DNA from: Bradyrhizobium betae
Lineage (GTDB): Bacteria > Pseudomonadota > Alphaproteobacteria > Rhizobiales > Xanthobacteraceae
Length of the DNA: 64,000 nt
Assembly (NCBI RefSeq): GCF_008932115.1
Contig: NZ_CP044543.1
Span: 1,612,001-1,676,000, forward strand
Direction of reading: 5' to 3'
In this document: positions 1 to 64,000 of the stretch, in pieces
Numbering within the stretch: the first letter of the stretch is position 1
Layout: every line of letters begins with the position of its first letter
Notes under the pieces: model-generated
Database searches by the model: none
The model's input: the letters and a program-made list of their open reading frames with translations, nothing else
What the model was told of the DNA's origin: nothing
Position numbers and translations under genes: made by a program

Positions 1-851
1 AGCATCGCGGCCTTGCTACCGCCATGGCTCTCCCAGAGATCGATCAGCGCGTAAGGCGCGGGATAGTGCTCGCGGGGTGCGGCCTTCGCCGCCTCCGAGC
101 GCATCCGCTTGGCCAGCAGTCCGCGCACCGGTCCGAGATTGGCCGCGCGCGTAAGCAGGCCGGGCTTGGCCCGCTTCAGCCGGCCGAACAGAACGTCTTT
201 CACCGCGCTGCGGACATGGCGCTCCTGCGTCACGGCATCGACGAGGCCGAGCGATTTGGCGCGGCGCGCATCGATGGTGCGGCCGGTCAGCATCAACGCC
301 ATCGACTGGGTCGGATTGACCAGCGCGGTGAAGCGCGCGGTGCCGCCCAGACCGGGATGCAGGCCGAGCATCACCTCGGGGAAGCCGAATCGCGCGCCGT
401 CGATTGCGATGCGCGACTGGCAGGCGAGCGCGACCTCGAGGCCGCCGCCGAGGCAGAAGCCGTGGATCACCGCGACCGTCTGCAGCTTCAGCGCCTCAAG
501 ATGATCGACCACGGCATGCGCGGCGCGGATCCGCGTCTCGACCAAGCCGGCGTCGGTTGCGCCGCGGAACTCGTTGACGTCCGCGCCCGCAATGAAGCCG
601 GAAGGTTTGGCCGAGCGGATGACGAGGCCGGCGGGGCGCTCGGTCTCGATCGCCGCCAGCACGGCGTCGAATTCCTCCATCACGTCCGAGGAGAGCGTGT
701 TGGCGCTTGCATCGGCGCGGTCGAACAGCAGCCAAGCGACACCGTCGTCATCGCGCGTCAGCTTGAAATGCTTGTAGGGGCCATCGGCCGCCGGCTGAGG
801 CCCGAGCGTCAGCACGCGATCGCCGAGCGCGGTCATGATCTTCGAATCCAT
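1..851 (-). CDS. Fatty-acid oxidation multifunctional protein (FadB/FadJ-like), C-terminus outside the window
   Basis: The first 283 residues of a beta-oxidation alpha subunit are present; the gene runs off the left edge. They form the crotonase (enoyl-CoA hydratase) domain: an oxyanion-hole segment around FIAGADVNEF (residues 87-95), GGGLEVALA with a catalytic Glu at about 139, and FPEVMLGLHPG with the second Glu at about 159. The NAD-binding 3-hydroxyacyl-CoA dehydrogenase domain expected next in this family lies outside. The ATG at 851 follows the thiolase stop by 2 bp, so the gene is the third of a fadE-like, thiolase, fadB-like operon. Whether it is FadB or FadJ type cannot be decided from this part. 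Confidence 0.9.
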   Translation of the reverse strand, partial: MDSKIMTALGDRVLTLGPQPAADGPYKHFKLTRDDDGVAWLLFDRADASANTLSSDVMEEFDAVLAAIETERPAGLVIRSAKPSGFIAGADVNEFRGATDAGLVETRIRAAHAVVDHLEALKLQTVAVIHGFCLGGGLEVALACQSRIAIDGARFGFPEVMLGLHPGLGGTARFTALVNPTQSMALMLTGRTIDARRAKSLGLVDAVTQERHVRSAVKDVLFGRLKRAKPGLLTRAANLGPVRGLLAKRMRSEAAKAAPREHYPAPYALIDLWESHGGSKAAM

Positions 852-853
852 CG

Positions 854-2137
854 TCACACCGCCTCGATCAGCATGGCGCCGCCGAGCCCGCCGCCGATGC
901 ATTCGGTGGCGACGCCGCGCCGCGTGCCGAGCCGCTTCATCGCGTTGACGAGATGCAGCACGATGCGGTTGCCGGAGGTGCCGACGGGATGGCCGAGCGA
1001 GATGGCGCCGCCGTCGACGTTGAGCCTCTCACGGTCGATCTCGCCGGCCGCGCCGTCGAAGCCCAAAATCTCGCGGCAGAATCTGTCGTCGTTCCAGGCG
1101 GCGAGACAGCCGAGCACCTGCGTCGCAAAAGCCTCGTTCAGCTCCCAGGTCTCGACGTCCTGAACCGTGAGACCGTTGCGTTGAAGCAGCGGGGTCGCCG
1201 ACATCACAGGACCGAGCCCCATGATGCTGGGATCGAGCGCGGCCCAGTTGCTGTCGACGATCGCGGCCTTCGGTGTCAGTCTGTGCTTTGCCACCGCCGC
1301 GTCGGAGGCGAGGATCACCCAGGAGGCGCCGTCGGTGATCTGCGAGGAATTGCCGGCGGTGACCTGGCCCCAAGGGCGCTCGAACACCGGCTTCAGTTTT
1401 GCCAGCGTTTCCGCCGTCGAGTCCGGCCGTACGCCGTCGTCGTGGTCGAAGAATTTTCCATTACGGGAGAACGCGGTCTCGACCTCGCCCTTGAGATAGC
1501 CCTGCGTCTGCGCATGCGCGAGCCGGCGGTGGCTCTCGGCGGCGTAAGCGTCGGACTGCGCGCGCGTAATGCCGAAGAGATGGCCGACGACTTCGGCGGT
1601 CTGACCCATGTTCAGATCGGTGATGGGGTCGGCCAGCCCGCGCTCCAGGCCAATGATGGGCTTGAGATCGCGCGGCCGCAGCCTGAAGGCGGCGGCGGCC
1701 TTCGCGGCGATGCCCTTCGCCATGGCAAGGCCGGCGAACCAGCGCACGCCCGAATTCGGCCAGACCAGCGGTGCGTGACTGAGCGCCTCGGCGCCGCCGG
1801 CGAGGATCATGTCGGCGTGCCCCTCGCGAATGTAGCGGTAGGCGGTATCGATCGACTGCATGCCGGAGCCGCAATTGATCTGCACGGTGAAGGCGACCAT
1901 GTCCTCGCCCATACCGAGCCGGAGCGCGGCGACACGGGCCGGATTCATCTCGTCCGCGATCACGTTGACGCAGCCGAGAATGACCTGGTCGAAATCATCC
2001 GGCGAGAACGGCTGGCGCGCCAGCAGCGGCCGTCCGCATTGCACGGCAAGATCGACCGGCGTGAACGGCCCCGGCCCCGAGCGCGCTTTCAAGAACGGCG
2101 TCCGGCTGCCGTCGACGATGAAAACCGGTCGTGCCAT
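854..2137 (-). CDS. Acetyl-CoA acyltransferase (3-ketoacyl-CoA thiolase)
   Basis: A 427-residue thiolase that cleaves 3-ketoacyl-CoA with CoA in the last step of beta-oxidation. The nucleophilic Cys is at about 89 (INCGSGMQS), the GHPVGTSG loop carries the active-site His at about 383, and the second catalytic Cys is at about 413 (ECIGGGLGG). All three catalytic groups are therefore present and the length is that of a full enzyme, slightly longer than the typical 390-400. Its ATG overlaps the stop of the upstream acyl-CoA dehydrogenase (ATGA), and its stop lies 2 bp before the next start, which indicates translational coupling across the operon. FadI-type enzymes are of this length, so fadI is as likely as fadA. 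Confidence 0.92.
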   Translation of the reverse strand: MARPVFIVDGSRTPFLKARSGPGPFTPVDLAVQCGRPLLARQPFSPDDFDQVILGCVNVIADEMNPARVAALRLGMGEDMVAFTVQINCGSGMQSIDTAYRYIREGHADMILAGGAEALSHAPLVWPNSGVRWFAGLAMAKGIAAKAAAAFRLRPRDLKPIIGLERGLADPITDLNMGQTAEVVGHLFGITRAQSDAYAAESHRRLAHAQTQGYLKGEVETAFSRNGKFFDHDDGVRPDSTAETLAKLKPVFERPWGQVTAGNSSQITDGASWVILASDAAVAKHRLTPKAAIVDSNWAALDPSIMGLGPVMSATPLLQRNGLTVQDVETWELNEAFATQVLGCLAAWNDDRFCREILGFDGAAGEIDRERLNVDGGAISLGHPVGTSGNRIVLHLVNAMKRLGTRRGVATECIGGGLGGAMLIEAV

Positions 2138-4404
2138 CAGCTCGCCGCCCTCTGTTCACCGAGTTCCTGGAAGAACTGATGCACATCTCCGGTTTTCTTG
2201 TAAATCGGCGACAGCGCCTCCGGCGCGAAATCGTCGACCTCGATCACTTTTGTGACGGCTTCATGAGCCTCGGCAAGCTGCTCGCCTTCGGCTTGCGTGA
2301 TCACGCCCTTGGCCACGGCGTCCTTCCAGTCGCGGACGTGCGCGGCGCGCATGCGCTTGGCGATCGCGTCGGTACCCGTGACCAGCTTGAACGCTCGCTC
2401 CAGCCGGGCGAAGCCGCCGTCGTCATCGACATGGGCGAGATCCGGCGTGAGACGCTCACGCGCGGCCGAGGGCTCCAGCACGATGCCAGCGCATTGGTGC
2501 ACGACGCGGTCGGACGGGCCGAGCACGCGGGCGCCGAATGGCTGGATCACGAGCTTGAGGAAGCCGGCGACGAAGCGATTGGGCAGATTGGCGAGGATTT
2601 CCGCAAGCCTGTTTTCGATCGTCTTGAAGCCGCTCGCCATGCACCATTGCAGCACGGCAAAATCGTCCTTCTGCCGGCCCTCGTCCTGCCAGCGTTTTAG
2701 CGCGGCCGAGAGCAGGTACAGTTCGGAGAGAATGTCGCCGAAGCGCGCCGACAGCATCTCCTTGCGCTTGAGCGCGCCGCCGAGCGTGAGCAGCGCCATG
2801 TCGGCGCAGAGCGCAAACGCCGCCGAATAGCGCGAGAGCTGGCGATAGAACGGCGTGGCGTCACCTGCGTTCGGTGCCGGCGCGAAGGCACCGAATGTCC
2901 AGCTCCGGCCGAAAGCCCGCAAGAGCGTCTCGAAACTATGGCCGACGTGTTTCCAGAACGCCTTGTCGAACGCGGTGAGCCCGCGGTCGCGGTCGGTATC
3001 GGCAAGCGCGGTCATCTCGGCGAGCAGATAAGGATGCGCGCGGATCGCGCCCTGCCCGAACACGATGAGGTTACGAGTCAGGATGTTGGCACCCTCCACC
3101 GTGATGCCGACGGGGACGGCGCGGTGGAGATTGCCGAGATAGTTTTGCGGACCGTCGATCACGGCCTTGCCGCCATGGATATCCATGGCGTCGTCGACAG
3201 CGGTGCGCATCCGCTCGGTCGCATGCAGCTTCATGATGCCCGAGATGACGGCGGGATGAACGCCGGCGTTCAGCGCCGCGCAGGTGAGCCGCCGTGCCGC
3301 ATCAAGCTGATAGGCGGTGGCGACGATGCGCGCCAGCGGCTCCTCGACGCCTTCGAACTTGGAGATGGAGATGCCGAACTGCTCGCGGATGCGGGCATAG
3401 GCGCCTGTGGTGCGCGCTGCGTAGACGGCACCGGCCGCCGACAGCGACGGCAGCGAGATGCCGCGGCCGGCGGCGAGCGCCGTCATCAGCATCTTCCAGC
3501 CCTGCCCCAGCCGCTCCTGCCCGCCGATGACATAGTCGAGCGGAATGAAGACATCGCGGCCCCGGTTCGGGCCGTTCTGGAACACCTGCATCGACGGCAG
3601 ATGGCGGTGGCCGATCTCGACGCCGGGCAGATGAGTCGGGATCAACGCCACGGTGATGCCGAGCTCTTCCTCGTTGCCCACGAGATGATCGGGATCGTAG
3701 GCCTTGAACGCCAGCCCCAAGAGTGTCGCGACGGGACCGAGCGTGATGTAGCGCTTGTGCCAGTTCAGCTTGAGGCCGACGACCTCGCGACCTTCGAAAG
3801 TGCCCTTGCAGATGATGCCGGTGTCGACCATCGAGGCGGCATCGGAGCCGGCCTCGGGGCTGGTGAGGCCGAAGCAGGGAATATCACGGCCATCGGCGAG
3901 GCGTGGCAGCCAGCGCTCCTGCTGCTCCTTGGTGCCGAAGCGCATCAGGAGCTCGCCGGGTCCAAGCGAGTTCGGCACCATCACGGTGACGGCGGCCGCG
4001 ATCGAGCGGGTCGAGATCTTGCGCACGACTTCCGAATGCGCATAGGGCGAGAAGCCGAGGCCGCCGAACTCCTTCGGGATGATCATGCCGAAGAACTTCT
4101 CGCGCTTGATGAAAGCCCAGACGTCCTGGGGCAAGTCGCGCCATTCCCAGAAGATCTTCCACTCGTCGAGCATGGTGCAGAGCGCGTCGACGGGACCGTT
4201 GAGGAAGGCCTGCTCCTCGTCGGTCAATTTGGCCGGCGCGATCTTCAGCAGCTTCGACCAGTCGGGATTGCCGGTGAAGAGATCGGCGTCCCACCAGACG
4301 TCACCGGCCTCCAGCGCCTCGCGCTCGGTGTCGGACATCGCCGGCAGCACGCCGCGCGCCCAGGAGAAGATCGGCTTGGTGATGGTGTCGCGGCGGAAGC
4401 TCAT
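2137..4404 (-). CDS. Acyl-CoA dehydrogenase (FadE-like)
   Basis: A 755-residue FAD-dependent acyl-CoA dehydrogenase for the first oxidation step of beta-oxidation. The N-terminal acyl-CoA dehydrogenase domain is recognisable (IPKEFGGLGFSPYAHSEVV, then FGLTSPEAGSDAASM, the substrate- and FAD-binding region), followed by the helical C-terminal domain and an extra C-terminal region as in the large FadE type rather than the 380-residue short-chain type. I chose the ATG at 4404 because a GAGG ribosome site lies 6-9 bases upstream; the in-frame ATG at 4416 overlaps that site. It is the first gene of the operon with the thiolase and FadB/J-like genes and overlaps the thiolase start by an ATGA. Confidence 0.9.
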   Translation of the reverse strand: MSFRRDTITKPIFSWARGVLPAMSDTEREALEAGDVWWDADLFTGNPDWSKLLKIAPAKLTDEEQAFLNGPVDALCTMLDEWKIFWEWRDLPQDVWAFIKREKFFGMIIPKEFGGLGFSPYAHSEVVRKISTRSIAAAVTVMVPNSLGPGELLMRFGTKEQQERWLPRLADGRDIPCFGLTSPEAGSDAASMVDTGIICKGTFEGREVVGLKLNWHKRYITLGPVATLLGLAFKAYDPDHLVGNEEELGITVALIPTHLPGVEIGHRHLPSMQVFQNGPNRGRDVFIPLDYVIGGQERLGQGWKMLMTALAAGRGISLPSLSAAGAVYAARTTGAYARIREQFGISISKFEGVEEPLARIVATAYQLDAARRLTCAALNAGVHPAVISGIMKLHATERMRTAVDDAMDIHGGKAVIDGPQNYLGNLHRAVPVGITVEGANILTRNLIVFGQGAIRAHPYLLAEMTALADTDRDRGLTAFDKAFWKHVGHSFETLLRAFGRSWTFGAFAPAPNAGDATPFYRQLSRYSAAFALCADMALLTLGGALKRKEMLSARFGDILSELYLLSAALKRWQDEGRQKDDFAVLQWCMASGFKTIENRLAEILANLPNRFVAGFLKLVIQPFGARVLGPSDRVVHQCAGIVLEPSAARERLTPDLAHVDDDGGFARLERAFKLVTGTDAIAKRMRAAHVRDWKDAVAKGVITQAEGEQLAEAHEAVTKVIEVDDFAPEALSPIYKKTGDVHQFFQELGEQRAAS

Positions 4405-4585
4405 GGCGGACCTCATGCAACGGCGCGGTTGTCAGGCATTTTAGCGGAAAGTGGCTGGGGTGAGTGAACACTTCGCCGGCAAAAAGAAGCGAATTGACGC
4501 GGCCGGGCGGCCGCCCCGGGGACCTAACGGCCGGGGCGTGGGGGCAGTTCCGGGGAGGGGTTGGGGCGGGATGCCTCCACATCGT

Positions 4586-4683
4586 TATTCCGGGGCACGC
4601 CTCTTGGCGCGAGCCCGGAATCCATACTCCCGATCGTGGTTATGGATTCCGGGCTCGACGCTGACGCGTCGCCCCGGAATGAC
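4586..4683. repeat. Interspersed palindromic repeat, family A
   Basis: This stretch begins ATTCCGGGGC and ends GCCCCGGAAT, with inner copies of CCCGGAATCC and GGATTCCGGG, so it can fold into a long interrupted hairpin. A second member lies at 5341-5420. It sits in the gap upstream of the fadE-like gene and downstream of the flavin reductase gene. No coding sequence is visible in 4405-4695. Confidence 0.75.
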
Positions 4684-4695
4684 TGTGGCCCAGCC

Positions 4696-5319
4696 TTAAT
4701 CCGGCCGGACCATCTCGAACATGTTTTCCGGCTTGATCTCGAAATAGTCGCCGCGGCGCCCCGCGCGCACGATCGGGCGGGCGGCAGCGGTCTGGTAGAC
4801 GCCGTCCTTGATCATGGCCTTGTCGATGTGGACGGCGACGACCTCGCCGAGCGTCAGCCAGGCATCGGCTTCCTTGCCGTCGGCGCCCTTGAGGCGGACG
4901 ATGTCGGACACCTTGCACTCGAAGGCGACCGGGCTCTCGGCCACACGCGGCACGTTGACGAGCTTGCCGGGCACGGCGGTGAGGCCCGCGATCTCGAACT
5001 CGTCGACTTCGGGGCCGACATGCGCGGCGGTCGCATTCATCTGCTTGGCGAGGTCCATGGTGGTCAGATTCCAGACGAACTCCCTGGTCTGCTCCATGTT
5101 CGAGACCGTGTCCTTCCAGTTGGTGGAGGAGAAGCCGATGATCGGCGGCACGTAGCAGAAGGCGTTGAAGAAGCTGTAGGGCGCCAGATTGACTTGGCCC
5201 TTGGTGTCGCGTGAGGAGATCCAGCCGATCGGCCGCGGCGCGATGATTGCGTTAAAGGGATCGTGCTTGAGGCCGTGGCCCTTGGAGGGCTCGTAGAAGT
5301 ACAGGTCTTTGTCGGTCAC
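4696..5319 (-). CDS. Flavin reductase family protein (FMN-binding split barrel)
   Basis: A 207-residue protein of the DIM6/NTAB flavin reductase-like family. The characteristic N-terminal region is present (AIIAPRPIGWISSRDTKG, residues 25-42, then NLAPYSFFNAFCYVPPIIGFS), which binds FMN in the split-barrel fold. Members either reduce flavin for partner monooxygenases or are flavoproteins of unknown substrate; no partner oxygenase is adjacent, so the substrate is unknown. The start codon is GTG (5319) with GGAG about 10 bases upstream. It stands alone between two copies of repeat family A. Confidence 0.85.
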   Translation of the reverse strand: MTDKDLYFYEPSKGHGLKHDPFNAIIAPRPIGWISSRDTKGQVNLAPYSFFNAFCYVPPIIGFSSTNWKDTVSNMEQTREFVWNLTTMDLAKQMNATAAHVGPEVDEFEIAGLTAVPGKLVNVPRVAESPVAFECKVSDIVRLKGADGKEADAWLTLGEVVAVHIDKAMIKDGVYQTAAARPIVRAGRRGDYFEIKPENMFEMVRPD

Positions 5320-5340
5320 GCGCTGTTTCTCCGTTTTCCG

Positions 5341-5420
5341 TCATTCCGGGGCGGTCCGCAGGACCGAAACCGGAATCTCGAGATTCCGGGTTCGATGCTT
5401 CGCATCGCCCCGGAATGACG
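5341..5420. repeat. Interspersed palindromic repeat, family A
   Basis: This is the second copy of the element at 4586-4683: it begins TCATTCCGGGGC, ends GCCCCGGAATGA, and has a central GGAATCTCGAGATTCC dyad. It separates the flavin reductase gene from the 3' end of the efflux operon. Confidence 0.75.
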
Positions 5421-5438
5421 GTCAACTCAAAACATGGG

Positions 5439-6038
5439 TCAGGGGCGCGGGGACAGACCCGCGATGACGAAATCGATCATCTGGTCGATGGTCGGGCCGG
5501 GCTTGGTGGTGCACTGGGCGATCATCTGGGGGTGGAAGAAGCGCATCATCGCGGTGCAGGCGCACATCGAGGCCAGCTCCAGATCCGGCGCCACGAACTC
5601 GCCGGAGGCCGCGCCCTGCGCGATCATCTGGCCGACCGCCGTGGTGATCAGCTCCATATGGGCGACGCAGACCTCCCAGTCCTCCTGCATCGCGATCTCG
5701 ACCATCTCATGCAGCTTGTTGTCGCCGACATAGCGCTCGGTGTTCATGCGATGGATGGTGGTGAGCAGCTCGCGGAAGCGCGGGAGCACGGGACCCGGCC
5801 GCGCCACGATCCGCTGCGCCTCCAGCTCGACCTCGCCCATCAGCGAACGGGCCACCGCCTGATGGATCGCCTTCTTCGATTCGAAGAAGCGATAGACATT
5901 GGCGGGGCTCATCCTGAGCTCCTTGGCGATGTCCCCAACCGTGGTCTTCTGGTAGCCGATCTGGCGGAACAGCCGCTCGGCCACCTCGAGAATACGGTCC
6001 CGGGTGTCGCCTTCGATATGTTCCGAAATAAGGGCCAT
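5439..6038 (-). CDS. TetR/AcrR family transcriptional regulator of the efflux operon
   Basis: A 199-residue one-component regulator. The N-terminal helix-turn-helix is typical of TetR (ILEVAERLFRQIGYQKTTVGDIA, then MSPANVYRFFESKKAI, residues 16-58), followed by a helical ligand-binding domain. It lies 33 bp downstream of the RND permease gene on the same strand, so it is probably the last gene of the adaptor-permease-regulator operon and represses that operon. A 26-bp dyad upstream of the operon (10540-10565) is a plausible binding site. The ligand cannot be predicted from sequence. Confidence 0.88.
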   Translation of the reverse strand: MALISEHIEGDTRDRILEVAERLFRQIGYQKTTVGDIAKELRMSPANVYRFFESKKAIHQAVARSLMGEVELEAQRIVARPGPVLPRFRELLTTIHRMNTERYVGDNKLHEMVEIAMQEDWEVCVAHMELITTAVGQMIAQGAASGEFVAPDLELASMCACTAMMRFFHPQMIAQCTTKPGPTIDQMIDFVIAGLSPRP

Positions 6039-6071
6039 CAGTCAGGACTCGTTCGTCAGCAGTCTTCTCAT

Positions 6072-9000
6072 TTATTCAGCCGCTTCAGCAAGCGGAATTG
6101 CGGAATGCTCATCGCTGCCATGCTGCGACGCAGCGGACTGGTCGGGAGTCCCCGCCTCATCCAGGCTCTTCCTGAACCAAAGTGCATAGAGGCCCGGCAG
6201 GTACAGGAGGGTCAGGAAGGTCGCGACGAACAGACCGCCCATGATGGTGATCGCCATCGGACCCCAGAAGGCCGAGCGCGACAGCGGGATCATGGCGAGG
6301 ATCGCGGCGAGCGCCGTCAGCACCACCGGACGGGCGCGGCGGACGGTTGCCTCCACGATCGCCTCACGCCGGGTCAGGCCGTGCGAGACGTCAGTCTCGA
6401 TCTGGTCGACCAGGATGACCGTGTTGCGCATGATCATGCCGGCGAGCGCGATCAGGCCGAGCAGAGCCACGAAGCCGAACGGGGCGTTGGCGAGGTTGAG
6501 GCCGAACGAGGCGCCGACGATGCCGAGCGGCGCGGTCAGGAACACCAGGATCAGGCGCGAGAAGCTCTGCAGCTGGATCATCAGCAGCGTCAGCATCACC
6601 ATGACCATCAGCGGGAAGAGGACGAAGATCGAGGCGTTGCCCTTGGCGGATTCCTCGAACGCGCCACCCGGCTCGATGCGGTAGGCCGGCTCGAGGTGAT
6701 CCTTGATCGCCTTCAGCTTCGGCGTGATCTGGCCCGTGACGTCGGGCGCCTGCACGCCGTCGACGACGTCGGAGCGCACGGTGATCGCCATGTCGCGGTT
6801 ACGCCGCCACATGATCGGCTCCTCGTGGGCATACTCGATCTTGGCGATCTGCTGCAGCGGCACGGCAACGCCGTTGCGGGAAGTGATGGTGAGATCGCCG
6901 ACGCCGCCGAGATCGAGGCGCTCGGACGGGATCGCGCGGGCGACCACAGCGACCTTCTCGATACCGTCGCGGATGGTCGTGACCTGCGCACCCGAGATCA
7001 GCATCGCGAGTGCCTGCGACACGTCCTGCGGGGTCAGGCCCATGGCGCGGGCGCGGTCCTGGTCGACGACCAGCTTGAGGTAGGGCGACCGCTCGTTCCA
7101 GTCGAGCTGGACATCCTTGACGTTCTTGTTCTGCCGCATGACGTCGCGAACCTGATAGGCGATCTCGCGCACCTTGTTGGCATCGGGCCCGATCACACGG
7201 AACTGGACGGGGAAGCCGACCGGCGGACCGAAATTGAAGCGATCGACGCGCACGCGCGCCTCCGTCAGCATGCCGTCGGCGACCGCGCCCTCGATCTTGG
7301 CCTTGACCCGCTCGCGCGCTTCGACGCCCTTGGCGACGACGACGATCTCGGCAAAAGCCTCGTTCGGGAGTTGCGGGTTGAGGCCGAGCCAGAAGCGCGG
7401 CGAGCCCTGGCCGACATAGGAGGTATAGGTCTCGATGTCCTTGTCGTCCTTCAGCAGCGTCTCGGCCTTCTTCACCGCCTTCTCGGTGACGTTGAAGGCG
7501 GTGCCCTCCGGCAGGCGCAGCTGGAGGAACAGCTCGGGCCGTTCCGACAGCGGGAAGAACTGCTGCTGGACATGGCCGAAGCCGACGATCGAGGCGATGA
7601 ACACACCGACGGTCGCGACCACCACGGTGATGCGGTGGTTGACGCACCACTGCACGATGGCGCGCAGGCCGCGATACATCCGGGTCTCGTAGACCGCGTG
7701 CGGATCGTGATTGTGGTGCACCTTGATGTTGGGCAGCAGCATGACGCCGATATAGGGCGTGAAGATCACCGCCACGAACCAGGAGGCGACCAGCGCGATC
7801 GCCACGATCCAGAAGATGCTGCCGGCATATTCGCCGACCGCGGAATTTGCAAAGCCGATGGGGAGGAAGCCGGCGGCCGTGACCAGCGTTCCCGTCAGCA
7901 TCGGAAACGCGGTCGATTCCCAGGCAAAGGACGCAGCCCGGAAGCGGTCCCAGCCCTGCTCCATCTTCACCACCATCATCTCGACCGCGATGATGGCATC
8001 ATCCACCAGAAGGCCAAGCGCGATGATCAGCGCGCCGAGCGTGATGCGGTGCAGGTCGAGCGACATCGTGTTCATGACGATGAAGACGATGCCGAGCACC
8101 AGCGGGACCGACAGCGCGACCACGATGCCGGTGCGCCAGCCGAGTGCCAGGAACGAGACGAACAGCACGATGACGAGCGCTTCCATGAAGGAGTGCACGA
8201 ACTCGCCGACGGCGTGCTCGACCACCTTGGGCTGGTCGGCGATCAGCTTGACGTCGATGCCCTGCGGCACGGCCTTCATGAACTCGGCGGTGGCCTTCTC
8301 GACCTCCTTGCCGAGCTCGAGGATGTTGGCGCCCTTGGCGGTGACGACGCCGATGCCGATCGCGGCCTTGCCTTCCTGGCGCACGATGAAGCTCGGCGGG
8401 TCGACATAGCCGTGGGTGACGGTGGCGATATCGCCTAAGCGGAACACGCGGCCGTTGCTCTCGACCGGCGTTTCGGCCACGGCCTTGGCACCGTCGAGCG
8501 CGCCGGTGACGCGCAGCGGCACGCGCTGCGACGAGGTCTCGACCGTGCCCGCCGGCGTCACGTTGTTCTGCTTGGCGAGCGAATCGAACAGCGCCTGCGG
8601 CGTGATGCCGAGGGTGGCGAGCTTGGCGTGGCTGAATTCGACGAAGATGCGCTCGTCCTGATTGCCGTAGACGTCGACCTTGGTCACGCCCGGCACCTTC
8701 AGCAGGCGCTGGCGGAAGCCTTCGGAGACCTTCTTGAGCTGGGCGTAATCGGCGCCGTCGCCGGTCATCATGTAGAGAATGGAATCGACGTCGGAGAACT
8801 CGTCGTTGACGACGGGCCCGAGGATGCCCGAGGGCAACTGGCCCTGCACGTCGGCGAGCTTCTTGCGCAGCAGATAAAACAGATACGGCACGTCCTTCGG
8901 CGGCGTGGAGTCGCGGAAGGTGACCTGGAGCGCGGTAAACGCGGGCTTGGAATAGGTCTGCACCTTCTCGAAATAGGGCAGCTCCTGGATCTTCTTCTCG

Positions 9001-9209
9001 ATGGGATCGGCGACCTGCGTCTGCATCTCCTGCGCGGTCGCGCCCGGCCATATCACGGAGACGTTGACCACCTTCACGGTGAAGAACGGATCCTCGGCTC
9101 GGCCGAGCTTCTGATAGGAGAAGAAGCCGGCGACGCCGAGCACCAGCATCAGGAAGAGAACCAGCGTCTGATGGCTGACGGCCCAGGCCGAAAGGTTGAA
9201 GCGCTTCAT
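6072..9209 (-). CDS. RND efflux transporter permease subunit
   Basis: A 1045-residue inner-membrane proton-driven exporter of the AcrB/MexB superfamily. Features seen are the N-terminal first transmembrane helix (WAVSHQTLVLFLMLVLGVAGFF), a large periplasmic loop, the GLLVDDAIIAVE segment in TM4 with the two Asp of the proton relay, a second periplasmic loop after residue 550, and five or six helices at the C-terminus ending near FRKSLDEAG. The length is that of the family. The start at 9209 has GGAGAG 5-6 bases upstream; an upstream ATG at 9239 lacks this. It follows its adaptor gene. No outer-membrane channel gene is in the operon, so a shared TolC-like protein is likely used. Substrate unknown. 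Confidence 0.93.
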   Translation of the reverse strand: MKRFNLSAWAVSHQTLVLFLMLVLGVAGFFSYQKLGRAEDPFFTVKVVNVSVIWPGATAQEMQTQVADPIEKKIQELPYFEKVQTYSKPAFTALQVTFRDSTPPKDVPYLFYLLRKKLADVQGQLPSGILGPVVNDEFSDVDSILYMMTGDGADYAQLKKVSEGFRQRLLKVPGVTKVDVYGNQDERIFVEFSHAKLATLGITPQALFDSLAKQNNVTPAGTVETSSQRVPLRVTGALDGAKAVAETPVESNGRVFRLGDIATVTHGYVDPPSFIVRQEGKAAIGIGVVTAKGANILELGKEVEKATAEFMKAVPQGIDVKLIADQPKVVEHAVGEFVHSFMEALVIVLFVSFLALGWRTGIVVALSVPLVLGIVFIVMNTMSLDLHRITLGALIIALGLLVDDAIIAVEMMVVKMEQGWDRFRAASFAWESTAFPMLTGTLVTAAGFLPIGFANSAVGEYAGSIFWIVAIALVASWFVAVIFTPYIGVMLLPNIKVHHNHDPHAVYETRMYRGLRAIVQWCVNHRITVVVATVGVFIASIVGFGHVQQQFFPLSERPELFLQLRLPEGTAFNVTEKAVKKAETLLKDDKDIETYTSYVGQGSPRFWLGLNPQLPNEAFAEIVVVAKGVEARERVKAKIEGAVADGMLTEARVRVDRFNFGPPVGFPVQFRVIGPDANKVREIAYQVRDVMRQNKNVKDVQLDWNERSPYLKLVVDQDRARAMGLTPQDVSQALAMLISGAQVTTIRDGIEKVAVVARAIPSERLDLGGVGDLTITSRNGVAVPLQQIAKIEYAHEEPIMWRRNRDMAITVRSDVVDGVQAPDVTGQITPKLKAIKDHLEPAYRIEPGGAFEESAKGNASIFVLFPLMVMVMLTLLMIQLQSFSRLILVFLTAPLGIVGASFGLNLANAPFGFVALLGLIALAGMIMRNTVILVDQIETDVSHGLTRREAIVEATVRRARPVVLTALAAILAMIPLSRSAFWGPMAITIMGGLFVATFLTLLYLPGLYALWFRKSLDEAGTPDQSAASQHGSDEHSAIPLAEAAE

Positions 9210-9260
9210 CGCTCTCTCCGAAAAACGATCCAGTTGCAAAAACGACAGCCACTCTGTTCA

Positions 9261-9325
9261 GCCGTCGTCGCGAGGCAGCGAAGCAATCCAGGGGGCTGGG
9301 CAGGTTCTGGATCGCTTCGCCGCTT
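9261..9325. repeat. Short interspersed repeat, family E
   Basis: A GAAGCAATCCAG segment and its imperfect inverted partner CTGGATCGCTTC flank a short GC-rich spacer in the 178-bp gap between the adaptor and permease genes. It resembles a degenerate interspersed palindromic element. It would form a hairpin inside the operon transcript. Confidence 0.5.
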
Positions 9326-9387
9326 CAGCCTTCGCATTTGCGCTCGGGCCGAAACTCACCTCACACGACGAAACTCGTAAAAACGCC

Positions 9388-10494
9388 TTAGAACGAAAGG
9401 GACGACACGATACGCACCTTCTGGCCCGGATCGAGCTTCTGAACGCCGAGGGCCACGATCTTGGCACCCTCGTCCACACCGCTGGTGATGATGACGTCGT
9501 TGCTCTCGTAGGACTTCACCACGACCGGCTTCAGCGTGACGGCGCCATTGTCGTCGACGACGTAGAAGGAGGGCTTGCCGCCTTCGTTGAACAACGCCGA
9601 CAGCGGCAACCGCGCGACGCGTTCGGTGGCGGCATCCGACAGCGTCAGCGTCGCGGTCATGCCGAGCGACACCTTGTCGTCGGCCTCGGGCAGCGAGAAC
9701 TTCGCGAGATAGGTCCGCGTGGCGGAATCCGCGGTGGGCGCGATTTCGCGCAGCTTGGCCGCGTACTTCTTGCCCGGCTCCGACCAAAGAGTGACGCTGG
9801 CGGCGCCCGACTTGGCACGTCCGACCAGCGTCTCAGGGATCGCGACGACCGCTTCCTTTTCGGCAAAGCGGGCGACGCGGATCGAAGTCTGGCCTGCGGC
9901 AACCACCTGGCCGGGCTCGATCAGCGTTGCGGTGACGACGCCACGGGCGTCGGCGTTGAGCGTCGCGTAGGAAAGGGAATTCTTGGTCAGTTCGACCGAG
10001 CGCTCGGCCCGGTTCAGACGCGCGCGGGCCTCATCGGCGGCGGCGCGGCTCGAATCCAGCTGGGCATCGGTGGTCCAGCCCTTGGCCTTCAGATCCTTGG
10101 CGCGCTGCTCGGCAGCGGCGGCCTGGGCCAGCACGCCGGTCGCGGCGGTCTGCTCGGCGACGGACTGCTCGGCCTGGAGCTTCAGATCGACCTCGTCGAG
10201 GGTCGCGAGCGGCTGGCCAATCTCAACGGTCTGGCCGACTTCGACCAGGCGCTTGGCGACCTTGCCGGCAACGCGGAAGCCGAGATCGCTCTCGATCCGG
10301 GGCCTGACGGTACCTACGAAGCTGCGCTCCGGCGTCTCGGCATCATAATGCGCGGTCGCGACCAGAACCGGCCGTGGCGGCTCGGCCTTTTCAGCGACGG
10401 TGTCATTGCACCCAGCCAGCGCGGCGGCCATCAAGGCCAGCGACACACCCGCCAAGAGCCTGGAATAGCTGGATAAAACTGACCGAACGAACAT
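9388..10494 (-). CDS. RND efflux periplasmic adaptor, lipoprotein (membrane fusion protein)
   Basis: A 368-residue HlyD/AcrA-type adaptor linking the RND pump to an outer-membrane channel. It has a lipoprotein signal peptide with an LAGC lipobox at about residue 28, a biotinyl-lipoyl-like half motif (GKVAKRLVEVGQTVEIGQPLATLD), an alanine-rich coiled-coil hairpin, and the second lipoyl half (ARGVVTATLIEPGQVVAAGQ) before the beta-barrel domain. The ATG at 10494 has AGGAG nine bases upstream; the in-frame ATG at 10518 has no such site. It is the first gene of the operon with the permease and TetR genes. Confidence 0.92.
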   Translation of the reverse strand: MFVRSVLSSYSRLLAGVSLALMAAALAGCNDTVAEKAEPPRPVLVATAHYDAETPERSFVGTVRPRIESDLGFRVAGKVAKRLVEVGQTVEIGQPLATLDEVDLKLQAEQSVAEQTAATGVLAQAAAAEQRAKDLKAKGWTTDAQLDSSRAAADEARARLNRAERSVELTKNSLSYATLNADARGVVTATLIEPGQVVAAGQTSIRVARFAEKEAVVAIPETLVGRAKSGAASVTLWSEPGKKYAAKLREIAPTADSATRTYLAKFSLPEADDKVSLGMTATLTLSDAATERVARLPLSALFNEGGKPSFYVVDDNGAVTLKPVVVKSYESNDVIITSGVDEGAKIVALGVQKLDPGQKVRIVSSLSF

Positions 10495-10539
10495 CGGAGG
10501 ACACTCCTGCGGCTGCAATGCATGGAATGTCGACTAATC

Positions 10540-10565
10540 ACTGACGAAAGTCAATAATCGTCAGT
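10540..10565. promoter_or_regulatory. Candidate operator of the efflux operon
   Basis: ACTGACGA and TCGTCAGT form a perfect 8-bp inverted repeat around a 10-bp spacer, 46 bp upstream of the adaptor start. Size and position fit a TetR-family repressor site. The repressor encoded at the end of the operon is the natural candidate; this is inference. Confidence 0.55.
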
Positions 10566-10652
10566 CATCAGGAAAGCGTGATCGTTAACGCATAGTAACG
10601 TCTGCATTCGACCGAGCCGCTAGCCTCAGGAATGGTCGATTGAAGGCTCAAG

Positions 10653-11013
10653 CTACATGCCGCGCATGACGCAGGCGTTCACGCTGGCGAAGGTCCGATT
10701 GTTCCGGCCCGTCTTGCCGTTGTTGGAGCATTTGGACCAGAGAGCTTCGACGTCCTTGACGCCGCGCTTCTGCCCGGGGCTCGCCGATGGCGGGGGTTCG
10801 CTCGCCGCGCTTGAGATCGACGAACTCGAACCCGGCCGCTTTCAACGCGGCGGCCATTGCCTCGGCGTCGTTGGAGGGGTTGGTGAGCTTGACGACGTTC
10901 TGATAGGACGAATTGCCGATAACGAGCGCGACGCGTTTGGCCGCCAGCGCCGGTTCGGCAAAAAGCATCAGAGCGCAAAGCGCCGACGCGACAATGCTCG
11001 CGCCCCACATCAA
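10653..11013 (-). pseudogene. Degenerate caspase-like (peptidase C14) gene
   Basis: The first 67 residues encode a signal peptide and the start of a caspase-like fold (KRVALVIGNSSYQNVVKLTNPSNDAEAM), closely resembling the intact protein at 14408-15787. After FEFVDLKRG the frame goes out of register: the same frame runs on as Arg/Gln-rich nonsense, while the next frame continues as a Pro-rich linker and a plausible C-terminus (VKDVEALWSKCSNNGKTG and on) to a stop at 10653. The catalytic His and Cys region is absent. I read this as an internal deletion plus frameshift. A short secreted protein from the first frame (stop at 10648) is the alternative. Confidence 0.65.
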
Positions 11014-11089
11014 AGAAAAATCTCCCTCACCGGCAATGTCCCGACCCTAGCACCGAGACTCACGGAACGCGACACATCCTGTGAAAAAG

Positions 11090-11105
11090 TGTGAGCGCCA
11101 TCACA
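11090..11105. promoter_or_regulatory. CRP-type dyad upstream of the broken caspase-like gene
   Basis: TGTGAGCGCCATCACA matches the TGTGA-N6-TCACA arrangement recognised by CRP-type regulators. It lies 77 bp upstream of the start of the degenerate caspase-like gene. Confidence 0.5.
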
Positions 11106-11159
11106 TTGCGAGGCGCTCATCTCCACCGTTCAGGCCGCTCGGGGTGGCGGCGGGCGTCC

Positions 11160-12482
11160 TCAGCCTCCCTGTCCGGCAAACTCGTGCTTGCTGTCGTGGC
11201 CGCCGATGAAGACAAGAATGCCGGCCAACAGCGGCAGCACGGCAAGCACGAGCAGGCCGGTCGAGGTCTGCCCGGTGGCTTCCTTGACCCAACCGATCAG
11301 ATAGGGCCCGCCGAAGCCGGCGAGATTGCCGATCGAGTTGATCAGCGCGATGCCGCCGGCGGCGGCCGTTCCGGAGAGCCAGGCGGTCGGCAGGGTCCAG
11401 AACACGCCGAAGCAGCAGAACACGCCGATCGCGGCCACCGTCAGCACCACCATCGTCATGGTGGGATCGGTGAGATAGGAGGACACGCCAAGCGCAACGG
11501 CGGTCAGCAGCAGCGGCGCGCCGACATGCATCACGCGCTCGCGCGTGGCATCGGAATGCCGTGCCCACAGGATCATCGCGATGGTGCCGAACAGATACGG
11601 GATCGCGGTGACGAAACCGGTCTGCGCGTTGGTGAGACCGAACGCTTTGACGATCTGCGGCAGCCAGAACTGCATGCCGTAGAGCGCGCCGACGAAGCCG
11701 AAATAGATCAGGCTGAGCGCGATCACCTTGGGCGACGACAGCGCCTCGCCGAGCGACAGGTGCTTTACCGCCTGCTTGGCCGCGATTTCGGAATCCAGCT
11801 TCGCCTTCAGCCAGGCCTTCTGCTCGGCCGAGAGCCAGTCCGCCTTCTCCGGCTTGTCAGTCAGGTAGAACCAGGTGACGATGCCGAGCAGCACGGAGGG
11901 GATGCCCTCGATGATGAAGAGCCATTGCCAGCCTTTGAGACCCATCGCGCCATCGAGCCCGAGCAGGAGACCCGAGACCGGCGCACCGATCACGGTCGAG
12001 ACCGGCACGGCGATGGCGAAGGCCGCGAGGAAGCGGGCCCGATATTCGGCCGGATACCAATAGGTGAGATAGAGGATGATGCCGGGAAAGAAACCGGCCT
12101 CTGCCACGCCGAGCAGGAAGCGCAGCACGTAAAAGCTGGTGACGCCGCTCGTGAGCGCCATCAGCGCCGAGATGATGCCCCAGGTCACCATGATGCGGGC
12201 GATCCAGCGGCTGGCGCCGAACTTCTCCAGCGCCAGATTGCTCGGCACCTCGAAGATGAAATAGCCGATGAAGAAGATGCCGGCGCCCCAGGAGAAGATC
12301 AGCGGCGTGAACTTCAGCTCGGCGTTCATGGTCAGCGCGGCGAAGCCGAGATTGACGCGGTCGAGATAGGAAAAGAAGTAGGCCAGCACCAGGAACGGAA
12401 TCAGGCGCCAGGAGATGGCGCGGATGGTCGAGGTCTCGATGGCGCTCTTGGCAGCGCCGGAATAGGTCGTGGTCTGGCTCAT
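11160..12482 (-). CDS. MFS transporter, anion:cation symporter type
   Basis: A 440-residue inner-membrane permease with about 12 predicted helices. The N-terminal part has the signature of the anion:cation symporter (phthalate/tartrate/glucarate permease) branch: LAYFFSYLDRVNLGFAAL in the first helix and loop, then GYFIFEVPSNLALEKFGASRWIARIM. These proteins take up organic acids by proton symport; the substrate is not predictable here because no catabolic genes are adjacent. The start at 12482 has GGGGGAAAG just upstream. It appears to be a single-gene unit followed by the broken caspase-like gene. Confidence 0.9.
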   Translation of the reverse strand: MSQTTTYSGAAKSAIETSTIRAISWRLIPFLVLAYFFSYLDRVNLGFAALTMNAELKFTPLIFSWGAGIFFIGYFIFEVPSNLALEKFGASRWIARIMVTWGIISALMALTSGVTSFYVLRFLLGVAEAGFFPGIILYLTYWYPAEYRARFLAAFAIAVPVSTVIGAPVSGLLLGLDGAMGLKGWQWLFIIEGIPSVLLGIVTWFYLTDKPEKADWLSAEQKAWLKAKLDSEIAAKQAVKHLSLGEALSSPKVIALSLIYFGFVGALYGMQFWLPQIVKAFGLTNAQTGFVTAIPYLFGTIAMILWARHSDATRERVMHVGAPLLLTAVALGVSSYLTDPTMTMVVLTVAAIGVFCCFGVFWTLPTAWLSGTAAAGGIALINSIGNLAGFGGPYLIGWVKEATGQTSTGLLVLAVLPLLAGILVFIGGHDSKHEFAGQGG

Positions 12483-12558
12483 GGCTTTCCCCCGGGGTTG
12501 TTGCTTTTATGGGCTGATCCGGGGTTTTCAGCATCGCGGGCAAAGAGTCAATGGAGCA

Positions 12559-12641
12559 AGGGGGGCAAAGGCGCGCTAGCGCCATGCCCACCATTTCTCT
12601 TCACTTGCTACGATGGTGGGCACGCTCCGCTTTGCCCCCAC
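12559..12641. repeat. Interspersed palindromic repeat, family C
   Basis: GGGGGCAAAG and ATGCCCACCAT are mirrored by ATGGTGGGCA and CTTTGCCCCC around a short spacer. The related element at 20167-20258 shares the GGTGGGCA...GCGGAGC...TGCCCACC text. It occupies the gap between the YcaQ-like and MFS genes. Confidence 0.7.
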
Positions 12642-12667
12642 CAGTCCGACGCCGTGGCGAGCAGCCT

Positions 12668-13828
12668 TCACTCCGCCAATTGAAACCGCGCAAAGCGATC
12701 GAGTTCTTCCTCGATCACGCGCTTTAGCTCCCTGCGCCCCGCGGTCTTCTTCCCCTGCCCGACCCAGGTCCATTTCTGCATCAGCAGCTTCTTTGCCTGC
12801 CGGTCGGTCTTGAGGTCGAGCGCGGCAACGATCTCGTCGCCGACCAGCACGGGCAGTGCGAAATAGCCGAGCTTGCGCCTGGCCTTCGGCACATAGGCTT
12901 CGAACAGATGGTTGTAGCCGAAGATGAGATTGGTGCGCTTGCGCTGGATGACCAGGGGATCGAACGGAGAGAGGATGTGGACGAGGTCCGGCGACACTTC
13001 GCCGGGCTCCAGCGCCGCGGGCGCTGCCCAATGCTCCTGCCTGCCGGCGCCGTCGATCGCGACATGCACGAGCTCGCCGCGGCGGACGCGTGAGGCGATC
13101 AGGCCCGCCACCGCCGGCTTGCTGGGCGCATCGAGGTGGCAGATCGAATCCAGGCTGACCACGCCCTGTGACCGCAGCGCGCGATCGAGCAGATAGGCCG
13201 TGATCTCCTTTGCCGACGCCGGCTTCGGCAGCCTGTCCCAGCCGAAATGGCGCGTCATCAGCTCATAGGTCTTGAGCATGCCCTGGCGCTCGCTGACGGT
13301 CGCGACGCCGGTATAGAAGGCGAGCTGCAACGCGCGCTTCGAGGGCTTTCGGCTCTGCCAGAGATGCTCCTTCTCGGTGAGCACGTCGTCCTCGATGTCG
13401 CGGATCGTCAGCGGGCCGGCGCGCAGGAGCCGCATCACCTTGCGCGTGTCGGCCGGCGTCACCGAGGCGTACCATCTGTGGCCCTCGCGCCGGTGCTCGC
13501 GCATCGCCGGCAGGAAGAAGCGAAAATCGTTCGAGGGAACGTAGGACAGTGCATGCGTCCAATATTCGAATACGCTCCGGTCGACGCTCTGGGCCCGGCG
13601 CAGGTCGTCGCGGCGGTAGGACGGAATACGGCTGAACAGGATGTGGTGATGACAGCGCTCGATCACGTTGATGGTGTCGATCTGCACATAGCCGAGATGG
13701 GCGACTGCATCCGTCACGGCAGCCGCGCCTTCCCCAAACGGAGCGCGCGCATCCAGCCGCTGGGCATGCAGCCAGATCTGCCGGGCCTGTGTCGTGGTGA
13801 GCGGGATCGGTTTCGGCGCGCGTGACAT
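12668..13828 (-). CDS. YcaQ/AlkX-type DNA glycosylase (winged-helix HTH_42 family)
   Basis: A 386-residue protein of the family that includes Streptomyces AlkZ and E. coli YcaQ (AlkX), glycosylases that unhook interstrand crosslinks and remove bulky alkyl purines. Residues 47-76 contain VQIDTINVIERCHHHILFSR followed by YRRDDL, matching the family core with the catalytic Q-x-D motif (the AlkX type, not the QxQ of AlkZ). Winged-helix segments follow, and LSPFDPLVIQRKR with FGYNHLFEAYVP is characteristic of the C-terminal part. Length agrees with the family. Crosslink repair activity is inferred from family knowledge. Confidence 0.85.
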   Translation of the reverse strand: MSRAPKPIPLTTTQARQIWLHAQRLDARAPFGEGAAAVTDAVAHLGYVQIDTINVIERCHHHILFSRIPSYRRDDLRRAQSVDRSVFEYWTHALSYVPSNDFRFFLPAMREHRREGHRWYASVTPADTRKVMRLLRAGPLTIRDIEDDVLTEKEHLWQSRKPSKRALQLAFYTGVATVSERQGMLKTYELMTRHFGWDRLPKPASAKEITAYLLDRALRSQGVVSLDSICHLDAPSKPAVAGLIASRVRRGELVHVAIDGAGRQEHWAAPAALEPGEVSPDLVHILSPFDPLVIQRKRTNLIFGYNHLFEAYVPKARRKLGYFALPVLVGDEIVAALDLKTDRQAKKLLMQKWTWVGQGKKTAGRRELKRVIEEELDRFARFQLAE

Positions 13829-13890
13829 TGCGGGAGATAATGTAGCCGGATTCGCGCCGGGGAAAAGCAGACGCCGAAGAAGCGGCCAAG

Positions 13891-13922
13891 GAAAACCGCG
13901 CTGCCAGCTGCTGACAGCGCGG
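13891..13922 (-). terminator. Rho-independent terminator of the Met-rich protein gene
   Basis: CCGCGCTG and CAGCGCGG form an 8-bp stem (13896-13922); on the minus strand it is followed by TTTTCC, about 20 bp after the stop of the gene at 13943. Confidence 0.6.
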
Positions 13923-13942
13923 CCTGATGGTGTGCTTCGCGC

Positions 13943-14197
13943 TTACTTCATCATCATCGACTTCTGCGCCTTCATGTAGTGCACGCAGGCGCTCTTCATC
14001 TTGCCATTGCTCATGTCGGTGTTGGCCATGGCCATTTCCTTGTTCGCCGCCATCTTGGCCGGCGTGTCGGCTGTGCCGCCCATCATGGCGGCCGACTTCA
14101 TCATGTTATCGCTGGTGCACGCCATCATCGCGGCGGATGCGGGTGAAAATGAAAGAGCGAACGCGACAAAGGCTGCGGACGTGAGCAAGATCTTCAT
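13943..14197 (-). CDS. Small Met-rich exported protein
   Basis: An 84-residue protein with a clear signal peptide ending near SPASA (residue 22) and a mature part of about 61 residues with 15 methionines, many in MM or MMM runs, plus two cysteines (about 27 and 71). A strong AAGGAG site lies 7 bases before the ATG, and a terminator follows the gene, so it is real. I do not recognise a named family. Met-rich periplasmic proteins can bind copper or silver, but no metal genes are adjacent, so this remains a guess. Confidence 0.75.
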   Translation of the reverse strand: MKILLTSAAFVAFALSFSPASAAMMACTSDNMMKSAAMMGGTADTPAKMAANKEMAMANTDMSNGKMKSACVHYMKAQKSMMMK

Positions 14198-14361
14198 CGA
14201 AAAGTCTCCTTGAGTAAGACGAAACCGACGTGGCGTCGGCTATCGCAACTACGTATTTTCCAGCAATTTGTTTCGTGGAGGAAATATTTTCCTTGGTGCG
14301 GTGCGAAGGCGAAGGGATCGGCGACCGCCTTTTGGCGGTCTGCGCGCGAGGTTCCGAAGCA

Positions 14362-14387
14362 GAAGCGGCCCGAGCTCGGGCCGCTTC
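14362..14387 (-). terminator. Perfect palindrome, probable terminator of the caspase-like gene
   Basis: A 26-bp perfect palindrome centred on GAGCTC with arms GAAGCGGCCCG, 21 bp past the stop of the caspase-like gene. There is no T-run, so it could instead act as an RNA-stabilising hairpin. Confidence 0.5.
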
Positions 14388-14407
14388 GCACCTTGCGGCT
14401 TCTCACG

Positions 14408-15787
14408 TCACCGCCGGAACAGGCCGCCCATCATGTGACCGAAGAGATTGCCGGGGCCAGCCATGCCGCCTCCGCCATGCGCGCGGCGGCTGCCACCGCC
14501 GGAGGAGCGGCGGCGCGCGGGCTCGTCAGTGGAATCCTCAGAGGCCACGCGGCTGGAGACGATCTCCGACTGCATCGCCTTGTGCTGGAGCTTGTTGAGA
14601 TAGCCGGTCGTGGGATAGCCGCGCGCGGCCTGCCAGCGCCTGATCACGGACCGGGTCTCCTCGTCGAACTTGCCGGTCACCTTGATGTCGAAGCCGAGAC
14701 CGGTGAGGCGGCGCTGCACGTCGCGGCGCTGGTTCTTGTCGAGGCCGATCTGGTCTTCGGCGACCTGATCGGCCATGTCCGTGAAGGTCGCGGGATCGAT
14801 TCCTGCGGTGAGATTGCGCGTCGTCGTGGACGGGCCGTCCTGAAGCGCGGCGATGCGGGCGAGCGCCAGCGGCTTGAAGGTGCCGTTCGGATAGTTGGTG
14901 AGATAGGCGTTGAGCTCCTCGACCTTGTTGGTGTCCTTGATCGAGCGCCAGAACTCGAGCTCGACTTCGCCAGCCTGGGCGACGGTCGCGGGCGCAGCAG
15001 CGTCCGACGCGGGCGCGGCGGCCGGGTTGAGAAAAACCGCGCCGGTGAGATTGGTGTGGCCCCAGGGCAGCTGCGCCTTGTTGGTCTCGTCGTTGACCTG
15101 GGCACGAACCTTGGTCATGGCCTGCTGGATCTCGAGGCCGGGAGCCGCGATGTTGGCAAGGAGCGCGCGGGTAAAGGGGCTGTTTGTGCCGGCCTCGCCG
15201 TCGAGCGCGGTCTGGCCGGGGCCGGTGGCGAACGCGATCAGCGTGCCCTCTCCGGACTTCATCTCGGCAAGACCGCTGGCCACGTTGACGGAGCGCGTCG
15301 CCTTGGCCGAGCGAATCTTTGCGGCGAAGGGATTGTCGCGGCAGGCGTCGAGGAACACCAGCTTCACCTTGGCATCGGCCATGGTCTGCTCGAGCGTCAG
15401 GTCGACATTGATGGCGGCGCCGAGCTTGACGTCCATCTCGGATTTGAGGTCGGCATCGACCGGCAGCAGGTAGTTGGAGCCGTTTACCGCGATGCCGTGG
15501 CCGGCATAGAAGAACAGCGCCACATCCGCGCCTTCGCTCTTCTTGCCGAATTCGAGCAGCTTCGCCGTCATGGCGTCGCGGGTGAGGTTGCTGCCCTCGA
15601 CCACGTCGAAGCCGACATTGCGCAGCACCCGCGCCATCGACTTGGCGTCGATCGCCGGATTCGGGAGCTGCGGGACATTCTTGTAGGCGGCGTTGCCGAC
15701 CACGAAGGCGACACGCTTGTCCGCGAGCGCCGCGTTACCAGTGAAGACAAAGGCTGCGAGAGACATTGCCGCGAGCAGGAAACGCAT
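14408..15787 (-). CDS. Exported caspase-like protease (peptidase C14) with peptidoglycan-binding domain
   Basis: A 459-residue protein. A signal peptide (residues 1-22) precedes a caspase-like domain with the dyad intact: His about 97 in FFYAGHG and Cys about 149 in LDACRDNPF. A low-complexity Ala/Pro linker, a short segment with WRSIKDTNKVEELNAYLTNYPNG, and a peptidoglycan-binding_1-like domain (RRDVQRRLTGLGFDIKVTGKFDEETRSVIRRWQ, shown here only in part) follow, then an Arg/Gly-rich tail. The ATG at 15787 has GGGGAG eight bases upstream. It should cleave proteins in the periplasm near the cell wall; its targets are unknown. A degenerate paralogue lies at 10653-11013. Confidence 0.88.
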   Translation of the reverse strand: MRFLLAAMSLAAFVFTGNAALADKRVAFVVGNAAYKNVPQLPNPAIDAKSMARVLRNVGFDVVEGSNLTRDAMTAKLLEFGKKSEGADVALFFYAGHGIAVNGSNYLLPVDADLKSEMDVKLGAAINVDLTLEQTMADAKVKLVFLDACRDNPFAAKIRSAKATRSVNVASGLAEMKSGEGTLIAFATGPGQTALDGEAGTNSPFTRALLANIAAPGLEIQQAMTKVRAQVNDETNKAQLPWGHTNLTGAVFLNPAAAPASDAAAPATVAQAGEVELEFWRSIKDTNKVEELNAYLTNYPNGTFKPLALARIAALQDGPSTTTRNLTAGIDPATFTDMADQVAEDQIGLDKNQRRDVQRRLTGLGFDIKVTGKFDEETRSVIRRWQAARGYPTTGYLNKLQHKAMQSEIVSSRVASEDSTDEPARRRSSGGGSRRAHGGGGMAGPGNLFGHMMGGLFRR

Positions 15788-15826
15788 GGTCTTTCTCCCC
15801 AGATCAAGAACCACCGACACAGCCAG

Positions 15827-15842
15827 TGTGACGTCTTTCACG
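15827..15842. promoter_or_regulatory. CRP-type dyad, gene-proximal, upstream of the caspase-like gene
   Basis: TGTGACGTCTTTCACG fits TGTGA-N6-TCACR and lies 40 bp upstream of the caspase-like start, next to the stronger dyad at 15849-15870. Confidence 0.4.
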
Positions 15843-15848
15843 CAAGCC

Positions 15849-15870
15849 GAACGTGATCTAGATCACGTTC
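15849..15870. promoter_or_regulatory. Perfect 22-bp palindrome of CRP type upstream of the caspase-like gene
   Basis: The core CGTGATCTAGATCACG is flanked by GAA and TTC to give 22 bp of perfect symmetry. It is very close to the E. coli CRP consensus (TGTGATCTAGATCACA) and starts 62 bp upstream of the caspase-like start codon. Confidence 0.6.
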
Positions 15871-16022
15871 AGCTGTCACAAATCGAACCGGCCGCAATAA
15901 AGACGCGACGACAGCTCTTCGCCTGCCCGGACCGGCCCCTCCGCGAAAGCGAAGCGCTCAGGTTGCGGGGCCCAAAACACTGCGAAATGCGCTAGGATGA
16001 ATCCGGAAGTCTTGGTCGCCAC

Positions 16023-16038
16023 CGTGACCAGGATCACA
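16023..16038. promoter_or_regulatory. CRP-type dyad upstream of the OmpA-like gene
   Basis: CGTGACCAGGATCACA fits the YGTGA-N6-TCACA pattern, 72 bp upstream of the OmpA-like start. The remainder of 15871-16109 shows no gene. Confidence 0.45.
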
Positions 16039-16109
16039 TCAAGGCCTTTGAACCTTCCCTATGCTCGCAGCATCAAATCGCCATCAGGCGTAACAGCGAG
16101 GATACGACA

Positions 16110-16754
16110 ATGACCCGTTTTGATAAGTTTTTTGGACTGAAGGCGATAACCGTTGCCGCCGCGCTGTCGATGACGGCAGGGCTGGCTTTGGCCGGCGACA
16201 ACAACATTTCGTCCGACAAGATCCTGGATGCGTTGAAGCCGAAGCCGGCAACGCGCGGCCTGTCCGTCGGGCCACAGGCCGATCCGGCAGTGCAGGCCAA
16301 GGAATCGACCTTCCTGAACACGGTGCGCAACCGCTCCACCCGGTCGCTCTCGACGGGCGAACGTGAGCAGATCGCCGAGCTGGCTGCGACCAAGCCGAAG
16401 ATCGATCTGGAAATCCAGTTCGACTACAACTCGGCCGACATCGCCAAGACCTCGGTGCCCTCGGTACAGGCGCTCGGCAAGGCCCTCTCCGACCCGTCGC
16501 TGAAGGGATCGACCTTCGTGGTCGCCGGCCACACCGATGCGGTCGGCACCGAAGAGTACAATCAAGGCCTGTCCGAACGCCGAGCCGACACCATCAAGAA
16601 ATATTTGGTGCAGAACTACGGCCTCACCGGCACCGATCTCGTCACGGTCGGCTACGGCAAGACCAAGCTGAAGGATACCGCCAACGGCGCCGACCCGATC
16701 AACCGCCGCGTCCAGGTGGTGAACATGGAAGCCAAGACGACGGCGTCCAAGTAA
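16110..16754 (+). CDS. OmpA family protein
   Basis: A 214-residue exported protein: signal peptide to about LALA (residue 28), a linker of about 65 residues, then an OmpA C-terminal-like domain (residues 98-208) with IQFDYNSADI, the GHTDAVGTEEYNQGLSERRA signature that binds peptidoglycan, and NRRVQV near the end. There is no beta-barrel, so it is a soluble periplasmic or tethered peptidoglycan-binding protein. It is divergent from the caspase-like gene, which also carries a peptidoglycan-binding domain, and both have CRP-type dyads in the shared intergenic region, suggesting co-regulation. A terminator hairpin follows at 16779. Confidence 0.88.
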   Translation: MTRFDKFFGLKAITVAAALSMTAGLALAGDNNISSDKILDALKPKPATRGLSVGPQADPAVQAKESTFLNTVRNRSTRSLSTGEREQIAELAATKPKIDLEIQFDYNSADIAKTSVPSVQALGKALSDPSLKGSTFVVAGHTDAVGTEEYNQGLSERRADTIKKYLVQNYGLTGTDLVTVGYGKTKLKDTANGADPINRRVQVVNMEAKTTASK

Positions 16755-16778
16755 CCCCAATTGATCGCCAATGAAGCG

Positions 16779-16807
16779 CGCCGCCTGCCGTAACCCGGCA
16801 GGCGGCG
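16779..16807. terminator. Hairpin terminator between convergent genes
   Basis: CGCCGCCTGCC and GGCAGGCGGCG form an 11-bp stem with a 7-bp loop followed by ATTTCAT, between the OmpA-like gene and the convergent mannosyltransferase gene. It can serve both strands. Confidence 0.65.
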
Positions 16808-16810
16808 ATT

Positions 16811-18103
16811 TCATATCCAGCTCTGGAACAGCATCAGCCGATTGAAGGTCTGCATCGACGTCCCGACGAAGGCCGCCGAGATCGGCAGCATCACCGCGAA
16901 GCCGATGGCGGCGACGCCGACATAGGCCCACAGCAGCCAGCGTGGCAGCCCGTCTCTTCGCAGCACATAGACCAGCGCGAGCGACGCGATCGTTGCGGCC
17001 GGCAGATAATAGTAGATGAAGCCCAGCGTACGCGGCAGCAAAGCCCAGGCCAGCCAGCAGCCGAAAAAGAACATCACAATCAGGAATGCATCCCAGCGGC
17101 GCGTGACGATGAAATCGCGCAGCACGACCGCGAGTGCGGCCAGCGCCGGCCACAGCACCAGCGGGTTGCCGAGAAAGACGATCGCCGAGACATTATCCTC
17201 TGTCGTCTTGTCGAACAGGAACCACACCGGCCGGGCGAGCAGCGGCCAGGATGGCCACGAGCTCATATAGGTATGGCCGGCGATCGCGGTGGTGGTGTTG
17301 TCGGCAAAGATCCGGCGCTGCGCCTCGATCAGATCCGGCAGCGACACTCCATGGAGCGGAACGAACGCGGCAAGATATGTCATCGCTGGCAGGACGGCGA
17401 AGCAGAGCGCGGCATGCTGCACCCGAAAGTCGGGCCAGAGATCGGGGCGATACCAATCGCCCGGCCTCGCGTCGGCGAACAGCGTGCGCCAGCCCTGCAT
17501 CAAGCGGATCACCGCAACGATGACGATGCAGATTCCGAGCGGAAACAGCCCGCTCCATTTGCAGGCCGCAGCAAGACCGAACAACGTACCCGCCAGCGCG
17601 AACAACGCATGCGGGCGCGGCCTTCGAAAGCCATGCATGAAGGCTGCGACCGCGAGCAGGCTGAAGCCAAGCGCAAAGATGTCGAGCATCGCGATACGCG
17701 CCTGCACGTAGAGCATCTGGTTGAAGGCCGCGATCAGTGTTGCGGCGATCGCGGGTCCTTGTGCCGAGAACAGCGCAAGCCCGCACAGATAGATCGCGAC
17801 GATCGCGAGCGCGCCGAACAACGTCGCCGGATAGCGCCAGCCGAGCGCGTTGTCGCCGAAGGCCGCGATCGACGCCGCCATCAGCTCCTTGGCAAGCGGC
17901 GGATGCATCGGATTGAGCATCGGCTGCGACATCGCTGGCGCGAGCATCTGCCGTGCCGCGGGCACGTAATGCACCTCGTCGAAAACGAACTTCTCCGGTG
18001 TCGTCAGGCCGATCAGCAGCGCAAGATGGGCAATCAGGAAAATCGCGACAGCCAACACTGCGCTCCGCGACATCTTCGGAACTGCAGGCACATTGTGCGA
18101 CAT
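16811..18103 (-). CDS. PMT-family phospholipid-linked glycosyltransferase
   Basis: A protein of about 430 residues with around 10-11 transmembrane helices and a first periplasmic loop carrying FDEVHYVPAARQML, the Asp-Glu motif of dolichyl/polyprenyl-phosphate-mannose-protein mannosyltransferases and related GT-C enzymes. MHPPLAKELMAASI and the WKWSG-like AACKWSGLFPLG segment are also typical. It should transfer a sugar from a polyprenyl-phosphate donor on the periplasmic side, onto a protein or glycolipid. The start is uncertain: ATG 18103 or 18073 are the best, without a strong ribosome site. The open frame extends far upstream to 19006, but that part is antisense to the FecR gene and is not real. 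Confidence 0.83.
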   Translation of the reverse strand: MSHNVPAVPKMSRSAVLAVAIFLIAHLALLIGLTTPEKFVFDEVHYVPAARQMLAPAMSQPMLNPMHPPLAKELMAASIAAFGDNALGWRYPATLFGALAIVAIYLCGLALFSAQGPAIAATLIAAFNQMLYVQARIAMLDIFALGFSLLAVAAFMHGFRRPRPHALFALAGTLFGLAAACKWSGLFPLGICIVIVAVIRLMQGWRTLFADARPGDWYRPDLWPDFRVQHAALCFAVLPAMTYLAAFVPLHGVSLPDLIEAQRRIFADNTTTAIAGHTYMSSWPSWPLLARPVWFLFDKTTEDNVSAIVFLGNPLVLWPALAALAVVLRDFIVTRRWDAFLIVMFFFGCWLAWALLPRTLGFIYYYLPAATIASLALVYVLRRDGLPRWLLWAYVGVAAIGFAVMLPISAAFVGTSMQTFNRLMLFQSWI

Positions 18104-18292
18104 TTGTTGGGACGTTTTGCGTGGCAAATCTGCTTCACCGCGGAGAAAAATATGAATGGCGCTTTTCATTGAACGCATTCTGCCGCAAGTGTCACTAAGC
18201 ATAACGCAGGTCCCGCACCGCTTGTGATAATTTCGCCACATCAGAAGCGCGCGCGATCCGGTACGATCAGGGACACATCGATCGGTTGCGAA

Positions 18293-18994
18293 ATGAATTT
18301 GCGTTTCTGGCTTTTCCCCACTCTGTTGTCGGCCGTCGTGTGCGCGGCGCCTTGTGCGCAGGCGCAGACGCGCGTCGGCGAAGCCGTCGTAATCCAGAAC
18401 GAAGTCGTGCGCGTCGCCGCGAGCACGACACCGATCAATGTCGGCGACAGCATGCTGCGCGACGAGACAGTGCGCACCGGCGCCGACAGCGCGGCGCGCT
18501 TCGTCATGGCCGACAGCACCAACCTGTCGCTCGGGCCGAGCGCGACGCTCAAGCTCGACCGCACCGTCTTCAACGACGAGCACAGCTATCGCGACGTCGC
18601 GATCCGCATGACCACGGGCGCTTTCCGTTTCGTCACCGGACATTCGGAGAAGACCGCCTACAAGATCACGACGCCGCTCGCGACCATCGGCGTGCGCGGC
18701 ACCACGCTCGACATCCTGTCCCAGCGCGGGCGCTCCGTCGTCGTGCTTCAGGACGGTGCGGCCAGCGTCTGCACGACCGGCGGCCAGTGCGTGCAGCTCA
18801 CCCAGCCGGGCGACACCGCGATCATCACCTCGACCGGCGGCAAGGTCAGCATCACCAAGACCAACACGCCGCCCTGGACCTTCGCCGCCAACTGCGCCGC
18901 GAGTGCCGGGCTGTGCTCGGTCAACCAATATGCCGGCGCCTCGCCGACCATCACGCCCGCCGTCAATGACGACGGCATGCTGTGCGGGCGGTGA
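18293..18994 (+). CDS. FecR domain-containing exported protein
   Basis: A 233-residue protein with a signal peptide ending near AQA (about residue 24) and a FecR domain: RVGEAVVIQNEVVRV, then LRDETVRTGADSAARFVMADSTNLSLGPSATLKLD, KTAYKITTPLATIGVRGTTLDI (cited in part), and VVLQDGAASVC. Such stand-alone secreted FecR proteins are not anti-sigma factors (no cytoplasmic or membrane part) and often accompany surface proteins. Two Cys pairs in the C-terminal part may form disulfides. The ATG at 18293 gives a normal signal peptide; the frame is open from 18224. Its TGA is 2 bp before the next start, so the two genes are co-translated. Confidence 0.85.
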   Translation: MNLRFWLFPTLLSAVVCAAPCAQAQTRVGEAVVIQNEVVRVAASTTPINVGDSMLRDETVRTGADSAARFVMADSTNLSLGPSATLKLDRTVFNDEHSYRDVAIRMTTGAFRFVTGHSEKTAYKITTPLATIGVRGTTLDILSQRGRSVVVLQDGAASVCTTGGQCVQLTQPGDTAIITSTGGKVSITKTNTPPWTFAANCAASAGLCSVNQYAGASPTITPAVNDDGMLCGR

Positions 18995-18996
18995 CG

Positions 18997-20145
18997 ATGG
19001 CAACATTCAACTTCAGGCGCCTCATCCTCGCCGCTGCACTCGGCGCAACGGCTGCGTTTGCATGTCTCGCGTTCGATGCACGGCAGTCGGCCGCGCAGGC
19101 GGCTGAATGCGAGTCCGGGTGCGGTGAGCCGAATCCCTACCCGACCTATTCGCCATCGCCGTACCCATCGCCGACACCGACGCCCTCTCCTTCGCCGAGC
19201 CCCTACCCGTCACCCTCGCCGAGCCCCTATCCGCCACCGTCGGGCCCGACCGGCGCCGATTCCAGCGGCAATTCGATCGGCGGCCTCGCCGACCAGCGCT
19301 TCAACCAGATGATCACCAACCGGGTGCTCGGCGCGGTTCTGCTCGGGGTCAACGAGCAGGTCAATTGCAGCGACTGCATCAGCGCGTTCGGCTCCGCCGG
19401 TTCGTTCTCGGCCGGCATCCACGGCCGCAAGGAGCTGACCAACAATCTGTCGCTGCTCGCCGGCATCGCCTACACGCAATACAATGAGGGCGGCTACAAG
19501 ATCACCAGCGCCCCGATCGGCGCCTTCGCGCTGCGCTACGACTTCACGGACTGGGGCTCGTCACGCCCGTTCTTCGACGTCGGCACGATCCTGACGCCGT
19601 GGGAGAAGGCGCGCTACACCCGCAGCTACAACACCAGCCTCGGCCCCGTGAGCGTCACGGGTTCGACCAACGCCTCGAACTACGCGGTCTACGGCCGCGC
19701 GGGTTGGATGAGCCGGGTGTCGCCACGCGACGAGGTCGCTGCTTCCATCGAGGTCTGGCAGCTCTGGCAACGCGTGTCCGGCTACAGCGACAGCGCCGTG
19801 GCGTTCAATCCGTTCGACGCCACCATTGCGACCGGCACCGATCGCACCAGCCTGGTCAAGATCGGCGGCCAGTGGACGCATCTCTTCGGCAGCAACATCG
19901 AGACCAACATCAACGGCGGCTGGGTGCAGTCCTTCGCCAGCCATAGCGGCATCGTCGCCACCGTGACCGGCGACGGCACGGTGGTGCCGACCATGGGCAA
20001 CCAGGGCTGGTTCGAATATGGCGGCCGCCTCGGCTTCCGCGTGCAGAAGGGCTGGATCGTGGATCTCTTCGCCAACGGCACGCTCGGCCCGCAGCCGGTG
20101 GGGAACACCATCCACGGCGGCGTGGGGCTGAGGATCAATTATTGA
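18997..20145 (+). CDS. Outer-membrane beta-barrel protein with Pro/Ser-rich linker
   Basis: A 382-residue protein. A signal peptide (to about residue 36) is followed by a short Cys-containing segment (ECESGCG), about 40 residues of PSP/PYPSP low-complexity linker, and then about 285 residues with the alternating pattern of an autotransporter-like barrel (FSAGIHGRKELTNNLSLLAGIAY, cited in part; FALRYDF; SNYAVYGRAGWMSR; GGRLGFRVQKGWIVDLFANG), ending in an aromatic residue (GLRINY) as barrel proteins do. No long passenger is present. It directly follows the FecR gene (2-bp gap), so the two probably work together at the outer membrane. Function unknown. Confidence 0.78.
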   Translation: MATFNFRRLILAAALGATAAFACLAFDARQSAAQAAECESGCGEPNPYPTYSPSPYPSPTPTPSPSPSPYPSPSPSPYPPPSGPTGADSSGNSIGGLADQRFNQMITNRVLGAVLLGVNEQVNCSDCISAFGSAGSFSAGIHGRKELTNNLSLLAGIAYTQYNEGGYKITSAPIGAFALRYDFTDWGSSRPFFDVGTILTPWEKARYTRSYNTSLGPVSVTGSTNASNYAVYGRAGWMSRVSPRDEVAASIEVWQLWQRVSGYSDSAVAFNPFDATIATGTDRTSLVKIGGQWTHLFGSNIETNINGGWVQSFASHSGIVATVTGDGTVVPTMGNQGWFEYGGRLGFRVQKGWIVDLFANGTLGPQPVGNTIHGGVGLRINY

Positions 20146-20166
20146 GGGCAGCCCCGGACACAGTCT

Positions 20167-20258
20167 CGTAGGGTGGGCAAAGCGGAGCGTGCCCACCCTC
20201 TTCTCGATTGAGGATGGATGGCGGACACGGCGAAAACGCGCCTTTGCCCACCCTACGA
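20167..20258. repeat. Interspersed palindromic repeat, family C
   Basis: GTAGGGTGGGCAAAG at the left end is mirrored by CTTTGCCCACCCTAC at the right end, around about 60 bp of spacer. The same family occurs at 12559-12641. Confidence 0.75.
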
Positions 20259-20288
20259 TACTGAGTATGCGGCGAGGCTAAGCCCGCA

Positions 20289-20777
20289 TCACGCTGCCGA
20301 CTTGCCCTCGAACGCGCGGCCCAGCACGTCCACATCCAGCTTCACCATCTTCATCATGGCCTGCATTGCGCGCGCGGCCGCCGCCTTGTCGGGGCTCGAC
20401 AGGAAATCGAACATCACCTTCGGCACCACCTGCCAGGACACGCCCCAGCGATCGCTGATCCAGCCGCACTGCTGCTCCTTGCCGCCATGAGCGAGGAAGG
20501 CATCCCACACGCTGTCGACCTGGGCCTGATCGTCGCAATGGATCATCAGCGAGATTGCGTGGGTGTATTCCACCTTCATGCCGCCATTGAGCGCGACCAG
20601 CGGCTGTCCAGCGACCGTGAACTCTACGACGAGCACGGAACCCGCTTTGCCGGACGGGTTGTCCGCGACGTTGCGCTGGACGTGCGTGATCTCCGAATTC
20701 GGGACCAGCGAGACGTAGAATTTCGCGGCTTCCTCGGCATCGCCGTCGAACCACATGCAGGGCACGACCTTGGACAT
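20289..20777 (-). CDS. VOC family protein (PhnB-like glyoxalase superfamily)
   Basis: A 162-residue PhnB-like protein (3-demethylubiquinone-9 methyltransferase-like Pfam domain). The signature WFDGDAEEAAKFYVSLVPNSEI opens the fold and GWISDRWGVSWQVVP closes it; MMKMVKLDV follows. These proteins are widespread and mostly uncharacterised; they have a glyoxalase/bleomycin-resistance-like fold without the usual metal set. The ATG at 20777 has GAGGAG eight bases upstream; an upstream in-frame ATG at 20804 does not. No pathway can be assigned from the neighbours. Confidence 0.87.
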   Translation of the reverse strand: MSKVVPCMWFDGDAEEAAKFYVSLVPNSEITHVQRNVADNPSGKAGSVLVVEFTVAGQPLVALNGGMKVEYTHAISLMIHCDDQAQVDSVWDAFLAHGGKEQQCGWISDRWGVSWQVVPKVMFDFLSSPDKAAAARAMQAMMKMVKLDVDVLGRAFEGKSAA

Positions 20778-20855
20778 GGAAAAGCTCCTCTCCGGTGGGT
20801 CCACCCCGAGGACGAGCGGGCCTGACGCAATCCGACAGGCCCGACCGATTATTTT

Positions 20856-21371
20856 CTACTTCTTCTCGTTGGGATCCCGATGCACCGGGTCGATCCACAG
20901 CACTGTCTCGGGCTTTTCGACTGGCTCGATGTCGAGGTTGATCGCGACCGCCTCGCCGTCGCTGCGCACCAGCACGCATTCCAGCACCTCGTCCGGGCTG
21001 GCGTTGATCTCCTGATGCGGGACGTAGGGCGGCACGAAGATGAAATCGCCGGGGCCGGCCTCGGCGGTAAACTGCAGGCTCTCGCCCCAGCGCATGCGCG
21101 CCTTGCCCTTCACCACGTAGATGACGCTTTCGAGATGGCCGTGGTGATGCGCGCCGGTCTTGGCGTCGGGCTTGATGCTGACGGTGCCCGCCCACAATTT
21201 CTGCGCGCCGACACGCGCGAAATTGATCGCGGCCGCGCGGTCCATGCCCTTCGTCGACGGCACGTTGGTATCGAGCTGGTTGCCGGGAATGACGCGCACG
21301 CCGTCATGTTTCCAGCGATCGTCGTGATGATCGTGGTCATGGTGGGAATGCGTGTGATCATGGCCGGTCAT
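20856..21371 (-). CDS. Cupin domain protein with His-rich N-terminus
   Basis: A 171-residue cupin. The first 20 residues are strongly His/Asp-rich (alternating H and D), a possible metal-binding arm. The cupin core shows [17 protein letters not shown] (motif 1, three His and a Glu as metal ligands) and [18 protein letters not shown] (motif 2 with the last His). It is likely a metal-dependent small-molecule enzyme or sensor; the substrate is unknown. ATG 21371 is chosen because upstream in-frame codons (to 21428) encode no conserved sequence. Confidence 0.85.
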
Positions 21372-21498
21372 GGGTCTTGCTTTCTGTTGGTTCCGTGCGC
21401 GCGAAACTAACCAAAGCCGCGACATCAAGCCATACCAAAAAGGGAACCCAGACAGCCGTCAGCTGTTATCCCCGCGAGCAAACTGGAAGGAGAGTTTC

Positions 21499-21717
21499 AT
21501 GGGTAGCACCAGCGACAAGATCAAGGGCACCGCCAACGAGGCAATCGGCAAGGCCAAGCAGGGTATCGGCGAAGCCACCGGTTCCGACCGCCTGAAGGGC
21601 GAAGGCGTGGTCCAGGAAGTGAAGGGCAAGGGCCAGCAGGCCATGGGCGACGCCAGGGACGCCGCGAAGGACGCGATCGATCGCGCCGCTGCGGCGGCAA
21701 AGCGCGCCGCGGAGTAA
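21499..21717 (+). CDS. CsbD family stress protein
   Basis: A 72-residue, highly charged helical protein with the CsbD pattern ([20 protein letters not shown], then [20 protein letters not shown]) and an Ala/Lys-rich C-terminus. CsbD-like proteins are abundant in general stress; their biochemical role is not known. GGAAGGAGAG lies just before the ATG, and a strong terminator follows, so it is a single-gene unit that is probably well expressed. Confidence 0.9.
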
Positions 21718-21740
21718 CGCGCGTCAAGCTGAAAGCGAAA

Positions 21741-21770
21741 AGACCGGCCCAAGGGCCGGTCTTTTTGTTT
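21741..21770 (+). terminator. Rho-independent terminator after csbD-like gene
   Basis: AGACCGGCCC and GGGCCGGTCT form a 10-bp stem with an AA loop, followed by TTTTTGTTT. It lies between convergent genes and serves the plus strand. Confidence 0.9.
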
Positions 21771-21776
21771 GCAGGG

Positions 21777-22241
21777 TTATTTCACAGCGAGCAATTCGAC
21801 GTCGAACATCAAGGTCGCATTCGGCGGGATGACGCCGCCGGCGCCGCGGGCGCCGTAGCCGAGCTGCGGCGGGATGATCAGCGTGCGCTTGCCGCCGACC
21901 TTCATCGTGGCGACGCCCTCGTCCCAGCCGCCAATGACGCGGCCCTTGCCGATCGGAAACTCGAACGGCTCGTTGCGGTCGACGGACGAGTCGAATTTTT
22001 TGCCCTTCTGGCCGTTCTCATAGAGCCAGCCGGTGTAGTGCATCACACAGATCTGGCCGGGCTTCGGCGAGGCGCCGGTGCCGACAACGCTGTCGATGGT
22101 CTGCAAGCCTGAAGCTGTGGTCATGGTCTTTCCTGCGGTCTGGGCCGAGGCCGTGGTGGAAACGAAGTCGGACACGCCGCCGATCACGGTGATCGCGAGA
22201 GCCGACATGATGGCGAGGAGTGCGCGCTGGAAACGCTGCAT
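21777..22241 (-). CDS. FKBP-type peptidyl-prolyl cis-trans isomerase, exported
   Basis: A 154-residue protein with an N-terminal signal peptide (to about SAQ, residue 34) and a single FKBP domain: [72 protein letters not shown] (all cited in pieces). The residues that line the active site (Tyr, Asp, Phe, Trp, Tyr) are present. It is a periplasmic folding catalyst for prolyl bonds. Length is typical for short FkpA/Mip-like forms without the dimerisation domain. Confidence 0.92.
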
Positions 22242-22309
22242 TAGGCACCTTCCGTTTGAGGCGGGAGGTGTCTAACCCAACAAGGAAACCGTTTCCAGCC
22301 CCGCACCCA

Positions 22310-23896
22310 TCAATAGCCGAGCGCGCAGCCGTCCTTGCGCGGATCGGAACCGCCGGTGAGCGTGCCCTTGTCCCAGTCGATCCAGATCGCCTGGGCGCCG
22401 CCGAGCGGCCCGACCACGCTGGTGGTCTTGTGGCCGAGCTTCTTCAGCCCCTCGACGATGTCAGCCGGGACGCTGTCCTCGAGCTGGTACTGGCCCTCGT
22501 AGTGCAGGCCGCGCGGCATGTCGATCGCTTCCTGCACGTCGCAGCCGTAGTCGAGGATGTTGGTCAGGACATGGGTCTGGCCGGTCGGTTGATACTGGCC
22601 GCCCATTACGGCGAACGGCATCACGGAGCGGCCGCCCTTGGTGAGCAGACCCGGCATGATCGTGTGCAGCGGGCGCTTGCCGCCCTCGATGCAGTTGGGA
22701 TGGCCCGGCTGGATGCGGAAGCCGCCGGCGCGGTTCTGCAACAGCACACCGGTCTTGTTCGAGACGATCGCCGAACCGAAGGAATGCGCGACAGAGTTGA
22801 TGAACGAGCAGACGTTGCGGTCCTTGTCCACCACCGTGATGTAGATGGTCGAGGGGTTCATCGGCGGCGCGACGTTCGGCAGGTCGAGCATGCCGTCCAT
22901 GCGGATCTTGCTGATGTACTCGTCGGCAAAGCTCTTTTCGAGCATCTCGGCGACGTTGATCTTCATGTGCTCGGGCGAGGCGACGTGCATCTCGCGGTTC
23001 ATGTAGGCGATGCGCGCGGCTTCCGCCTCGAGATGGAAGCGCTCGACGCTGACGGGCGCATACTTGGTCAGGTCGAATCGCGACAGGATGTTGAGCATCA
23101 AGAGCGCGGTGACACCCGGGCCGTTCGGCGGGCACTGCCAGACGTCATGGCCCTTGTACATGGTGCCGATCGGCGTCGTCGTCTCGGTGGTGTGCGCGGC
23201 GAAGTCGTCGAGCGTGTGCAGGCCGCCGATGCCGCGCAGGGTCTCGACCATGTCTTCCGCGATCGCGCCCTTGTAGAAGGCGTCGCGGCCGTCCTTGGCG
23301 ATCGCGCGCAGCGTCTTGCCGAGCTCGGCTTGGCGGATGACGTCGCCGGCCACCGGCGGCTTGCCGCCCGGCAACAGGTAACGCGCGGTGTTGGTGCCGT
23401 TCTTCAGCTTCTCGAACTGGTTCTTCCAGTCGAAGGCGATGCGGGGGGCAACGACATAGCCCTCTTCCGCCGCCTTGATCGCCGGCTGCAGCAGGCGGTC
23501 GAAGCCGAACTTGCCGTGGTCGCGCAGCACGGTGGCGAAAGCGTCGATCACGCCGGGGATCGAGACCGCGTGCGCCGAGGTCAGCGGCACCGAGGTAATC
23601 TTGCGCTCGAGATACCAGTCCGCATTGGCCGCCTTGGGTGCCCGGCCGGAGCCGTTATAGGCGATGATCTTGCCCTCGCCGCGCGGCTGGATCAGCGCAA
23701 AGCAGTCGCCGCCGATGCCGGTCGATTGCGGCTCGATCACGCCGAGCACGGCAGAACCCGCCACCGCTGCGTCCACCGCCGTGCCGCCCTCGCGCAGCAC
23801 CTCGATCGCGGCGAGCGACGCCTGCGGATGCGAGGTCGCCACCATTGCGTTGGTGGCGTGGACCGTGGACCTGCCGGGGAAGTGGAAGTTTCTCAT
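22310..23896 (-). CDS. Gamma-glutamyltransferase family protein
   Basis: A 528-residue member of the Ntn-hydrolase gamma-glutamyltransferase family, which self-cleaves before a nucleophilic Thr. The likely cleavage site is NPSTIYITVVD with Thr at about 350, followed by NVCSFINSV and GGKRPLHTIMPGL, typical of the small subunit; the large-subunit start MVATSHPQASLAAIEVL and GIGGDCFALI are also clear. There is no obvious signal peptide, so it resembles the cytoplasmic YwrD-like branch rather than periplasmic glutathione hydrolase. The ATG at 23896 starts right at the conserved region; the ATG at 23914 is possible. Confidence 0.88.
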   Translation of the reverse strand: MRNFHFPGRSTVHATNAMVATSHPQASLAAIEVLREGGTAVDAAVAGSAVLGVIEPQSTGIGGDCFALIQPRGEGKIIAYNGSGRAPKAANADWYLERKITSVPLTSAHAVSIPGVIDAFATVLRDHGKFGFDRLLQPAIKAAEEGYVVAPRIAFDWKNQFEKLKNGTNTARYLLPGGKPPVAGDVIRQAELGKTLRAIAKDGRDAFYKGAIAEDMVETLRGIGGLHTLDDFAAHTTETTTPIGTMYKGHDVWQCPPNGPGVTALLMLNILSRFDLTKYAPVSVERFHLEAEAARIAYMNREMHVASPEHMKINVAEMLEKSFADEYISKIRMDGMLDLPNVAPPMNPSTIYITVVDKDRNVCSFINSVAHSFGSAIVSNKTGVLLQNRAGGFRIQPGHPNCIEGGKRPLHTIMPGLLTKGGRSVMPFAVMGGQYQPTGQTHVLTNILDYGCDVQEAIDMPRGLHYEGQYQLEDSVPADIVEGLKKLGHKTTSVVGPLGGAQAIWIDWDKGTLTGGSDPRKDGCALGY

Positions 23897-24132
23897 CGAA
23901 TTCTGCTCTCTCAAGGCGCTCTTGTAAGGCTCTGTTGGGCCCGGGGCTAAGTCTTGAGGCGCGCGGGTCGCGCCACCTCGGAAAAACCGCGCCTACATGA
24001 CACATTCCGGCCCGTCCGGGCAATGCTGGCATACCAGAGAAAATGGCTGCCATCCGCTGGGCGTATGGACCTGTCGCGCCCCCCGCGCGATGCGGGTTTT
24101 CTGGGCGGCGGACGCCTGCTAAACGAGCCGGC

Positions 24133-24885
24133 ATGATCTACAAGGTCGCCGCCTTCTACCAATTCGCCGCCCTGCCCGATTACCGCGAACTGCGCGAGCC
24201 GCTGCGCGCGTTCTGCGCTGGGCTGGCGCTGAAGGGCAGTGTGCTGCTGGCTCAAGAAGGCATCAACGGCACGATTGCCGGAGCGGTTGAGGCGATCGAC
24301 GCCTTCGCCCATGAGCTCGCACACGGCGAAATGTTCGGCGGCCGACTGAACAATCTCGAATTGAAGTTCTCGACTGCGGAAGCCATGCCGTTCGGCCGGC
24401 TCAAGGTGCGGCTGAAGAAGGAAATCGTCACGCTCGGCGACGCGGCCGCCGATCCGACGCGGCAGGTCGGCACCTATGTCGATGCGAGCGAATGGAACGC
24501 GCTGATCTCGGCGCCCGATACGCTGCTGCTCGACACCCGCAACGCCTTCGAGGTGGCGATGGGGACGTTCGAGGGCGCGGTCGATCCTGATATCAAGAGC
24601 TTTGGCCAGTTCAAGGATTTTGCCGCCGAGCAGCTCGATCCGGCAAGGCACCGTAGGATCGCCATGTTCTGCACAGGAGGCATCCGCTGCGAGAAGGCGA
24701 GCGCACATCTGCTCGCGCGCGGCTTTGCCGAGGTCTATCACCTCAAGGGCGGCATCCTGAAATATCTGGAAGAGGTGCCGGAGGCGGAGAGCCGTTGGCG
24801 CGGCGAATGTTTTGTGTTCGACGAGCGCGTTGCGCTCGGCCACGGTTTGCGCGAACGGGACAAGGAGCACGGCCGTGACGAGTGA
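24133..24885 (+). CDS. trhO: tRNA uridine(34) 5-hydroxylase TrhO (rhodanese-domain, YceA family)
   Basis: A 250-residue protein of the YceA/TrhO family, which hydroxylates U34 in some tRNAs on the way to 5-methoxyuridine or cmo5U. The N-terminal acylphosphatase-like domain shows VAAFYQFAALPDY and LLAQEGINGTIAG; the central rhodanese domain shows LLDTRNAFEVAMGTFEGA and the active-site Cys in MFCTGGIRCEKA (about residue 180), then GGILKYLEEVP. The length is somewhat shorter than the E. coli protein, which has a longer C-terminal zinc-like region. The start at 24133 opens the conserved region. It overlaps slyX by 11 bp. Confidence 0.9.
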   Translation: MIYKVAAFYQFAALPDYRELREPLRAFCAGLALKGSVLLAQEGINGTIAGAVEAIDAFAHELAHGEMFGGRLNNLELKFSTAEAMPFGRLKVRLKKEIVTLGDAAADPTRQVGTYVDASEWNALISAPDTLLLDTRNAFEVAMGTFEGAVDPDIKSFGQFKDFAAEQLDPARHRRIAMFCTGGIRCEKASAHLLARGFAEVYHLKGGILKYLEEVPEAESRWRGECFVFDERVALGHGLRERDKEHGRDE

Positions 24886-25093
24886 GACCAAGATGCTCAG
24901 CGAGCGCGTCGACGCGCTGGAGACGCGCATCGCCTATCAGGACGACACCATCGAGACGCTGAACCAGACCATCACCGCCCAGTGGAAGCAGATCGACGTT
25001 CTGACGCGGAAGGTCGCAGAGCTTGGCGAGCGGCTGCAGGAAGCCGAGGCGAACGCGCCGGGAGCGGCCAACGAGCGCCCGCCGCACTATTGA
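24875..25093 (+). CDS. slyX: SlyX family protein
   Basis: A 72-residue protein with the SlyX coiled-coil pattern (SERVDALETRIAYQDDTIETLNQ, cited in part, then QIDVLTRKVAELGERL) ending in PPHY, the typical terminus of the family. Function is unknown even in E. coli. The GTG at 24875 overlaps the trhO stop and has AAGGAG about ten bases upstream inside trhO, so the genes are coupled; an ATG at 24893 is the alternative. Confidence 0.88.
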   Translation: MTSETKMLSERVDALETRIAYQDDTIETLNQTITAQWKQIDVLTRKVAELGERLQEAEANAPGAANERPPHY

Positions 25094-25099
25094 ACGAAT

Positions 25100-27004
25100 C
25101 TACTGTCCGGACGCCTTCGGCAGCAGGCGGGCGACCTCACCCGCCATCATCAGGCGGTCGCGGCCGGCATCCTTGGCGGCATAGAGCGCCTGATCCGCGG
25201 CCTCGACGAGCGTGCCTACGCCTGCGGTGCGCTCCAGCGCCGGCCGGCAGGCCGCGCCGCCGAACGACGCGGTGACGCAGCCCGACAGGCGGTTGGTGCT
25301 GTGGACGAGGCCCGCCTCGCTGATGGCCTTCCGGACCCGCTCGCCGATGCGGGCGCAGCCCGCGGCGTCGGTGTTCGGCAGCAGCACGGCGAATTCCTCG
25401 CCGCCATAGCGCGCAGCCAGGTCGCCGGCGCGATGCATCTCGGCCGCGATAGCCTGCGCCACCACGCGCAGACAGGCATCACCTGCGGGATGGCCGTACT
25501 CGTCGTTGTAGGACTTGAAGTGATCGACATCGATCATCAGCAGAGCGAGGCTGGAACGTTCGCGATAGGCGCGCGCCCATTCCTCCCTGAGCCGTTCGTC
25601 GAAGCAGCGCCGGTTGGCAAGCCCGGTAAGACTGTCCTCGATCGCGAGCGTCTCCAGCCTGGTCTCCAGCTTCTTCTGCTCGGTAATATCGCGCGTGATC
25701 GCAACCACGCCGTCGACGAGCCCGTTGTCCTTGCGCGTCACCCGCATGTTCGATTCGAGCCAGACCTCGCCATTGTGGCGATGCGTGTTGCGATAGGTGA
25801 CCCGCGCCTCCTCCTTCTCGCCGCGCTTCATGGCGTCGACGACGGACCGGACCTGCGGCAGGTCCTCCGCATGGATGCCAGCAAGCGCGGGGGTTCCGAT
25901 CAGCTGGGCGGCGCGCCAGCCGACGACACGGATCGACGAGGGGGAGACATAGCGCAGCAGCTCGTCCAGCCCGATACGCGTGACCATGTCGCTGGAGCCC
26001 TCCGCAAGCAGGCGGAAATGGGCTTCCTTCTCGACCAGCGCCGCAGCCATGCGCTGGCCCCGTTGCAGATGCCGCACCAGAACCGCGCCGATGACGGCAA
26101 TCAACATGACCAGTGCGAGCACGAAGAGCATGCGGGAGATTGCCGCGGCGCGCCACGGTGCCAGCAGCTCGTCCTTGTCGACGGTGGCGAGCAGGACGAG
26201 CGGGTAGCGGCCGCTGCGCTTGAAGAAGCTGACCCGTTCGACGCCATCCAGCGACGACTTGAAATGATAGGTGCCGCTCGGCCTTTGCAGGCTTGCGTCG
26301 CGGAACAATGACGTGTCGGCGACGCTGCGGCCGACGAACTTCTCGTTGTTCGGGTTGCGCGCGATAATGGTGCCGTCGCCATACATCAGCGACACCGAGC
26401 TGTTGCGGCCGATCTCGAACTGCTCGTAGAAGTGCGAGAGATATCTGGAGCCGATGGTCGCGAGCATCACGCCGCCGAAGCTGCCGTCCGGCTTGTTGAA
26501 GCGGCGCGACAGGGTGACGACCCATTCGCCATCGAGCAGGCTCTTTACGGGACGGCCGACATAGGCCTCCCGCTTCGCGGATAGCTGATGATAGCGGAAG
26601 AACGCGTCGTCGCTGAGCGTCGAGGCGATCGTCCCCGGCGAAGTCAGCCAGTTGCCCTGGTCGTCGATCACGGCGAGGCTGTGGACGCGCTCCATCGCCT
26701 TTTTGCGCACCTCCAGGACGTTGCGCAGCTTCGTGATCGTTGCGGGATCGACGCCGTCCATCTCGAGCCGGCTGACGGTGCCGACGACGCCGGAATCGAG
26801 CAGGTCGAGACTGTCCTCGGCATGCTGGGTCAGCGAGCGGGCGACGTTCGCCATCTCGGTCTCGGCGCCCTTGAGCACCGCATCGCGGGCAGCCCATTCG
26901 CGCCAGCCGCTGACGCCGAGGATCGTCGCACAGGTCAGCACGACAAACGCCGCCGCACGCAGCGGCAGGCGGCTCCATCCGGCTCTCTGGGTAGCAGCGC
27001 TCAT
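25100..27004 (-). CDS. Membrane-bound diguanylate cyclase (Cache-PAS-GGDEF)
   Basis: A 634-residue signalling protein. It has an N-terminal transmembrane helix (residues 14-32), a periplasmic Cache-like sensor domain of about 250 residues (LAVIDDQGNWLTSPG and GRPVKSLLDGEWVVTLSRRF are typical), a second helix near 290-312, a PAS domain with DITEQKK at its end, and a C-terminal GGDEF domain. The active loop reads RYGGEEFAV and an RxxD inhibitory site (RAGD) stands five residues upstream, so it should make c-di-GMP from GTP and show product inhibition. Conserved DSLTGLANRR marks the domain start. It converges with slyX and leaves only a 6-bp gap. Confidence 0.92.
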   Translation of the reverse strand: MSAATQRAGWSRLPLRAAAFVVLTCATILGVSGWREWAARDAVLKGAETEMANVARSLTQHAEDSLDLLDSGVVGTVSRLEMDGVDPATITKLRNVLEVRKKAMERVHSLAVIDDQGNWLTSPGTIASTLSDDAFFRYHQLSAKREAYVGRPVKSLLDGEWVVTLSRRFNKPDGSFGGVMLATIGSRYLSHFYEQFEIGRNSSVSLMYGDGTIIARNPNNEKFVGRSVADTSLFRDASLQRPSGTYHFKSSLDGVERVSFFKRSGRYPLVLLATVDKDELLAPWRAAAISRMLFVLALVMLIAVIGAVLVRHLQRGQRMAAALVEKEAHFRLLAEGSSDMVTRIGLDELLRYVSPSSIRVVGWRAAQLIGTPALAGIHAEDLPQVRSVVDAMKRGEKEEARVTYRNTHRHNGEVWLESNMRVTRKDNGLVDGVVAITRDITEQKKLETRLETLAIEDSLTGLANRRCFDERLREEWARAYRERSSLALLMIDVDHFKSYNDEYGHPAGDACLRVVAQAIAAEMHRAGDLAARYGGEEFAVLLPNTDAAGCARIGERVRKAISEAGLVHSTNRLSGCVTASFGGAACRPALERTAGVGTLVEAADQALYAAKDAGRDRLMMAGEVARLLPKASGQ

Positions 27005-27129
27005 ACGGCAGACTTCTCCGATCGTTCGGAAACTCTGCCGCTTCTGTTATTGAACCCTGAAACGCTTGCCGGCATTCGCAGGGATATCCGGGTTTTCCCG
27101 TACTCCTACGGACTGAAGCGTCGATGGAT

Positions 27130-27148
27130 CGCTAACAATGCGTTAGCG
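27130..27148. other. Inverted repeat upstream of the diguanylate cyclase gene
   Basis: CGCTAAC and GTTAGCG flank AATGC, 126 bp upstream of the cyclase start and 43 bp past the stop of the small gene at 27191. It could be an operator or a weak terminator for the latter; no T-run is present. Confidence 0.35.
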
Positions 27149-27190
27149 ACCCTATCGGAAACCGGCGAGGCACTGCGGCTGAAGATCGCC

Positions 27191-28556
<1,366 letters not shown>

Positions 28557-28560
<4 letters not shown>

Positions 28561-29174
28561 GCCGCCGCGGCGCGCTCCGGCGCGTGTCTTGACCCGAATA
28601 CCCCCAGCAGGAGCTGGGCGCTGGTCTTGACGCCGGCCTTCCGCAGGATATTGGCCCGATGATCCTCGACCGTGCGCGGGCTGAGACCCAATTGTCTCGC
28701 CATGACTTTTGTCGACATGCCCGCGAGCATGTGATCCAGGACTTCCCGTTCGCGCCTCGTCAGCCGTTTCGCGTGCTTGAAATGCGCCGCCGGACTCGCT
28801 GCGGAACGCGCGCCCGCGCAGGCCGTCTCGATCCGTTCAACCAGCGTATCCGGCCGGAACGGCTTCTCGATGAAGTCGACCGCGCCGGAGCGGAGCGAAC
28901 GCACGGCCGTGGGGATATCGCCGTGACCGGACATCATCAGGATCGGCGCCGGATAATCCTGATCGCGGAGCTCGCTCAATGTTTCCAGGCCCGACTTGCC
29001 GGGCACGCACACATCCAGGAGAATACAGACCGGCGAGTTCTGCCGGGCCTCGGCCTGAAGCGCCTCGCCGTCCGCGAAGAAAACGGATCGATATCCGGCC
29101 CTCTCGAGCAGGGCCTTCAGCATCATCCGCATCGTCAAATCATCTTCGAGAATGAAGACGTCGTTGGTACTCAT
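28557..29174 (-). CDS. FixJ-like (NarL/LuxR) response regulator
   Basis: A 205-residue regulator: receiver domain (residues 1-120) with the acidic pair ED near residue 10, the phospho-acceptor Asp in [12 protein letters not shown] (about 54), the switch region MMSGHGD and the Lys in FIEKPF; then a LuxR-type helix-turn-helix ([21 protein letters not shown], cited in part, and [18 protein letters not shown]). The layout is that of FixJ/TodT/StyR-like regulators. No sensor kinase lies beside it, so its partner is elsewhere. The ATG at 29174 has AGGGA about nine bases upstream. It lies between hemE and a hemC-like gene, which may be coincidence or a regulatory link. Confidence 0.9.
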
Positions 29175-29491
29175 CGTTCTTGTCCCTGCGCTGTAACCGG
29201 GATCGCTATGCGCCAATCAGGTCGCCGGGAAAAGCAGAAGATGCCGGGACAGTTCTCCATCGGATAACGACGAGCCTGTCCAGCAGCCCATGGCATTAGG
29301 TTGAAATTAAAACCCCTCCGGCGAAGGCCGGACCGCCCCCGCAAAAAAACGGGAAAACAACCCCATGCAAAGTAGAAATCATTGAAGAATTTGGTCCGGC
29401 GCGACTTCAGGGCCCGCAGCGACGACGTTTGACACGTCGGGCAAAACAGACGCACGATAGTACGATCGCACCGATCTCACCTGCAGGCGGC
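29175..29491. other. Intergenic region between the FixJ-like regulator and hemC-like gene
   Basis: No coding sequence is convincing here. An open frame on the minus strand (29171-29455) begins with a CPTCQT motif and might be an element-borne reading frame. The segment 29340-29445 contains TTTGACACGTCGGGCAAAAC and a CGACG/CGTCG dyad; I suspect it is a copy of a dispersed intergenic element, because similar text recurs in Bradyrhizobium genomes as I remember them. That memory is not evidence. Confidence 0.3.
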
Positions 29492-30472
29492 TTACCTTGG
29501 CCGGCTGCGCTCGATGATCTCGGCGGCGCCCTTGCCCAGCAGATCCAGCCCCACCGCACGGCCGAGCTCACGCGGGCGATTGGCGGGGCCTGTGCGTGAG
29601 GCTTCGATGATGGTGTTGCCGGAGAGGTCGAGCACCGATGCGGTCAGCGACATCTGATCGCCCGTGATGGTCGAAAAACCCGCCACCGGCGAATTGCAGT
29701 GACCGTTGAGCACCCACAGCACCTCGCGCTCGGCATCGGCGCAGGCGCGTGCCGCAAGATCGTCGATCGACGCAAGAATGCGCCGCGTCTGCCAATCCTG
29801 CGCCGCGCACTCGACCGCGACGATGCCCTGCCCCGCCGCAGGCAACATCTCCGCCGCGGTGAACTCATAGGCGATGCGATGGGAAAGACCGACGCGATCG
29901 AGGCCGGAACGCGCCATGATCAGCGCGTCCGCGGGCCCCACCGCGCCGCCATCCGGCAGGCGCTGCTTCTCGCCATTGTCGAGCTTCCGCACGCGCGTGT
30001 CGGCGGCGCCGCGGAAGTGGATCACTTCGACGTCCGGGAACAACCTTCGCGCATAGGCCGCGCGCCGGACGGCGTTGGTGCCGATCTTGAAACCCTTGCC
30101 GCCGGACTGACGCAGCGCCTCCAGCGTCACGCCATTGCGCAGCACCAACGCATCGCTGGCGGGATCGCGCGACAGCGTGGCGCCGATGACGAGGCCGGGC
30201 GTGTCCTCGTTACCCGGCATGTCCTTCAGCGAATGCATCGCCGCCTGCAACTCGCCCGACAGGACCGCGGCGCGGATCTGCGCCACGAAGGCGCCGCCCT
30301 TGCCGCCGTGCGGCAGCAGCTTGCCGGTCTGGTCGAGATCGCCCGTGGTGTCGAACTTGACGATCTCGACATCGAGATCGGGCATGGCGGCGGTCAGGCG
30401 GCGCGCGATCTCTTCCGTCTGTGCCAGCGCCATCGCGCTCTTGCGTGTGCCGATCCTCAGTCGCGTAGCCAA
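29492..30472 (-). CDS. hemC: Hydroxymethylbilane synthase (porphobilinogen deaminase), divergent
   Basis: A 326-residue enzyme that joins four porphobilinogens. Conserved parts are RLRIGTRKSAMALAQ, the catalytic Asp in HSLKDMPG, the paired Arg in GTNAVRR, FRGAADTRVRKLD, MLPAAGQGIVAVE and the cofactor-attachment Cys in LNGHCNSPVAG. The loop that normally reads GGKGLFxKE is GGKGGAFVAQ, so the usual Lys-Glu is absent and the protein is a divergent form. A TTG start (30472) with AAGGAG eight bases upstream fits best; the frame is open to an ATG at 30508 that overlaps the upstream gene. It starts 25 bp after the GMC oxidoreductase stop and is probably co-transcribed with it. Confidence 0.85.
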   Translation of the reverse strand: MATRLRIGTRKSAMALAQTEEIARRLTAAMPDLDVEIVKFDTTGDLDQTGKLLPHGGKGGAFVAQIRAAVLSGELQAAMHSLKDMPGNEDTPGLVIGATLSRDPASDALVLRNGVTLEALRQSGGKGFKIGTNAVRRAAYARRLFPDVEVIHFRGAADTRVRKLDNGEKQRLPDGGAVGPADALIMARSGLDRVGLSHRIAYEFTAAEMLPAAGQGIVAVECAAQDWQTRRILASIDDLAARACADAEREVLWVLNGHCNSPVAGFSTITGDQMSLTASVLDLSGNTIIEASRTGPANRPRELGRAVGLDLLGKGAAEIIERSRPR

Positions 30473-30497
30473 ACCGTCTGCTCCTTCTCGCGCGGGT

Positions 30498-32123
30498 TTA
30501 CCGCGCATCCTCCAATATCATGTCCGAGGCCTTTTCGGCGATCATGATGATCGGCGCGTTGGTGTTCCCCGACACGAGGTCCGGCATGATCGAGCCGTCG
30601 ACGATTCGAAGGCCTTCGAGCCCCCTCACCTTCAGCCGCTGGTCCACCACCGAAAGTGCGTCGTTGCCCATACGACAGGTCGAGGTCGGATGGTAGATGG
30701 TGCTGCCGCGCTCGCGGCAATAATCGAGCAATTCGGCGTCCGTAGATACCTTCGCCCCGGGATCGTACTCGCCAGCCACGAACGGCTGCATCGCCGGCGC
30801 ATTCAGTATCTTGCGCAGGATCTTCAGACCTTCGACGTTGGTGGTGCGGTCGGTCTCGGTCGACATGTAGTTGATGCGGATTTCCGGTGGCACCGTCGGG
30901 TCCGCGCTCCTGATGCGCAGGGAGCCACGGCTCTCGGGACGGAGCTGGCACACCGACGCCGTGAAGCCGGAGAAGTCATGCAGCCTCTCGCCCATCTTGT
31001 CGGTCGAGAACGGCAGGAAATGCACCTGAATGTCGGGCGAAGCGAGCCGCGGATTGGTCTTGAAGAACGCGCCGGCCGTGCCGGCCGCGATCGTCAGCCA
31101 ACCCTTCCGGAACAGCGCGTAGCGTGCGCCGGCGAGCGTGCGGCGGATCGGATTGTTGACGGTATCGTTCAGCGTGATCTTTTGCGAGCAGCGCATCACG
31201 ATGCGGACCTGCATGTGATCCTGGAGATCGTGGCCGACGCCCTGCGCGTCCAGTACGACATCGATGCCGTGCTGGCGCAGGAGATCGGCCGGGCCGACGC
31301 CGGAGAGTTGCAGAAGCTGCGGCGAGTTGTAGGCACCGCTCGACAGCACGATCTCCCTGCGCGCCCGCGCGCGGCGCACGGTTGCGCCCTGCCGGTATTC
31401 GACGCCGACGGCGCGGCGACCTTCGAACAGAACGCGCTGACCGAGCGCCTCGGTCTCGACCTTGAGATTGCCGCGCGTCTTTGCCGGACCGAGATAAGCC
31501 ACCGCCGTCGAGGCGCGACGACCGTTGCGCGTGGTGGTCTGGAACAGGCCGACGCCTTCCTGCGTGGCACCGTTGAAATCGGGGTTATAGGGCAAGCCGT
31601 TCGCGACCGCGGCGTCGATGAAGGCCTTCGACAGCGGATCGGTCACGACCATGTTGGAGACCGGCAGCGGGCCGCCGGTGCCGTGATATTGATCGGCGCC
31701 GCGCGTCTGGTTCTCGGCCTTCTTGAAATAGGGCAACACGTCGTCATAGCCCCAGCCGGTGTTGCCGTGCTGACGCCAGCGGTCGTAGTCCTCGTGCTGG
31801 CCGCGGACATAGAGCAGTCCGTTAATCGAGCTCGATCCACCCAGCGTCTTGCCGCGCGGCTGGAACACCTGGCGGCCCTTCAGCTCGGGCTCCGGCTCGG
31901 TCTGGTACATCCAGTTGACTGTCTTTTCCTTGAACAGCTTGCCGTAGCCGAGCGGCACGTGGATCCAGATGTTGGAGTCCTTCGGGCCGGCCTCGAGCAG
32001 CAGCACGCTGTGCCTGCCGTTCGCCGACAGGCGGTTGGCGAGCACGCAACCGGCGGAGCCGGCGCCGACGATGATGTAGTCGAATTCGGGGTCGGACGGT
32101 ATGAGGGCGGAAGTTGCGTTCAT
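30498..32123 (-). CDS. GMC family FAD oxidoreductase (choline/alcohol dehydrogenase type)
   Basis: A 541-residue flavoprotein. The N-terminal Rossmann motif IIVGAGSAGCVLANRLS binds FAD; GGSSSINGLLYVRGQ and SSGAYNSPQLLQLSGVGP are the two GMC signatures, and the C-terminal STCRMG and SGNTNAPIIMIAEKASDMI place the catalytic His and Asn region (YHPTSTCRMG). Members oxidise alcohols such as choline or polyethylene glycol derivatives. There is no betaine aldehyde dehydrogenase nearby, so choline is not implied. It is followed after 25 bp by hemC; the TetR gene lies 52 bp upstream on the same strand. Confidence 0.9.
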   Translation of the reverse strand: MNATSALIPSDPEFDYIIVGAGSAGCVLANRLSANGRHSVLLLEAGPKDSNIWIHVPLGYGKLFKEKTVNWMYQTEPEPELKGRQVFQPRGKTLGGSSSINGLLYVRGQHEDYDRWRQHGNTGWGYDDVLPYFKKAENQTRGADQYHGTGGPLPVSNMVVTDPLSKAFIDAAVANGLPYNPDFNGATQEGVGLFQTTTRNGRRASTAVAYLGPAKTRGNLKVETEALGQRVLFEGRRAVGVEYRQGATVRRARARREIVLSSGAYNSPQLLQLSGVGPADLLRQHGIDVVLDAQGVGHDLQDHMQVRIVMRCSQKITLNDTVNNPIRRTLAGARYALFRKGWLTIAAGTAGAFFKTNPRLASPDIQVHFLPFSTDKMGERLHDFSGFTASVCQLRPESRGSLRIRSADPTVPPEIRINYMSTETDRTTNVEGLKILRKILNAPAMQPFVAGEYDPGAKVSTDAELLDYCRERGSTIYHPTSTCRMGNDALSVVDQRLKVRGLEGLRIVDGSIMPDLVSGNTNAPIIMIAEKASDMILEDAR

Positions 32124-32175
32124 GCGCTAAAGTCTTCTTGTTGATGTGGGCGTTTCCGTTGCGTGATTAGCACAA

Positions 32176-32766
32176 TCATGCACGCAGACGCAGCGCCTCG
32201 ACCAGCGACTTGAACGCACGGGCATATTCCGCGCCCGCCCTTGCGATATCGGCGCGCCCGGCGCAGGCGACGGCCGCTTCCGTGACCGCGCCGAGCAGCA
32301 GCCGCGCCAACGGCTCGACCGGCTGTTTTGCGATCAAGCCGGCCTCCATCGCCACCGCGATCGCACGCGGCAGCTTGCCGCCGAAGTGCTGTGCGTCGAT
32401 CTCGCGCCAGCGCTCCCACCCGAGCACGGCGGGGCCATCACGCAGGATGATCTGGCCGGTTGGCCCCTTGGCGGTCGCGGCAAAATAGTGCTGGGTGCCG
32501 GCAACCATCGCGGCGAGCACATCCTTCTCGGCGCGTGCGGTGCTGTCGATCTCGGCGACGAGGTCGCGCGAAACGGCATCGAACACCGCCTCGAACACCG
32601 CCTCCTTGGTCCTGAAGTGATGATAGACAGCGCCTTTGGCGACGCCGGCAGCTCCCGCGATTTCGTCCATCGTGGTGGCGGCAAATCCCTGCGTCCCGAA
32701 CAGGCGGCGCGCCGCTGTCAGAATCGCCTCGGATGTCGCAGCCCGCCGCTCCGCCTGCCTTGCCAT
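32176..32766 (-). CDS. TetR family transcriptional regulator
   Basis: A 196-residue repressor-type protein: the N-terminal helix-turn-helix (ILTAARRLFGTQGFAATTMDEIAGAAGVAKGAVYHHF, cited in overlapping parts: ARRLFGTQGF, TTMDEIAGAAGV, GAVYHHFRTKEAVF) and a helical C-terminal domain with a Leu/Ala-rich dimer interface. It is divergent from the SnoaL-like gene at 32865, and a perfect 16-bp palindrome (32821-32836) sits between the two starts, which is the classical layout of an autoregulating TetR repressor. The downstream GMC oxidoreductase gene may be part of the same unit. Confidence 0.9.
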   Translation of the reverse strand: MARQAERRAATSEAILTAARRLFGTQGFAATTMDEIAGAAGVAKGAVYHHFRTKEAVFEAVFDAVSRDLVAEIDSTARAEKDVLAAMVAGTQHYFAATAKGPTGQIILRDGPAVLGWERWREIDAQHFGGKLPRAIAVAMEAGLIAKQPVEPLARLLLGAVTEAAVACAGRADIARAGAEYARAFKSLVEALRLRA

Positions 32767-32820
32767 CGCTTCCGTCTAATCGGATTCGCCGGACGCGGCC
32801 AGTTGACTTTTCGACTATTG

Positions 32821-32836
32821 GTCGGTAATTACCGAC
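32821..32836. promoter_or_regulatory. Palindromic operator between TetR and SnoaL-like genes
   Basis: GTCGGTAATTACCGAC is perfectly symmetric. An extra half-site AGTCGGTT follows at 32841-32848, and a TTGACT -35-like hexamer lies at 32803-32808 in the direction of the SnoaL-like gene, so a bound repressor would cover the promoter. It is 55 bp upstream of the tetR start and 29 bp upstream of the SnoaL-like start. Confidence 0.7.
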
Positions 32837-32864
32837 TAACAGTCGGTTCTTATTGAGGTGAGCC

Positions 32865-33230
32865 ATGCCGAGCCGTGACCTCGTTGAAGCTTTTGCGCAG
32901 CGGCTGGAAGCCGGAGATTTCATCGGCGCAATAGAGCGGTTCTACGCGCCCTCCGCAGCGACCTACGAGAACAACGCCGCCCCGACGGTCGGCCGCGACA
33001 AGCTCGTCGCCAAGGAGCGCGGCGTGCTGGCGGCCTCGAAGGAGGTCAAGGCCGCGCGCGTCGGCCCCAGCCTGATCGAAGGCGACCACGTCGCGACACG
33101 CTGGACGTTCAGCTTCACCAACGCTGAAGGCGTCATCCGAACGTTGGATGAGATCGCTTGGCAGACGTGGCTGGGCGATCAGATCGTCGAGGAGCGGTTC
33201 TATTACGATCCGAAGCAATTGGGGCGGTGA
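32865..33230 (+). CDS. SnoaL-like / NTF2-fold protein
   Basis: A 121-residue protein with the NTF2-like pattern of SnoaL polyketide-cyclase-like proteins (DLVEAFAQRLEAGDFIGAIERFYAPSA, cited in part; GRDKLVAKERGVL; GDHVATRWTFSFTNAEG; TWLGDQIVEERFYYDP). These bind small hydrophobic molecules and include isomerases and cyclases. GAGGTGA precedes the ATG. It is probably repressed by the divergent TetR regulator. The substrate is unknown. Confidence 0.82.
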   Translation: MPSRDLVEAFAQRLEAGDFIGAIERFYAPSAATYENNAAPTVGRDKLVAKERGVLAASKEVKAARVGPSLIEGDHVATRWTFSFTNAEGVIRTLDEIAWQTWLGDQIVEERFYYDPKQLGR

Positions 33231-33248
33231 TCGCATTCCGGACACCGG

Positions 33249-33350
33249 TGTCATCGCCCGGCTCCAGCGGGCGATCCAGTACTTCGAGACGATTGTAATT
33301 CAATCGATAAGCCACGGCGTACCGGATGCCCCGGCCAGCCAGGGCATGAC
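33249..33350. repeat. Interspersed palindromic repeat, family B
   Basis: The left end reads GTCATCGCCCG...CGGGCGATCCAGTAC and the right end GTACCGGATGCCC...GGGCATGAC, so each end is a small hairpin and the two ends are inverted with respect to each other. The same layout with ATCCAGTAC and GTACTGGAT occurs at 39042-39145. Confidence 0.7.
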
Positions 33351-33380
33351 AGCGGAGCGAGTGGCGATCATGTTTCCGCG

Positions 33381-33432
33381 CGTTACAACCGTAACGTGGG
33401 ACGCCGCATTTGTATCGATTTGTTATCGATAC
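33381..33432. promoter_or_regulatory. Two adjacent inverted repeats upstream of the GGDEF-EAL gene
   Basis: CGTTAC-AACC-GTAACG (33381-33396) is followed by GTATCGAT-TTGTT-ATCGATAC (33412-33432), ending 68 bp before the first possible start of the GGDEF-EAL gene. Both are perfect and lie where operators would. Confidence 0.45.
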
Positions 33433-33499
33433 TCCGTGACCAACACGCAGAAGTGGTCGCGGCGATCGCCGCAAGCGGGGATAATTCATAGTTCGTCAA

Positions 33500-35524
33500 A
33501 TGTTTGCGGCGAATTCTCCGGATCGAGCCGGACAAACGGCCCATGCTGCTGCAGGCTCTGGAATGCGGACTCAACTGACCAGCTATTTCGCGCGGCTGTT
33601 CGCCGGCGATCTGTCGGCTTTTGGCGGTCCTGCAACCGACGAAGCCGTCGCCGGCCATATCCGCGCCGAACAGATGTCGCTGGTGCTCGGCTATTCGGTC
33701 GGCATCATGCTCGCCAATGCCTGCAACGCGGCCGTGCTTGCCATCGCGCTGTGGCATTCGCCGGACTGGAAATTCGCGCTGGGCTGGGCAGTGATCGTGG
33801 CCGGTGCCGCGATCGCGTTCGGCCTGCAGTCCCACGCCTCGCGCCGAATCACCAAGCCGCAATTCGTCTCGCGCCGGGCCATGCAAAGGCTGGTGCGCAA
33901 CGCCTTCGTCCTCGGTGCCGCCTGGGGCATCGTTCCGGTCGCCTTTTTCGCGAATGCCGCAACCGGCGGCCAGCTCGTCATCACTTGTCTCTGCTCGGGC
34001 ATGCTGGCCGGCGGTGCGCTGGCCTTCGCCACGATCCCGATCGCCGCGATTGCCTTTACGACGCCCATCTTCATCGGAATCGCGATCTGCCTCAGCCGCG
34101 ACGGCGACCCCGCCTATGTTCTGATGGCCATCCTCGTGGTGGTCTACGGGTCGGTGCTGCTGCGCGCGGTCTTCGTCAATTCCATCGGGTTCGCGCGGCG
34201 CGTGATCCGGCAAGTCGAGGCCGAGCGCACGGTGCGGCAGGATCCGCTGACGCTCCTGCCCAACCGCTTCGCCTTCAACGAGACGCTGGATGCCGCGCTG
34301 AAGCGCCTCAGCCTGTCCGGCGAGGAATTCGCGGTGCTGCTGCTCGACCTCGATCGCTTCAAGGAGGTCAACGACAGGTTCGGCCATCCCGCCGGCGACG
34401 AATTCCTGGTCCAGGTCGCAAGCCGCCTGCAGCGCTGCACGCGCGCAGCCGAACACGTCGCGCGCATCGGCGGCGACGAGTTCGCGCTGGTGATGGCCAA
34501 TCTGGCGCGGCCCGAAGACGCCCTCGATATCGCCGAGCGCTTCGTCAGCGCCTTCACCGAACCGTTCATGATCGAGGGCTGCGAGATCCCGGGGGCGACC
34601 AGCGTCGGCATCGTGCTGGCGCCGCGCGACGGCGACACCCAGCTCGACATCATGAAGAACGCCGACACCGCGCTCTATCGCGCCAAGAAGGCCGGACCGG
34701 GGACGGTGTGCTTCTTCGAGCAAGCCGACGACAAGGCCTCGCGCGACCGCAAGGCGCTGCAAGCGGATCTCGAAGGCGCGGTTGCGCGCGACGAGCTGTT
34801 CCTCGTCTTCCAGCCATTCCTGGATCTGGGCGAAAATCGCATCACCGGCTTCGAGGCGCTGCTGCGCTGGCAGCATCCGCAGCGCGGATTGATTCCGCCG
34901 AACGAATTCATCGGGATCGCCGAGGAGACCGGGCTGATCCACGAGATCGGCGAATGGGTGATCCGGCGCGCCTGTATGACGCTGGCCGACTGGCCGGAGG
35001 AGATCAGGATCGCAGTGAACTTTTCCGCGGCGCAGTTTCACAACTCCGGTATCCTCCAGACCATCGTGCAGGCGCTTGCGGATGCGCAGATCGCCCCGCA
35101 GCGGCTCGAGATCGAGATCACGGAATCGATGCTGCTGTCGAAATACGGCTCGGCGGCGTCGATTCTCAACGCACTGCTGGAGCTGGGTGCCACGGTCGCG
35201 CTCGACGATTTCGGCACCGGATTCTCGTCGCTGACTTATTTGCGCAAGCTGCCGTTCAGCCGCATCAAGATCGACCAGTCCTTCATCCGCGACATGCTGG
35301 TGCAGCCGGACTGCGCGGCGATCGTGAAATCGGTGATCGGGCTCGCGCGCGACCTGCGCATCGGCGTGGTCGCCGAAGGCGTCGAGACCGCGGACCAGCT
35401 CGAATATCTGCGCCAGATCCAGTGCGACGAGGTCCAGGGCTATCTGATCGGCCGGCCGGTGTCGGCAGATGGCGTCCTGGCGCTGCTCGATGCGAAGACG
35501 ATTCGCGCGAACTACGCTGCGTAA
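33500..35524 (+). CDS. Membrane GGDEF-EAL protein (c-di-GMP turnover)
   Basis: A 674-residue protein: five or six transmembrane helices (residues 60-235), a GGDEF domain with DPLTLLPNRFAF and RIGGDEFA intact, and an EAL domain with EALLRW, NFSAAQF, EITESMLLSKY, DDFGTGFSSL, KIDQSFI and EGVET, so all phosphodiesterase residues are present. The inhibitory site is RAAE instead of RxxD. It may therefore have both activities, the balance being set by the membrane part. The start is uncertain: ATG 33500 or ATG 33563. The PilZ gene follows 210 bp downstream on the same strand. Confidence 0.92.
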   Translation: MFAANSPDRAGQTAHAAAGSGMRTQLTSYFARLFAGDLSAFGGPATDEAVAGHIRAEQMSLVLGYSVGIMLANACNAAVLAIALWHSPDWKFALGWAVIVAGAAIAFGLQSHASRRITKPQFVSRRAMQRLVRNAFVLGAAWGIVPVAFFANAATGGQLVITCLCSGMLAGGALAFATIPIAAIAFTTPIFIGIAICLSRDGDPAYVLMAILVVVYGSVLLRAVFVNSIGFARRVIRQVEAERTVRQDPLTLLPNRFAFNETLDAALKRLSLSGEEFAVLLLDLDRFKEVNDRFGHPAGDEFLVQVASRLQRCTRAAEHVARIGGDEFALVMANLARPEDALDIAERFVSAFTEPFMIEGCEIPGATSVGIVLAPRDGDTQLDIMKNADTALYRAKKAGPGTVCFFEQADDKASRDRKALQADLEGAVARDELFLVFQPFLDLGENRITGFEALLRWQHPQRGLIPPNEFIGIAEETGLIHEIGEWVIRRACMTLADWPEEIRIAVNFSAAQFHNSGILQTIVQALADAQIAPQRLEIEITESMLLSKYGSAASILNALLELGATVALDDFGTGFSSLTYLRKLPFSRIKIDQSFIRDMLVQPDCAAIVKSVIGLARDLRIGVVAEGVETADQLEYLRQIQCDEVQGYLIGRPVSADGVLALLDAKTIRANYAA

Positions 35525-35674
35525 GCTCGGCATCAAGCGCCCGAATTAACCACCAACTCGATCCAATTTTAACAAGACAGCAACACTGCTTGTAAGCGTG
35601 AGCCGAGCAGATCAACGTGCTGGTATTGCCGTTTTCCGGGCTTCGGCGGACCGGGAAACTGACTTCGTAAAGCG

Positions 35675-35695
35675 CGATCGCAATCGCTGCGATCG
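35675..35695. promoter_or_regulatory. Inverted repeat upstream of the PilZ gene
   Basis: CGATCGCA and TGCGATCG flank ATCGC, 40 bp before the PilZ start. A regulatory role is possible; GATC-rich dyads can also arise by chance in this GC-rich DNA. Confidence 0.35.
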
Positions 35696-35734
35696 TTCGA
35701 TTGGAAGTTACCGTTTCATTCGGAGCATCTCGCC

Positions 35735-36049
35735 ATGATCGAACGTCGTGCGATGAAGCGCATACAGATCAACCGGGCGGCGCGGCTGTCATTCGGTGAA
35801 ATTCCTGGAACTCATCCATGCTTGGTGCGCGATATCAGCGCCTTGGGGGCATGCATCTCCACGCCGTACTACATATTTGCCGACGAATTCGCGTTGTCGT
35901 TCGACGGCCATTCCGGAATCTTCATCTGCCGCGCCGTGTGGAGGAAGGCGACGCTGTGCGGCGTGTGCTTCCTCCTGCGTCGTCGTTCGCCGAAATTGGC
36001 GAACGATCCAGCAAATCCACAAACGTGGGGCGACGAAGCGTCGGCATAG
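35735..36049 (+). CDS. PilZ domain protein (c-di-GMP receptor)
   Basis: A 104-residue single-domain protein. The c-di-GMP-binding residues are present: R5xxxR9 in the N-terminal arm (RRAMKR) and D33-x-S-x-x-G38 (DISALGA), followed by a six-stranded barrel pattern with WRKATLCGVCF at the end of the core. It would act as an effector when c-di-GMP rises. Its neighbour upstream makes or degrades c-di-GMP. GGAG lies about ten bases before the ATG. Confidence 0.85.
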   Translation: MIERRAMKRIQINRAARLSFGEIPGTHPCLVRDISALGACISTPYYIFADEFALSFDGHSGIFICRAVWRKATLCGVCFLLRRRSPKLANDPANPQTWGDEASA

Positions 36050-36126
36050 CTCCCGTCCGCCCCGAGGGCGGAGCTGACAGAGCACGCCTCCGCGAGCAGA
36101 ACGCGGAAATACACGCTCCGCAACCT

Positions 36127-37107
36127 TCAGATCGCGTCCGCCCGCAGCAGCGTGTCCACGGTGATGGTGCCGCGGGCGCGGGAGACGCAAGCGCAGATCT
36201 TCTCGTTGCTCTCCTTCTGGTGGTCGCTGAAGAAGACATCGCGGTGGTCGATCTCACCCTGGACATCGACCACGTCGATGGCGCAGAGGCCGCATTCGCC
36301 GCGCTTGCAATCGTACATCACGTCGTGGCCGCTGGCATTGAGCACGTCGAGCATCGAGCGCTCGCGCGGGATTTCGAGCTCGACGTCCGAGCCCTTCAAT
36401 CGCACGCGAAACGTCTCGGTCGGCAGCGTGCCGCTGGAGCCGAAGGTCTCGTAGCGAAGGTCGGGAAGTGGATGACCGGCGCCGATCCAGGCGTGGCGTG
36501 CGGCATCCAGCATCCGCATCGGGCCACAGAACAGCGCCAGTGCATTTTGCGGCAGTGACGCGAACAGTGCGTCGAGGTCGAGCCGCCTGCCCTCGTCGCT
36601 GGCATGGACGATCAGGCGGTCGCCGAGCATGGCCGCAAGATCGTCGAGATAGGCAGCCTCGCTACGCGAGCGCACAGCATAGTGCAGCGTGACGTCGGCG
36701 CCACGCCGCGCCAGCGCCTGCGCGGCGCCGAGGATCGGGGTGATGCCGATGCCGCCTGCGATCAGGCAATAGTGTTGGCGCGTCCAGTCGACCGCGAGCA
36801 GCGAGGCCGGCTGCGTGATGTCGAGCCGCGCGCCCGGTGCGAGCTGCCACATGTAGCGCGAACCGCCGCGGGAATCCTCCGCGCGGCGCACCGCGATCTT
36901 GAGGCCGCGCGGCGTGGCTTCGCCGACCAGCGAATAGGATCGCGTCTCCGGCAGGCCGTCGATGGTAACGCTGACATTGATGTGACTGCCGACCGGATAG
37001 GCCGTGCCGTCGAACCGATCCGGCAGGATCAGGAATTCGCGGATGCCGGGCGCGAGGTCGCGCGTCGAGACGAGCGTCGCCGGAATCCAGGTTTCAATGA
37101 AGCGCAT
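36127..37107 (-). CDS. Oxygenase reductase (phthalate dioxygenase reductase/VanB type)
   Basis: A 326-residue electron-transfer protein of the class IA reductase type: an FMN-binding ferredoxin-reductase domain (residues 1-100, with ETRSYSLVG), an NAD-binding domain (YCLIAGGIGITPILGAAQ, residues 113-130) and a C-terminal plant-type [2Fe-2S] ferredoxin domain with the cluster Cys in CKRGECGLC and a fourth in ICACVSRARG. It passes electrons from NADH to the Rieske oxygenase encoded in the same operon. It starts 11 bp after the GntR gene. Length and domain order match VanB and PobB-like proteins. Confidence 0.92.
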   Translation of the reverse strand: MRFIETWIPATLVSTRDLAPGIREFLILPDRFDGTAYPVGSHINVSVTIDGLPETRSYSLVGEATPRGLKIAVRRAEDSRGGSRYMWQLAPGARLDITQPASLLAVDWTRQHYCLIAGGIGITPILGAAQALARRGADVTLHYAVRSRSEAAYLDDLAAMLGDRLIVHASDEGRRLDLDALFASLPQNALALFCGPMRMLDAARHAWIGAGHPLPDLRYETFGSSGTLPTETFRVRLKGSDVELEIPRERSMLDVLNASGHDVMYDCKRGECGLCAIDVVDVQGEIDHRDVFFSDHQKESNEKICACVSRARGTITVDTLLRADAI

Positions 37108-37117
37108 GGTGACTGCC

Positions 37118-37864
37118 CTAGTCGGTTGCGGCCCTGATCAGCGCGAGCGCCGGCAGGAGGTCGAGATGGGTCCGGTTGCGCAAGGCCAGCCGTAAATTGC
37201 GCACGGCGAGCCGAGCATGCTCGCGCATCACGGCCTCGGCGCGCGCGCCTTCGCGGTTCTCGATGGCGTCGATCACGACGCGGTGGTGCTCCTGCCCGAT
37301 GATCAATATCTGCTGCGCCTCGGGCAGCGCCGACTGCGCCATCACGAAGCCGCTTGGGGATGCAAACGGCAGCGCCGAGGCGCGGTCGATCTGGCGGATC
37401 AAGGGCGGGCTGCGCGACAATTCGGTCAGCAGCGCGTGGAAGCGCGCATTCAGCGTGACATAGGACGAGAAGGCATCGACCGAGATAGGCACCTGCCGCA
37501 GCAGCTCGTCGATCGCCGCGAGACATTCTTTCAACGGCTCGAGCTCCCGCGCGGAGACGCCGCGCTCGGCGGCGAAGCGCGCGGCGAGGCCTTCCAGCGT
37601 GCCGCGCAGCTCGATGGAATCGGAGATGTCGCGCTCCGAAAACGCCTTCACCATGAAGCCGCCGGAGGGGATCGCCTCCAGCAGCCCTTCCTCCTCCAGC
37701 CGCACCAGTGCCATGCGCACCGGGGTGCGCGAGGCGCCGGTGGTCTCCACCGCCTGCAGCTCAGAGATGCGCTCGCCGGGCCGCAACGCGCCCGACAGGA
37801 TCTGGTCGCGCAGCGCCAGCTGTGCCTTCACGGTTTGCGAGACGGAGCGGTCGACCTCGGCCAT
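37118..37864 (-). CDS. GntR family regulator (FadR C-terminal/FCD subfamily)
   Basis: A 248-residue regulator: an N-terminal winged helix (LRDQILSGALRPGERISELQ, then GASRTPVRMALVRLEEEGLL) and a helical FCD effector domain. VanR-type regulators of vanillate and other aromatic-acid oxygenases belong here. It lies between the oxygenase and reductase genes, with a GGAG in the oxygenase stop region, so it is translated with them and probably represses the operon until the substrate binds. GTATAC dyads in front of the operon are the likely sites. Confidence 0.9.
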   Translation of the reverse strand: MAEVDRSVSQTVKAQLALRDQILSGALRPGERISELQAVETTGASRTPVRMALVRLEEEGLLEAIPSGGFMVKAFSERDISDSIELRGTLEGLAARFAAERGVSARELEPLKECLAAIDELLRQVPISVDAFSSYVTLNARFHALLTELSRSPPLIRQIDRASALPFASPSGFVMAQSALPEAQQILIIGQEHHRVVIDAIENREGARAEAVMREHARLAVRNLRLALRNRTHLDLLPALALIRAATD

Positions 37865-37867
37865 GAT

Positions 37868-38917
37868 TTACTCCGCGGCCTGGAGGCGTTGCGGCGCGCT
37901 TTCCTTCGCCACCATCTTGTCAATCAGCTTGCGCGACCACATCGCGCCGGCGTCGATGTTGAGGTTGTAGAAGATGCGATCGGGATTCTCGTCCATCGCG
38001 CGCTGCTGCGCCTCGAGGATCAGCTCGTCCTCGCGGAAGATGCCGGAGACACCCTCGCGGATCTCGGTGGTGATGCGCTGCTCGCCAAGCTGGTAGTTGC
38101 GGACGAAGGCCCAGAAATAGTGACAAGTCTTCTCGGTCTCGGGCGTGATGGTGTTGAGCACGAAGCCGTTGACGCCCTGCGAGCGATCGCCTTCCGGCGC
38201 GCCGGTGCCTGTCGGCGCCACGCCGACATCGATCGCGATGGTGCACGGCGCCTCGAAACGGATGATCTGCCAGCGGTCGACGAGACCGGACTTGCCGAGC
38301 TGCTTGGCCCAGAACGGCGGCGGCTCGATGCCGCGCATCCAGCGCGTCACCGTGACCGTCTTCTCGCCGTGGGTGACGTCGAACGGCGCTTCGGCGACCG
38401 CGTCGTTGCCGATCGAGGAGCCGTGCACGAAGGTCTCGTGGGTGAGGTCCATGAGATTGTCGAGCACGAGGCGGTAGTCGCAATTGACGTGGATGGTCTT
38501 GCCGTCGCCGGCCCAGGCCGGATCATGGTTCCAGTGCATGTCGGGAACGAGCGCGGGATCGGCCAGCGCGGGATCGCCCATCCAGAGCCAGACGTAGCGG
38601 TGGCGCTCGACCACGGGATAGGCGCGGACGCAGGCCGACGGGTTGATGGTCTCCTGCGAGGGCATGAAGGTGCAGCGGCCCTGCGCGTTGTATTTGAGGC
38701 CGTGATAGCCGCAGACGACGGTGTCGCCCTCAAGCCGGCCCTTCGACAGCGGCACCAGCCGGTGCCAGCAGGCATCCTCCAGCGCGGCCACCGCGCCGTC
38801 GGCCTTGCGGTACATCACGATGTGCTTGCCGCAGATCGTCCGCGGCAACAGCGCCGGCTTGACCTCCGCGTCCCAGGCCGCGGCGTACCAGGCGTTCATG
38901 GGGAAGGGTTTTGTCAC
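37868..38917 (-). CDS. Rieske non-haem iron oxygenase, alpha subunit (VanA-like)
   Basis: A 349-residue monooxygenase component. The Rieske ligands are CWHRLVPLSKG and CGYHGLKYN (CxH and CxxH, about residues 47-71), and the mononuclear iron site is DLTHETFVHG. This size and single-subunit form are typical of demethylases such as vanillate O-demethylase rather than ring-hydroxylating alpha3beta3 dioxygenases. The GTG at 38917 is chosen because GGGAG lies seven bases upstream; the upstream frame (to 38986) carries the promoter. The aromatic substrate cannot be named from sequence alone. It is the first gene of the operon with the GntR regulator and reductase. Confidence 0.9.
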   Translation of the reverse strand: MTKPFPMNAWYAAAWDAEVKPALLPRTICGKHIVMYRKADGAVAALEDACWHRLVPLSKGRLEGDTVVCGYHGLKYNAQGRCTFMPSQETINPSACVRAYPVVERHRYVWLWMGDPALADPALVPDMHWNHDPAWAGDGKTIHVNCDYRLVLDNLMDLTHETFVHGSSIGNDAVAEAPFDVTHGEKTVTVTRWMRGIEPPPFWAKQLGKSGLVDRWQIIRFEAPCTIAIDVGVAPTGTGAPEGDRSQGVNGFVLNTITPETEKTCHYFWAFVRNYQLGEQRITTEIREGVSGIFREDELILEAQQRAMDENPDRIFYNLNIDAGAMWSRKLIDKMVAKESAPQRLQAAE

Positions 38918-38934
38918 CGGCGATCTCCCAAGGC

Positions 38935-39030
38935 TTATGTATGCGTTATGTATACAATAACGGGGGGGGGAATCGTTCAAGGCCATAAATGGCTTATCTA
39001 ATTACCTTTATGCCAATTGATGTATACACT
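38935..39030 (-). promoter_or_regulatory. Promoter/operator region of the Rieske operon
   Basis: Two GTATAC dyads lie at 38950-38955 (in TTATGTATACAATAA) and 39022-39027, plus a related TTATGTATGC at 38935-38944, plausible GntR sites. Reading the minus strand, TTGAAC (38980-38975), a 17-bp spacer and TTGTAT (38957-38952) form a candidate promoter, 35 bp before the GTG. The spacer contains nine consecutive C (G9 on the plus strand, 38962-38970). Confidence 0.5.
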
Positions 39031-39041
39031 CCCAACCGCGA

Positions 39042-39145
39042 GTCATTCCCCGCGAAAGCGGGGAATCCAGTACGCCGCGGCTGTCATCGGTTCACACAAC
39101 TGCCGCCGCGGCGTACTGGATCACCCGCTTGCGCGGGTGATGACG
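39042..39145. repeat. Interspersed palindromic repeat, family B
   Basis: GTCATTCCCCGCGAAAGCGG with AATCCAGTACGCCGCGG on the left is mirrored by CCGCGGCGTACTGGATCACC and GGGTGATGAC on the right. It lies between the Rieske operon promoter and the phosphoglucomutase gene. Confidence 0.8.
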
Positions 39146-39204
39146 GCTGTTGATGCGGCAGGCCCTCCCTTGGAGGGGCCAGCGAAAGCGCGCTTGGTTT
39201 GGAC

Positions 39205-40851
39205 TTACCCCCCAAACACCTTCTTCAACCCCGCCTGCGCCTCATCCTGAATCCGCTTCAGGTGCTCGGTGCTGCGGAAGCTTTCGGCGTAGATCTTGTA
39301 GACGTCCTCCGTCCCCGACGGCCGCGCGGCGAACCAGCCGAAATCGGTTTCGACCTTGATGCCGCCGAAGGGTTGGCCGTTGCCGGGCGCCTTGCTCAGC
39401 GTGGCACGGACGGGATCGCCGGCGAGATCCTTCAGACCGAGCTGCTCGGGCGTGACGGACTTCAAAATGTTCTTTTGCGGCGTGGTGGCGGCGACGTCGA
39501 TGCGCGCGTAATGGGGCACCCCCAACTCGGCGGTGAGATCGCCAAACAGCTGGCTCGGATCGCGGCCGGTCTTCGCCATGATCTCGGCGGCGAGCAGGCC
39601 GAGGATGATGCCGTCCTTGTCGGTGGTCCACACCGTGCCGTCGCGGCGCAGGAACGAGGCCCCTGCACTCTCCTCGCCGCCGAAGCCGAAGCCGCCGCTG
39701 ACGAGGCCGTCGACGAACCATTTGAAGCCGACCGGCGTCTCGACCAGCTTGCGGCCGAGTTTTTTGGCGACGCGGTCGATGATCGAGCTCGACACCACCG
39801 TCTTGCCGATCGCGGCATCCTTGCCCCAGTTCGGGCGGTGCGCGAACAGATAGGAGATCGCGGTCGCCAGATAATGGTTGGGGTTCATCAGGCCGCCGGT
39901 ACGCGTCACGATGCCGTGGCGGTCGGCGTCGGTATCGTTGGCGAAGGCGACGTCGAAGCGGTCGCGCATCGCGATCAGGCTCGCCATCGCGTAAGGCGAG
40001 GAGCAGTCCATCCGAATCTTGCCGTCCCAGTCCACCGTCATGAAGCGAAAGGTCGGATCGATCGCCTCGTTCACGACGCTGGCCTTCAGGCCGTAGCGCT
40101 CGATGATCGGGTGCCAGTAATGCACGGCGGCGCCGCCGAGCGGATCGATGCCGATATTGATGCCGGCGGATTTGACCAGGTCGAGATCGACGACGTTGCC
40201 GAGATCGGCGACGTAGGGCGTGACGAAGTCGTAGGCGTGCACGTTCGCCGACTTTTTCGCCTTGGCATAGTCCATCCGTGCGACGCCCTTGAGGCCGTCG
40301 GCAAGATAGGCGTTGGCGCGCTTCTCGACCACGCCGGTGACGTCGGTGTCGGCCGGGCCGCCATGCGGCGGATTGTATTTGTAGCCGCCGTCCTCCGGCG
40401 GATTGTGCGAGGGCGTGACGACGACGCCATCAGCCAGACCGGACGTGCGACCCTTGTTGTAGGTCAGGATCGCGTGCGATATGACAGGCGTCGGCGTGTA
40501 GCCGCCGTCCTTGTCGATCATGACGTCGACACCGTTGGCCGCGAACACCTCGACGGCGCTGACCAGCGCCGGCTCGGCCAGCGCATGGGTGTCGATGCCG
40601 ATGAACAACGGACCGGTCAGCCCCTTCTCCTTGCGGTAGTCGCAAATCGCCTGCGTGGTGGCGAGGATGTGCCCTTCGTTGAACGTATTCTTGAACGAGG
40701 TGCCGCGATGGCCGGAGGTGCCGAACGCCACCCGCTTCGCCGGATCCGCCACATCAGGCTTGCCGGCGAAATAGGCCGTCACCAGCCGCGGAACGTTGGT
40801 GAGCGCGTCCGGCGAGACCAGCTTGCCCGCCGCGGGATGAACATCAGCCAC
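39205..40851 (-). CDS. pgm: Phosphoglucomutase (alpha-D-glucose phosphate-specific)
   Basis: A 548-residue enzyme interconverting glucose-1- and glucose-6-phosphate, which supplies precursors for UDP-glucose and hence the exopolysaccharide locus. Conserved sites are the phospho-Ser loop [20 protein letters not shown], the metal-binding [19 protein letters not shown] of the sugar-binding loop and [14 protein letters not shown] of the phosphate-binding domain. The length equals that of E. coli Pgm. A GTG start at 40851 with GAGG eight bases upstream is best; the open frame continues to 42186, but that part is antisense to another gene. It appears to be monocistronic. Confidence 0.95.
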
Positions 40852-40971
40852 TGAAATATCCTCGTTCTGCCTACAGAGATTGCGGAGCAGCATAGCATCG
40901 GCCGGGCCACCGCCAAGGGCACAACATCGGTGATGGGAACGGCGTTCCTTCCGAGGGCAAAGTGCCAATCC

Positions 40972-41100
40972 CGTCATCCTGAGGCGCGAGGCACACCGCG
41001 CAACGCGCGGCGTGCGGAGCCTCGAAGGATGTACGGCCTGGATGCAGCCGGGCCGTCGCCCTTCGAGGGCCGCTGAAGGAGCGGCCACCTCAGGGTGACG
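40972..41100. repeat. Interspersed palindromic repeat, family D
   Basis: The ends read GTCATCCTGAGG and CCTCAGGGTGACG; the inner parts GCCTCGAAGGATG and CGCCCTTCGAGGGC are also inverted. The 320-bp gap between pgm and the alpha/beta hydrolase gene (40852-41172) consists largely of this element. Confidence 0.75.
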
Positions 41101-41172
41101 GTGATGGATTCGGGGCATCAGGCGCGAAGACATGCTACGCTCCGCAACCATCGAGGCCTTTCGAATCGCCCC

Positions 41173-42306
41173 ATGATGCTCCTGCGAAAACTGCTTCTGC
41201 TGATCGCCGGCCTCGTTCTGGCCGGCGCGCCGGCGCGCGCCGCGGAGTTCTACACCGAGGACCTCCGCATTCCGATGGCGGAGGCCGGGCCGCAGGGGCT
41301 GGAGGCGTTCCTGGTCCGCCCCGCAGGCGCGAAGCGCTATCCGCTGGCGCTGCTCAGCCACGGCTCGCCGCGCAGCTTCGACGACCGCGCGACCATGACG
41401 GCGCACAAATATTACGGCATCGCGCTCGAATATGCCCGGCGCGGCTTTGCCGCGCTGATCGTGATGCGGCGCGGCTACGGCACCTCGCCGGGCGGGCGCA
41501 TCGACAGCATCGGCGGCTGCGCCAATGCCGCTTATTTGCCGGCAGCCGCTGTTGCGGTCGCGGATTTGCGCGCCGCGATCGATGCGATGGGGCGCAGGGC
41601 CGACGTGACGACGACAGGCATGATCGCGGCCGGCCATTCCGCCGGCGGACTCGCCACCGTCGCGCTGACGGCGCAGGCGCCGCCCGGCCTCGTCGCAGCG
41701 ATCAACTTTGCCGGCGGCCGCGGCTCGCGGGACGACGACGATGTCTGCAATCCGGATGGACTGGTGCAAGCCTTCGCCACGTTCGGAAAAACATCGCGCG
41801 TGCCGACGTTGTGGGTCTATGCGAGCAACGATCTGTTTTTTGGCCCCGATCTCGCGCGCCGTCTCTATGACGGGTTTCGCGGCAGCGGCGGTCACGCAAA
41901 GTTCATTGCGGCCGCGCCTTACGGCGACGACGGCCATTATCTCTATTCGGTGATGGGGCGGCCGCAATGGACACCTTATCTCGACGCCTTCCTGCGCGAG
42001 CGCGAACTCAGCCACGACATCCTCGGTCTGCCCGATCCGCTGCCGCCGCCGGGCCAGCTCAATGCGGCGGCGCGCGCCGAATTCTCGCGCTATCTCGCCA
42101 GCACGACGCCGCACAAGGCTTTCGCGGTGTCGCCCAATGGCGGCTACGGCTGGCGTTCGGGGCGCACCACGGCCGAGGACGCGCAACGTGATTCGCTGAA
42201 CGCCTGCATGAAATGGTCGCCAAGCTGCACGCTCTATGCGGTCGATGACCGTCTCGCGGGGGCTGCGCAGAGGACCTCGACGGACCAGAGCGCCCGCGCG
42301 CGATAG
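41173..42306 (+). CDS. Exported alpha/beta hydrolase with C-terminal DUF4189-like segment
   Basis: A 377-residue protein: signal peptide (cleavage near ARAAE, residue 23), an alpha/beta hydrolase fold with GHSAGG as the nucleophile elbow (Ser about 158), SHGSPRS and the late His in [10 protein letters not shown]. About 45 residues at the C-terminus ([20 protein letters not shown], then ALNACM-type and CTLYAVDD text) resemble the short domain seen at the end of some rhizobial secreted proteins. It probably acts on ester or related bonds in the periplasm. The substrate is unknown. An ATG three bases later is an equal start. Confidence 0.8.
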
Positions 42307-42340
42307 GCGCGAGAGCGATCCGGTCTTGCAATGGGTGAAG

Positions 42341-43156
42341 CTAGAGCCGTTCGCTGAGCGCGAGCTTGTAGCCGACGCCGGTGACGGTCGCGATCACGGG
42401 CGTGCCGCTGCCGACGAGCTTGCGGCGCAGCCGCGCCACCAGCGCATCCACGGTGCGGATGTCGACCTCGGCCTGGCGGTTGCTGACGACCTCGATCAGA
42501 TAGTCACGGCTTAGCGGCCTGCCGTCGGCACCGACCAGTGCCGCCAGCAGGTCGAACTCGGCGCGCGTCAGCGCCACCGGCTTGCCATCGCTGCCGAGCA
42601 GCTCGCGCCGCGTCAGGTCGATGATCCAGTCGCCGAAGGCGATCGAATTGTGATTGCGCGCAGCCTTGCGGTCGATCGAGCGGCGCCGCAGCACGCTGCG
42701 TGCGCGCGCGAGCAGGTCGCGCAGATTGATCGGCTTGGTGACGTAGTGGTCGCCGGCGATCTCGAGGCCGAGGATGCGATCGACGTCCGTGTCGCGGCGG
42801 GTCACGAAGATAATGCCCGCATTGCTGGTCGCCTGGATCTCCTTGGCGAGTTCGAAGCCGTCGCCGTCGGGCAATTGCACGTCGAGGAAGACTAGATCGG
42901 TGCGCGCGCGCAGCGCCTGGCGGCACTCCGCGCAGGAGCCGGCGGCGACCACGTCGAAATTGTTCTCGCTGAAATAACCAACCAGCATCGTGCGCGTCAC
43001 CGGATCGTCTTCAACGACGATCAGCCGCTCGCGGCCAGCCGGACGCAATTCCTGAAGCGCGGAATCAGTCAAATTGTTGGATGTCCTGTGTGCTTGCGAC
43101 CCGGCCTGAAAATTCAAGTCGCCGCGCAGCGCGCTGTCCTGTGAACGAACATTCAC
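42341..43156 (-). CDS. OmpR/TorR-type response regulator
   Basis: A 271-residue two-component regulator. The receiver has [12 protein letters not shown], the acceptor Asp in [13 protein letters not shown] (about residue 90), a Thr in IFVTRR and a Lys in [10 protein letters not shown]; the C-terminal winged helix is of OmpR type ([39 protein letters not shown]). About 40 residues precede the receiver; the frame starts with GTG at 43156 without a strong ribosome site, so the true start may be internal. No histidine kinase lies next to it. Confidence 0.88.
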
Positions 43157-43448
43157 GACTTATTCGAGCCCCCGAAATTGCCTGCCAGAATACTAGGCGT
43201 GTTGTGCCGGCCAAACAATATTGGTCATGGCTTTGGAACATTAAGTATGAATTGCCCCACAATTCTCATCCCGCGCATCATCACGCAGGCTTGGCCCGCG
43301 CGAGCCTCGACAAGCCGCCTCGACACCGCCGATCCCGCACATTCGACCCCGAACGCAACCGCCGGTTAACGTAAAGAACGCGTTTGGCTTCGGAAAAGCC
43401 GGCCGCACCTCTATTGTCCCCGCAGGTCCGAAATCGGGAGCAGGCGTG

Positions 43449-44621
43449 ATGCAGGGGCAGGCCCGGTTGGCTGCCGGTCAAATCGAGGACGGTGCAACGC
43501 GCCTCAGTCGTTCGCACAGCCTCGACTTCCTGCGCGGTCTGGCCATCCTCGGCGTGGTGGCGATCCACGTTTCGCAATCTTTTCCTTCGAACATCCACGC
43601 CGTCGACTACGCCTTCATGTGCGGCTGGACCGGCGTCAACGTGTTCTACTTCGTCAGCGCCATCACGATGTGCCTGATGTGGACGCGGCGCCTCGAGGCG
43701 AACCCCACGCGCAAATTCTACATCCGCCGTACCTTGCGGATCGCGCCGCTGTTCTGGCTCGCGATCCCGTTCTACCTCGTCGTCAACGGCACGGGTCCCA
43801 GCGCCAACGCCCCCAATGGTATCGGACCGCTGCAGGTGATCCTGACCGCGACTTTCCTGCACGGCTTCTGGCCTGACAGCGTCAATAGCGTCGTGCCGGG
43901 TGACTGGTCGATCGCCGCGGAGATGACTTTCTATCTCATCTTCCCCTTCCTGATCACAGCATTCGGATCGCGCCGCCATCTCTATCTTGCGCTGGCGATC
44001 GTGCTGCACCTCATCAATGTCGACCTGTTCAAGCCGTGGGCTTTCGAGCTGTTCTCGGCCTATTACGGACCGGGCAACGATTCCTTCGTCTGGAGCACGC
44101 TGCACATCAGCTTTCTGAACCAGTTGCCGGTCTTCCTGGTCGGCTGCGCGCTGTTCTTCTCGCTGCGCGACGGCTTTGCAAAATCGGACGCCGCGATCTA
44201 CGCCGCCTTCATCGCGCTGTCCTTCATGGCCAATCGCGCGTCCGGCGCGCACGAATTCAACTATCTGATGATCAACCTCGCGCTTGGCGCGGGTGTGGTC
44301 GGCTGCATCCGCTTCGCGATCCGCTGGCAGCCGATCGAGGCGCTCGGCCGCAATTCCTATTCGATGTATCTGTCGCACTTCGCGGTGATCTTTGGCCTGC
44401 GCCAGATCTGGCCGTTCGCCGACGGGCTGGTCTCGCTGCTGATCGTCTATGCCGTCACGACGGCGCTCAGCTATCTCGTCGCGCGCGCGACGTGGCATCT
44501 GGTCGAGCGGCACGCGCAGGATCTCGCGCATCGCCTGACGGCTTCGACGGCCAAGACCACACGCGCGGAGCCGGTCACTGTACCAGGCGTCGCCCTGAAC
44601 GGCCGCAGCGCCGGCGCGTGA
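43449..44621 (+). CDS. Acyltransferase 3 family membrane protein (OafA/ExoZ-like)
   Basis: A 390-residue integral membrane enzyme with about ten helices. The start of the family is evident: SLDFLRGLAILGVVAIHVSQ (residues 23-42), then GWTGVNVFYFVSAITMCL and RKFYIRRTLRIAPLFW with the conserved Arg pair. NSYSMYLSHFAVIF marks the later helix. These enzymes put acetyl or other acyl groups on surface polysaccharides, which would suit the exopolysaccharide genes 1.3 kb downstream. ATG 43449 has GGGAG eight bases upstream; GTG 43446 is the alternative. Confidence 0.87.
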   Translation: MQGQARLAAGQIEDGATRLSRSHSLDFLRGLAILGVVAIHVSQSFPSNIHAVDYAFMCGWTGVNVFYFVSAITMCLMWTRRLEANPTRKFYIRRTLRIAPLFWLAIPFYLVVNGTGPSANAPNGIGPLQVILTATFLHGFWPDSVNSVVPGDWSIAAEMTFYLIFPFLITAFGSRRHLYLALAIVLHLINVDLFKPWAFELFSAYYGPGNDSFVWSTLHISFLNQLPVFLVGCALFFSLRDGFAKSDAAIYAAFIALSFMANRASGAHEFNYLMINLALGAGVVGCIRFAIRWQPIEALGRNSYSMYLSHFAVIFGLRQIWPFADGLVSLLIVYAVTTALSYLVARATWHLVERHAQDLAHRLTASTAKTTRAEPVTVPGVALNGRSAGA

Positions 44622-44627
44622 GCCGTC

Positions 44628-45512
44628 TCAGGACGATCCCACCTCGATCCGGTACGACAGCTCTTCCTTGGCGCCGGCCGCGATATGCATCAGGCCCGGC
44701 TTGTCCCTGAACTCGCCGTCGAAGTCCCTCGGACTGGCATAGCCGCGCCAGGGCTCGATGCAGAGGAACGGCGCGCCGGAGGGTTTCGACCAGACGCCGA
44801 GCTCGCGAAAGCCGCGCCATGACATTTTGAGCCAGGGCCCGGCGCCCTCCCCGGCCGCATAGCGGACCGCATGGCTGTTGACGGGATCGAGGATCACCGC
44901 GTCATTAGCGAACAGGGATTCCGATAGGGAAAGCACTGTGCCTCGGACCGGGCTCGGATCCGTTGCCGCGAGCAGGAGGCCGCCCTCGACCCGGCGAATC
45001 GGAGACGGTTCCTCGGTCGTGAACGTCAGCGCGTAGCTCTCCTTCGGCACGCCAGCCTGAAGTGGCCAATTGAAGGCGGGATGACCACCGAGTGACACCG
45101 GCAATGTCTCGCCGCCAGTATTGATGACCGTGAGGGAGAGATCGAGACCTTGATCGTCGATCGCATAGCTGGCCGTCAGGCGGAACGCGAACGGATAGAC
45201 TGCGCGCGTCGTCTCGCTGTCTTCGAGCGCCAGCGTGCAACGGTTCTCGCCGCGCTCCACCCACGCAAAGCGGCTGTCACGCGCAAAGCCGTGCTGGGTC
45301 ATCCGGTAGGTCTTGCCGAGGTGCCGCATCTCGTCATTGGCGAGACGCCCGACGATCGGAAACAGCAGCGGCGCGTGGAGTGCCCAGGCGGGACCTGCCT
45401 GCCAGACGAATTCGGTGCCGCTGCCATCCTTCAACGAGCACAGCTCGGCGCCGTGCGCCTTGATGGTCGCGGTGAGTGAGCCGCTGCGGATCGTATGCGT
45501 GTCGTCAGTCAT
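44628..45512 (-). CDS. Aldose 1-epimerase family protein
   Basis: A 294-residue galactose-mutarotase-fold protein. Recognisable parts are GAELCSLKDGSGTEFVWQ, FPIVGRLANDEM, HGFARDSRFAWV (His of the active site), SLGGHPAFNWPL (second His region) and CIEPWRGYASPRDFDGEF. It interconverts sugar anomers or binds hexose-6-phosphates (LacX/YeaD type). The ATG at 45512 has GGAG eight bases upstream. It is convergent with the acyltransferase gene (6-bp gap). Confidence 0.87.
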   Translation of the reverse strand: MTDDTHTIRSGSLTATIKAHGAELCSLKDGSGTEFVWQAGPAWALHAPLLFPIVGRLANDEMRHLGKTYRMTQHGFARDSRFAWVERGENRCTLALEDSETTRAVYPFAFRLTASYAIDDQGLDLSLTVINTGGETLPVSLGGHPAFNWPLQAGVPKESYALTFTTEEPSPIRRVEGGLLLAATDPSPVRGTVLSLSESLFANDAVILDPVNSHAVRYAAGEGAGPWLKMSWRGFRELGVWSKPSGAPFLCIEPWRGYASPRDFDGEFRDKPGLMHIAAGAKEELSYRIEVGSS

Positions 45513-45633
45513 GACGGTCTCCATGGCGGCGACGAGGCGTGCGATCGGATCATATCGCAACGGAGGCCACTCCGCCCGCCTCGCGACGGAGCGACGAAAA
45601 GTCGCGAAAGCCCGTCGCTCCGCTGGAGGTCTG

Positions 45634-46950
45634 CTAGGCCCGGGACGACGACCGCCCGACGCTCTCGTAGACGAAGCCGGCCGCAGCCATCTCTTCGGGA
45701 CGGTAGATGTTGCGGAGATCGACGACGATGGGCTGGGCCATGGTCGCCTTCAACCGGTCGAGATCGAGCGCGCGGAACTGCACCCATTCGGTGACGATGA
45801 CGAGCGCGTCGGCGCCTTGCGCGCAGGAATAGGCATCCTCGCAATAGGTGATGCTGGGGAGTTCACCCTTGGCCTGCTCCATGCCGACCGGGTCGAACGC
45901 CCGCACCTTCGCGCCCATGTCAATCAGGCCGGTGACCAGCGGGATCGACGGGGCGTCGCGCATGTCGTCGGTGTCGGGCTTGAAGGTGAGGCCGAGCACC
46001 GCGACGGTCTTGCCGCGCAAGCTACCGCCGAGCGCCTGGCTCACTTTTCGCGCCATCGCGCGCTTGCGGTTCTCGTTGACCGCCAGCACGGATTCGACGA
46101 TGCGCAAGGAGACGTCGTAGTCCTGCGCGATCTTGATCAGCGCCTTGGTGTCCTTCGGGAAGCACGAGCCGCCGAAGCCGGGACCGGCATGCAGGAACTT
46201 GGTGCCGATGCGGTTGTCCAGGCCAATGCCGCGCGCGACCTCCTGCACGTTGGCGCCGACTTTCTCGGAGAGGTCCGCGATCTCGTTGATGAAGGTGATC
46301 TTGGTCGCGAGGAACGCGTTCGCGGCGTATTTGATCATCTCGGCGGTGCGCCGTTCCGTGAACATCAGCGGCGCCTGGTTCAGTGACAGCGGGCGATAGA
46401 TGTCGCCCATCACCTTGCGGCCGCGCTCGTCGGAGGTGCCGACCACGACGCGATCGGGAAACTTGAAGTCGCGGATCGCCGCGCCCTCGCGCAGGAATTC
46501 GGGATTGGAGGCGACGACGACGTCGGCCTTGGGATTGGTCTCGCGGATGATGCGCTCGACCTCGTCGCCGGTGCCGACCGGCACGGTCGACTTCGTCACC
46601 ACCACGGTGAATCCGGACAGCGACTGCGCGATCTCTTTCGCGGCGGCGTAGACATAGGACAGATCGGCGTGACCATCGCCGCGGCGGGAGGGCGTACCGA
46701 CCGCGATGAACACGGCGTCGGCATCCGCCACCGGCTTCGACAGGTCGGTGGTGAAGTCCAGACGCTTGGCCTTGACGTTGGTCGCGACCAGTTCATCGAG
46801 GCCGGGCTCGTAGATCGGAATCTCGCCGCGATGAAGCGCCGCGATCTTCTTCTCGTCCTTGTCGACGCAGGTGACGTCGTGACCGAAATCCGCAAAGCAG
46901 GCTCCGGACACCAGTCCCACATAGCCCGTTCCGATCATCGCGATGCGCAT
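45634..46950 (-). CDS. ugd: UDP-glucose 6-dehydrogenase
   Basis: A 438-residue NAD-dependent enzyme that oxidises UDP-glucose twice to UDP-glucuronate. The N-terminal Rossmann motif MRIAMIGTGYVGLVSGACFA, VGTPSRRGDGHADLSYV, STVPVGTGDEVE, and the catalytic Cys in FGGSCFPKDTKAL (about 260) are all present; the C-terminal UDP-binding domain has LGLTFKPDTDDMRDAPS. The product is substrate for the epimerase encoded just upstream (146 bp), so the two form a UDP-glucuronate/UDP-galacturonate branch supplying the exopolysaccharide glycosyltransferases. Confidence 0.96.
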   Translation of the reverse strand: MRIAMIGTGYVGLVSGACFADFGHDVTCVDKDEKKIAALHRGEIPIYEPGLDELVATNVKAKRLDFTTDLSKPVADADAVFIAVGTPSRRGDGHADLSYVYAAAKEIAQSLSGFTVVVTKSTVPVGTGDEVERIIRETNPKADVVVASNPEFLREGAAIRDFKFPDRVVVGTSDERGRKVMGDIYRPLSLNQAPLMFTERRTAEMIKYAANAFLATKITFINEIADLSEKVGANVQEVARGIGLDNRIGTKFLHAGPGFGGSCFPKDTKALIKIAQDYDVSLRIVESVLAVNENRKRAMARKVSQALGGSLRGKTVAVLGLTFKPDTDDMRDAPSIPLVTGLIDMGAKVRAFDPVGMEQAKGELPSITYCEDAYSCAQGADALVIVTEWVQFRALDLDRLKATMAQPIVVDLRNIYRPEEMAAAGFVYESVGRSSSRA

Positions 46951-47096
46951 GAAAAACTCTTTCCGTTGAAGACGGATGTTCCACTGAACACCCTAGACGA
47001 TTTCTCTATCCGACCGCGCGCCCAACATTCGGGCAGATTGCCGCGCGACCAAAGGCACACCAGCCACGCGGCACGCAGGTGCCGCCGATCACGCGA

Positions 47097-48122
47097 TCAG
47101 ACGCCGTGGTACTTTCGATACCATTCGACGAAGCGGCCGAGGCCATCTGCAAGTGATGTCGAAGGCGCGAAACCAACGTCGCGCTGGAGCGCGGAAATGT
47201 CGGCGCGCGTCTCCAGGACGTCGCCTGCCTGCATTGGCAGCAGCTCGCGGATCGCGGGCTTGCCGATGAGCTTCTCCAGCGTTTCGACGAACTCGATCAG
47301 ATTGACCGAGCGGTTGTTGCCGATGTTGTAGACGCGATACGGCGCGTAGCTCGACGAATTTTCCGGCGCTTCCGCGTTCCACGCGGGATTCGGCGTCGCG
47401 GGACGATCGAGCGTGCGGATCACGCCTTCGACGATGTCATCGACATAGGTGAAGTCGCGCCACATGTCGCCATTATTGAAGATCTTGATCGGCTCATTGG
47501 CGAAGATCGCGCGCGTGAACAGCCAGGCGGCCATATCGGGCCGGCCCCACGGTCCGTAGACGGTGAAGAAGCGAAGGCCAGTCACTGGCAGCTTGTGAAC
47601 ATGCGCGAACGTGTGCGCCATCAGTTCGTTGGCCTTCTTGCTTGCCGCATAAAGGCTGACGGGATGGTTCACCGAATGCTCGGTCGAATATGGCAAGGTG
47701 CGGTTGGCGCCATATACGGAACTCGACGAGGCGTAGACGAGATGCGCCAGACCATGACGCCTGCCGGCCTCAAGCACGGTGACGAAGCCGTCACAATTGG
47801 CGCGGATGCTGGTAATGGGATCGTCGATCGACGCGCGCACGCCAGGCTGCGCCGCCAGGTGCACGACCCGGTCGGGCGCAACCTCGTCGAAAACGCGCGT
47901 CACCGCGGCAAAGTCTGCGAGATCGATCTCGTAGAATCTGAACCCAGGACGGCGCTCGAGCGTTGCGAGGCGCGCACGCTTCAGCGCAGGATCGTAATAC
48001 GGCGTGATCGCATCGATGCCGACGACCTGCTCTCCACGCGCCAACAGCCGTTCACAAACGTGCATTCCGATAAAGCCGGCAGCACCGGTAACGATCACTG
48101 GCCGCAAAGTTGTCATCTCGTT
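47097..48122 (-). CDS. NAD-dependent epimerase, UDP-glucuronate 4-epimerase type
   Basis: A 341-residue short-chain dehydrogenase of the extended class: VTGAAGFIGMHVCERLLARG binds NAD, LAAQPGVRASIDDP and the YxxxK motif (SLYAASKKANE, with SSSSVYGANRTLPYST before it) form the active site, and YGPWGRPDMAAWLFTRAI is typical of UDP-glucuronate 4-epimerases of the LpsL/Cap1J type. It should make UDP-galacturonate from the product of the adjacent dehydrogenase. The start is 48122 or 48113. Both genes read away from the glycosyltransferase gene at 48404. Confidence 0.9.
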   Translation of the reverse strand, partial: NEMTTLRPVIVTGAAGFIGMHVCERLLARGEQVVGIDAITPYYDPALKRARLATLERRPGFRFYEIDLADFAAVTRVFDEVAPDRVVHLAAQPGVRASIDDPITSIRANCDGFVTVLEAGRRHGLAHLVYASSSSVYGANRTLPYSTEHSVNHPVSLYAASKKANELMAHTFAHVHKLPVTGLRFFTVYGPWGRPDMAAWLFTRAIFANEPIKIFNNGDMWRDFTYVDDIVEGVIRTLDRPATPNPAWNAEAPENSSSYAPYRVYNIGNNRSVNLIEFVETLEKLIGKPAIRELLPMQAGDVLETRADISALQRDVGFAPSTSLADGLGRFVEWYRKYHGV

Positions 48123-48403
48123 CATTCCGCGAAGCAATGCCAGACCAGGACATGAGAGGCAAGGTTTTGACGATTGCGACAATCATCAAATCAGGCGGCC
48201 CATGTAAGCGCATCGAAATGTGTAGGAAACATGATGGCGTCATGCATACTCGCATGCTATCCGCCTGCGAGGATGCTCTGACGATAGCGCCACATGTGCT
48301 ACACGTCATAGATCGTATATTCGGCGCGAATGCTTAGTCTCGAGGCACTGCTCGCGTAGGACACCTGCGAAGAACAAGACACCCACGAAGAAAAAGATCG
48401 GCT

Positions 48404-49519
48404 TTGAAACTCTCCATCAACGGCAGGTTCCTGTCACAATCGCTCACGGGCGTGCAACGCTACGCTGCCGAAATCGTCAAAGCGATGGACCGCCTGCTCG
48501 CGAGCGGAGAGGCTCCGCAGCAACTGCTGGATGCAGAATGGCAGATCCTTGCGCCCCCGAATGCGCAGACGCTCGCCGGTCTTCGCCGCATTCAAATCAA
48601 GCAGGTCGGATCGCTGCAGGGGCACGCGTGGGACCAGGTCGATCTGGCGCGTGCGGCCGCCGGGACGCGCCTCGTCAGCCTCGCCAACTCCGGGCCGGTT
48701 CTCCACCGCGACCATCTCGTCGTGATCCACGATGCGCAGGTTTTCAGGCGGCCGGACTTCTTCAGCTGGCGCTACCTCGCTTTGCATCGCACGCTCGGCC
48801 ATTTACTGGCGCGCACGGCAACGATCGCAACAGTTTCGGCGTTTTCACGCAACGAACTTGCCGAGGTGCTGTCGCTCGATCCCGCTTCGATTCCCGTCAT
48901 TGCGAACAGCGCGGAACATTTCGCTTCCGTCGAGCCTGATACCTCGATCATCGATCGACTGCATCTTGTACCCCATCAGTTCTTCCTCTTCGTCGGCTCG
49001 ATGACGAAGAACAAGAATGTCGACACTGCCATTCGAGCGGCCGAGCGGCTCGGCCGGACTGATTTTCCGCTGGTCGTCGTCGGCGGCGACAACAGCAAGG
49101 TATTTGGAGGCGCCGCCGCCGCGCAGAAGGCCGGAATCGTCATTGCTGGCCGCCTGAAGGACGAGGAGATCGCGGCGCTGTTCTCCCGGGCAACTGCGTT
49201 CGTGTTTCCGAGCCTCTATGAGGGCTTCGGGGTGCCTCCTCTGGAAGCGATGTTCTTCGCCTGTCCGGTCATTGCGAGTTCCGCCGATGCCGTGCGCGAG
49301 ACCTGCGACGATGCCGCCGTCTATTTCGATCCGCTCAACGCGGAGCAGCTATCGGCCCGGATGCGCGAAAGAATTGAACTCGGCAGGATTTCGCCGGCGG
49401 AACAGGAGAAGCAGCGACAACGACTGTCGACGTATTCCTGGGCCAAGTCCGCCGCAGCGATGCTCGAATTCCTCGCCAGCCCCGCTTCCCACACCGCATC
49501 CGGCCGCGCGGCACGATGA
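48404..49519 (+). CDS. Glycosyltransferase, GT4 family
   Basis: A 371-residue GT-B enzyme. The N-terminus INGRFLSQSLTGVQRYAAEIV is typical of GT4 proteins of the WbcX type; FLFVGSMTKNKNVDTAIRAAERL opens the nucleotide-sugar domain; the EX7E-like segment SLYEGFGVPPLEAM with CPVIASSADAVRETCDDAAVYFDP is complete. It adds one sugar to a lipid-linked repeat unit, on the cytoplasmic side; donor and linkage cannot be told. The start is TTG with a weak upstream site. The next gene follows after 67 bp on the same strand. Confidence 0.9.
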   Translation: MKLSINGRFLSQSLTGVQRYAAEIVKAMDRLLASGEAPQQLLDAEWQILAPPNAQTLAGLRRIQIKQVGSLQGHAWDQVDLARAAAGTRLVSLANSGPVLHRDHLVVIHDAQVFRRPDFFSWRYLALHRTLGHLLARTATIATVSAFSRNELAEVLSLDPASIPVIANSAEHFASVEPDTSIIDRLHLVPHQFFLFVGSMTKNKNVDTAIRAAERLGRTDFPLVVVGGDNSKVFGGAAAAQKAGIVIAGRLKDEEIAALFSRATAFVFPSLYEGFGVPPLEAMFFACPVIASSADAVRETCDDAAVYFDPLNAEQLSARMRERIELGRISPAEQEKQRQRLSTYSWAKSAAAMLEFLASPASHTASGRAAR

Positions 49520-49586
49520 CGCGGCCCAAATATTGCTGCTTAGAGGCGTTACACGCGCTGTCTGCAAGAGAAGGAAGGACTAACCG

Positions 49587-50750
49587 TTGTCCAGCGGCCT
49601 GAAAGTTCTGCATGTCGCCGAAACGGTCAGGGGCGGCATCGCCACCTACCTCAACGAGCTGCATCCGCATCAGAGCGCGAGCTTCGGGCGTGGAAACGTC
49701 AATTATGTCGTTCCGTCCGACCATCGCGACGATCTGGTGAACATCGAGGATGATGCCGTCACCACGTTTCCGCGCGACGGCCGCAACGCGATCGGCCTGT
49801 TTCGCATGCTGTTTGCGACCATGCGCGCGGTCCGGCAGTTGCGGCCTGACATCATCCACCTTCACTCGTCGTTCGCCGGGCTCGTGGTGCGCCCGGTGCT
49901 CTGGCTCACCTATCGGCGTTCTCGCATCGTCTATTGCCCGCACGGATGGGCGTTCGGCCGCGAGACCGGCCGCCTCAGCCGCGAAGTCACCAAGTTCACC
50001 GAGCTCGTGCTGTCGAAACTCACGCATCGCATCGTCTGCATCTCCGAAAGCGAGCTGACCGATGCAAAACAGGTCGGAATCGCGGACAATCGCCTGGTTC
50101 TTGTGCACAATGGCATTTCCAAGCAGCGCCCGGCGCTCGACGACAAGGGCGCGGCGCCGTGGCGGTCTGACAAGATCAAGGTCCTCTTCATCGGCCGGCT
50201 CGACCGCCAGAAGGGCTATGATCTGCTGATCGAGGCTGCGCGCGCGCTCGGCGACAAGCTCGACGTGCGCCTGATCGGCGCCTCCGTCGTCAGCAAATTC
50301 CGCAGAAGCGACCTGCCGGCCAACATAACGTTTCTGGGCTGGATGAACCGCAACCAGATCGAGGCCGAGCTCGAACAGGCCGACATGGTCGCCATTCCTT
50401 CGCGCTGGGAGGCATTCGGCCTCGTCGCGATCGAGGCGATGCGCGCGGCCAAGCCGATCATCGCCTTCCGCATCGGCGCGCTGCCGGAAATCGTCGAAGA
50501 TAATGCGACCGGCGTGCTGTGCGACGAAGTCTCAGCCGAAAAACTGGTTGAAGGTTTTCAGCGCGCAACCAGGCTTGACCTGCCCGCGGTCGGCCGGGCC
50601 GGATATGAGCGCTTTACCCGCCTCTACGACATCGAGCAGACCCACCGCACCCTGAGCCAGGTCTATTCCGACGTGCTGCATGTTCGGATCAGCGAATCCG
50701 GGCAGCGGACGAAGCTGCAATCCGACCTTCCGAACAATCTGCGATCGTAG
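49587..50750 (+). CDS. Glycosyltransferase, GT4 family
   Basis: A 387-residue GT-B enzyme: LKVLHVAETVRGGIATYLNEL at the N-terminus, IIHLHSSFAG, YCPHGWAF with a probable acceptor-site His, LFIGRLDRQKGYDLLIEAARAL at the start of the second domain, and the EX7E-type SRWEAFGLVAIEAM with FRIGALPEIVEDNATG. It resembles the exopolysaccharide GT4 enzymes that use UDP-sugars. The start is TTG with AAGGAAGGA about ten bases upstream. It is probably in one unit with the preceding glycosyltransferase gene. Confidence 0.9.
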   Translation: MSSGLKVLHVAETVRGGIATYLNELHPHQSASFGRGNVNYVVPSDHRDDLVNIEDDAVTTFPRDGRNAIGLFRMLFATMRAVRQLRPDIIHLHSSFAGLVVRPVLWLTYRRSRIVYCPHGWAFGRETGRLSREVTKFTELVLSKLTHRIVCISESELTDAKQVGIADNRLVLVHNGISKQRPALDDKGAAPWRSDKIKVLFIGRLDRQKGYDLLIEAARALGDKLDVRLIGASVVSKFRRSDLPANITFLGWMNRNQIEAELEQADMVAIPSRWEAFGLVAIEAMRAAKPIIAFRIGALPEIVEDNATGVLCDEVSAEKLVEGFQRATRLDLPAVGRAGYERFTRLYDIEQTHRTLSQVYSDVLHVRISESGQRTKLQSDLPNNLRS

Positions 50751-50761
50751 CGGCCGGCCGA

Positions 50762-50905
50762 TCAGGCCAGCCGGCGAGCCTCGTCTGGCGCGAATTCGGC
50801 GTCGATGACGCGCTTGTCCGAGAACGACCACGCGATCGCGAACATGACGACCATCGCGCAGACGAGAAAACCGGCCGCGAACAGCAGTGATCCGGTGTGC
50901 AACAT
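50762..50905 (-). CDS. Small single-span membrane protein (47 aa)
   Basis: The frame begins ATG at 50905 with GGGAAGG about ten bases upstream. It encodes MLHTGSLLFAAGF, a hydrophobic stretch through residue 27, then WSFSDKRVIDAEF and an acidic/basic tail. One transmembrane helix (about residues 5-27) with a short cytoplasmic tail is predicted. It lies tail to tail with the GT4 gene ending at 50750. I recognise no family. Small membrane proteins at polysaccharide loci can regulate export complexes, but this is speculation. Confidence 0.5.
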   Translation of the reverse strand: MLHTGSLLFAAGFLVCAMVVMFAIAWSFSDKRVIDAEFAPDEARRLA

Positions 50906-51449
50906 CGTCTTGGCCTTCCCTTTTTGCTTGACCGACCACTAGCCGGATCAGGATTAGGAAGACCTTACGGACACCAGCGCGACGCCAGCTTCCAAATCTA
51001 AGCGTTAATGGAGGCGAAATCCCGTCGCAGAAAATTGGTCCGATGCCCCGGCGAGAACATCCGCTCGAGCGCCATGCCTGCCGCAGGATGACGAAAACAC
51101 AACGCAGGGTCGGCCGGAATCGAATCCGATACTGGAAGTTTACGGCGACCTCATCTCGTGACGATGCCGTCGCATGTCAGGTTCAACGCCGCACACCGCT
51201 CACAAGTTCAAACGCGGCCCCAATCGTGACATCGATCTGACACGTGTATGTCCAGTTCGCGAACTGCTTATTAAAGAGGACGTGCCGCACAAGAATTAAA
51301 CAGCGATTTGCGCGTGTATCTCGGTTCACAAGTTGCAATAAGGTCACAGCCATAAGTGCTTTACCATAAAGTCGAAGAGGTAGCAGTGACTCCGCAGCAC
51401 GATGATTGGTACGGTGATTCAGATTTTAGATGAGTACGAGGGAATGCTG
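50906..51449. other. Long intergenic region upstream of the Wza-like gene
   Basis: No gene is convincing. The part from 51270 is markedly AT-richer than the neighbouring genes, as expected for a promoter and leader. A perfect 14-bp palindrome, CAGTTCGCGAACTG (51253-51266), lies about 185 bp before the Wza-like start and is a candidate operator for the export operon. Confidence 0.45.
51253..51266. promoter_or_regulatory. Palindrome upstream of the polysaccharide export operon
   Basis: CAGTTCGCGAACTG is perfectly symmetric. It is the only clean dyad of that length that I noticed in the 544-bp region and probably binds a dimeric regulator. Confidence 0.45.
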
Positions 51450-52673
51450 GTGGCTAACGCCGAACGTTTTAATTTTGATTTCGGGATTAGCCGAATCCTG
51501 GCGGTGGCTGCGATCAGCATCTCCCTGGCGGGTTGCGGAGGCTTCATTCCGTTAGACGCTCCGGATGCCGTTTCCACGCAAACAAATGCTGCGCTCGTCA
51601 CCGAGCCGACCGCGCCGCTCGCCTACGCCCTGATGCCGGTCAATCCGGCGATCCTGCAGGCGACCAACGCTTTCACGGACTCCTCCGGAATGGTGTTCTC
51701 CCGCCTCCCGGGCGGCAACTACCGCGACGTCACGATCGGCATCGGCGACATCGTCACCGTGACCGTGTACGAAGCGCAGGCAGGCGGCCTGTTCATTCCA
51801 CGCGAAGCGGGCGTCAGGCCCGGCAACTTCGTGGACATTCCGCGGCAGCAGGTCGACCAGTCCGGCAACATCAACATTCCGTACGCCGGATCAATCAAGG
51901 TCGCGGGACTGACGCCGCGCGCCGTGTCGAACATCATTCGCGAGCGCCTCAAGGACCGCGCCATCGACCCGCAGGCGGTCGTGAGCGTGGCCGAACAGCG
52001 CGGCAACCAGATCAGCGTGCTCGGCGAGGTCAATTCGCCGCTCCGCTTCCCGGTCGACCCGGGTGGAATTCGTCTGATGGGCGCGATCGCGCGCGCCGGC
52101 GGACCGAAATACCCGTCCTACGAAAGCACGATCACGATCAAGCGCGAGGGCCGGACCTACAGCGAGACGATGTCCTCGGTGGTGCACAACCCCAACGAGG
52201 ACGCGCTGCTCGCGCCGGGTGACGTCGTCTTCCTGACCCGCATTCCGCGCGTCTACATGGTGTTCGGCTCGACGCCGTCGCCGGGATCGATCGGCGGCAC
52301 CAACAACCGTCGGTTCTCGTTCGAGAACGACAACATGTCGCTGGCTGAAGCCATCGCGAAGGCAGGCGGGCTCGACGGCAATCGCGCGGACTCGAAGTCG
52401 ATCTACGTCTACCGTTTCGAGCCCAAGCCGCTGCTGGAGAAGATCGGAGTCGCCGTATCCCAGTTCCCGACGAAGACGGTCCCCGCCGTCTACAAGTTCG
52501 ACATGAGCAAGCCCGATGGCTGGTTCCAGGCGGATACGTTCAGGATGCGCGATCACGACGTGATTTCGGTGGCGGAATCGCCGTCGACCGAATTCATCAA
52601 GCTCATGAACCCGCTGAATGCGGCAACCACCAATGCGGACAACATCAGCACGATCATCGTGAACTCCAAATAG
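51450..52673 (+). CDS. Polysaccharide export outer-membrane lipoprotein (Wza/OPX family)
   Basis: A 407-residue protein: lipoprotein signal with the lipobox ISLAGC near residue 28, a polysaccharide export (PES) domain with IGIGDIVTVTVYEA, VDIPRQQVDQSGNINIPYAGSIKVAGLT (cited in part) and two SLBB-like domains (VSVLGEVNSPLRFPV-type, and MVFGSTPSPGS). It forms the channel through which the polymer leaves the cell. The GTG at 51450 has GAGGGA seven bases upstream; ATG 51444 is too near that site. It is the first gene of the operon with the GH protein, two glycosyltransferases and the flippase. No partner Wzc-like co-polymerase is in the window. Confidence 0.93.
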   Translation: MANAERFNFDFGISRILAVAAISISLAGCGGFIPLDAPDAVSTQTNAALVTEPTAPLAYALMPVNPAILQATNAFTDSSGMVFSRLPGGNYRDVTIGIGDIVTVTVYEAQAGGLFIPREAGVRPGNFVDIPRQQVDQSGNINIPYAGSIKVAGLTPRAVSNIIRERLKDRAIDPQAVVSVAEQRGNQISVLGEVNSPLRFPVDPGGIRLMGAIARAGGPKYPSYESTITIKREGRTYSETMSSVVHNPNEDALLAPGDVVFLTRIPRVYMVFGSTPSPGSIGGTNNRRFSFENDNMSLAEAIAKAGGLDGNRADSKSIYVYRFEPKPLLEKIGVAVSQFPTKTVPAVYKFDMSKPDGWFQADTFRMRDHDVISVAESPSTEFIKLMNPLNAATTNADNISTIIVNSK

Positions 52674-52682
52674 CCCAACTCG

Positions 52683-52704
52683 GCGCGCTCAATGACGAGC
52701 GCGC
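52683..52704 (+). other. Hairpin between the Wza-like and GH-A-like genes
   Basis: GCGCGCTC and GAGCGCGC form an 8-bp stem around AATGAC, 10 bp after the Wza-like stop. No T-run follows, so it may stabilise the upstream mRNA or reduce read-through inside the operon. Confidence 0.45.
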
Positions 52705-52788
52705 AAACAAGGCGGCGGCGTCACCCCATTGGGGCCACAGAAGAGGAGTAGCCCCGTCGGCTTGACGCGAGCAGGAGTTGAGACGAGC

Positions 52789-54129
52789 GTGACTGAGCAA
52801 AAGAGGAAACGCGCACTGCGTCGTTTCCGGATGCTGATTTGCGGGCTCTGCGCCGCGGCCGCATTCTCGTATCCTGCGAACGCGCAGAATGCGAAGCCCC
52901 TCGATCAACGCTTCCTGCTGGGCGTCGGCACTCATCAGGGCCTGGGCGGCATCACCAGCGCCCGCGGCTACGTGCCTGCGACGGCCATCAAGCAGATGAG
53001 GGAGCTCGGGGTCACCTCGTTCCGCGACGACTTCCCCTGGTCGGATTTCGAGCTGCCCGGCAAGCGGCTCGGCTTCAATGCCCTCAACGGCCGCCTCGAG
53101 ACCCAGATCAGGACAAGCGGCGGAATCCCGCTGCTCATTCTCGGGACCGGCCATCACCTCGTTCCGAACTCCGATCCACCGACGACCGACGAAGCGCGCC
53201 AGAGATTCGTCACCTATGCCGCGGCGGCCGCGCAGGCGGTCGCCTTGCGCCAGCCCATCTTCGAATTGTGGAACGAGTACAACCTCCGAGCACGCGCGGA
53301 GCCACAATTCACCGTCGAAAATTACGTTGCGCTCGCCCGTCTGGTGCAGCCCGCGGTCAAGCAGGCGGTACCATCCGCGCCCTTCGTGGTTGGTGCGCTC
53401 GGCGACGATCCGGGCTGGAAGTTTACCGACGCCCTGCTCAAGACCGATCTTCTCGGCATCGCGGACGGCATGTCGATCCACATCTACAACCATTGCTCTG
53501 CTCCCGCAGGACGCACCGCAACGGAAGCGATCGAGCGGCTGGAGACGTTTCATCAGCGCGTCGCGCAGGCGACCGGCAATCCCGGCTATCCGATCTATCT
53601 GACCGAAACGGGCTGGCCGACTCCGAGCGCGAAGTGCGGCGTCAGCGAGCAACTCGCCGCCGACAACATGGCGCAGATCATCCTCTGGGCATCGACCGCG
53701 GGTCCCTGGCTCAAAGGGATATGGCTCTACGAGCTGAAGGACAGCGGAACCAAGCCCGGCGAACTCGAGGACAATTTCGGCATTTATCATTTCGACAATT
53801 CGCCGAAGCCCGCCGTGTGTTCCATTCGCGAGAGCTGGGCCTTCATCCGCTCCAGCCTGAAGGCGACGCGAAGCACGCCAGCCCCTGGCGTCGTGCAGAT
53901 CCGCAGCGACAGCGGATCAGAAACGAAACTGGCGCTTTGGTCGGACACTCCCTCGAAGCGCTTCGAGGTGCGATTAAAAAATGCGGAACCGAATGCCGAG
54001 ATCAGCTATGTATGTCGGCAAGCGTCAGGCCCTGCCGCTGGCGCCTGGACGGCGCTATCGACGACGCCGCTGCTGGTCAGCGTCAAGGGCACGGCCGTGC
54101 CGGATTTCGAGATTCGGCCATCGAACTGA
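52789..54129 (+). CDS. Secreted clan GH-A glycoside hydrolase-like protein (PslG-like)
   Basis: A 446-residue protein: a signal peptide (basic start, cleavage near ANAQ, about residue 37), then a TIM barrel with LGVGTHQGLGG and VTSFRDDFPWSDFE at the first strands, the acid/base Glu at about 163 in FELWNEYN and the nucleophile Glu at about 273 in LTETGWPT. A C-terminal beta domain follows. Length, signal and motifs resemble PslG, the endoglycosidase encoded in the Pseudomonas psl exopolysaccharide cluster, so it probably trims or releases the polymer in the periplasm. A GTG start at 52789 is chosen; TTG 52762 is possible. Confidence 0.82.
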   Translation: MTEQKRKRALRRFRMLICGLCAAAAFSYPANAQNAKPLDQRFLLGVGTHQGLGGITSARGYVPATAIKQMRELGVTSFRDDFPWSDFELPGKRLGFNALNGRLETQIRTSGGIPLLILGTGHHLVPNSDPPTTDEARQRFVTYAAAAAQAVALRQPIFELWNEYNLRARAEPQFTVENYVALARLVQPAVKQAVPSAPFVVGALGDDPGWKFTDALLKTDLLGIADGMSIHIYNHCSAPAGRTATEAIERLETFHQRVAQATGNPGYPIYLTETGWPTPSAKCGVSEQLAADNMAQIILWASTAGPWLKGIWLYELKDSGTKPGELEDNFGIYHFDNSPKPAVCSIRESWAFIRSSLKATRSTPAPGVVQIRSDSGSETKLALWSDTPSKRFEVRLKNAEPNAEISYVCRQASGPAAGAWTALSTTPLLVSVKGTAVPDFEIRPSN

Positions 54130-54162
54130 CGCTGCGGCGCACTGCTGAATCCGGGGCTATCC

Positions 54163-55359
54163 TTGAAGATACTGATCGCTAACTCGCTCTATCCGCCCGA
54201 AATCATTGGCGGCGCCGAGGTGTCTGTGTCGCTGCTCGCACAGGCACTCGCCCAGCGCGGCCACCAGGTGTCGGTGGTATGTCTTCAAAACAAGCAGGAG
54301 CGCACCATCGACGAGCTCAAGGGCGTGCGCGTATACCGTGTGCCGATGGACAACGACTACTGGCCGTTCGGCACCGACAGGAAGCCCTCTTCGATCCAGC
54401 GCCTGAAATGGCATCTCAAGGACACCTGGAATCGCAAGTCCGCGGCGCGTTTCGCCGAAATTCTCGACATCGAGAAGCCGGATGTCGTCCACACGAACAA
54501 CCTCACGGGATTTTCCGTCTCGCTGTGGTCGGAGGCCAAGCGGCGCAACATCAGGATCGTGCACACGCTGCGCGACTATTCCCTGCTCTGCAAACGCTCG
54601 ACGCTATTCCGAGGGGATGCGACGTGCGCGCAGCGCTGCACGGCCTGCGTGGCCATGACGTCGCCCTATTTGCTGGCCTCACGCATGGTCGATGCCGTGG
54701 TGTCGAACAGCCAGTTCGTGCTCGACCAGCACACCAAGCTGAAATATTTCCCCCGCACCGACAGCCGCGTCATCTTCAACATCGCGGACCCAAGCTCGGT
54801 GGCGCCCTCGCCAGCTTCGAGCTCGGATGACCTGATATTCGGGTTCATCGGCCGGCTCGAGGCCGAAAAAGGTATAGAAGTAGTTCTAAAGGCCACCGAA
54901 CAGCTTCCCGGCGAGGGCTGGCAACTGAAAATTGCCGGAAAGGGTCTCGAGGACTACGTGCAGGGGCTAAAAAGCCGCAGCAGAGGGAACGTCGAATGGC
55001 TTGGCTTTGCCAAGTCAGCCGAATTCTATGCCAGCATCGACGTCTGCCTGGTGAGTTCGGTCTGGCCGGAGCCGCTGCCGCGAACGTTGATCGAAAGCAT
55101 CAACGCAGGCCGGGCGACTATTTGTTCGACAGCGGGAGGGATTCCCGAGATCGCGGGGTTTTCCAACATGATTGGGTCCTACGAACCCAACGATCACAAG
55201 CGACTGGGAGAATTGATGCTGAAGGCGATAGAGGAGAGATCACACTGGAAAATCGCCCGGCCTCCGCAGCCGGGATTTGCCGAGAGGTTTTCAGCGGATT
55301 CCGTGACAGGACAATATTTGGACGTCTATTTGAATAACAATAGAACCAACCGGCAATAG
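54163..55359 (+). CDS. Glycosyltransferase, GT4 family, with Cys cluster
   Basis: A 398-residue GT-B protein: KILIANSLYPPEIIGGAEVS at the N-terminus, HTNNLTGFSVSLW, HTLRDYSLLCKR followed by three more Cys in CAQRCTAC, IFGFIGRLEAEKGIEVVLKA at the start of domain 2, and SSVWPEPLPRTLIESINAG with GIPEIAG. The four Cys may bind a metal. It is closely related to the next gene, probably by duplication. A TTG start with a weak site is used. It adds one sugar of the repeat unit; the donor is unknown. Confidence 0.9.
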   Translation: MKILIANSLYPPEIIGGAEVSVSLLAQALAQRGHQVSVVCLQNKQERTIDELKGVRVYRVPMDNDYWPFGTDRKPSSIQRLKWHLKDTWNRKSAARFAEILDIEKPDVVHTNNLTGFSVSLWSEAKRRNIRIVHTLRDYSLLCKRSTLFRGDATCAQRCTACVAMTSPYLLASRMVDAVVSNSQFVLDQHTKLKYFPRTDSRVIFNIADPSSVAPSPASSSDDLIFGFIGRLEAEKGIEVVLKATEQLPGEGWQLKIAGKGLEDYVQGLKSRSRGNVEWLGFAKSAEFYASIDVCLVSSVWPEPLPRTLIESINAGRATICSTAGGIPEIAGFSNMIGSYEPNDHKRLGELMLKAIEERSHWKIARPPQPGFAERFSADSVTGQYLDVYLNNNRTNRQ

Positions 55360-55417
55360 GCCGAAACGGAGATATCAGCAAAAGCCATTTGGCAGGATAG
55401 CTGGACAGACCTTTTCG

Positions 55418-56629
55418 ATGAAAATTCTTATCACGTCATCCCTCTATCCCACACCGCTGGCTCCGAAGGTGGTCGGGGGCGCGGAAACGTTCGTCCGCCG
55501 CCTCGCCGAGACCCTGGTCGGGCAGAGCGACAGCGTGGAAGTGATACGTGCTGCGTCCGCATCGAACCAGCAGATGGAGACCTGCAACGGCGTCGACGTG
55601 TATTCGGCCCCCGTGCACAACATCTACTTCCCTTTCGCCAAGCAGCACAGCGCGCCCGTGCGCGGCATCTGGCACGCGATCGAGGACTGGCAAACGATGT
55701 CGGAGCTCGTTGCCAACAGGATCAAGGCCTTCAAGCCGGACATCCTGCACTCGAACAATCTCTCCGGACTGACGACGGCCGTGTGGCGAACCGCGGCAGA
55801 ACTGGGCATTCCCGTCCTGCACACGCTTCACGACTATTACCTCACCTGCCCCCGCTGCTCGCGGTTTTCGGACGGACATGCCTGCGAGGCGAGCTGCATG
55901 AGCTGCCAGCTCCTGACCTTTCGCCGTCGCGGGGCGACGCGGCACCTGGACGCCGTCGTCGGCGTCAGCCAGCGCATCCTCGACATCCACACCCAGCTCG
56001 GCCTCTTCACGCAGACGCCGCTGAAGATCGTCATTCGAAACGCTTCGACGGCCGACGTCGGCAGCGAACCGACGGCGATGACCAACGGCACCGTCACGTT
56101 CGGATTCATCGGGCGACTGACCGAAGAGAAAGGCATCTACAATCTGGTTCGCGCCATTGCGACGATTCCGCCTGACCGGATCCGGCTCGTGATCGCGGGC
56201 CATGCGTCCGAGAGCGAGCGCATGCACATCAAGGAACTCGCCCCGAATGCACGGATCGAATTTCTTGGCTTCGTGCAACCGAAGCAGTTTTACGAACAGG
56301 TGAACGTCGTGGTTGTACCCTCGATCTGGGAAGATCCAAGCCCCCTCGTCGTCGCCGACGCGCAGGCGGCCTGCAAGCCCCTGCTCGGCACGCCCTTCGG
56401 TGGCATCCAGGAGTCGATCGAGCCCGGCGTGACCGGCTGGTTGACGTCTCCCGATCCCGCCTCGATCGCCAAGAGTATTTCGGCGATTCTGGATGCGCCC
56501 CAGCAGGTCGTGGAGATGAGCGGACGATTGAAGTCCGGCATCAACAAATGGGCCTTTGACGACGTCGTCGCCGGCTATCGCAACGTCTTCGAGCAGCTGA
56601 CGCGCGGCCGCGGCATGCCTCGCACATAG
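55418..56629 (+). CDS. Glycosyltransferase, GT4 family, paralogue of the preceding gene
   Basis: A 403-residue GT-B protein with the same features as its neighbour: KILITSSLYPTPLAPKVVGG, HSNNLSGLTTAVW, HTLHDYYLTCPRCSRF followed by CEASCMSC, FGFIGRLTEEKGIYNLVRAI, and PSIWEDPSPLVVADAQAA with GGIQESIEPGVTGW. The acceptor-loop Cys pattern is kept. The two genes probably add successive sugars. The start is ATG with a weak upstream site, 58 bp after the preceding stop. Confidence 0.9.
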   Translation: MKILITSSLYPTPLAPKVVGGAETFVRRLAETLVGQSDSVEVIRAASASNQQMETCNGVDVYSAPVHNIYFPFAKQHSAPVRGIWHAIEDWQTMSELVANRIKAFKPDILHSNNLSGLTTAVWRTAAELGIPVLHTLHDYYLTCPRCSRFSDGHACEASCMSCQLLTFRRRGATRHLDAVVGVSQRILDIHTQLGLFTQTPLKIVIRNASTADVGSEPTAMTNGTVTFGFIGRLTEEKGIYNLVRAIATIPPDRIRLVIAGHASESERMHIKELAPNARIEFLGFVQPKQFYEQVNVVVVPSIWEDPSPLVVADAQAACKPLLGTPFGGIQESIEPGVTGWLTSPDPASIAKSISAILDAPQQVVEMSGRLKSGINKWAFDDVVAGYRNVFEQLTRGRGMPRT

Positions 56630-56644
56630 CGGAGGCCGACGCAG

Positions 56645-56704
56645 ATGTCGCCGACGCCCCTCAATCATCCCGCCATGCCCTCTCTCACGCGTCGTCAGAC
56701 ATGA
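56645..56704 (+). CDS. Possible 19-residue leader ORF coupled to the flippase
   Basis: An ATG at 56645 has a strong GGAGG nine bases upstream. Its frame (MSPTPLNHPAMPSLTRRQT) ends in TGA that overlaps the flippase ATG (ATGA, 56701-56704). The flippase itself has no ribosome site of its own, so coupled translation through this leader would explain its expression. Confidence 0.5.
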   Translation: MSPTPLNHPAMPSLTRRQT

Positions 56705-58092
56705 TCAGCCTGCTCGCATTCGGCAGCTACATCTACCAGAGTGCGTCCGCAATCATCCTGATCTTTGCCGTCAGCCATATCCTCTCGCCGGCCCAATACA
56801 CCTCGTTTTCGCTGGCGCTGGCGACCAGCCAGCTGTTTTGCGTCTTCGTGTTCGAATGGCTGCAACTGGCCGGCGTACGCTTCCTCGCCGCTGCTTCCGG
56901 GGCGGAGGCCGCGCGTCTGCGCTTCTCGCTGTTCACGGCGGGACTGCTCAGCGCGCTGGTTCTGTTGCTCGTCGGCGGCGTGGCGGGACTGCTGGGCACG
57001 CTCGAGACCAGCGTCGTCGCCCTCGCGCTGGCGATGGCCGTGTTGCAAGGCGCCACCGACCTGTATTTCATGATCGTCCGGGTATCCAATCGGCTGGGGA
57101 CCGCATCCGCCCTCCTGATCCTGCGCGCCAGCGTGCTTCTGGCCGCCGCCGTCGCAGCTGCTCTGCTCCATGGCACGGCGGTAGCAGCCCTGTGCGGCAT
57201 CGCCGCGGGCTATGGCGCGGTGCTTCTCATGAGCCTGGTCGTGCACCGCACCTCGTTCCAGCGCGCGTCGCGACATGCCATGCTGACCGATTGGGGGCAT
57301 TTCTGCCGATACGGCATCATGGCCGCGGCCGCTTCGGTCATTCATCTCTCCGTACCTGTCACGCTGCGCCTGATCGTGATCGCAACGCTCGGACGGACGT
57401 CGACGGGAGCGGCCGGCTTCTCGATGGCCATCGACCTCTTACAGCGCCCGTTCTCCGTTCTGGTGGCCGCCATTCACACCGTCTGCTATCCCAATGTGGT
57501 CGTCCAGTTCGAGCGCAATGTCGACGGCGAAGTGCGCCGGGCGACCGCCCGCATGCTCGAGTTCATCCTGTGTGCGACGATCGTGATGCTGGGCGGACTG
57601 ATCGGCCTTCTCCCCGATGCGGCGCATCTGTTCGTCCCGGCCGATCTACTGGTCGATTTCCTCAACGCAGCGCCGGTCGCCGCGATCTTCTACTTCCTCC
57701 ACACTCACCTTCAGGCCACGCTTGCGGTGGTCCCGCATCTGACCAAATCGGCCGCGCGGCTGGTGGTCGTCGCGGCATGCCAGTTGCTGCTCGTGTCGGC
57801 GGCATCCTCGATCGGAGCGCTGCTGCACATATCGGTCGCCGGACAGATCGCGAGCGCGGCATTGGCTACCGCACTCATCATTCTCTTCGCCAGCGGCCCG
57901 CTGATCCGATTCCGGGCCGCACCGCGGGCACCGCTCATCGTGGAAGCAACCGTTGCGGCCGCCGCGATCGCCATGCTCGCGGCAGCTCCGTCCGATTCCC
58001 TGCTCTGGCTCGCGGGCAAGGTCGCCTTTGCCGGCCTTGCCGTCGTCCTGGTGACGTGGCGAGGCGATCTGCTGGCCTCGGCGCGCGGCTAG
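56701..58092 (+). CDS. Wzx-type polysaccharide flippase (MOP superfamily)
   Basis: A 463-residue membrane protein with about 12-14 hydrophobic helices and very little polar sequence, as in oligosaccharide flippases of the polysaccharide transport family. The N-terminus GSYIYQSASAIILIFAVSHILSPAQYT (cited in part) with FLAAASGAEAARLRF in the first loop is typical. It moves the lipid-linked repeat unit from the cytoplasmic to the periplasmic side, where a polymerase (not in the window) and the Wza-like channel take over. It is the last gene of the plus-strand operon, 2 bp from the end of the convergent glycosyltransferase gene. Confidence 0.83.
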   Translation: MISLLAFGSYIYQSASAIILIFAVSHILSPAQYTSFSLALATSQLFCVFVFEWLQLAGVRFLAAASGAEAARLRFSLFTAGLLSALVLLLVGGVAGLLGTLETSVVALALAMAVLQGATDLYFMIVRVSNRLGTASALLILRASVLLAAAVAAALLHGTAVAALCGIAAGYGAVLLMSLVVHRTSFQRASRHAMLTDWGHFCRYGIMAAAASVIHLSVPVTLRLIVIATLGRTSTGAAGFSMAIDLLQRPFSVLVAAIHTVCYPNVVVQFERNVDGEVRRATARMLEFILCATIVMLGGLIGLLPDAAHLFVPADLLVDFLNAAPVAAIFYFLHTHLQATLAVVPHLTKSAARLVVVAACQLLLVSAASSIGALLHISVAGQIASAALATALIILFASGPLIRFRAAPRAPLIVEATVAAAAIAMLAAAPSDSLLWLAGKVAFAGLAVVLVTWRGDLLASARG

Positions 58093-58094
58093 AA

Positions 58095-59318
58095 TCAGGC
58101 CTTCACCGGATGAGCGAGCGGATTGCCGCTGGCATCGCCGGTCAAACCGTAGATCTTGAGGGTCGCGTCGACCATGGGGCCGACACCGAAATATTGCTGG
58201 GCACGCGCCAGGGCTTTGCGCGACAGCACGGCACGCATCGCGGGATCGGCCACTTTCTCGAGCGCTCCCACGAGCGCATCAACGTCCTCGAACGGCACGA
58301 TGAAGCCGGTCTGCCCCTGGATGATCTGGTCTGAGGCGCCTCCCGCCGGAGTCCGGACCGGCACCAGTCCGGTCGCCATGGCTTCGGCCACACCGAGCGG
58401 GAATCCCTCGAAGCGGCTCGGCAGCGCGAACACGTCTGCGGCCCAGAGGATTTCGCGGACGTCTCCCATGAAGCCGAGGAATTTGAACGTCTCGTTGTCT
58501 TTGTCGCCGGCGAAGGCAAACGACTTGATTTCCTTCTCGCGCTCGGCACCGCCGCTGCCGACGAAATAGCACTTGATGTCGATCGGCGACGGGCTGGCGC
58601 TGTCGCGGATCTTGCGCGCCGCCTTGATGAGGAGGTCGTGTCCCTTCACCCAGGCAAGACGAGCCGCCAGCAAGCACATGAACTCACCCTCGGCGACGCC
58701 GAATTTCGCGCGCGCATCGCGGCGCTCGACATCGGACGGCGGGCGGAAATGCACCGTATCGACGCCGCCATAGACCTTCGCGATCCGGTTCTTGCCGAAC
58801 AGCACGTAGCGGCGGAGATGCCGAAGCGATTCCTCCGACATCAGGATGAGGGTGTGCGGAAAGAAGAGGTTGAAGAACAGGACCTGGGCTGCGCTGAAGG
58901 TCGACTGCGGCGCATTCTGCACCTTCTCGATATTTCCGAGCACCGAGGGATGATAGGTCGCGACGCAGCGCGCGCCGGTAAGCAGCGAGAGCAGCCTGCC
59001 CCACATCAGCATGCCGAGCCCATGGACGTTGATCACGGTGATGTTGTTCTTCCGGATCACCTTCACCAGCTGCATGAAGATCGACAGCGAGGGCAGCTTG
59101 CGAAGCCCGGGAACGACGTGCCATTCCTTGACGGCCGCGGCCAGCTTCTGGCGCTTGTATTCGGATTTCTCGTCCGAGCGCACGGCGCCGGAGACCAGAT
59201 GGATCTGTACGCCGCGAGCATGCAGTCCCGTAGCCAGGGTCTCGCAATAGGATGCAATCCCGTCATTGCAATTCACGACCTCAACCAGAAACATCACATT
59301 CGGGGCGGGATCTTGCAT
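58095..59318 (-). CDS. Glycosyltransferase, GT4 family
   Basis: A 407-residue GT-B protein. NVMFLVEVVNCNDGIASYCETLATG at the start (cited in part), INVHGLGMLMWGR, CVATYHPSVLGNIEKVQ, the second domain opening LLAARLAWVKGHDLLIKAARKI and the EX7E-type SRFEGFPLGVAEAMATG with VRTPAGGASDQIIQGQTGF are all present. It transfers a sugar in polysaccharide synthesis. The ATG at 59318 is chosen (AAGG eight bases upstream); the frame is open to a TTG at 59357. It is convergent with the flippase gene and lies beyond the plus-strand operon. Confidence 0.88.
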   Translation of the reverse strand: MQDPAPNVMFLVEVVNCNDGIASYCETLATGLHARGVQIHLVSGAVRSDEKSEYKRQKLAAAVKEWHVVPGLRKLPSLSIFMQLVKVIRKNNITVINVHGLGMLMWGRLLSLLTGARCVATYHPSVLGNIEKVQNAPQSTFSAAQVLFFNLFFPHTLILMSEESLRHLRRYVLFGKNRIAKVYGGVDTVHFRPPSDVERRDARAKFGVAEGEFMCLLAARLAWVKGHDLLIKAARKIRDSASPSPIDIKCYFVGSGGAEREKEIKSFAFAGDKDNETFKFLGFMGDVREILWAADVFALPSRFEGFPLGVAEAMATGLVPVRTPAGGASDQIIQGQTGFIVPFEDVDALVGALEKVADPAMRAVLSRKALARAQQYFGVGPMVDATLKIYGLTGDASGNPLAHPVKA

Positions 59319-59477
59319 GAGAATGGCCTTACTCCGTTCAAGCGACGACACGTCCAATCGTCAGTGCTTAGCGGCAAATTTCATGCCGCACCAGCGGTTT
59401 GCCCGCGACAGCATTGCTGCGCGTAACATGCTGACGTTGCGGATCTGCGACACTCCCTCCCGGCACCAGAAATGGCT

Positions 59478-60572
59478 TCAGAAGCCTCGTTTCTGGAGTT
59501 CGGCGGCTTCCGCCGGCGTGAGCTTGCCCCCGGCGAAACGCGACACGAGGTAGAGCGCGACTTTCGGACGATTCAGGTCGTACATCAGGCCGAAGCGGTT
59601 TTCCGGAGGCTTCTTGCCGGGTTCGTCGACGATCTCGTAGATGCTGACGCTGTCGATCGCGACCTCCTTCTGGTCGCGGATCGCCGTCAACATGTTGTTC
59701 AAATTCTGTAGACAACGCTCGGTTGCAGGGTCCCCGGGCGCGTTGCCATAATCGGGCTTGTAGATCTCGCCACAATTGACCTCGTTGAAGAGGACGTGCC
59801 GGCGATAGGACGCGAGCTTCTTGAAAAGATCGAAGCGCGGGTTCCAGCCGTTCCAGGCCTGGTGGGGATTTTGCCCGAGTACCTCATAGTAGTGATACGA
59901 GATCAGGTCGTAGCGAACGCCGCGTTGCTCCATGAAATCGAGAAAGCCGAACATGGTGGACGTCGTGTTCAGGATCTTTTTCAGATGCAGCCCGCTCTCC
60001 TGGTTGATCCGGTCGATCGCGTCGGACGCTCCGCGCAGGACCGCCGCCCAGTCCTCCATGGCCGGCATCTCGAATTCCGCGGCCGTCATTCCGCTGCCAA
60101 AGAGGCGCTTGCCGTTCTTGTCGAGCGCAACGAGGTTGATCTCGTTCTCCAATTCCCATTGGTCGATATCGTTCTTGAATTGCCGCACGAACTCATAGGT
60201 CCGATTGTATCCCTGCTGATAAAGAGCCTCCCGATCACCGGCAGGATACCGTCCGCTATCGGTGCGATCGCCCCAACGGAAGGGAAAGCCGAAGACCGCC
60301 TGAAGCTTTATTCCGTAAATCTTCGCGAGCCGGACGGCGTTCTCCAGCATCGGACCTTCTGTCTGCTCCTTATCTTTCGACAGATTGACGCCGATCCTGA
60401 ACAGCGTGAAGCCGCGTTCCTTCATTACGCGAAAGGCGGGCTCGGGATCTCTTCGCATCGCCGATGGACTGCTCACGCCCCATTCGAGCGCATTGGCAGG
60501 CAACGACGTTGACGCACTCATCGCTGCGACAAAAAGGACCACACTGATCTGCCTGAGATGGTTCCATCGCAT
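59478..60572 (-). CDS. Secreted clan GH-A glycoside hydrolase-like protein
   Basis: A 364-residue protein: signal peptide (cleavage near NALE, about residue 29), TIM-barrel start with LEWGVSSPSAMRR and FTLFRIGVNLSK, the acid/base Glu at about 144 in WELENEINL and the nucleophile Glu at about 264 in VLFNEVNCGE. The fold is that of GH-A (GH39/GH53-like families), though the family cannot be fixed. The start at 60572 has AGGAG ten bases upstream. It is the second of three such proteins in the locus and probably acts on the polysaccharide in the periplasm or outside. Confidence 0.78.
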   Translation of the reverse strand: MRWNHLRQISVVLFVAAMSASTSLPANALEWGVSSPSAMRRDPEPAFRVMKERGFTLFRIGVNLSKDKEQTEGPMLENAVRLAKIYGIKLQAVFGFPFRWGDRTDSGRYPAGDREALYQQGYNRTYEFVRQFKNDIDQWELENEINLVALDKNGKRLFGSGMTAAEFEMPAMEDWAAVLRGASDAIDRINQESGLHLKKILNTTSTMFGFLDFMEQRGVRYDLISYHYYEVLGQNPHQAWNGWNPRFDLFKKLASYRRHVLFNEVNCGEIYKPDYGNAPGDPATERCLQNLNNMLTAIRDQKEVAIDSVSIYEIVDEPGKKPPENRFGLMYDLNRPKVALYLVSRFAGGKLTPAEAAELQKRGF

Positions 60573-61043
60573 CCGTTGCCGACTCCTCGTTGCTTCGGAA
60601 TAGTTCGAAAGACTCCGGTCGCGTGCTCCACGCCGAACAGATGTCACATTCGAAATTCGATCCGTGTCTGGCAGTCGTTCGCTTCTAAGCAATTCGATCT
60701 GCTCTGGCCATAGGCTTAATGGCCTTTAACGCAATCGAACCAACGCTGCCTGCACGGCAAGCAAATGCGTTTCGATTAGGCAGTGGCACAACATCGATCG
60801 AACATCGTCGTTGCATCGCCATGCCGACGTCACGCTGACAGCACATTAGTGTGGTGATTCAGAGATCAATCAGTCCAAGCAGATTCGTTGACGGGTCGGC
60901 ATCGTGCAGGACGCTTCGGCGAGAATTCTCCGGGGTGCCTCGATTTTTACTGATCTCCCCAACTCGAAAAAGAGAGATTGGCCGATACGACAGACACAAG
61001 CGGCAACTAAATCTCGCACTCCAGAAAAGGCTTTGGAATACCG
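60573..61043. other. Divergent intergenic region between two GH-A-like genes
   Basis: The 471-bp region holds promoters for the minus-strand GH-A-like gene and for the long repeat protein. I see no clean palindrome longer than 12 bp, no hairpin with a T-run and no coding frame with a ribosome site. Confidence 0.5.
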
Positions 61044-64000
61044 ATGACTACCGCATCACCTGATCAGACGATTCTGTCGGCGAGCACCTTTGTCAGTTCC
61101 ATCGGCGTCAATACCCACGCTGGCTATTCGTGGGGCGGGTACAACAACCTCGCCCTCGTGGAGGACGATCTCAAATATCTCGGCGTCACGAAGCTGCGCG
61201 ACGGGCTCGCTTCGAGCCCGTCGGCACAACCGATCCTCGATGGTCTCGCGAAAGACGGCTACACATTCGACTTCGTGGTTCAGTCGAATGTTCCAGCCGG
61301 CGGCGCGTCCGCGCTTCAGGCCTATCTGGATGCGGTCAAGGCGTTCGAGACCAGCCATCCCGGCAGCGTGATCGCGCTCGAGGGCCTGAACGAGGTCAAC
61401 GTCTACGCATTCAGTTACGGCGGAACCCTGACCGTCGAGGCGGCGGCGCAGTTCCAGGTCGCCTACTACAACGCCATCAAGGCCGATGCCACGCTCAGCA
61501 AGATTTCGGTCTACAACTTGTCGTTGGGCTACAACGACTCTACCGACTACGCAAAGCTCGGAGACCTGTCCGGCGCAACCGACTACGCCAACTCCCACGC
61601 CTATGTCAGCACGAGCCTGACCCCCGCCGCCGCTCTCCAGGCCCTGCTCGGCAATGCGACGTCGGTCACCGGCACCGATCCGGTCGTGATCACCGAGACC
61701 GGCTACACCACCAAGAGCGACACGCCTTATATTGGCGCCAACGAGAACGTGCAGGCGAAGTCGATCCTGAACACGCTGGTCGATGCCTACAAGGACGGCG
61801 TCAGCACGACCTATCTCTATCAGTTGCTCGACGCCTCGGCGGACAACGATCCGTCCAACCCTGAATCGCACTACGGCTTGTTCAACAGCGACGGAACCCC
61901 GAAGCTCGCGGCAACCGCGATCCACAATCTGACGACGATCCTGGCCGACGACGGCAAGGGAGGCCACACGCCGACCGCCTCGCTGGACTATGCGCTCGAC
62001 GGCCTGCCGGCGAGCGGGAACAGCATGGTGCTCGGCAAGAGCAACGGCGCCTACGAGCTGGTGGTCTGGGCTGAACCCAAGATCTGGAACGACGCTACCG
62101 ACACCGAGATCTCGAATCCGACGACGTCGGTCACAGTGAATCTCGGCAGCGTCCACCATCTGATCAGCGTTTACGACCCGTTAAAGGGCACGTCGCCGAT
62201 CGCTACCTATACCGACGTCAGCCAGATCGTGATTCCGGTCTCGGACCATCCACTGATCATCGAAATTGATGCTCCAGCGGGCGGAGGTGCAGGGGCGCCG
62301 GCCGTGACCGATGTCAGCGGAACCGCCGCCGACATCGTCTCGCAGATGTCCGAGCTGAACACCTCGAGCGCGCTCAAGACGATCACGCTCACCGATACCC
62401 ATGTCCTTCCGGTCGCGTCCGAAGCGACCATGAGCTACATGATCTCGCACTACTCGAACGCGCTGGCGGCCATCCAGGGCGGCTATCAGTTCTCCGTCAC
62501 AAACTCCACCTCTGCCTGGAGCGTGACCAAGGTCTACGACTCCACTGCCAAGCTGCTCTCGACCAGCACGTCCAACTTCACGAACGGCGTCATCACCAGC
62601 AAGGTCACCGTCAACAGCGACGGATCGTCCGATAACCTGGCCTACAGCGGCGGCAAGCTCGTCAGCGACGTCGTCATTTCGGCTGACGGCAACAAGGATA
62701 CCAAGACCTACGATACGAGCGGCAACCTGATCGCGGACATGGCCCAGAACAAGGATGGCTCGTCCTCGAACACGCTGTATTCGGCTGGCGTCAAGACCAA
62801 GGCCTACATCACCAACGCCGACGGCAGCCACGACAACTATTACTACAACATCACCGGTCAATCCTACACCAGCGAGCACGATCATCTCGATGCGAACAAC
62901 AAACTGCTGTCGGTGAGCCGCACGCATGCCGACGGCACCATGGCCTACAGCCAGATCCTCAACGCCGACGGCAGCAAGGTCACGACCCTGTACGACTCGA
63001 CGGGCCACAAGACCTCGGTCGTGACCGTCACCTCGACGGACACCACGACCAACTTCTACACCACCGCAGGCGTGCTGAAGCAGACGGTCGTGCAGACCAC
63101 CAGCGGCAACGTGACGACGACGAACTACAACGGCTCTCTGCTCGCGTCGGTCTACGTGGTCAACGCCGACGGTTCCAAGGACTCAAAGCTGTACGATTCC
63201 GAGGGCGTCATCACGAGCGACTTCGTCCAGAACAAAGACGGCTCGTCCTCGAACACGGTCTATACCGCGGGCGTCAAGACCAAGGCCTATGTCACCAACG
63301 CCGACGGCAGCCACGACAATTACTACTACAATATCACCGGCCAGTCCTACACCACCGAGCACGATCATCTCGATGCGAGCAACAAGCTGCTGTCGGTGAG
63401 CCGCACGCATGCCGACGGCACCATGGCCTACAGCCAGGTCCTCAACAGCGACGGCAGCAAGGTCACGACCCAGTACGACTCGACGGGCCACAAGATCTCG
63501 GTTGTGACCGCCACGTCGACGGCCACCACGACGAATTTCTACACCACCGCCGGCGCGCTGAAGCAGACGGTCGTGCAGACGACCTCCGGCGACACCACCA
63601 CGACGAACTACAACGGTGCGCTGCTGGTGTCGGTCTACGTGGTGAATGCGGACGGTTCGAAGCAGTCGAAGCTGTACGACTCCAACGGCGTCATCGCGAA
63701 CGACCTGGCCCAGAACAAGGACGGCTCGTCCTCCAACACGCTCTATACCGCCGGCGTCAAGATGAAGGTCTACGTCACCAACGCCGATGGCAGCCGCGAC
63801 AACACCTACTACAACATCACCGGCCAGTCCTACACCACCGAGCACGACCACATCGACCCCAGCGGAAAGCTGCTGCTGGTCAGCCGCACCCATGCCGACG
63901 GCACGATGGCCTCCAGCCAGGTGCTGAACAGCGACGGCAGCAAGGTCACGACCCAGTACGACTCCACGGGTCACAAGATCTCGGTCGTTACCGTGACGTC
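61044..64000 (+). CDS. Long protein with N-terminal GH-A-like domain and tandem repeats; C-terminus outside the window
   Basis: At least 985 residues are present and the frame stays open to the right edge. The first 290 residues form a TIM-barrel domain with FVSSIGVNTHAGYSWGG, acid/base Glu about 117 in LEGLNEVNV and nucleophile Glu about 218 in VITETGYTT; a beta domain follows to about 415. From about 570 the protein consists of repeats rich in Asn, Asp, Gly, Ser, Thr and Tyr (NADGS, LYDS, NITGQSYT). There is no N-terminal signal peptide, so export by a type I system through a C-terminal signal is likely but not seen. The start has a GGA eight bases upstream. Confidence 0.83.
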   Translation, partial: MTTASPDQTILSASTFVSSIGVNTHAGYSWGGYNNLALVEDDLKYLGVTKLRDGLASSPSAQPILDGLAKDGYTFDFVVQSNVPAGGASALQAYLDAVKAFETSHPGSVIALEGLNEVNVYAFSYGGTLTVEAAAQFQVAYYNAIKADATLSKISVYNLSLGYNDSTDYAKLGDLSGATDYANSHAYVSTSLTPAAALQALLGNATSVTGTDPVVITETGYTTKSDTPYIGANENVQAKSILNTLVDAYKDGVSTTYLYQLLDASADNDPSNPESHYGLFNSDGTPKLAATAIHNLTTILADDGKGGHTPTASLDYALDGLPASGNSMVLGKSNGAYELVVWAEPKIWNDATDTEISNPTTSVTVNLGSVHHLISVYDPLKGTSPIATYTDVSQIVIPVSDHPLIIEIDAPAGGGAGAPAVTDVSGTAADIVSQMSELNTSSALKTITLTDTHVLPVASEATMSYMISHYSNALAAIQGGYQFSVTNSTSAWSVTKVYDSTAKLLSTSTSNFTNGVITSKVTVNSDGSSDNLAYSGGKLVSDVVISADGNKDTKTYDTSGNLIADMAQNKDGSSSNTLYSAGVKTKAYITNADGSHDNYYYNITGQSYTSEHDHLDANNKLLSVSRTHADGTMAYSQILNADGSKVTTLYDSTGHKTSVVTVTSTDTTTNFYTTAGVLKQTVVQTTSGNVTTTNYNGSLLASVYVVNADGSKDSKLYDSEGVITSDFVQNKDGSSSNTVYTAGVKTKAYVTNADGSHDNYYYNITGQSYTTEHDHLDASNKLLSVSRTHADGTMAYSQVLNSDGSKVTTQYDSTGHKISVVTATSTATTTNFYTTAGALKQTVVQTTSGDTTTTNYNGALLVSVYVVNADGSKQSKLYDSNGVIANDLAQNKDGSSSNTLYTAGVKMKVYVTNADGSRDNTYYNITGQSYTTEHDHIDPSGKLLLVSRTHADGTMASSQVLNSDGSKVTTQYDSTGHKISVVTVT
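62745..64000 (+). repeat. Tandem 483-bp (161-residue) coding repeats
   Basis: Copies begin at 62745, 63228 and 63711, each at QNKDGSSSNT, exactly 483 bp apart; the third is cut by the window edge. The preceding 120-150 bp look like the end of a degenerate unit. Within each unit a shorter motif of about 23-25 residues containing NADGS or N/SDGS recurs. Confidence 0.9.

What the first reader, a model, noticed from the sequence alone, without database searches (positions are those of the whole stretch)
61044..64000. Giant repeat protein with its own glycoside-hydrolase head at the edge of an exopolysaccharide locus
The sequence shows a GH-A-like domain with both catalytic Glu (about 117 and 218), no signal peptide, then 161-residue tandem repeats with exactly 483-bp spacing and very high similarity. 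A hydrolase-headed repeat protein next to polysaccharide genes could anchor to, cut or organise the matrix while growing or shrinking by recombination of its repeats. I know of no described protein with this layout, but my knowledge is not a search.
Basis: partly seen in the sequence, partly recalled or inferred. Interest (0 to 1): 0.75.

Follow-up and report, generated by a model that had tools for sequence, protein, structure and literature searches.

The report
Secreted sugar-cutting enzyme on rod
Many Bradyrhizobium soil bacteria carry, inside the gene cluster for their slimy sugar coat, a gene for a probably secreted protein whose head looks like a sugar-chain-cutting enzyme and whose body is a long predicted run of repeats, so it may trim or organise that coat; this has not been tested at the bench.

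Summary
ORF 61044 runs past the window edge and ends at window-equivalent 65405 (1453 aa, 152 kDa). Its head (aa 1-410) is a predicted TIM barrel plus beta-sandwich. The best solved match is PslG, the exopolysaccharide (EPS) glycosidase of the Pseudomonas psl cluster (E 3e-16). E117 and E218 sit at barrel strands 4 and 7 and are invariant (28 of 28 rows). The repeats are 5 units of 161-162 aa, each of 7 beta-hairpins, resembling Borrelia OspA and YD/Rhs repeats. The tail has weak RTX motifs and ends F-x-[FL]-V, so the protein is best read as type I secreted. A PrtD/HlyD exporter lies 2.4 Mb away, and close to a paralogue in another strain. Relatives occur in 115 of 265 Bradyrhizobium genomes; in 49 of 49 fetched loci at least five EPS-locus genes flank it. 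Most likely it trims its own EPS outside the cell, like rhizobial Ply glycanases but built differently. Frequent growth or shrinkage is not supported: length class changed about 4 times on a 49-tip tree. New variant of a known kind.

The parts
61044..64000 (+). Whole gene as far as the window shows it; it continues to a stop at window-equivalent 65405 (G000:C1:1677405), 1453 aa
61044..61940 (+). Head: (beta/alpha)8 barrel, about aa 1-299; E117 and E218 at barrel strands 4 and 7
   Evidence: AF2 model, barrel strands 20-23, 50-53, 74-79, 109-115, 155-157, 181-189, 214-222, 255-258; Foldseek best hit PslG; invariance
61986..62273 (+). Beta-rich domain joined to the barrel (about aa 315-410), read as a beta-sandwich; PslG also has a C-terminal domain described as carbohydrate-binding
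   Evidence: PslG layout in PMC7237758 (passages)
62304..62486 (+). Small conserved alpha/beta domain (about aa 421-481), function unknown
62670..63152 (+). Repeat unit 1 (aa 543-703), 7 beta-hairpins
63153..63635 (+). Repeat unit 2 (aa 704-864)
63636..64000 (+). Repeat unit 3 (aa 865-1026), cut by the window edge; units 4, 5 and the RTX-like tail (about aa 1340-1453, ...FLFV) lie beyond it
59478..60692 (-). Divergent neighbour: GH53-like protein (24.7 bits, Pfam cut-off 24), signal peptide by eye; found at 40% identity or more in only 5 of 49 related loci
52729..54129 (+). PslG/GH39-like neighbour; homologue at 40% identity or more in 44 of 49 related loci
51402..52673 (+). Polysaccharide export protein (Poly_export + SLBB)
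48404..59357 (.). Five glycosyltransferases in this stretch: 48404-49519, 49587-50750, 54163-55359, 55418-56629 (+) and 58095-59357 (-)
45634..46950 (-). Nucleotide-sugar (UDP-glucose type) dehydrogenase
   Evidence: TIGR03026 468 bits, cut-off 190
47097..48182 (-). NDP-sugar epimerase/dehydratase-like protein, no curated cut-off reached among the 25 families shown; lspL-like by position (inferred)
   Evidence: PMC8707904 passages

Best explanation
A type I secreted exopolysaccharide-processing enzyme of Bradyrhizobium. The cell makes the protein without a signal peptide; a PrtD/HlyD/TolC-type exporter recognises the C-terminal tail and moves the chain out, tail first (general type I mechanism, recalled). 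Outside, the RTX-like tail folds, the 34-38 beta-hairpins fold into a long thin sheet or rod (about 36 nm if 76 strands stack at 0.48 nm, a recalled spacing), and the PslG-like head cleaves the strain's own EPS at or near the cell surface, setting chain length and release. Shown by computation: domain anatomy, conservation, locus linkage, presence of an exporter in the genome. Inferred: secretion through that exporter, catalysis, the substrate, and the spacer role of the rod.
For: Barrel plus beta-rich domain with PslG as best PDB match (E 3.2e-16; next hits GH30 and GH39). E117 and E218 invariant in 28 of 28 rows, spaced 101 residues against 111 for E165/E276 of PslG (residues from PMC9075953 and PMC7237758 passages). 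EGxNE and ETG motifs in 49 of 49 relatives. Purifying selection in each of four parts: dN/dS 0.09-0.27 against 5 relatives. In 49 of 49 loci at least five separate EPS-locus genes flank it. The locus resembles the USDA110 cluster blr2358-bll2384, in which blr2358 is needed for normal EPS and lspL-ugdH for its galacturonic acid (PMC8707904 passages). All 48 complete relatives end F-x-[FL]-V, and 47 of 48 have no Cys. A paralogue lies about 1 kb from a HlyD-type adaptor, with a PrtD-type ABC one further gene on (L096). A homologue from another genus ends in canonical RTX blocks (115 bits). The own genome has a PrtD exporter (733 bits) with HlyD (398 bits).
Against: No exporter at the locus itself: no PrtD-profile match between C1:1,349,276 and 1,814,337 among the candidates scored (96 of 209). 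RTX nonapeptides below the Pfam cut-off in this protein (13.6 against 23 bits); 3 of 48 relatives lack the GGx[GASN]xD-like motif I searched for. No curated GH family reached its cut-off for the head (best GH17, subthreshold). 150 of 265 Bradyrhizobium genomes lack a match, so it is not needed for EPS throughout the genus. No activity, substrate or secretion data. The spacer idea rests on a model with pTM 0.38.
Confidence: 0.6

Rival explanations
1. Matrix scaffold or lectin: the head binds EPS without cutting it, and the rod cross-links cells and matrix, comparable to CabA of Vibrio vulnificus or RapA/RapD of Rhizobium.
For: Beta-rich domain placed like the carbohydrate-binding domain of PslG; repeats make up more than half of the protein; EPS-linked type I secreted matrix proteins without an enzyme domain are described (PMC9888727, PMC9298526; abstract and passages).
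Against: Both catalytic-type Glu and residues around them are invariant in 28 of 28 rows, more than a pure binding role needs.
Confidence: 0.17
2. It acts on a foreign glycan, such as a plant wall or root polysaccharide or a competitor's capsule, rather than on the strain's own EPS.
For: Enzymes of this fold cover many substrates (GH30, GH39, GH5 and GH17 hits); some homologues carry other binding modules, e.g. CBM60 on a Roseomonas plasmid.
Against: Constant placement inside the EPS locus in 49 of 49 loci; closest fold is an EPS self-hydrolase encoded in its own EPS cluster.
Confidence: 0.15
3. The hairpin repeats close into an Rhs-like cocoon that carries a cargo.
For: Foldseek puts Rhs and teneurin YD shells first on local geometry (best E 5.5e-22).
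Against: TM-scores of about 0.1 or less and rmsd near 80 show that no shell superposes on the model, though the model's overall shape is unreliable (pTM 0.38); the only DPxG match lies inside a repeat, not at a C-terminal core (motif recalled); an RTX-like tail follows.
Confidence: 0.03
4. Adhesin-like protein whose repeat number changes often by recombination.
For: Units 1-3 are 79-86% identical at nt level, and unit 1 is closer to unit 2 of the same gene than to unit 1 of four of five relatives; one close relative has one unit fewer (1291 aa).
Against: Length classes follow the tree, 4 changes among 49 tips; 21 of 25 unit comparisons favour the same-position unit.
Confidence: 0.04

Closest known systems
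PslG, glycosidase of the Psl EPS cluster, Pseudomonas aeruginosa (structures 4zn2, 5bx9, 9g17)
   Same: Barrel fold with C-terminal beta-rich domain, two catalytic-type Glu at similar spacing, gene inside an EPS cluster
   Different: PslG has a predicted signal peptide and sits at the inner membrane and in the periplasm (passages), with no repeats and no type I tail; the locus's sequence-level PslG relative is the neighbour 52729-54129
PlyA/PlyB glycanases and Rap proteins of Rhizobium leguminosarum (PrsDE type I system)
   Same: Type I secreted EPS glycanases with a non-catalytic module, acting at the cell surface (PMC9298526, PMC5061743; abstract and passages)
   Different: [quoted passage not shown] no cadherin family among the hits shown here. 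PMC9298526 names pectate-lyase and PL6-type domains for glycanases, not a PslG-like barrel; no direct comparison was made
CabA/CabH of Vibrio vulnificus
   Same: RTX-type matrix proteins regulated together with an EPS locus, CabA with exporter CabBC (PMC9888727 passages)
   Different: Only RTX repeats are shown for them in the passages seen: no enzyme head and no hairpin rod
OspA of Borrelia and YD/Rhs/teneurin repeats
   Same: About 23-residue beta-hairpin repeats, in register with OspA in sequence (E 2.5e-9 profile, 1.4e-5 single) and alike in local fold
   Different: Far more hairpins than OspA, no Rhs core motif, different protein context; biased composition may inflate the sequence scores

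Membership tests
Clan GH-A glycoside hydrolase | (beta/alpha)8 barrel | tested here: met
   eight barrel strands
Clan GH-A glycoside hydrolase | Glu at the ends of strands 4 and 7 | tested here: met
   E117 just after strand 109-115 (4th), E218 in 214-222 (7th); the clan rule itself is recalled; side-chain distance could not be measured (no coordinates given)
GH39 (PslG-like) | match to a curated GH39 model | tested here: not met
   no GH39 hit at E<=1 for the window protein in Pfam or NCBIfam, nor in Pfam for 28 members
GH39 (PslG-like) | fold closest to PslG/GH39 | tested here: met
   the top 3 Foldseek hits in the PDB are PslG; TM by query length 0.53-0.55
GH39 (PslG-like) | endoglycosidase activity | not testable with these tools
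   -
RTX / type I secreted protein | no N-terminal signal peptide, C-terminal signal with hydrophobic end | tested here: met
   first part by eye only; F-x-[FL]-V end in 48 of 48 complete relatives
RTX / type I secreted protein | GGxGxD nonapeptide array | tested here: inconclusive
   13.6 bits against 23 here; 115 bits in homologue L094
RTX / type I secreted protein | exporter gene nearby | tested here: not met
   exporter 2.4 Mb away; close by only for paralogue L096
Rap/Ply proteins | Ra/CHDL domain | tested here: not met
   no cadherin-like Pfam hit for the window protein nor among the 25 of 30 families shown for 21 members
Rhs/YD proteins | RHS repeat model over cut-off and C-terminal core motif | tested here: not met
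   RHS_repeat best E 0.059, in 1 of 21 members; no core-like motif at the end
OspA-type single-layer sheet | open sheet of hairpins exposed on both faces | tested here: inconclusive
   76 strands in series but pTM 0.38; one face 41% V/I/L/F/M/W, the other 19%

The most novel reading that the evidence does not exclude
The rod is a built-in ruler. The RTX-like end stays with the cell surface or capsule, and a clade-fixed number of hairpins (about 36 nm when extended) holds the EPS-cutting head at a set distance, so that chains are cut at a defined height and the capsule gets a defined thickness. I know of no enzyme that uses such a hairpin rod as a spacer (recalled, not searched beyond the ten paper searches).
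Probability: 0.12. Interest if true: 0.8.

Novelty: new variant of a known kind. Interest (0 to 1): 0.5.

Why it matters
Why EPS gene clusters hold a hydrolase gene is called elusive in print (PMC9075953, abstract passage). Here one EPS locus carries two hydrolase-like neighbours and a probably secreted PslG-like protein on a hairpin rod, in a genus of legume symbionts in which EPS mutants nodulate or compete less well (PMC8707904 passages). It offers a clean knock-out and domain-deletion test of extracellular EPS trimming, and an unusually long natural array of OspA/YD-like hairpins.

Tried and rejected
Pfam ChuX/HutX (E 1.2e-8, over its cut-off) and NCBIfam HutX, sigma-factor and Pfam S1 and McpB_HAMP hits on the repeats were rejected: no stretch passing on its own for ChuX, HutX and S1, a Thr/Ser/Asp-rich repeat, and different families for different members. 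GH17 (9 of 28 members) and Glyco_hydro_cc (2 of 28) hits are below the cut-offs where these are shown, and the GH17 stretch covers the strand 7-8 region only; taken as clan-level similarity. Phage origin of the head: no match in 50,697 phage records by tblastn; a fold match to an uncultured phage protein exists and was not followed further. Literature for this exact layout: 10 searches in the open PMC library showed no such description in the listings; listings are capped and subscription papers are not held. The pdb_via library was not available. The first positional comparison of repeat units missed unit 1 in the relatives because its pattern did not match there; it was repeated with fixed boundaries, which brought out the exception for unit 1. 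Relatives not used: the head alignment took 28 rows chosen from the loci at hand, not all; dN/dS used 5 of the 8 complete close relatives; L024 is cut by its contig end and was left out of length counts.
Full report
Observation. The open frame from ATG 61044 continues through the window edge. In-window repeats are spaced exactly 483 nt, with 91% and 84% identity to the first copy. The window is G000:C1:1612001-1676000 of a 2-contig genome. The next 24 kb were fetched: the frame ends at window-equivalent 65405, giving 1453 aa, 152 kDa, pI 4.8, with no Cys.

Organism. Relatives found in named genomes are Bradyrhizobium in 48 of 49 loci; one record is titled Frankia sp. RB7. In the unnamed set the genomes with a match are all of the own genus (9 of 41). 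So I take the window as Bradyrhizobium; this is an inference.

Head. AlphaFold2 with 28 sequences gives mean pLDDT 86.7 and pTM 0.83: eight barrel strands with helices between, then a beta-rich domain (about aa 315-410) and a small alpha/beta domain (about 421-481). Foldseek against the PDB ranks three PslG entries first (E 3.2e-16 to 1.6e-15, 16-18% identity), followed by GH30 and GH39 enzymes. By sequence alone the head reaches no curated family cut-off; GH17 is the best hit of the head alone, subthreshold, and its profile finds pollen allergen CJP38 (E 2.8e-5; GH17-type, recalled) and a GH17 enzyme (E 0.0013) among solved structures. It matches no GH39 model, so I call it a clan GH-A protein that looks like PslG, not a GH39 member. 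E117 and E218, with E113, N116, H185, Y187 and D263, are invariant in 28 of 28 rows, and the motifs EGxNE and ETG occur in 49 of 49 relatives. The neighbour 52729-54129 aligns to PslG by sequence (E 3.4e-4; better to 5jvk, 5.9e-14), and the head aligns to that neighbour over the ETG motif (24% identity over 154 columns).

Repeats. Five units start at aa 543, 704, 865, 1027 and 1189. The model of aa 398-1453 (mean pLDDT 83, pTM 0.38) is nearly all beta; 76 strands follow one another from about aa 482 to 1355, 14 per unit, i.e. seven hairpins of about 23 aa. A profile of the region finds OspA (E 2.5e-9; single sequence 1.4e-5, in register with the hairpins of an engineered OspA); biased composition may inflate this. 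Foldseek finds Rhs and teneurin YD shells on local geometry (best E 5.5e-22) but with TM of about 0.1 or less and rmsd near 80, and OspA with TM 0.35-0.42 by target length and rmsd 15-23. The safe statement is hairpin repeats of the OspA/YD kind; the overall shape is unresolved.

Repeat dynamics. Among complete close relatives (L020-L023, L025-L028; L024 is cut by its contig end) 7 of 8 have 1452-1453 aa and L023 has 1291. Over 48 complete relatives the lengths form classes near 1000, 1120, 1303 and 1452 (counted from one fixed place per locus, so a few residues off). On a tree of the heads (48 relatives and the window protein) the classes need 4 changes, the least possible being 3. Comparing the five units with those of five equally long relatives, the same-position unit is best in 21 of 25 cases, tied in 2 and second in 2; the four concern unit 1. 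Unit 1 of the window gene is 86% identical to its own unit 2 but 82-83% to unit 1 of four relatives (90% for the fifth, L020), so some exchange between units 1 and 2 has happened. The four parts tested are under purifying selection (dN/dS 0.09-0.27, five pairs).

Tail and secretion. Weak RTX-like motifs (Pfam 13.6 bits, cut-off 23) and a terminal FLFV. All 48 complete relatives end F-x-[FL]-V; 45 of 48 have a GGx[GASN]xD-like motif in the last 130 residues. In another genus of the order (G134, L094) a similar head and repeats are followed by canonical RTX blocks (115 bits). In G011 (L096) a 1210-aa paralogue lies about 1 kb from a HlyD-type adaptor (350 bits, cut-off 209), which is followed by an unidentified gene and a PrtD-type ABC (659 bits, cut-off 510). 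On a Rhizobium plasmid a homologue of the head alone, with a signal sequence by eye, lies near a PrtD-type ABC (730 bits), a gene annotated as HlyD and sugar genes. The own genome has one PrtD match over the cut-off (733 bits; 96 of 209 candidates scored), with HlyD (398 bits), 2.4 Mb from the gene; 12.5 kb upstream of it ends a 2951-aa protein with weak tail similarity (32%, E 4e-4). So the secretion route is well supported by analogy, not shown.

Locus. By Pfam, the flanking genes include an SLBB export protein, a Wzx-type (Polysacc_synt) and a Wzy_C protein, a Wzz-type protein, a sugar transferase, four acyltransferases of family 3 and five glycosyltransferases; by NCBIfam a nucleotide-sugar dehydrogenase and an epimerase-like protein. 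I searched 19 locus genes against 49 loci: each locus carries at least five at 35% identity or more in separate places; the glycosyltransferase 55418 and the PslG-like 52729 are in 44 of 49 at 40% or more; the divergent GH53-like gene in only 5 of 49; three of the 19 (BTLCP, Wzc-like, sugar transferase) in none, probably because they lie beyond the fetched flanks. In USDA110 the cluster blr2358-bll2384 with lspL-ugdH serves EPS synthesis (PMC8707904, passages); equating the two clusters is my inference from gene content. Within the genus 115 of 265 genomes, the own one included, have a match, a few of them distant; a query of three repeat units matched 4 of 199 genomes across the order, the own one included.

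Mechanism. Rhizobium leguminosarum PlyA/PlyB are type I secreted glycanases that cleave EPS at the cell surface, with a C-terminal Ra/CHDL domain (PMC9298526 abstract and passages; PMC5061743 passages). The window protein fits the same job with other parts: PslG-like head, hairpin rod, RTX-like tail. Catalysis, substrate and localisation are inferred. Confidence 0.6 for this account; alternatives are a non-cutting scaffold (0.17) or a foreign substrate (0.15).

Novelty. The parts are known; the combination and its fixed place in the EPS locus do not appear in the listings of ten searches of an open library. I rate it a new variant of a known kind, interest 0.5.

Noticed in passing
L078:3343-12198 (G000:C1:4033343-4042198): 2951-aa protein with cadherin-like and Ig-like hits and a subthreshold C-type lectin hit, 12.5 kb from the only exporter over the PrtD cut-off; its tail weakly resembles the tail of the finding (32%).
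   Followed up: partly
window 59478-60692 (-): Divergent GH53-like gene with signal peptide by eye, present at 40% identity or more in only 5 of 49 related loci; gained recently or lost often.
   Followed up: partly
L095:7884-10016: Shorter paralogue: similar head joined to bacterial Ig-like domains and an RTX-like tail, without the hairpin units.
   Followed up: partly
L079:8007-9527; L080:7998-9404: Roseomonas plasmids carry the head with other C-terminal parts (CBM60 in L079); in L080 it lies near a sugar transferase and a glycosyltransferase.
   Followed up: no
L045: A record titled Frankia sp. RB7 carries this locus and falls inside the Bradyrhizobium tree: probably a mislabelled or contaminated assembly.
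   Followed up: no
G014:C445:73276 and 130280: Two similar copies of the head on one contig in opposite orientation.
   Followed up: no
window 62670-64000: Pfam ChuX/HutX and several unrelated models score on these repeats: a likely source of false annotation in databases.
   Followed up: partly
BFVD A0A6J5RG31: A predicted structure from an uncultured tailed phage matches the head with a better E-value than PslG does in its own library (1e-25, 22% identity); no sequence match in the phage records. A possible phage EPS depolymerase relative.
   Followed up: partly
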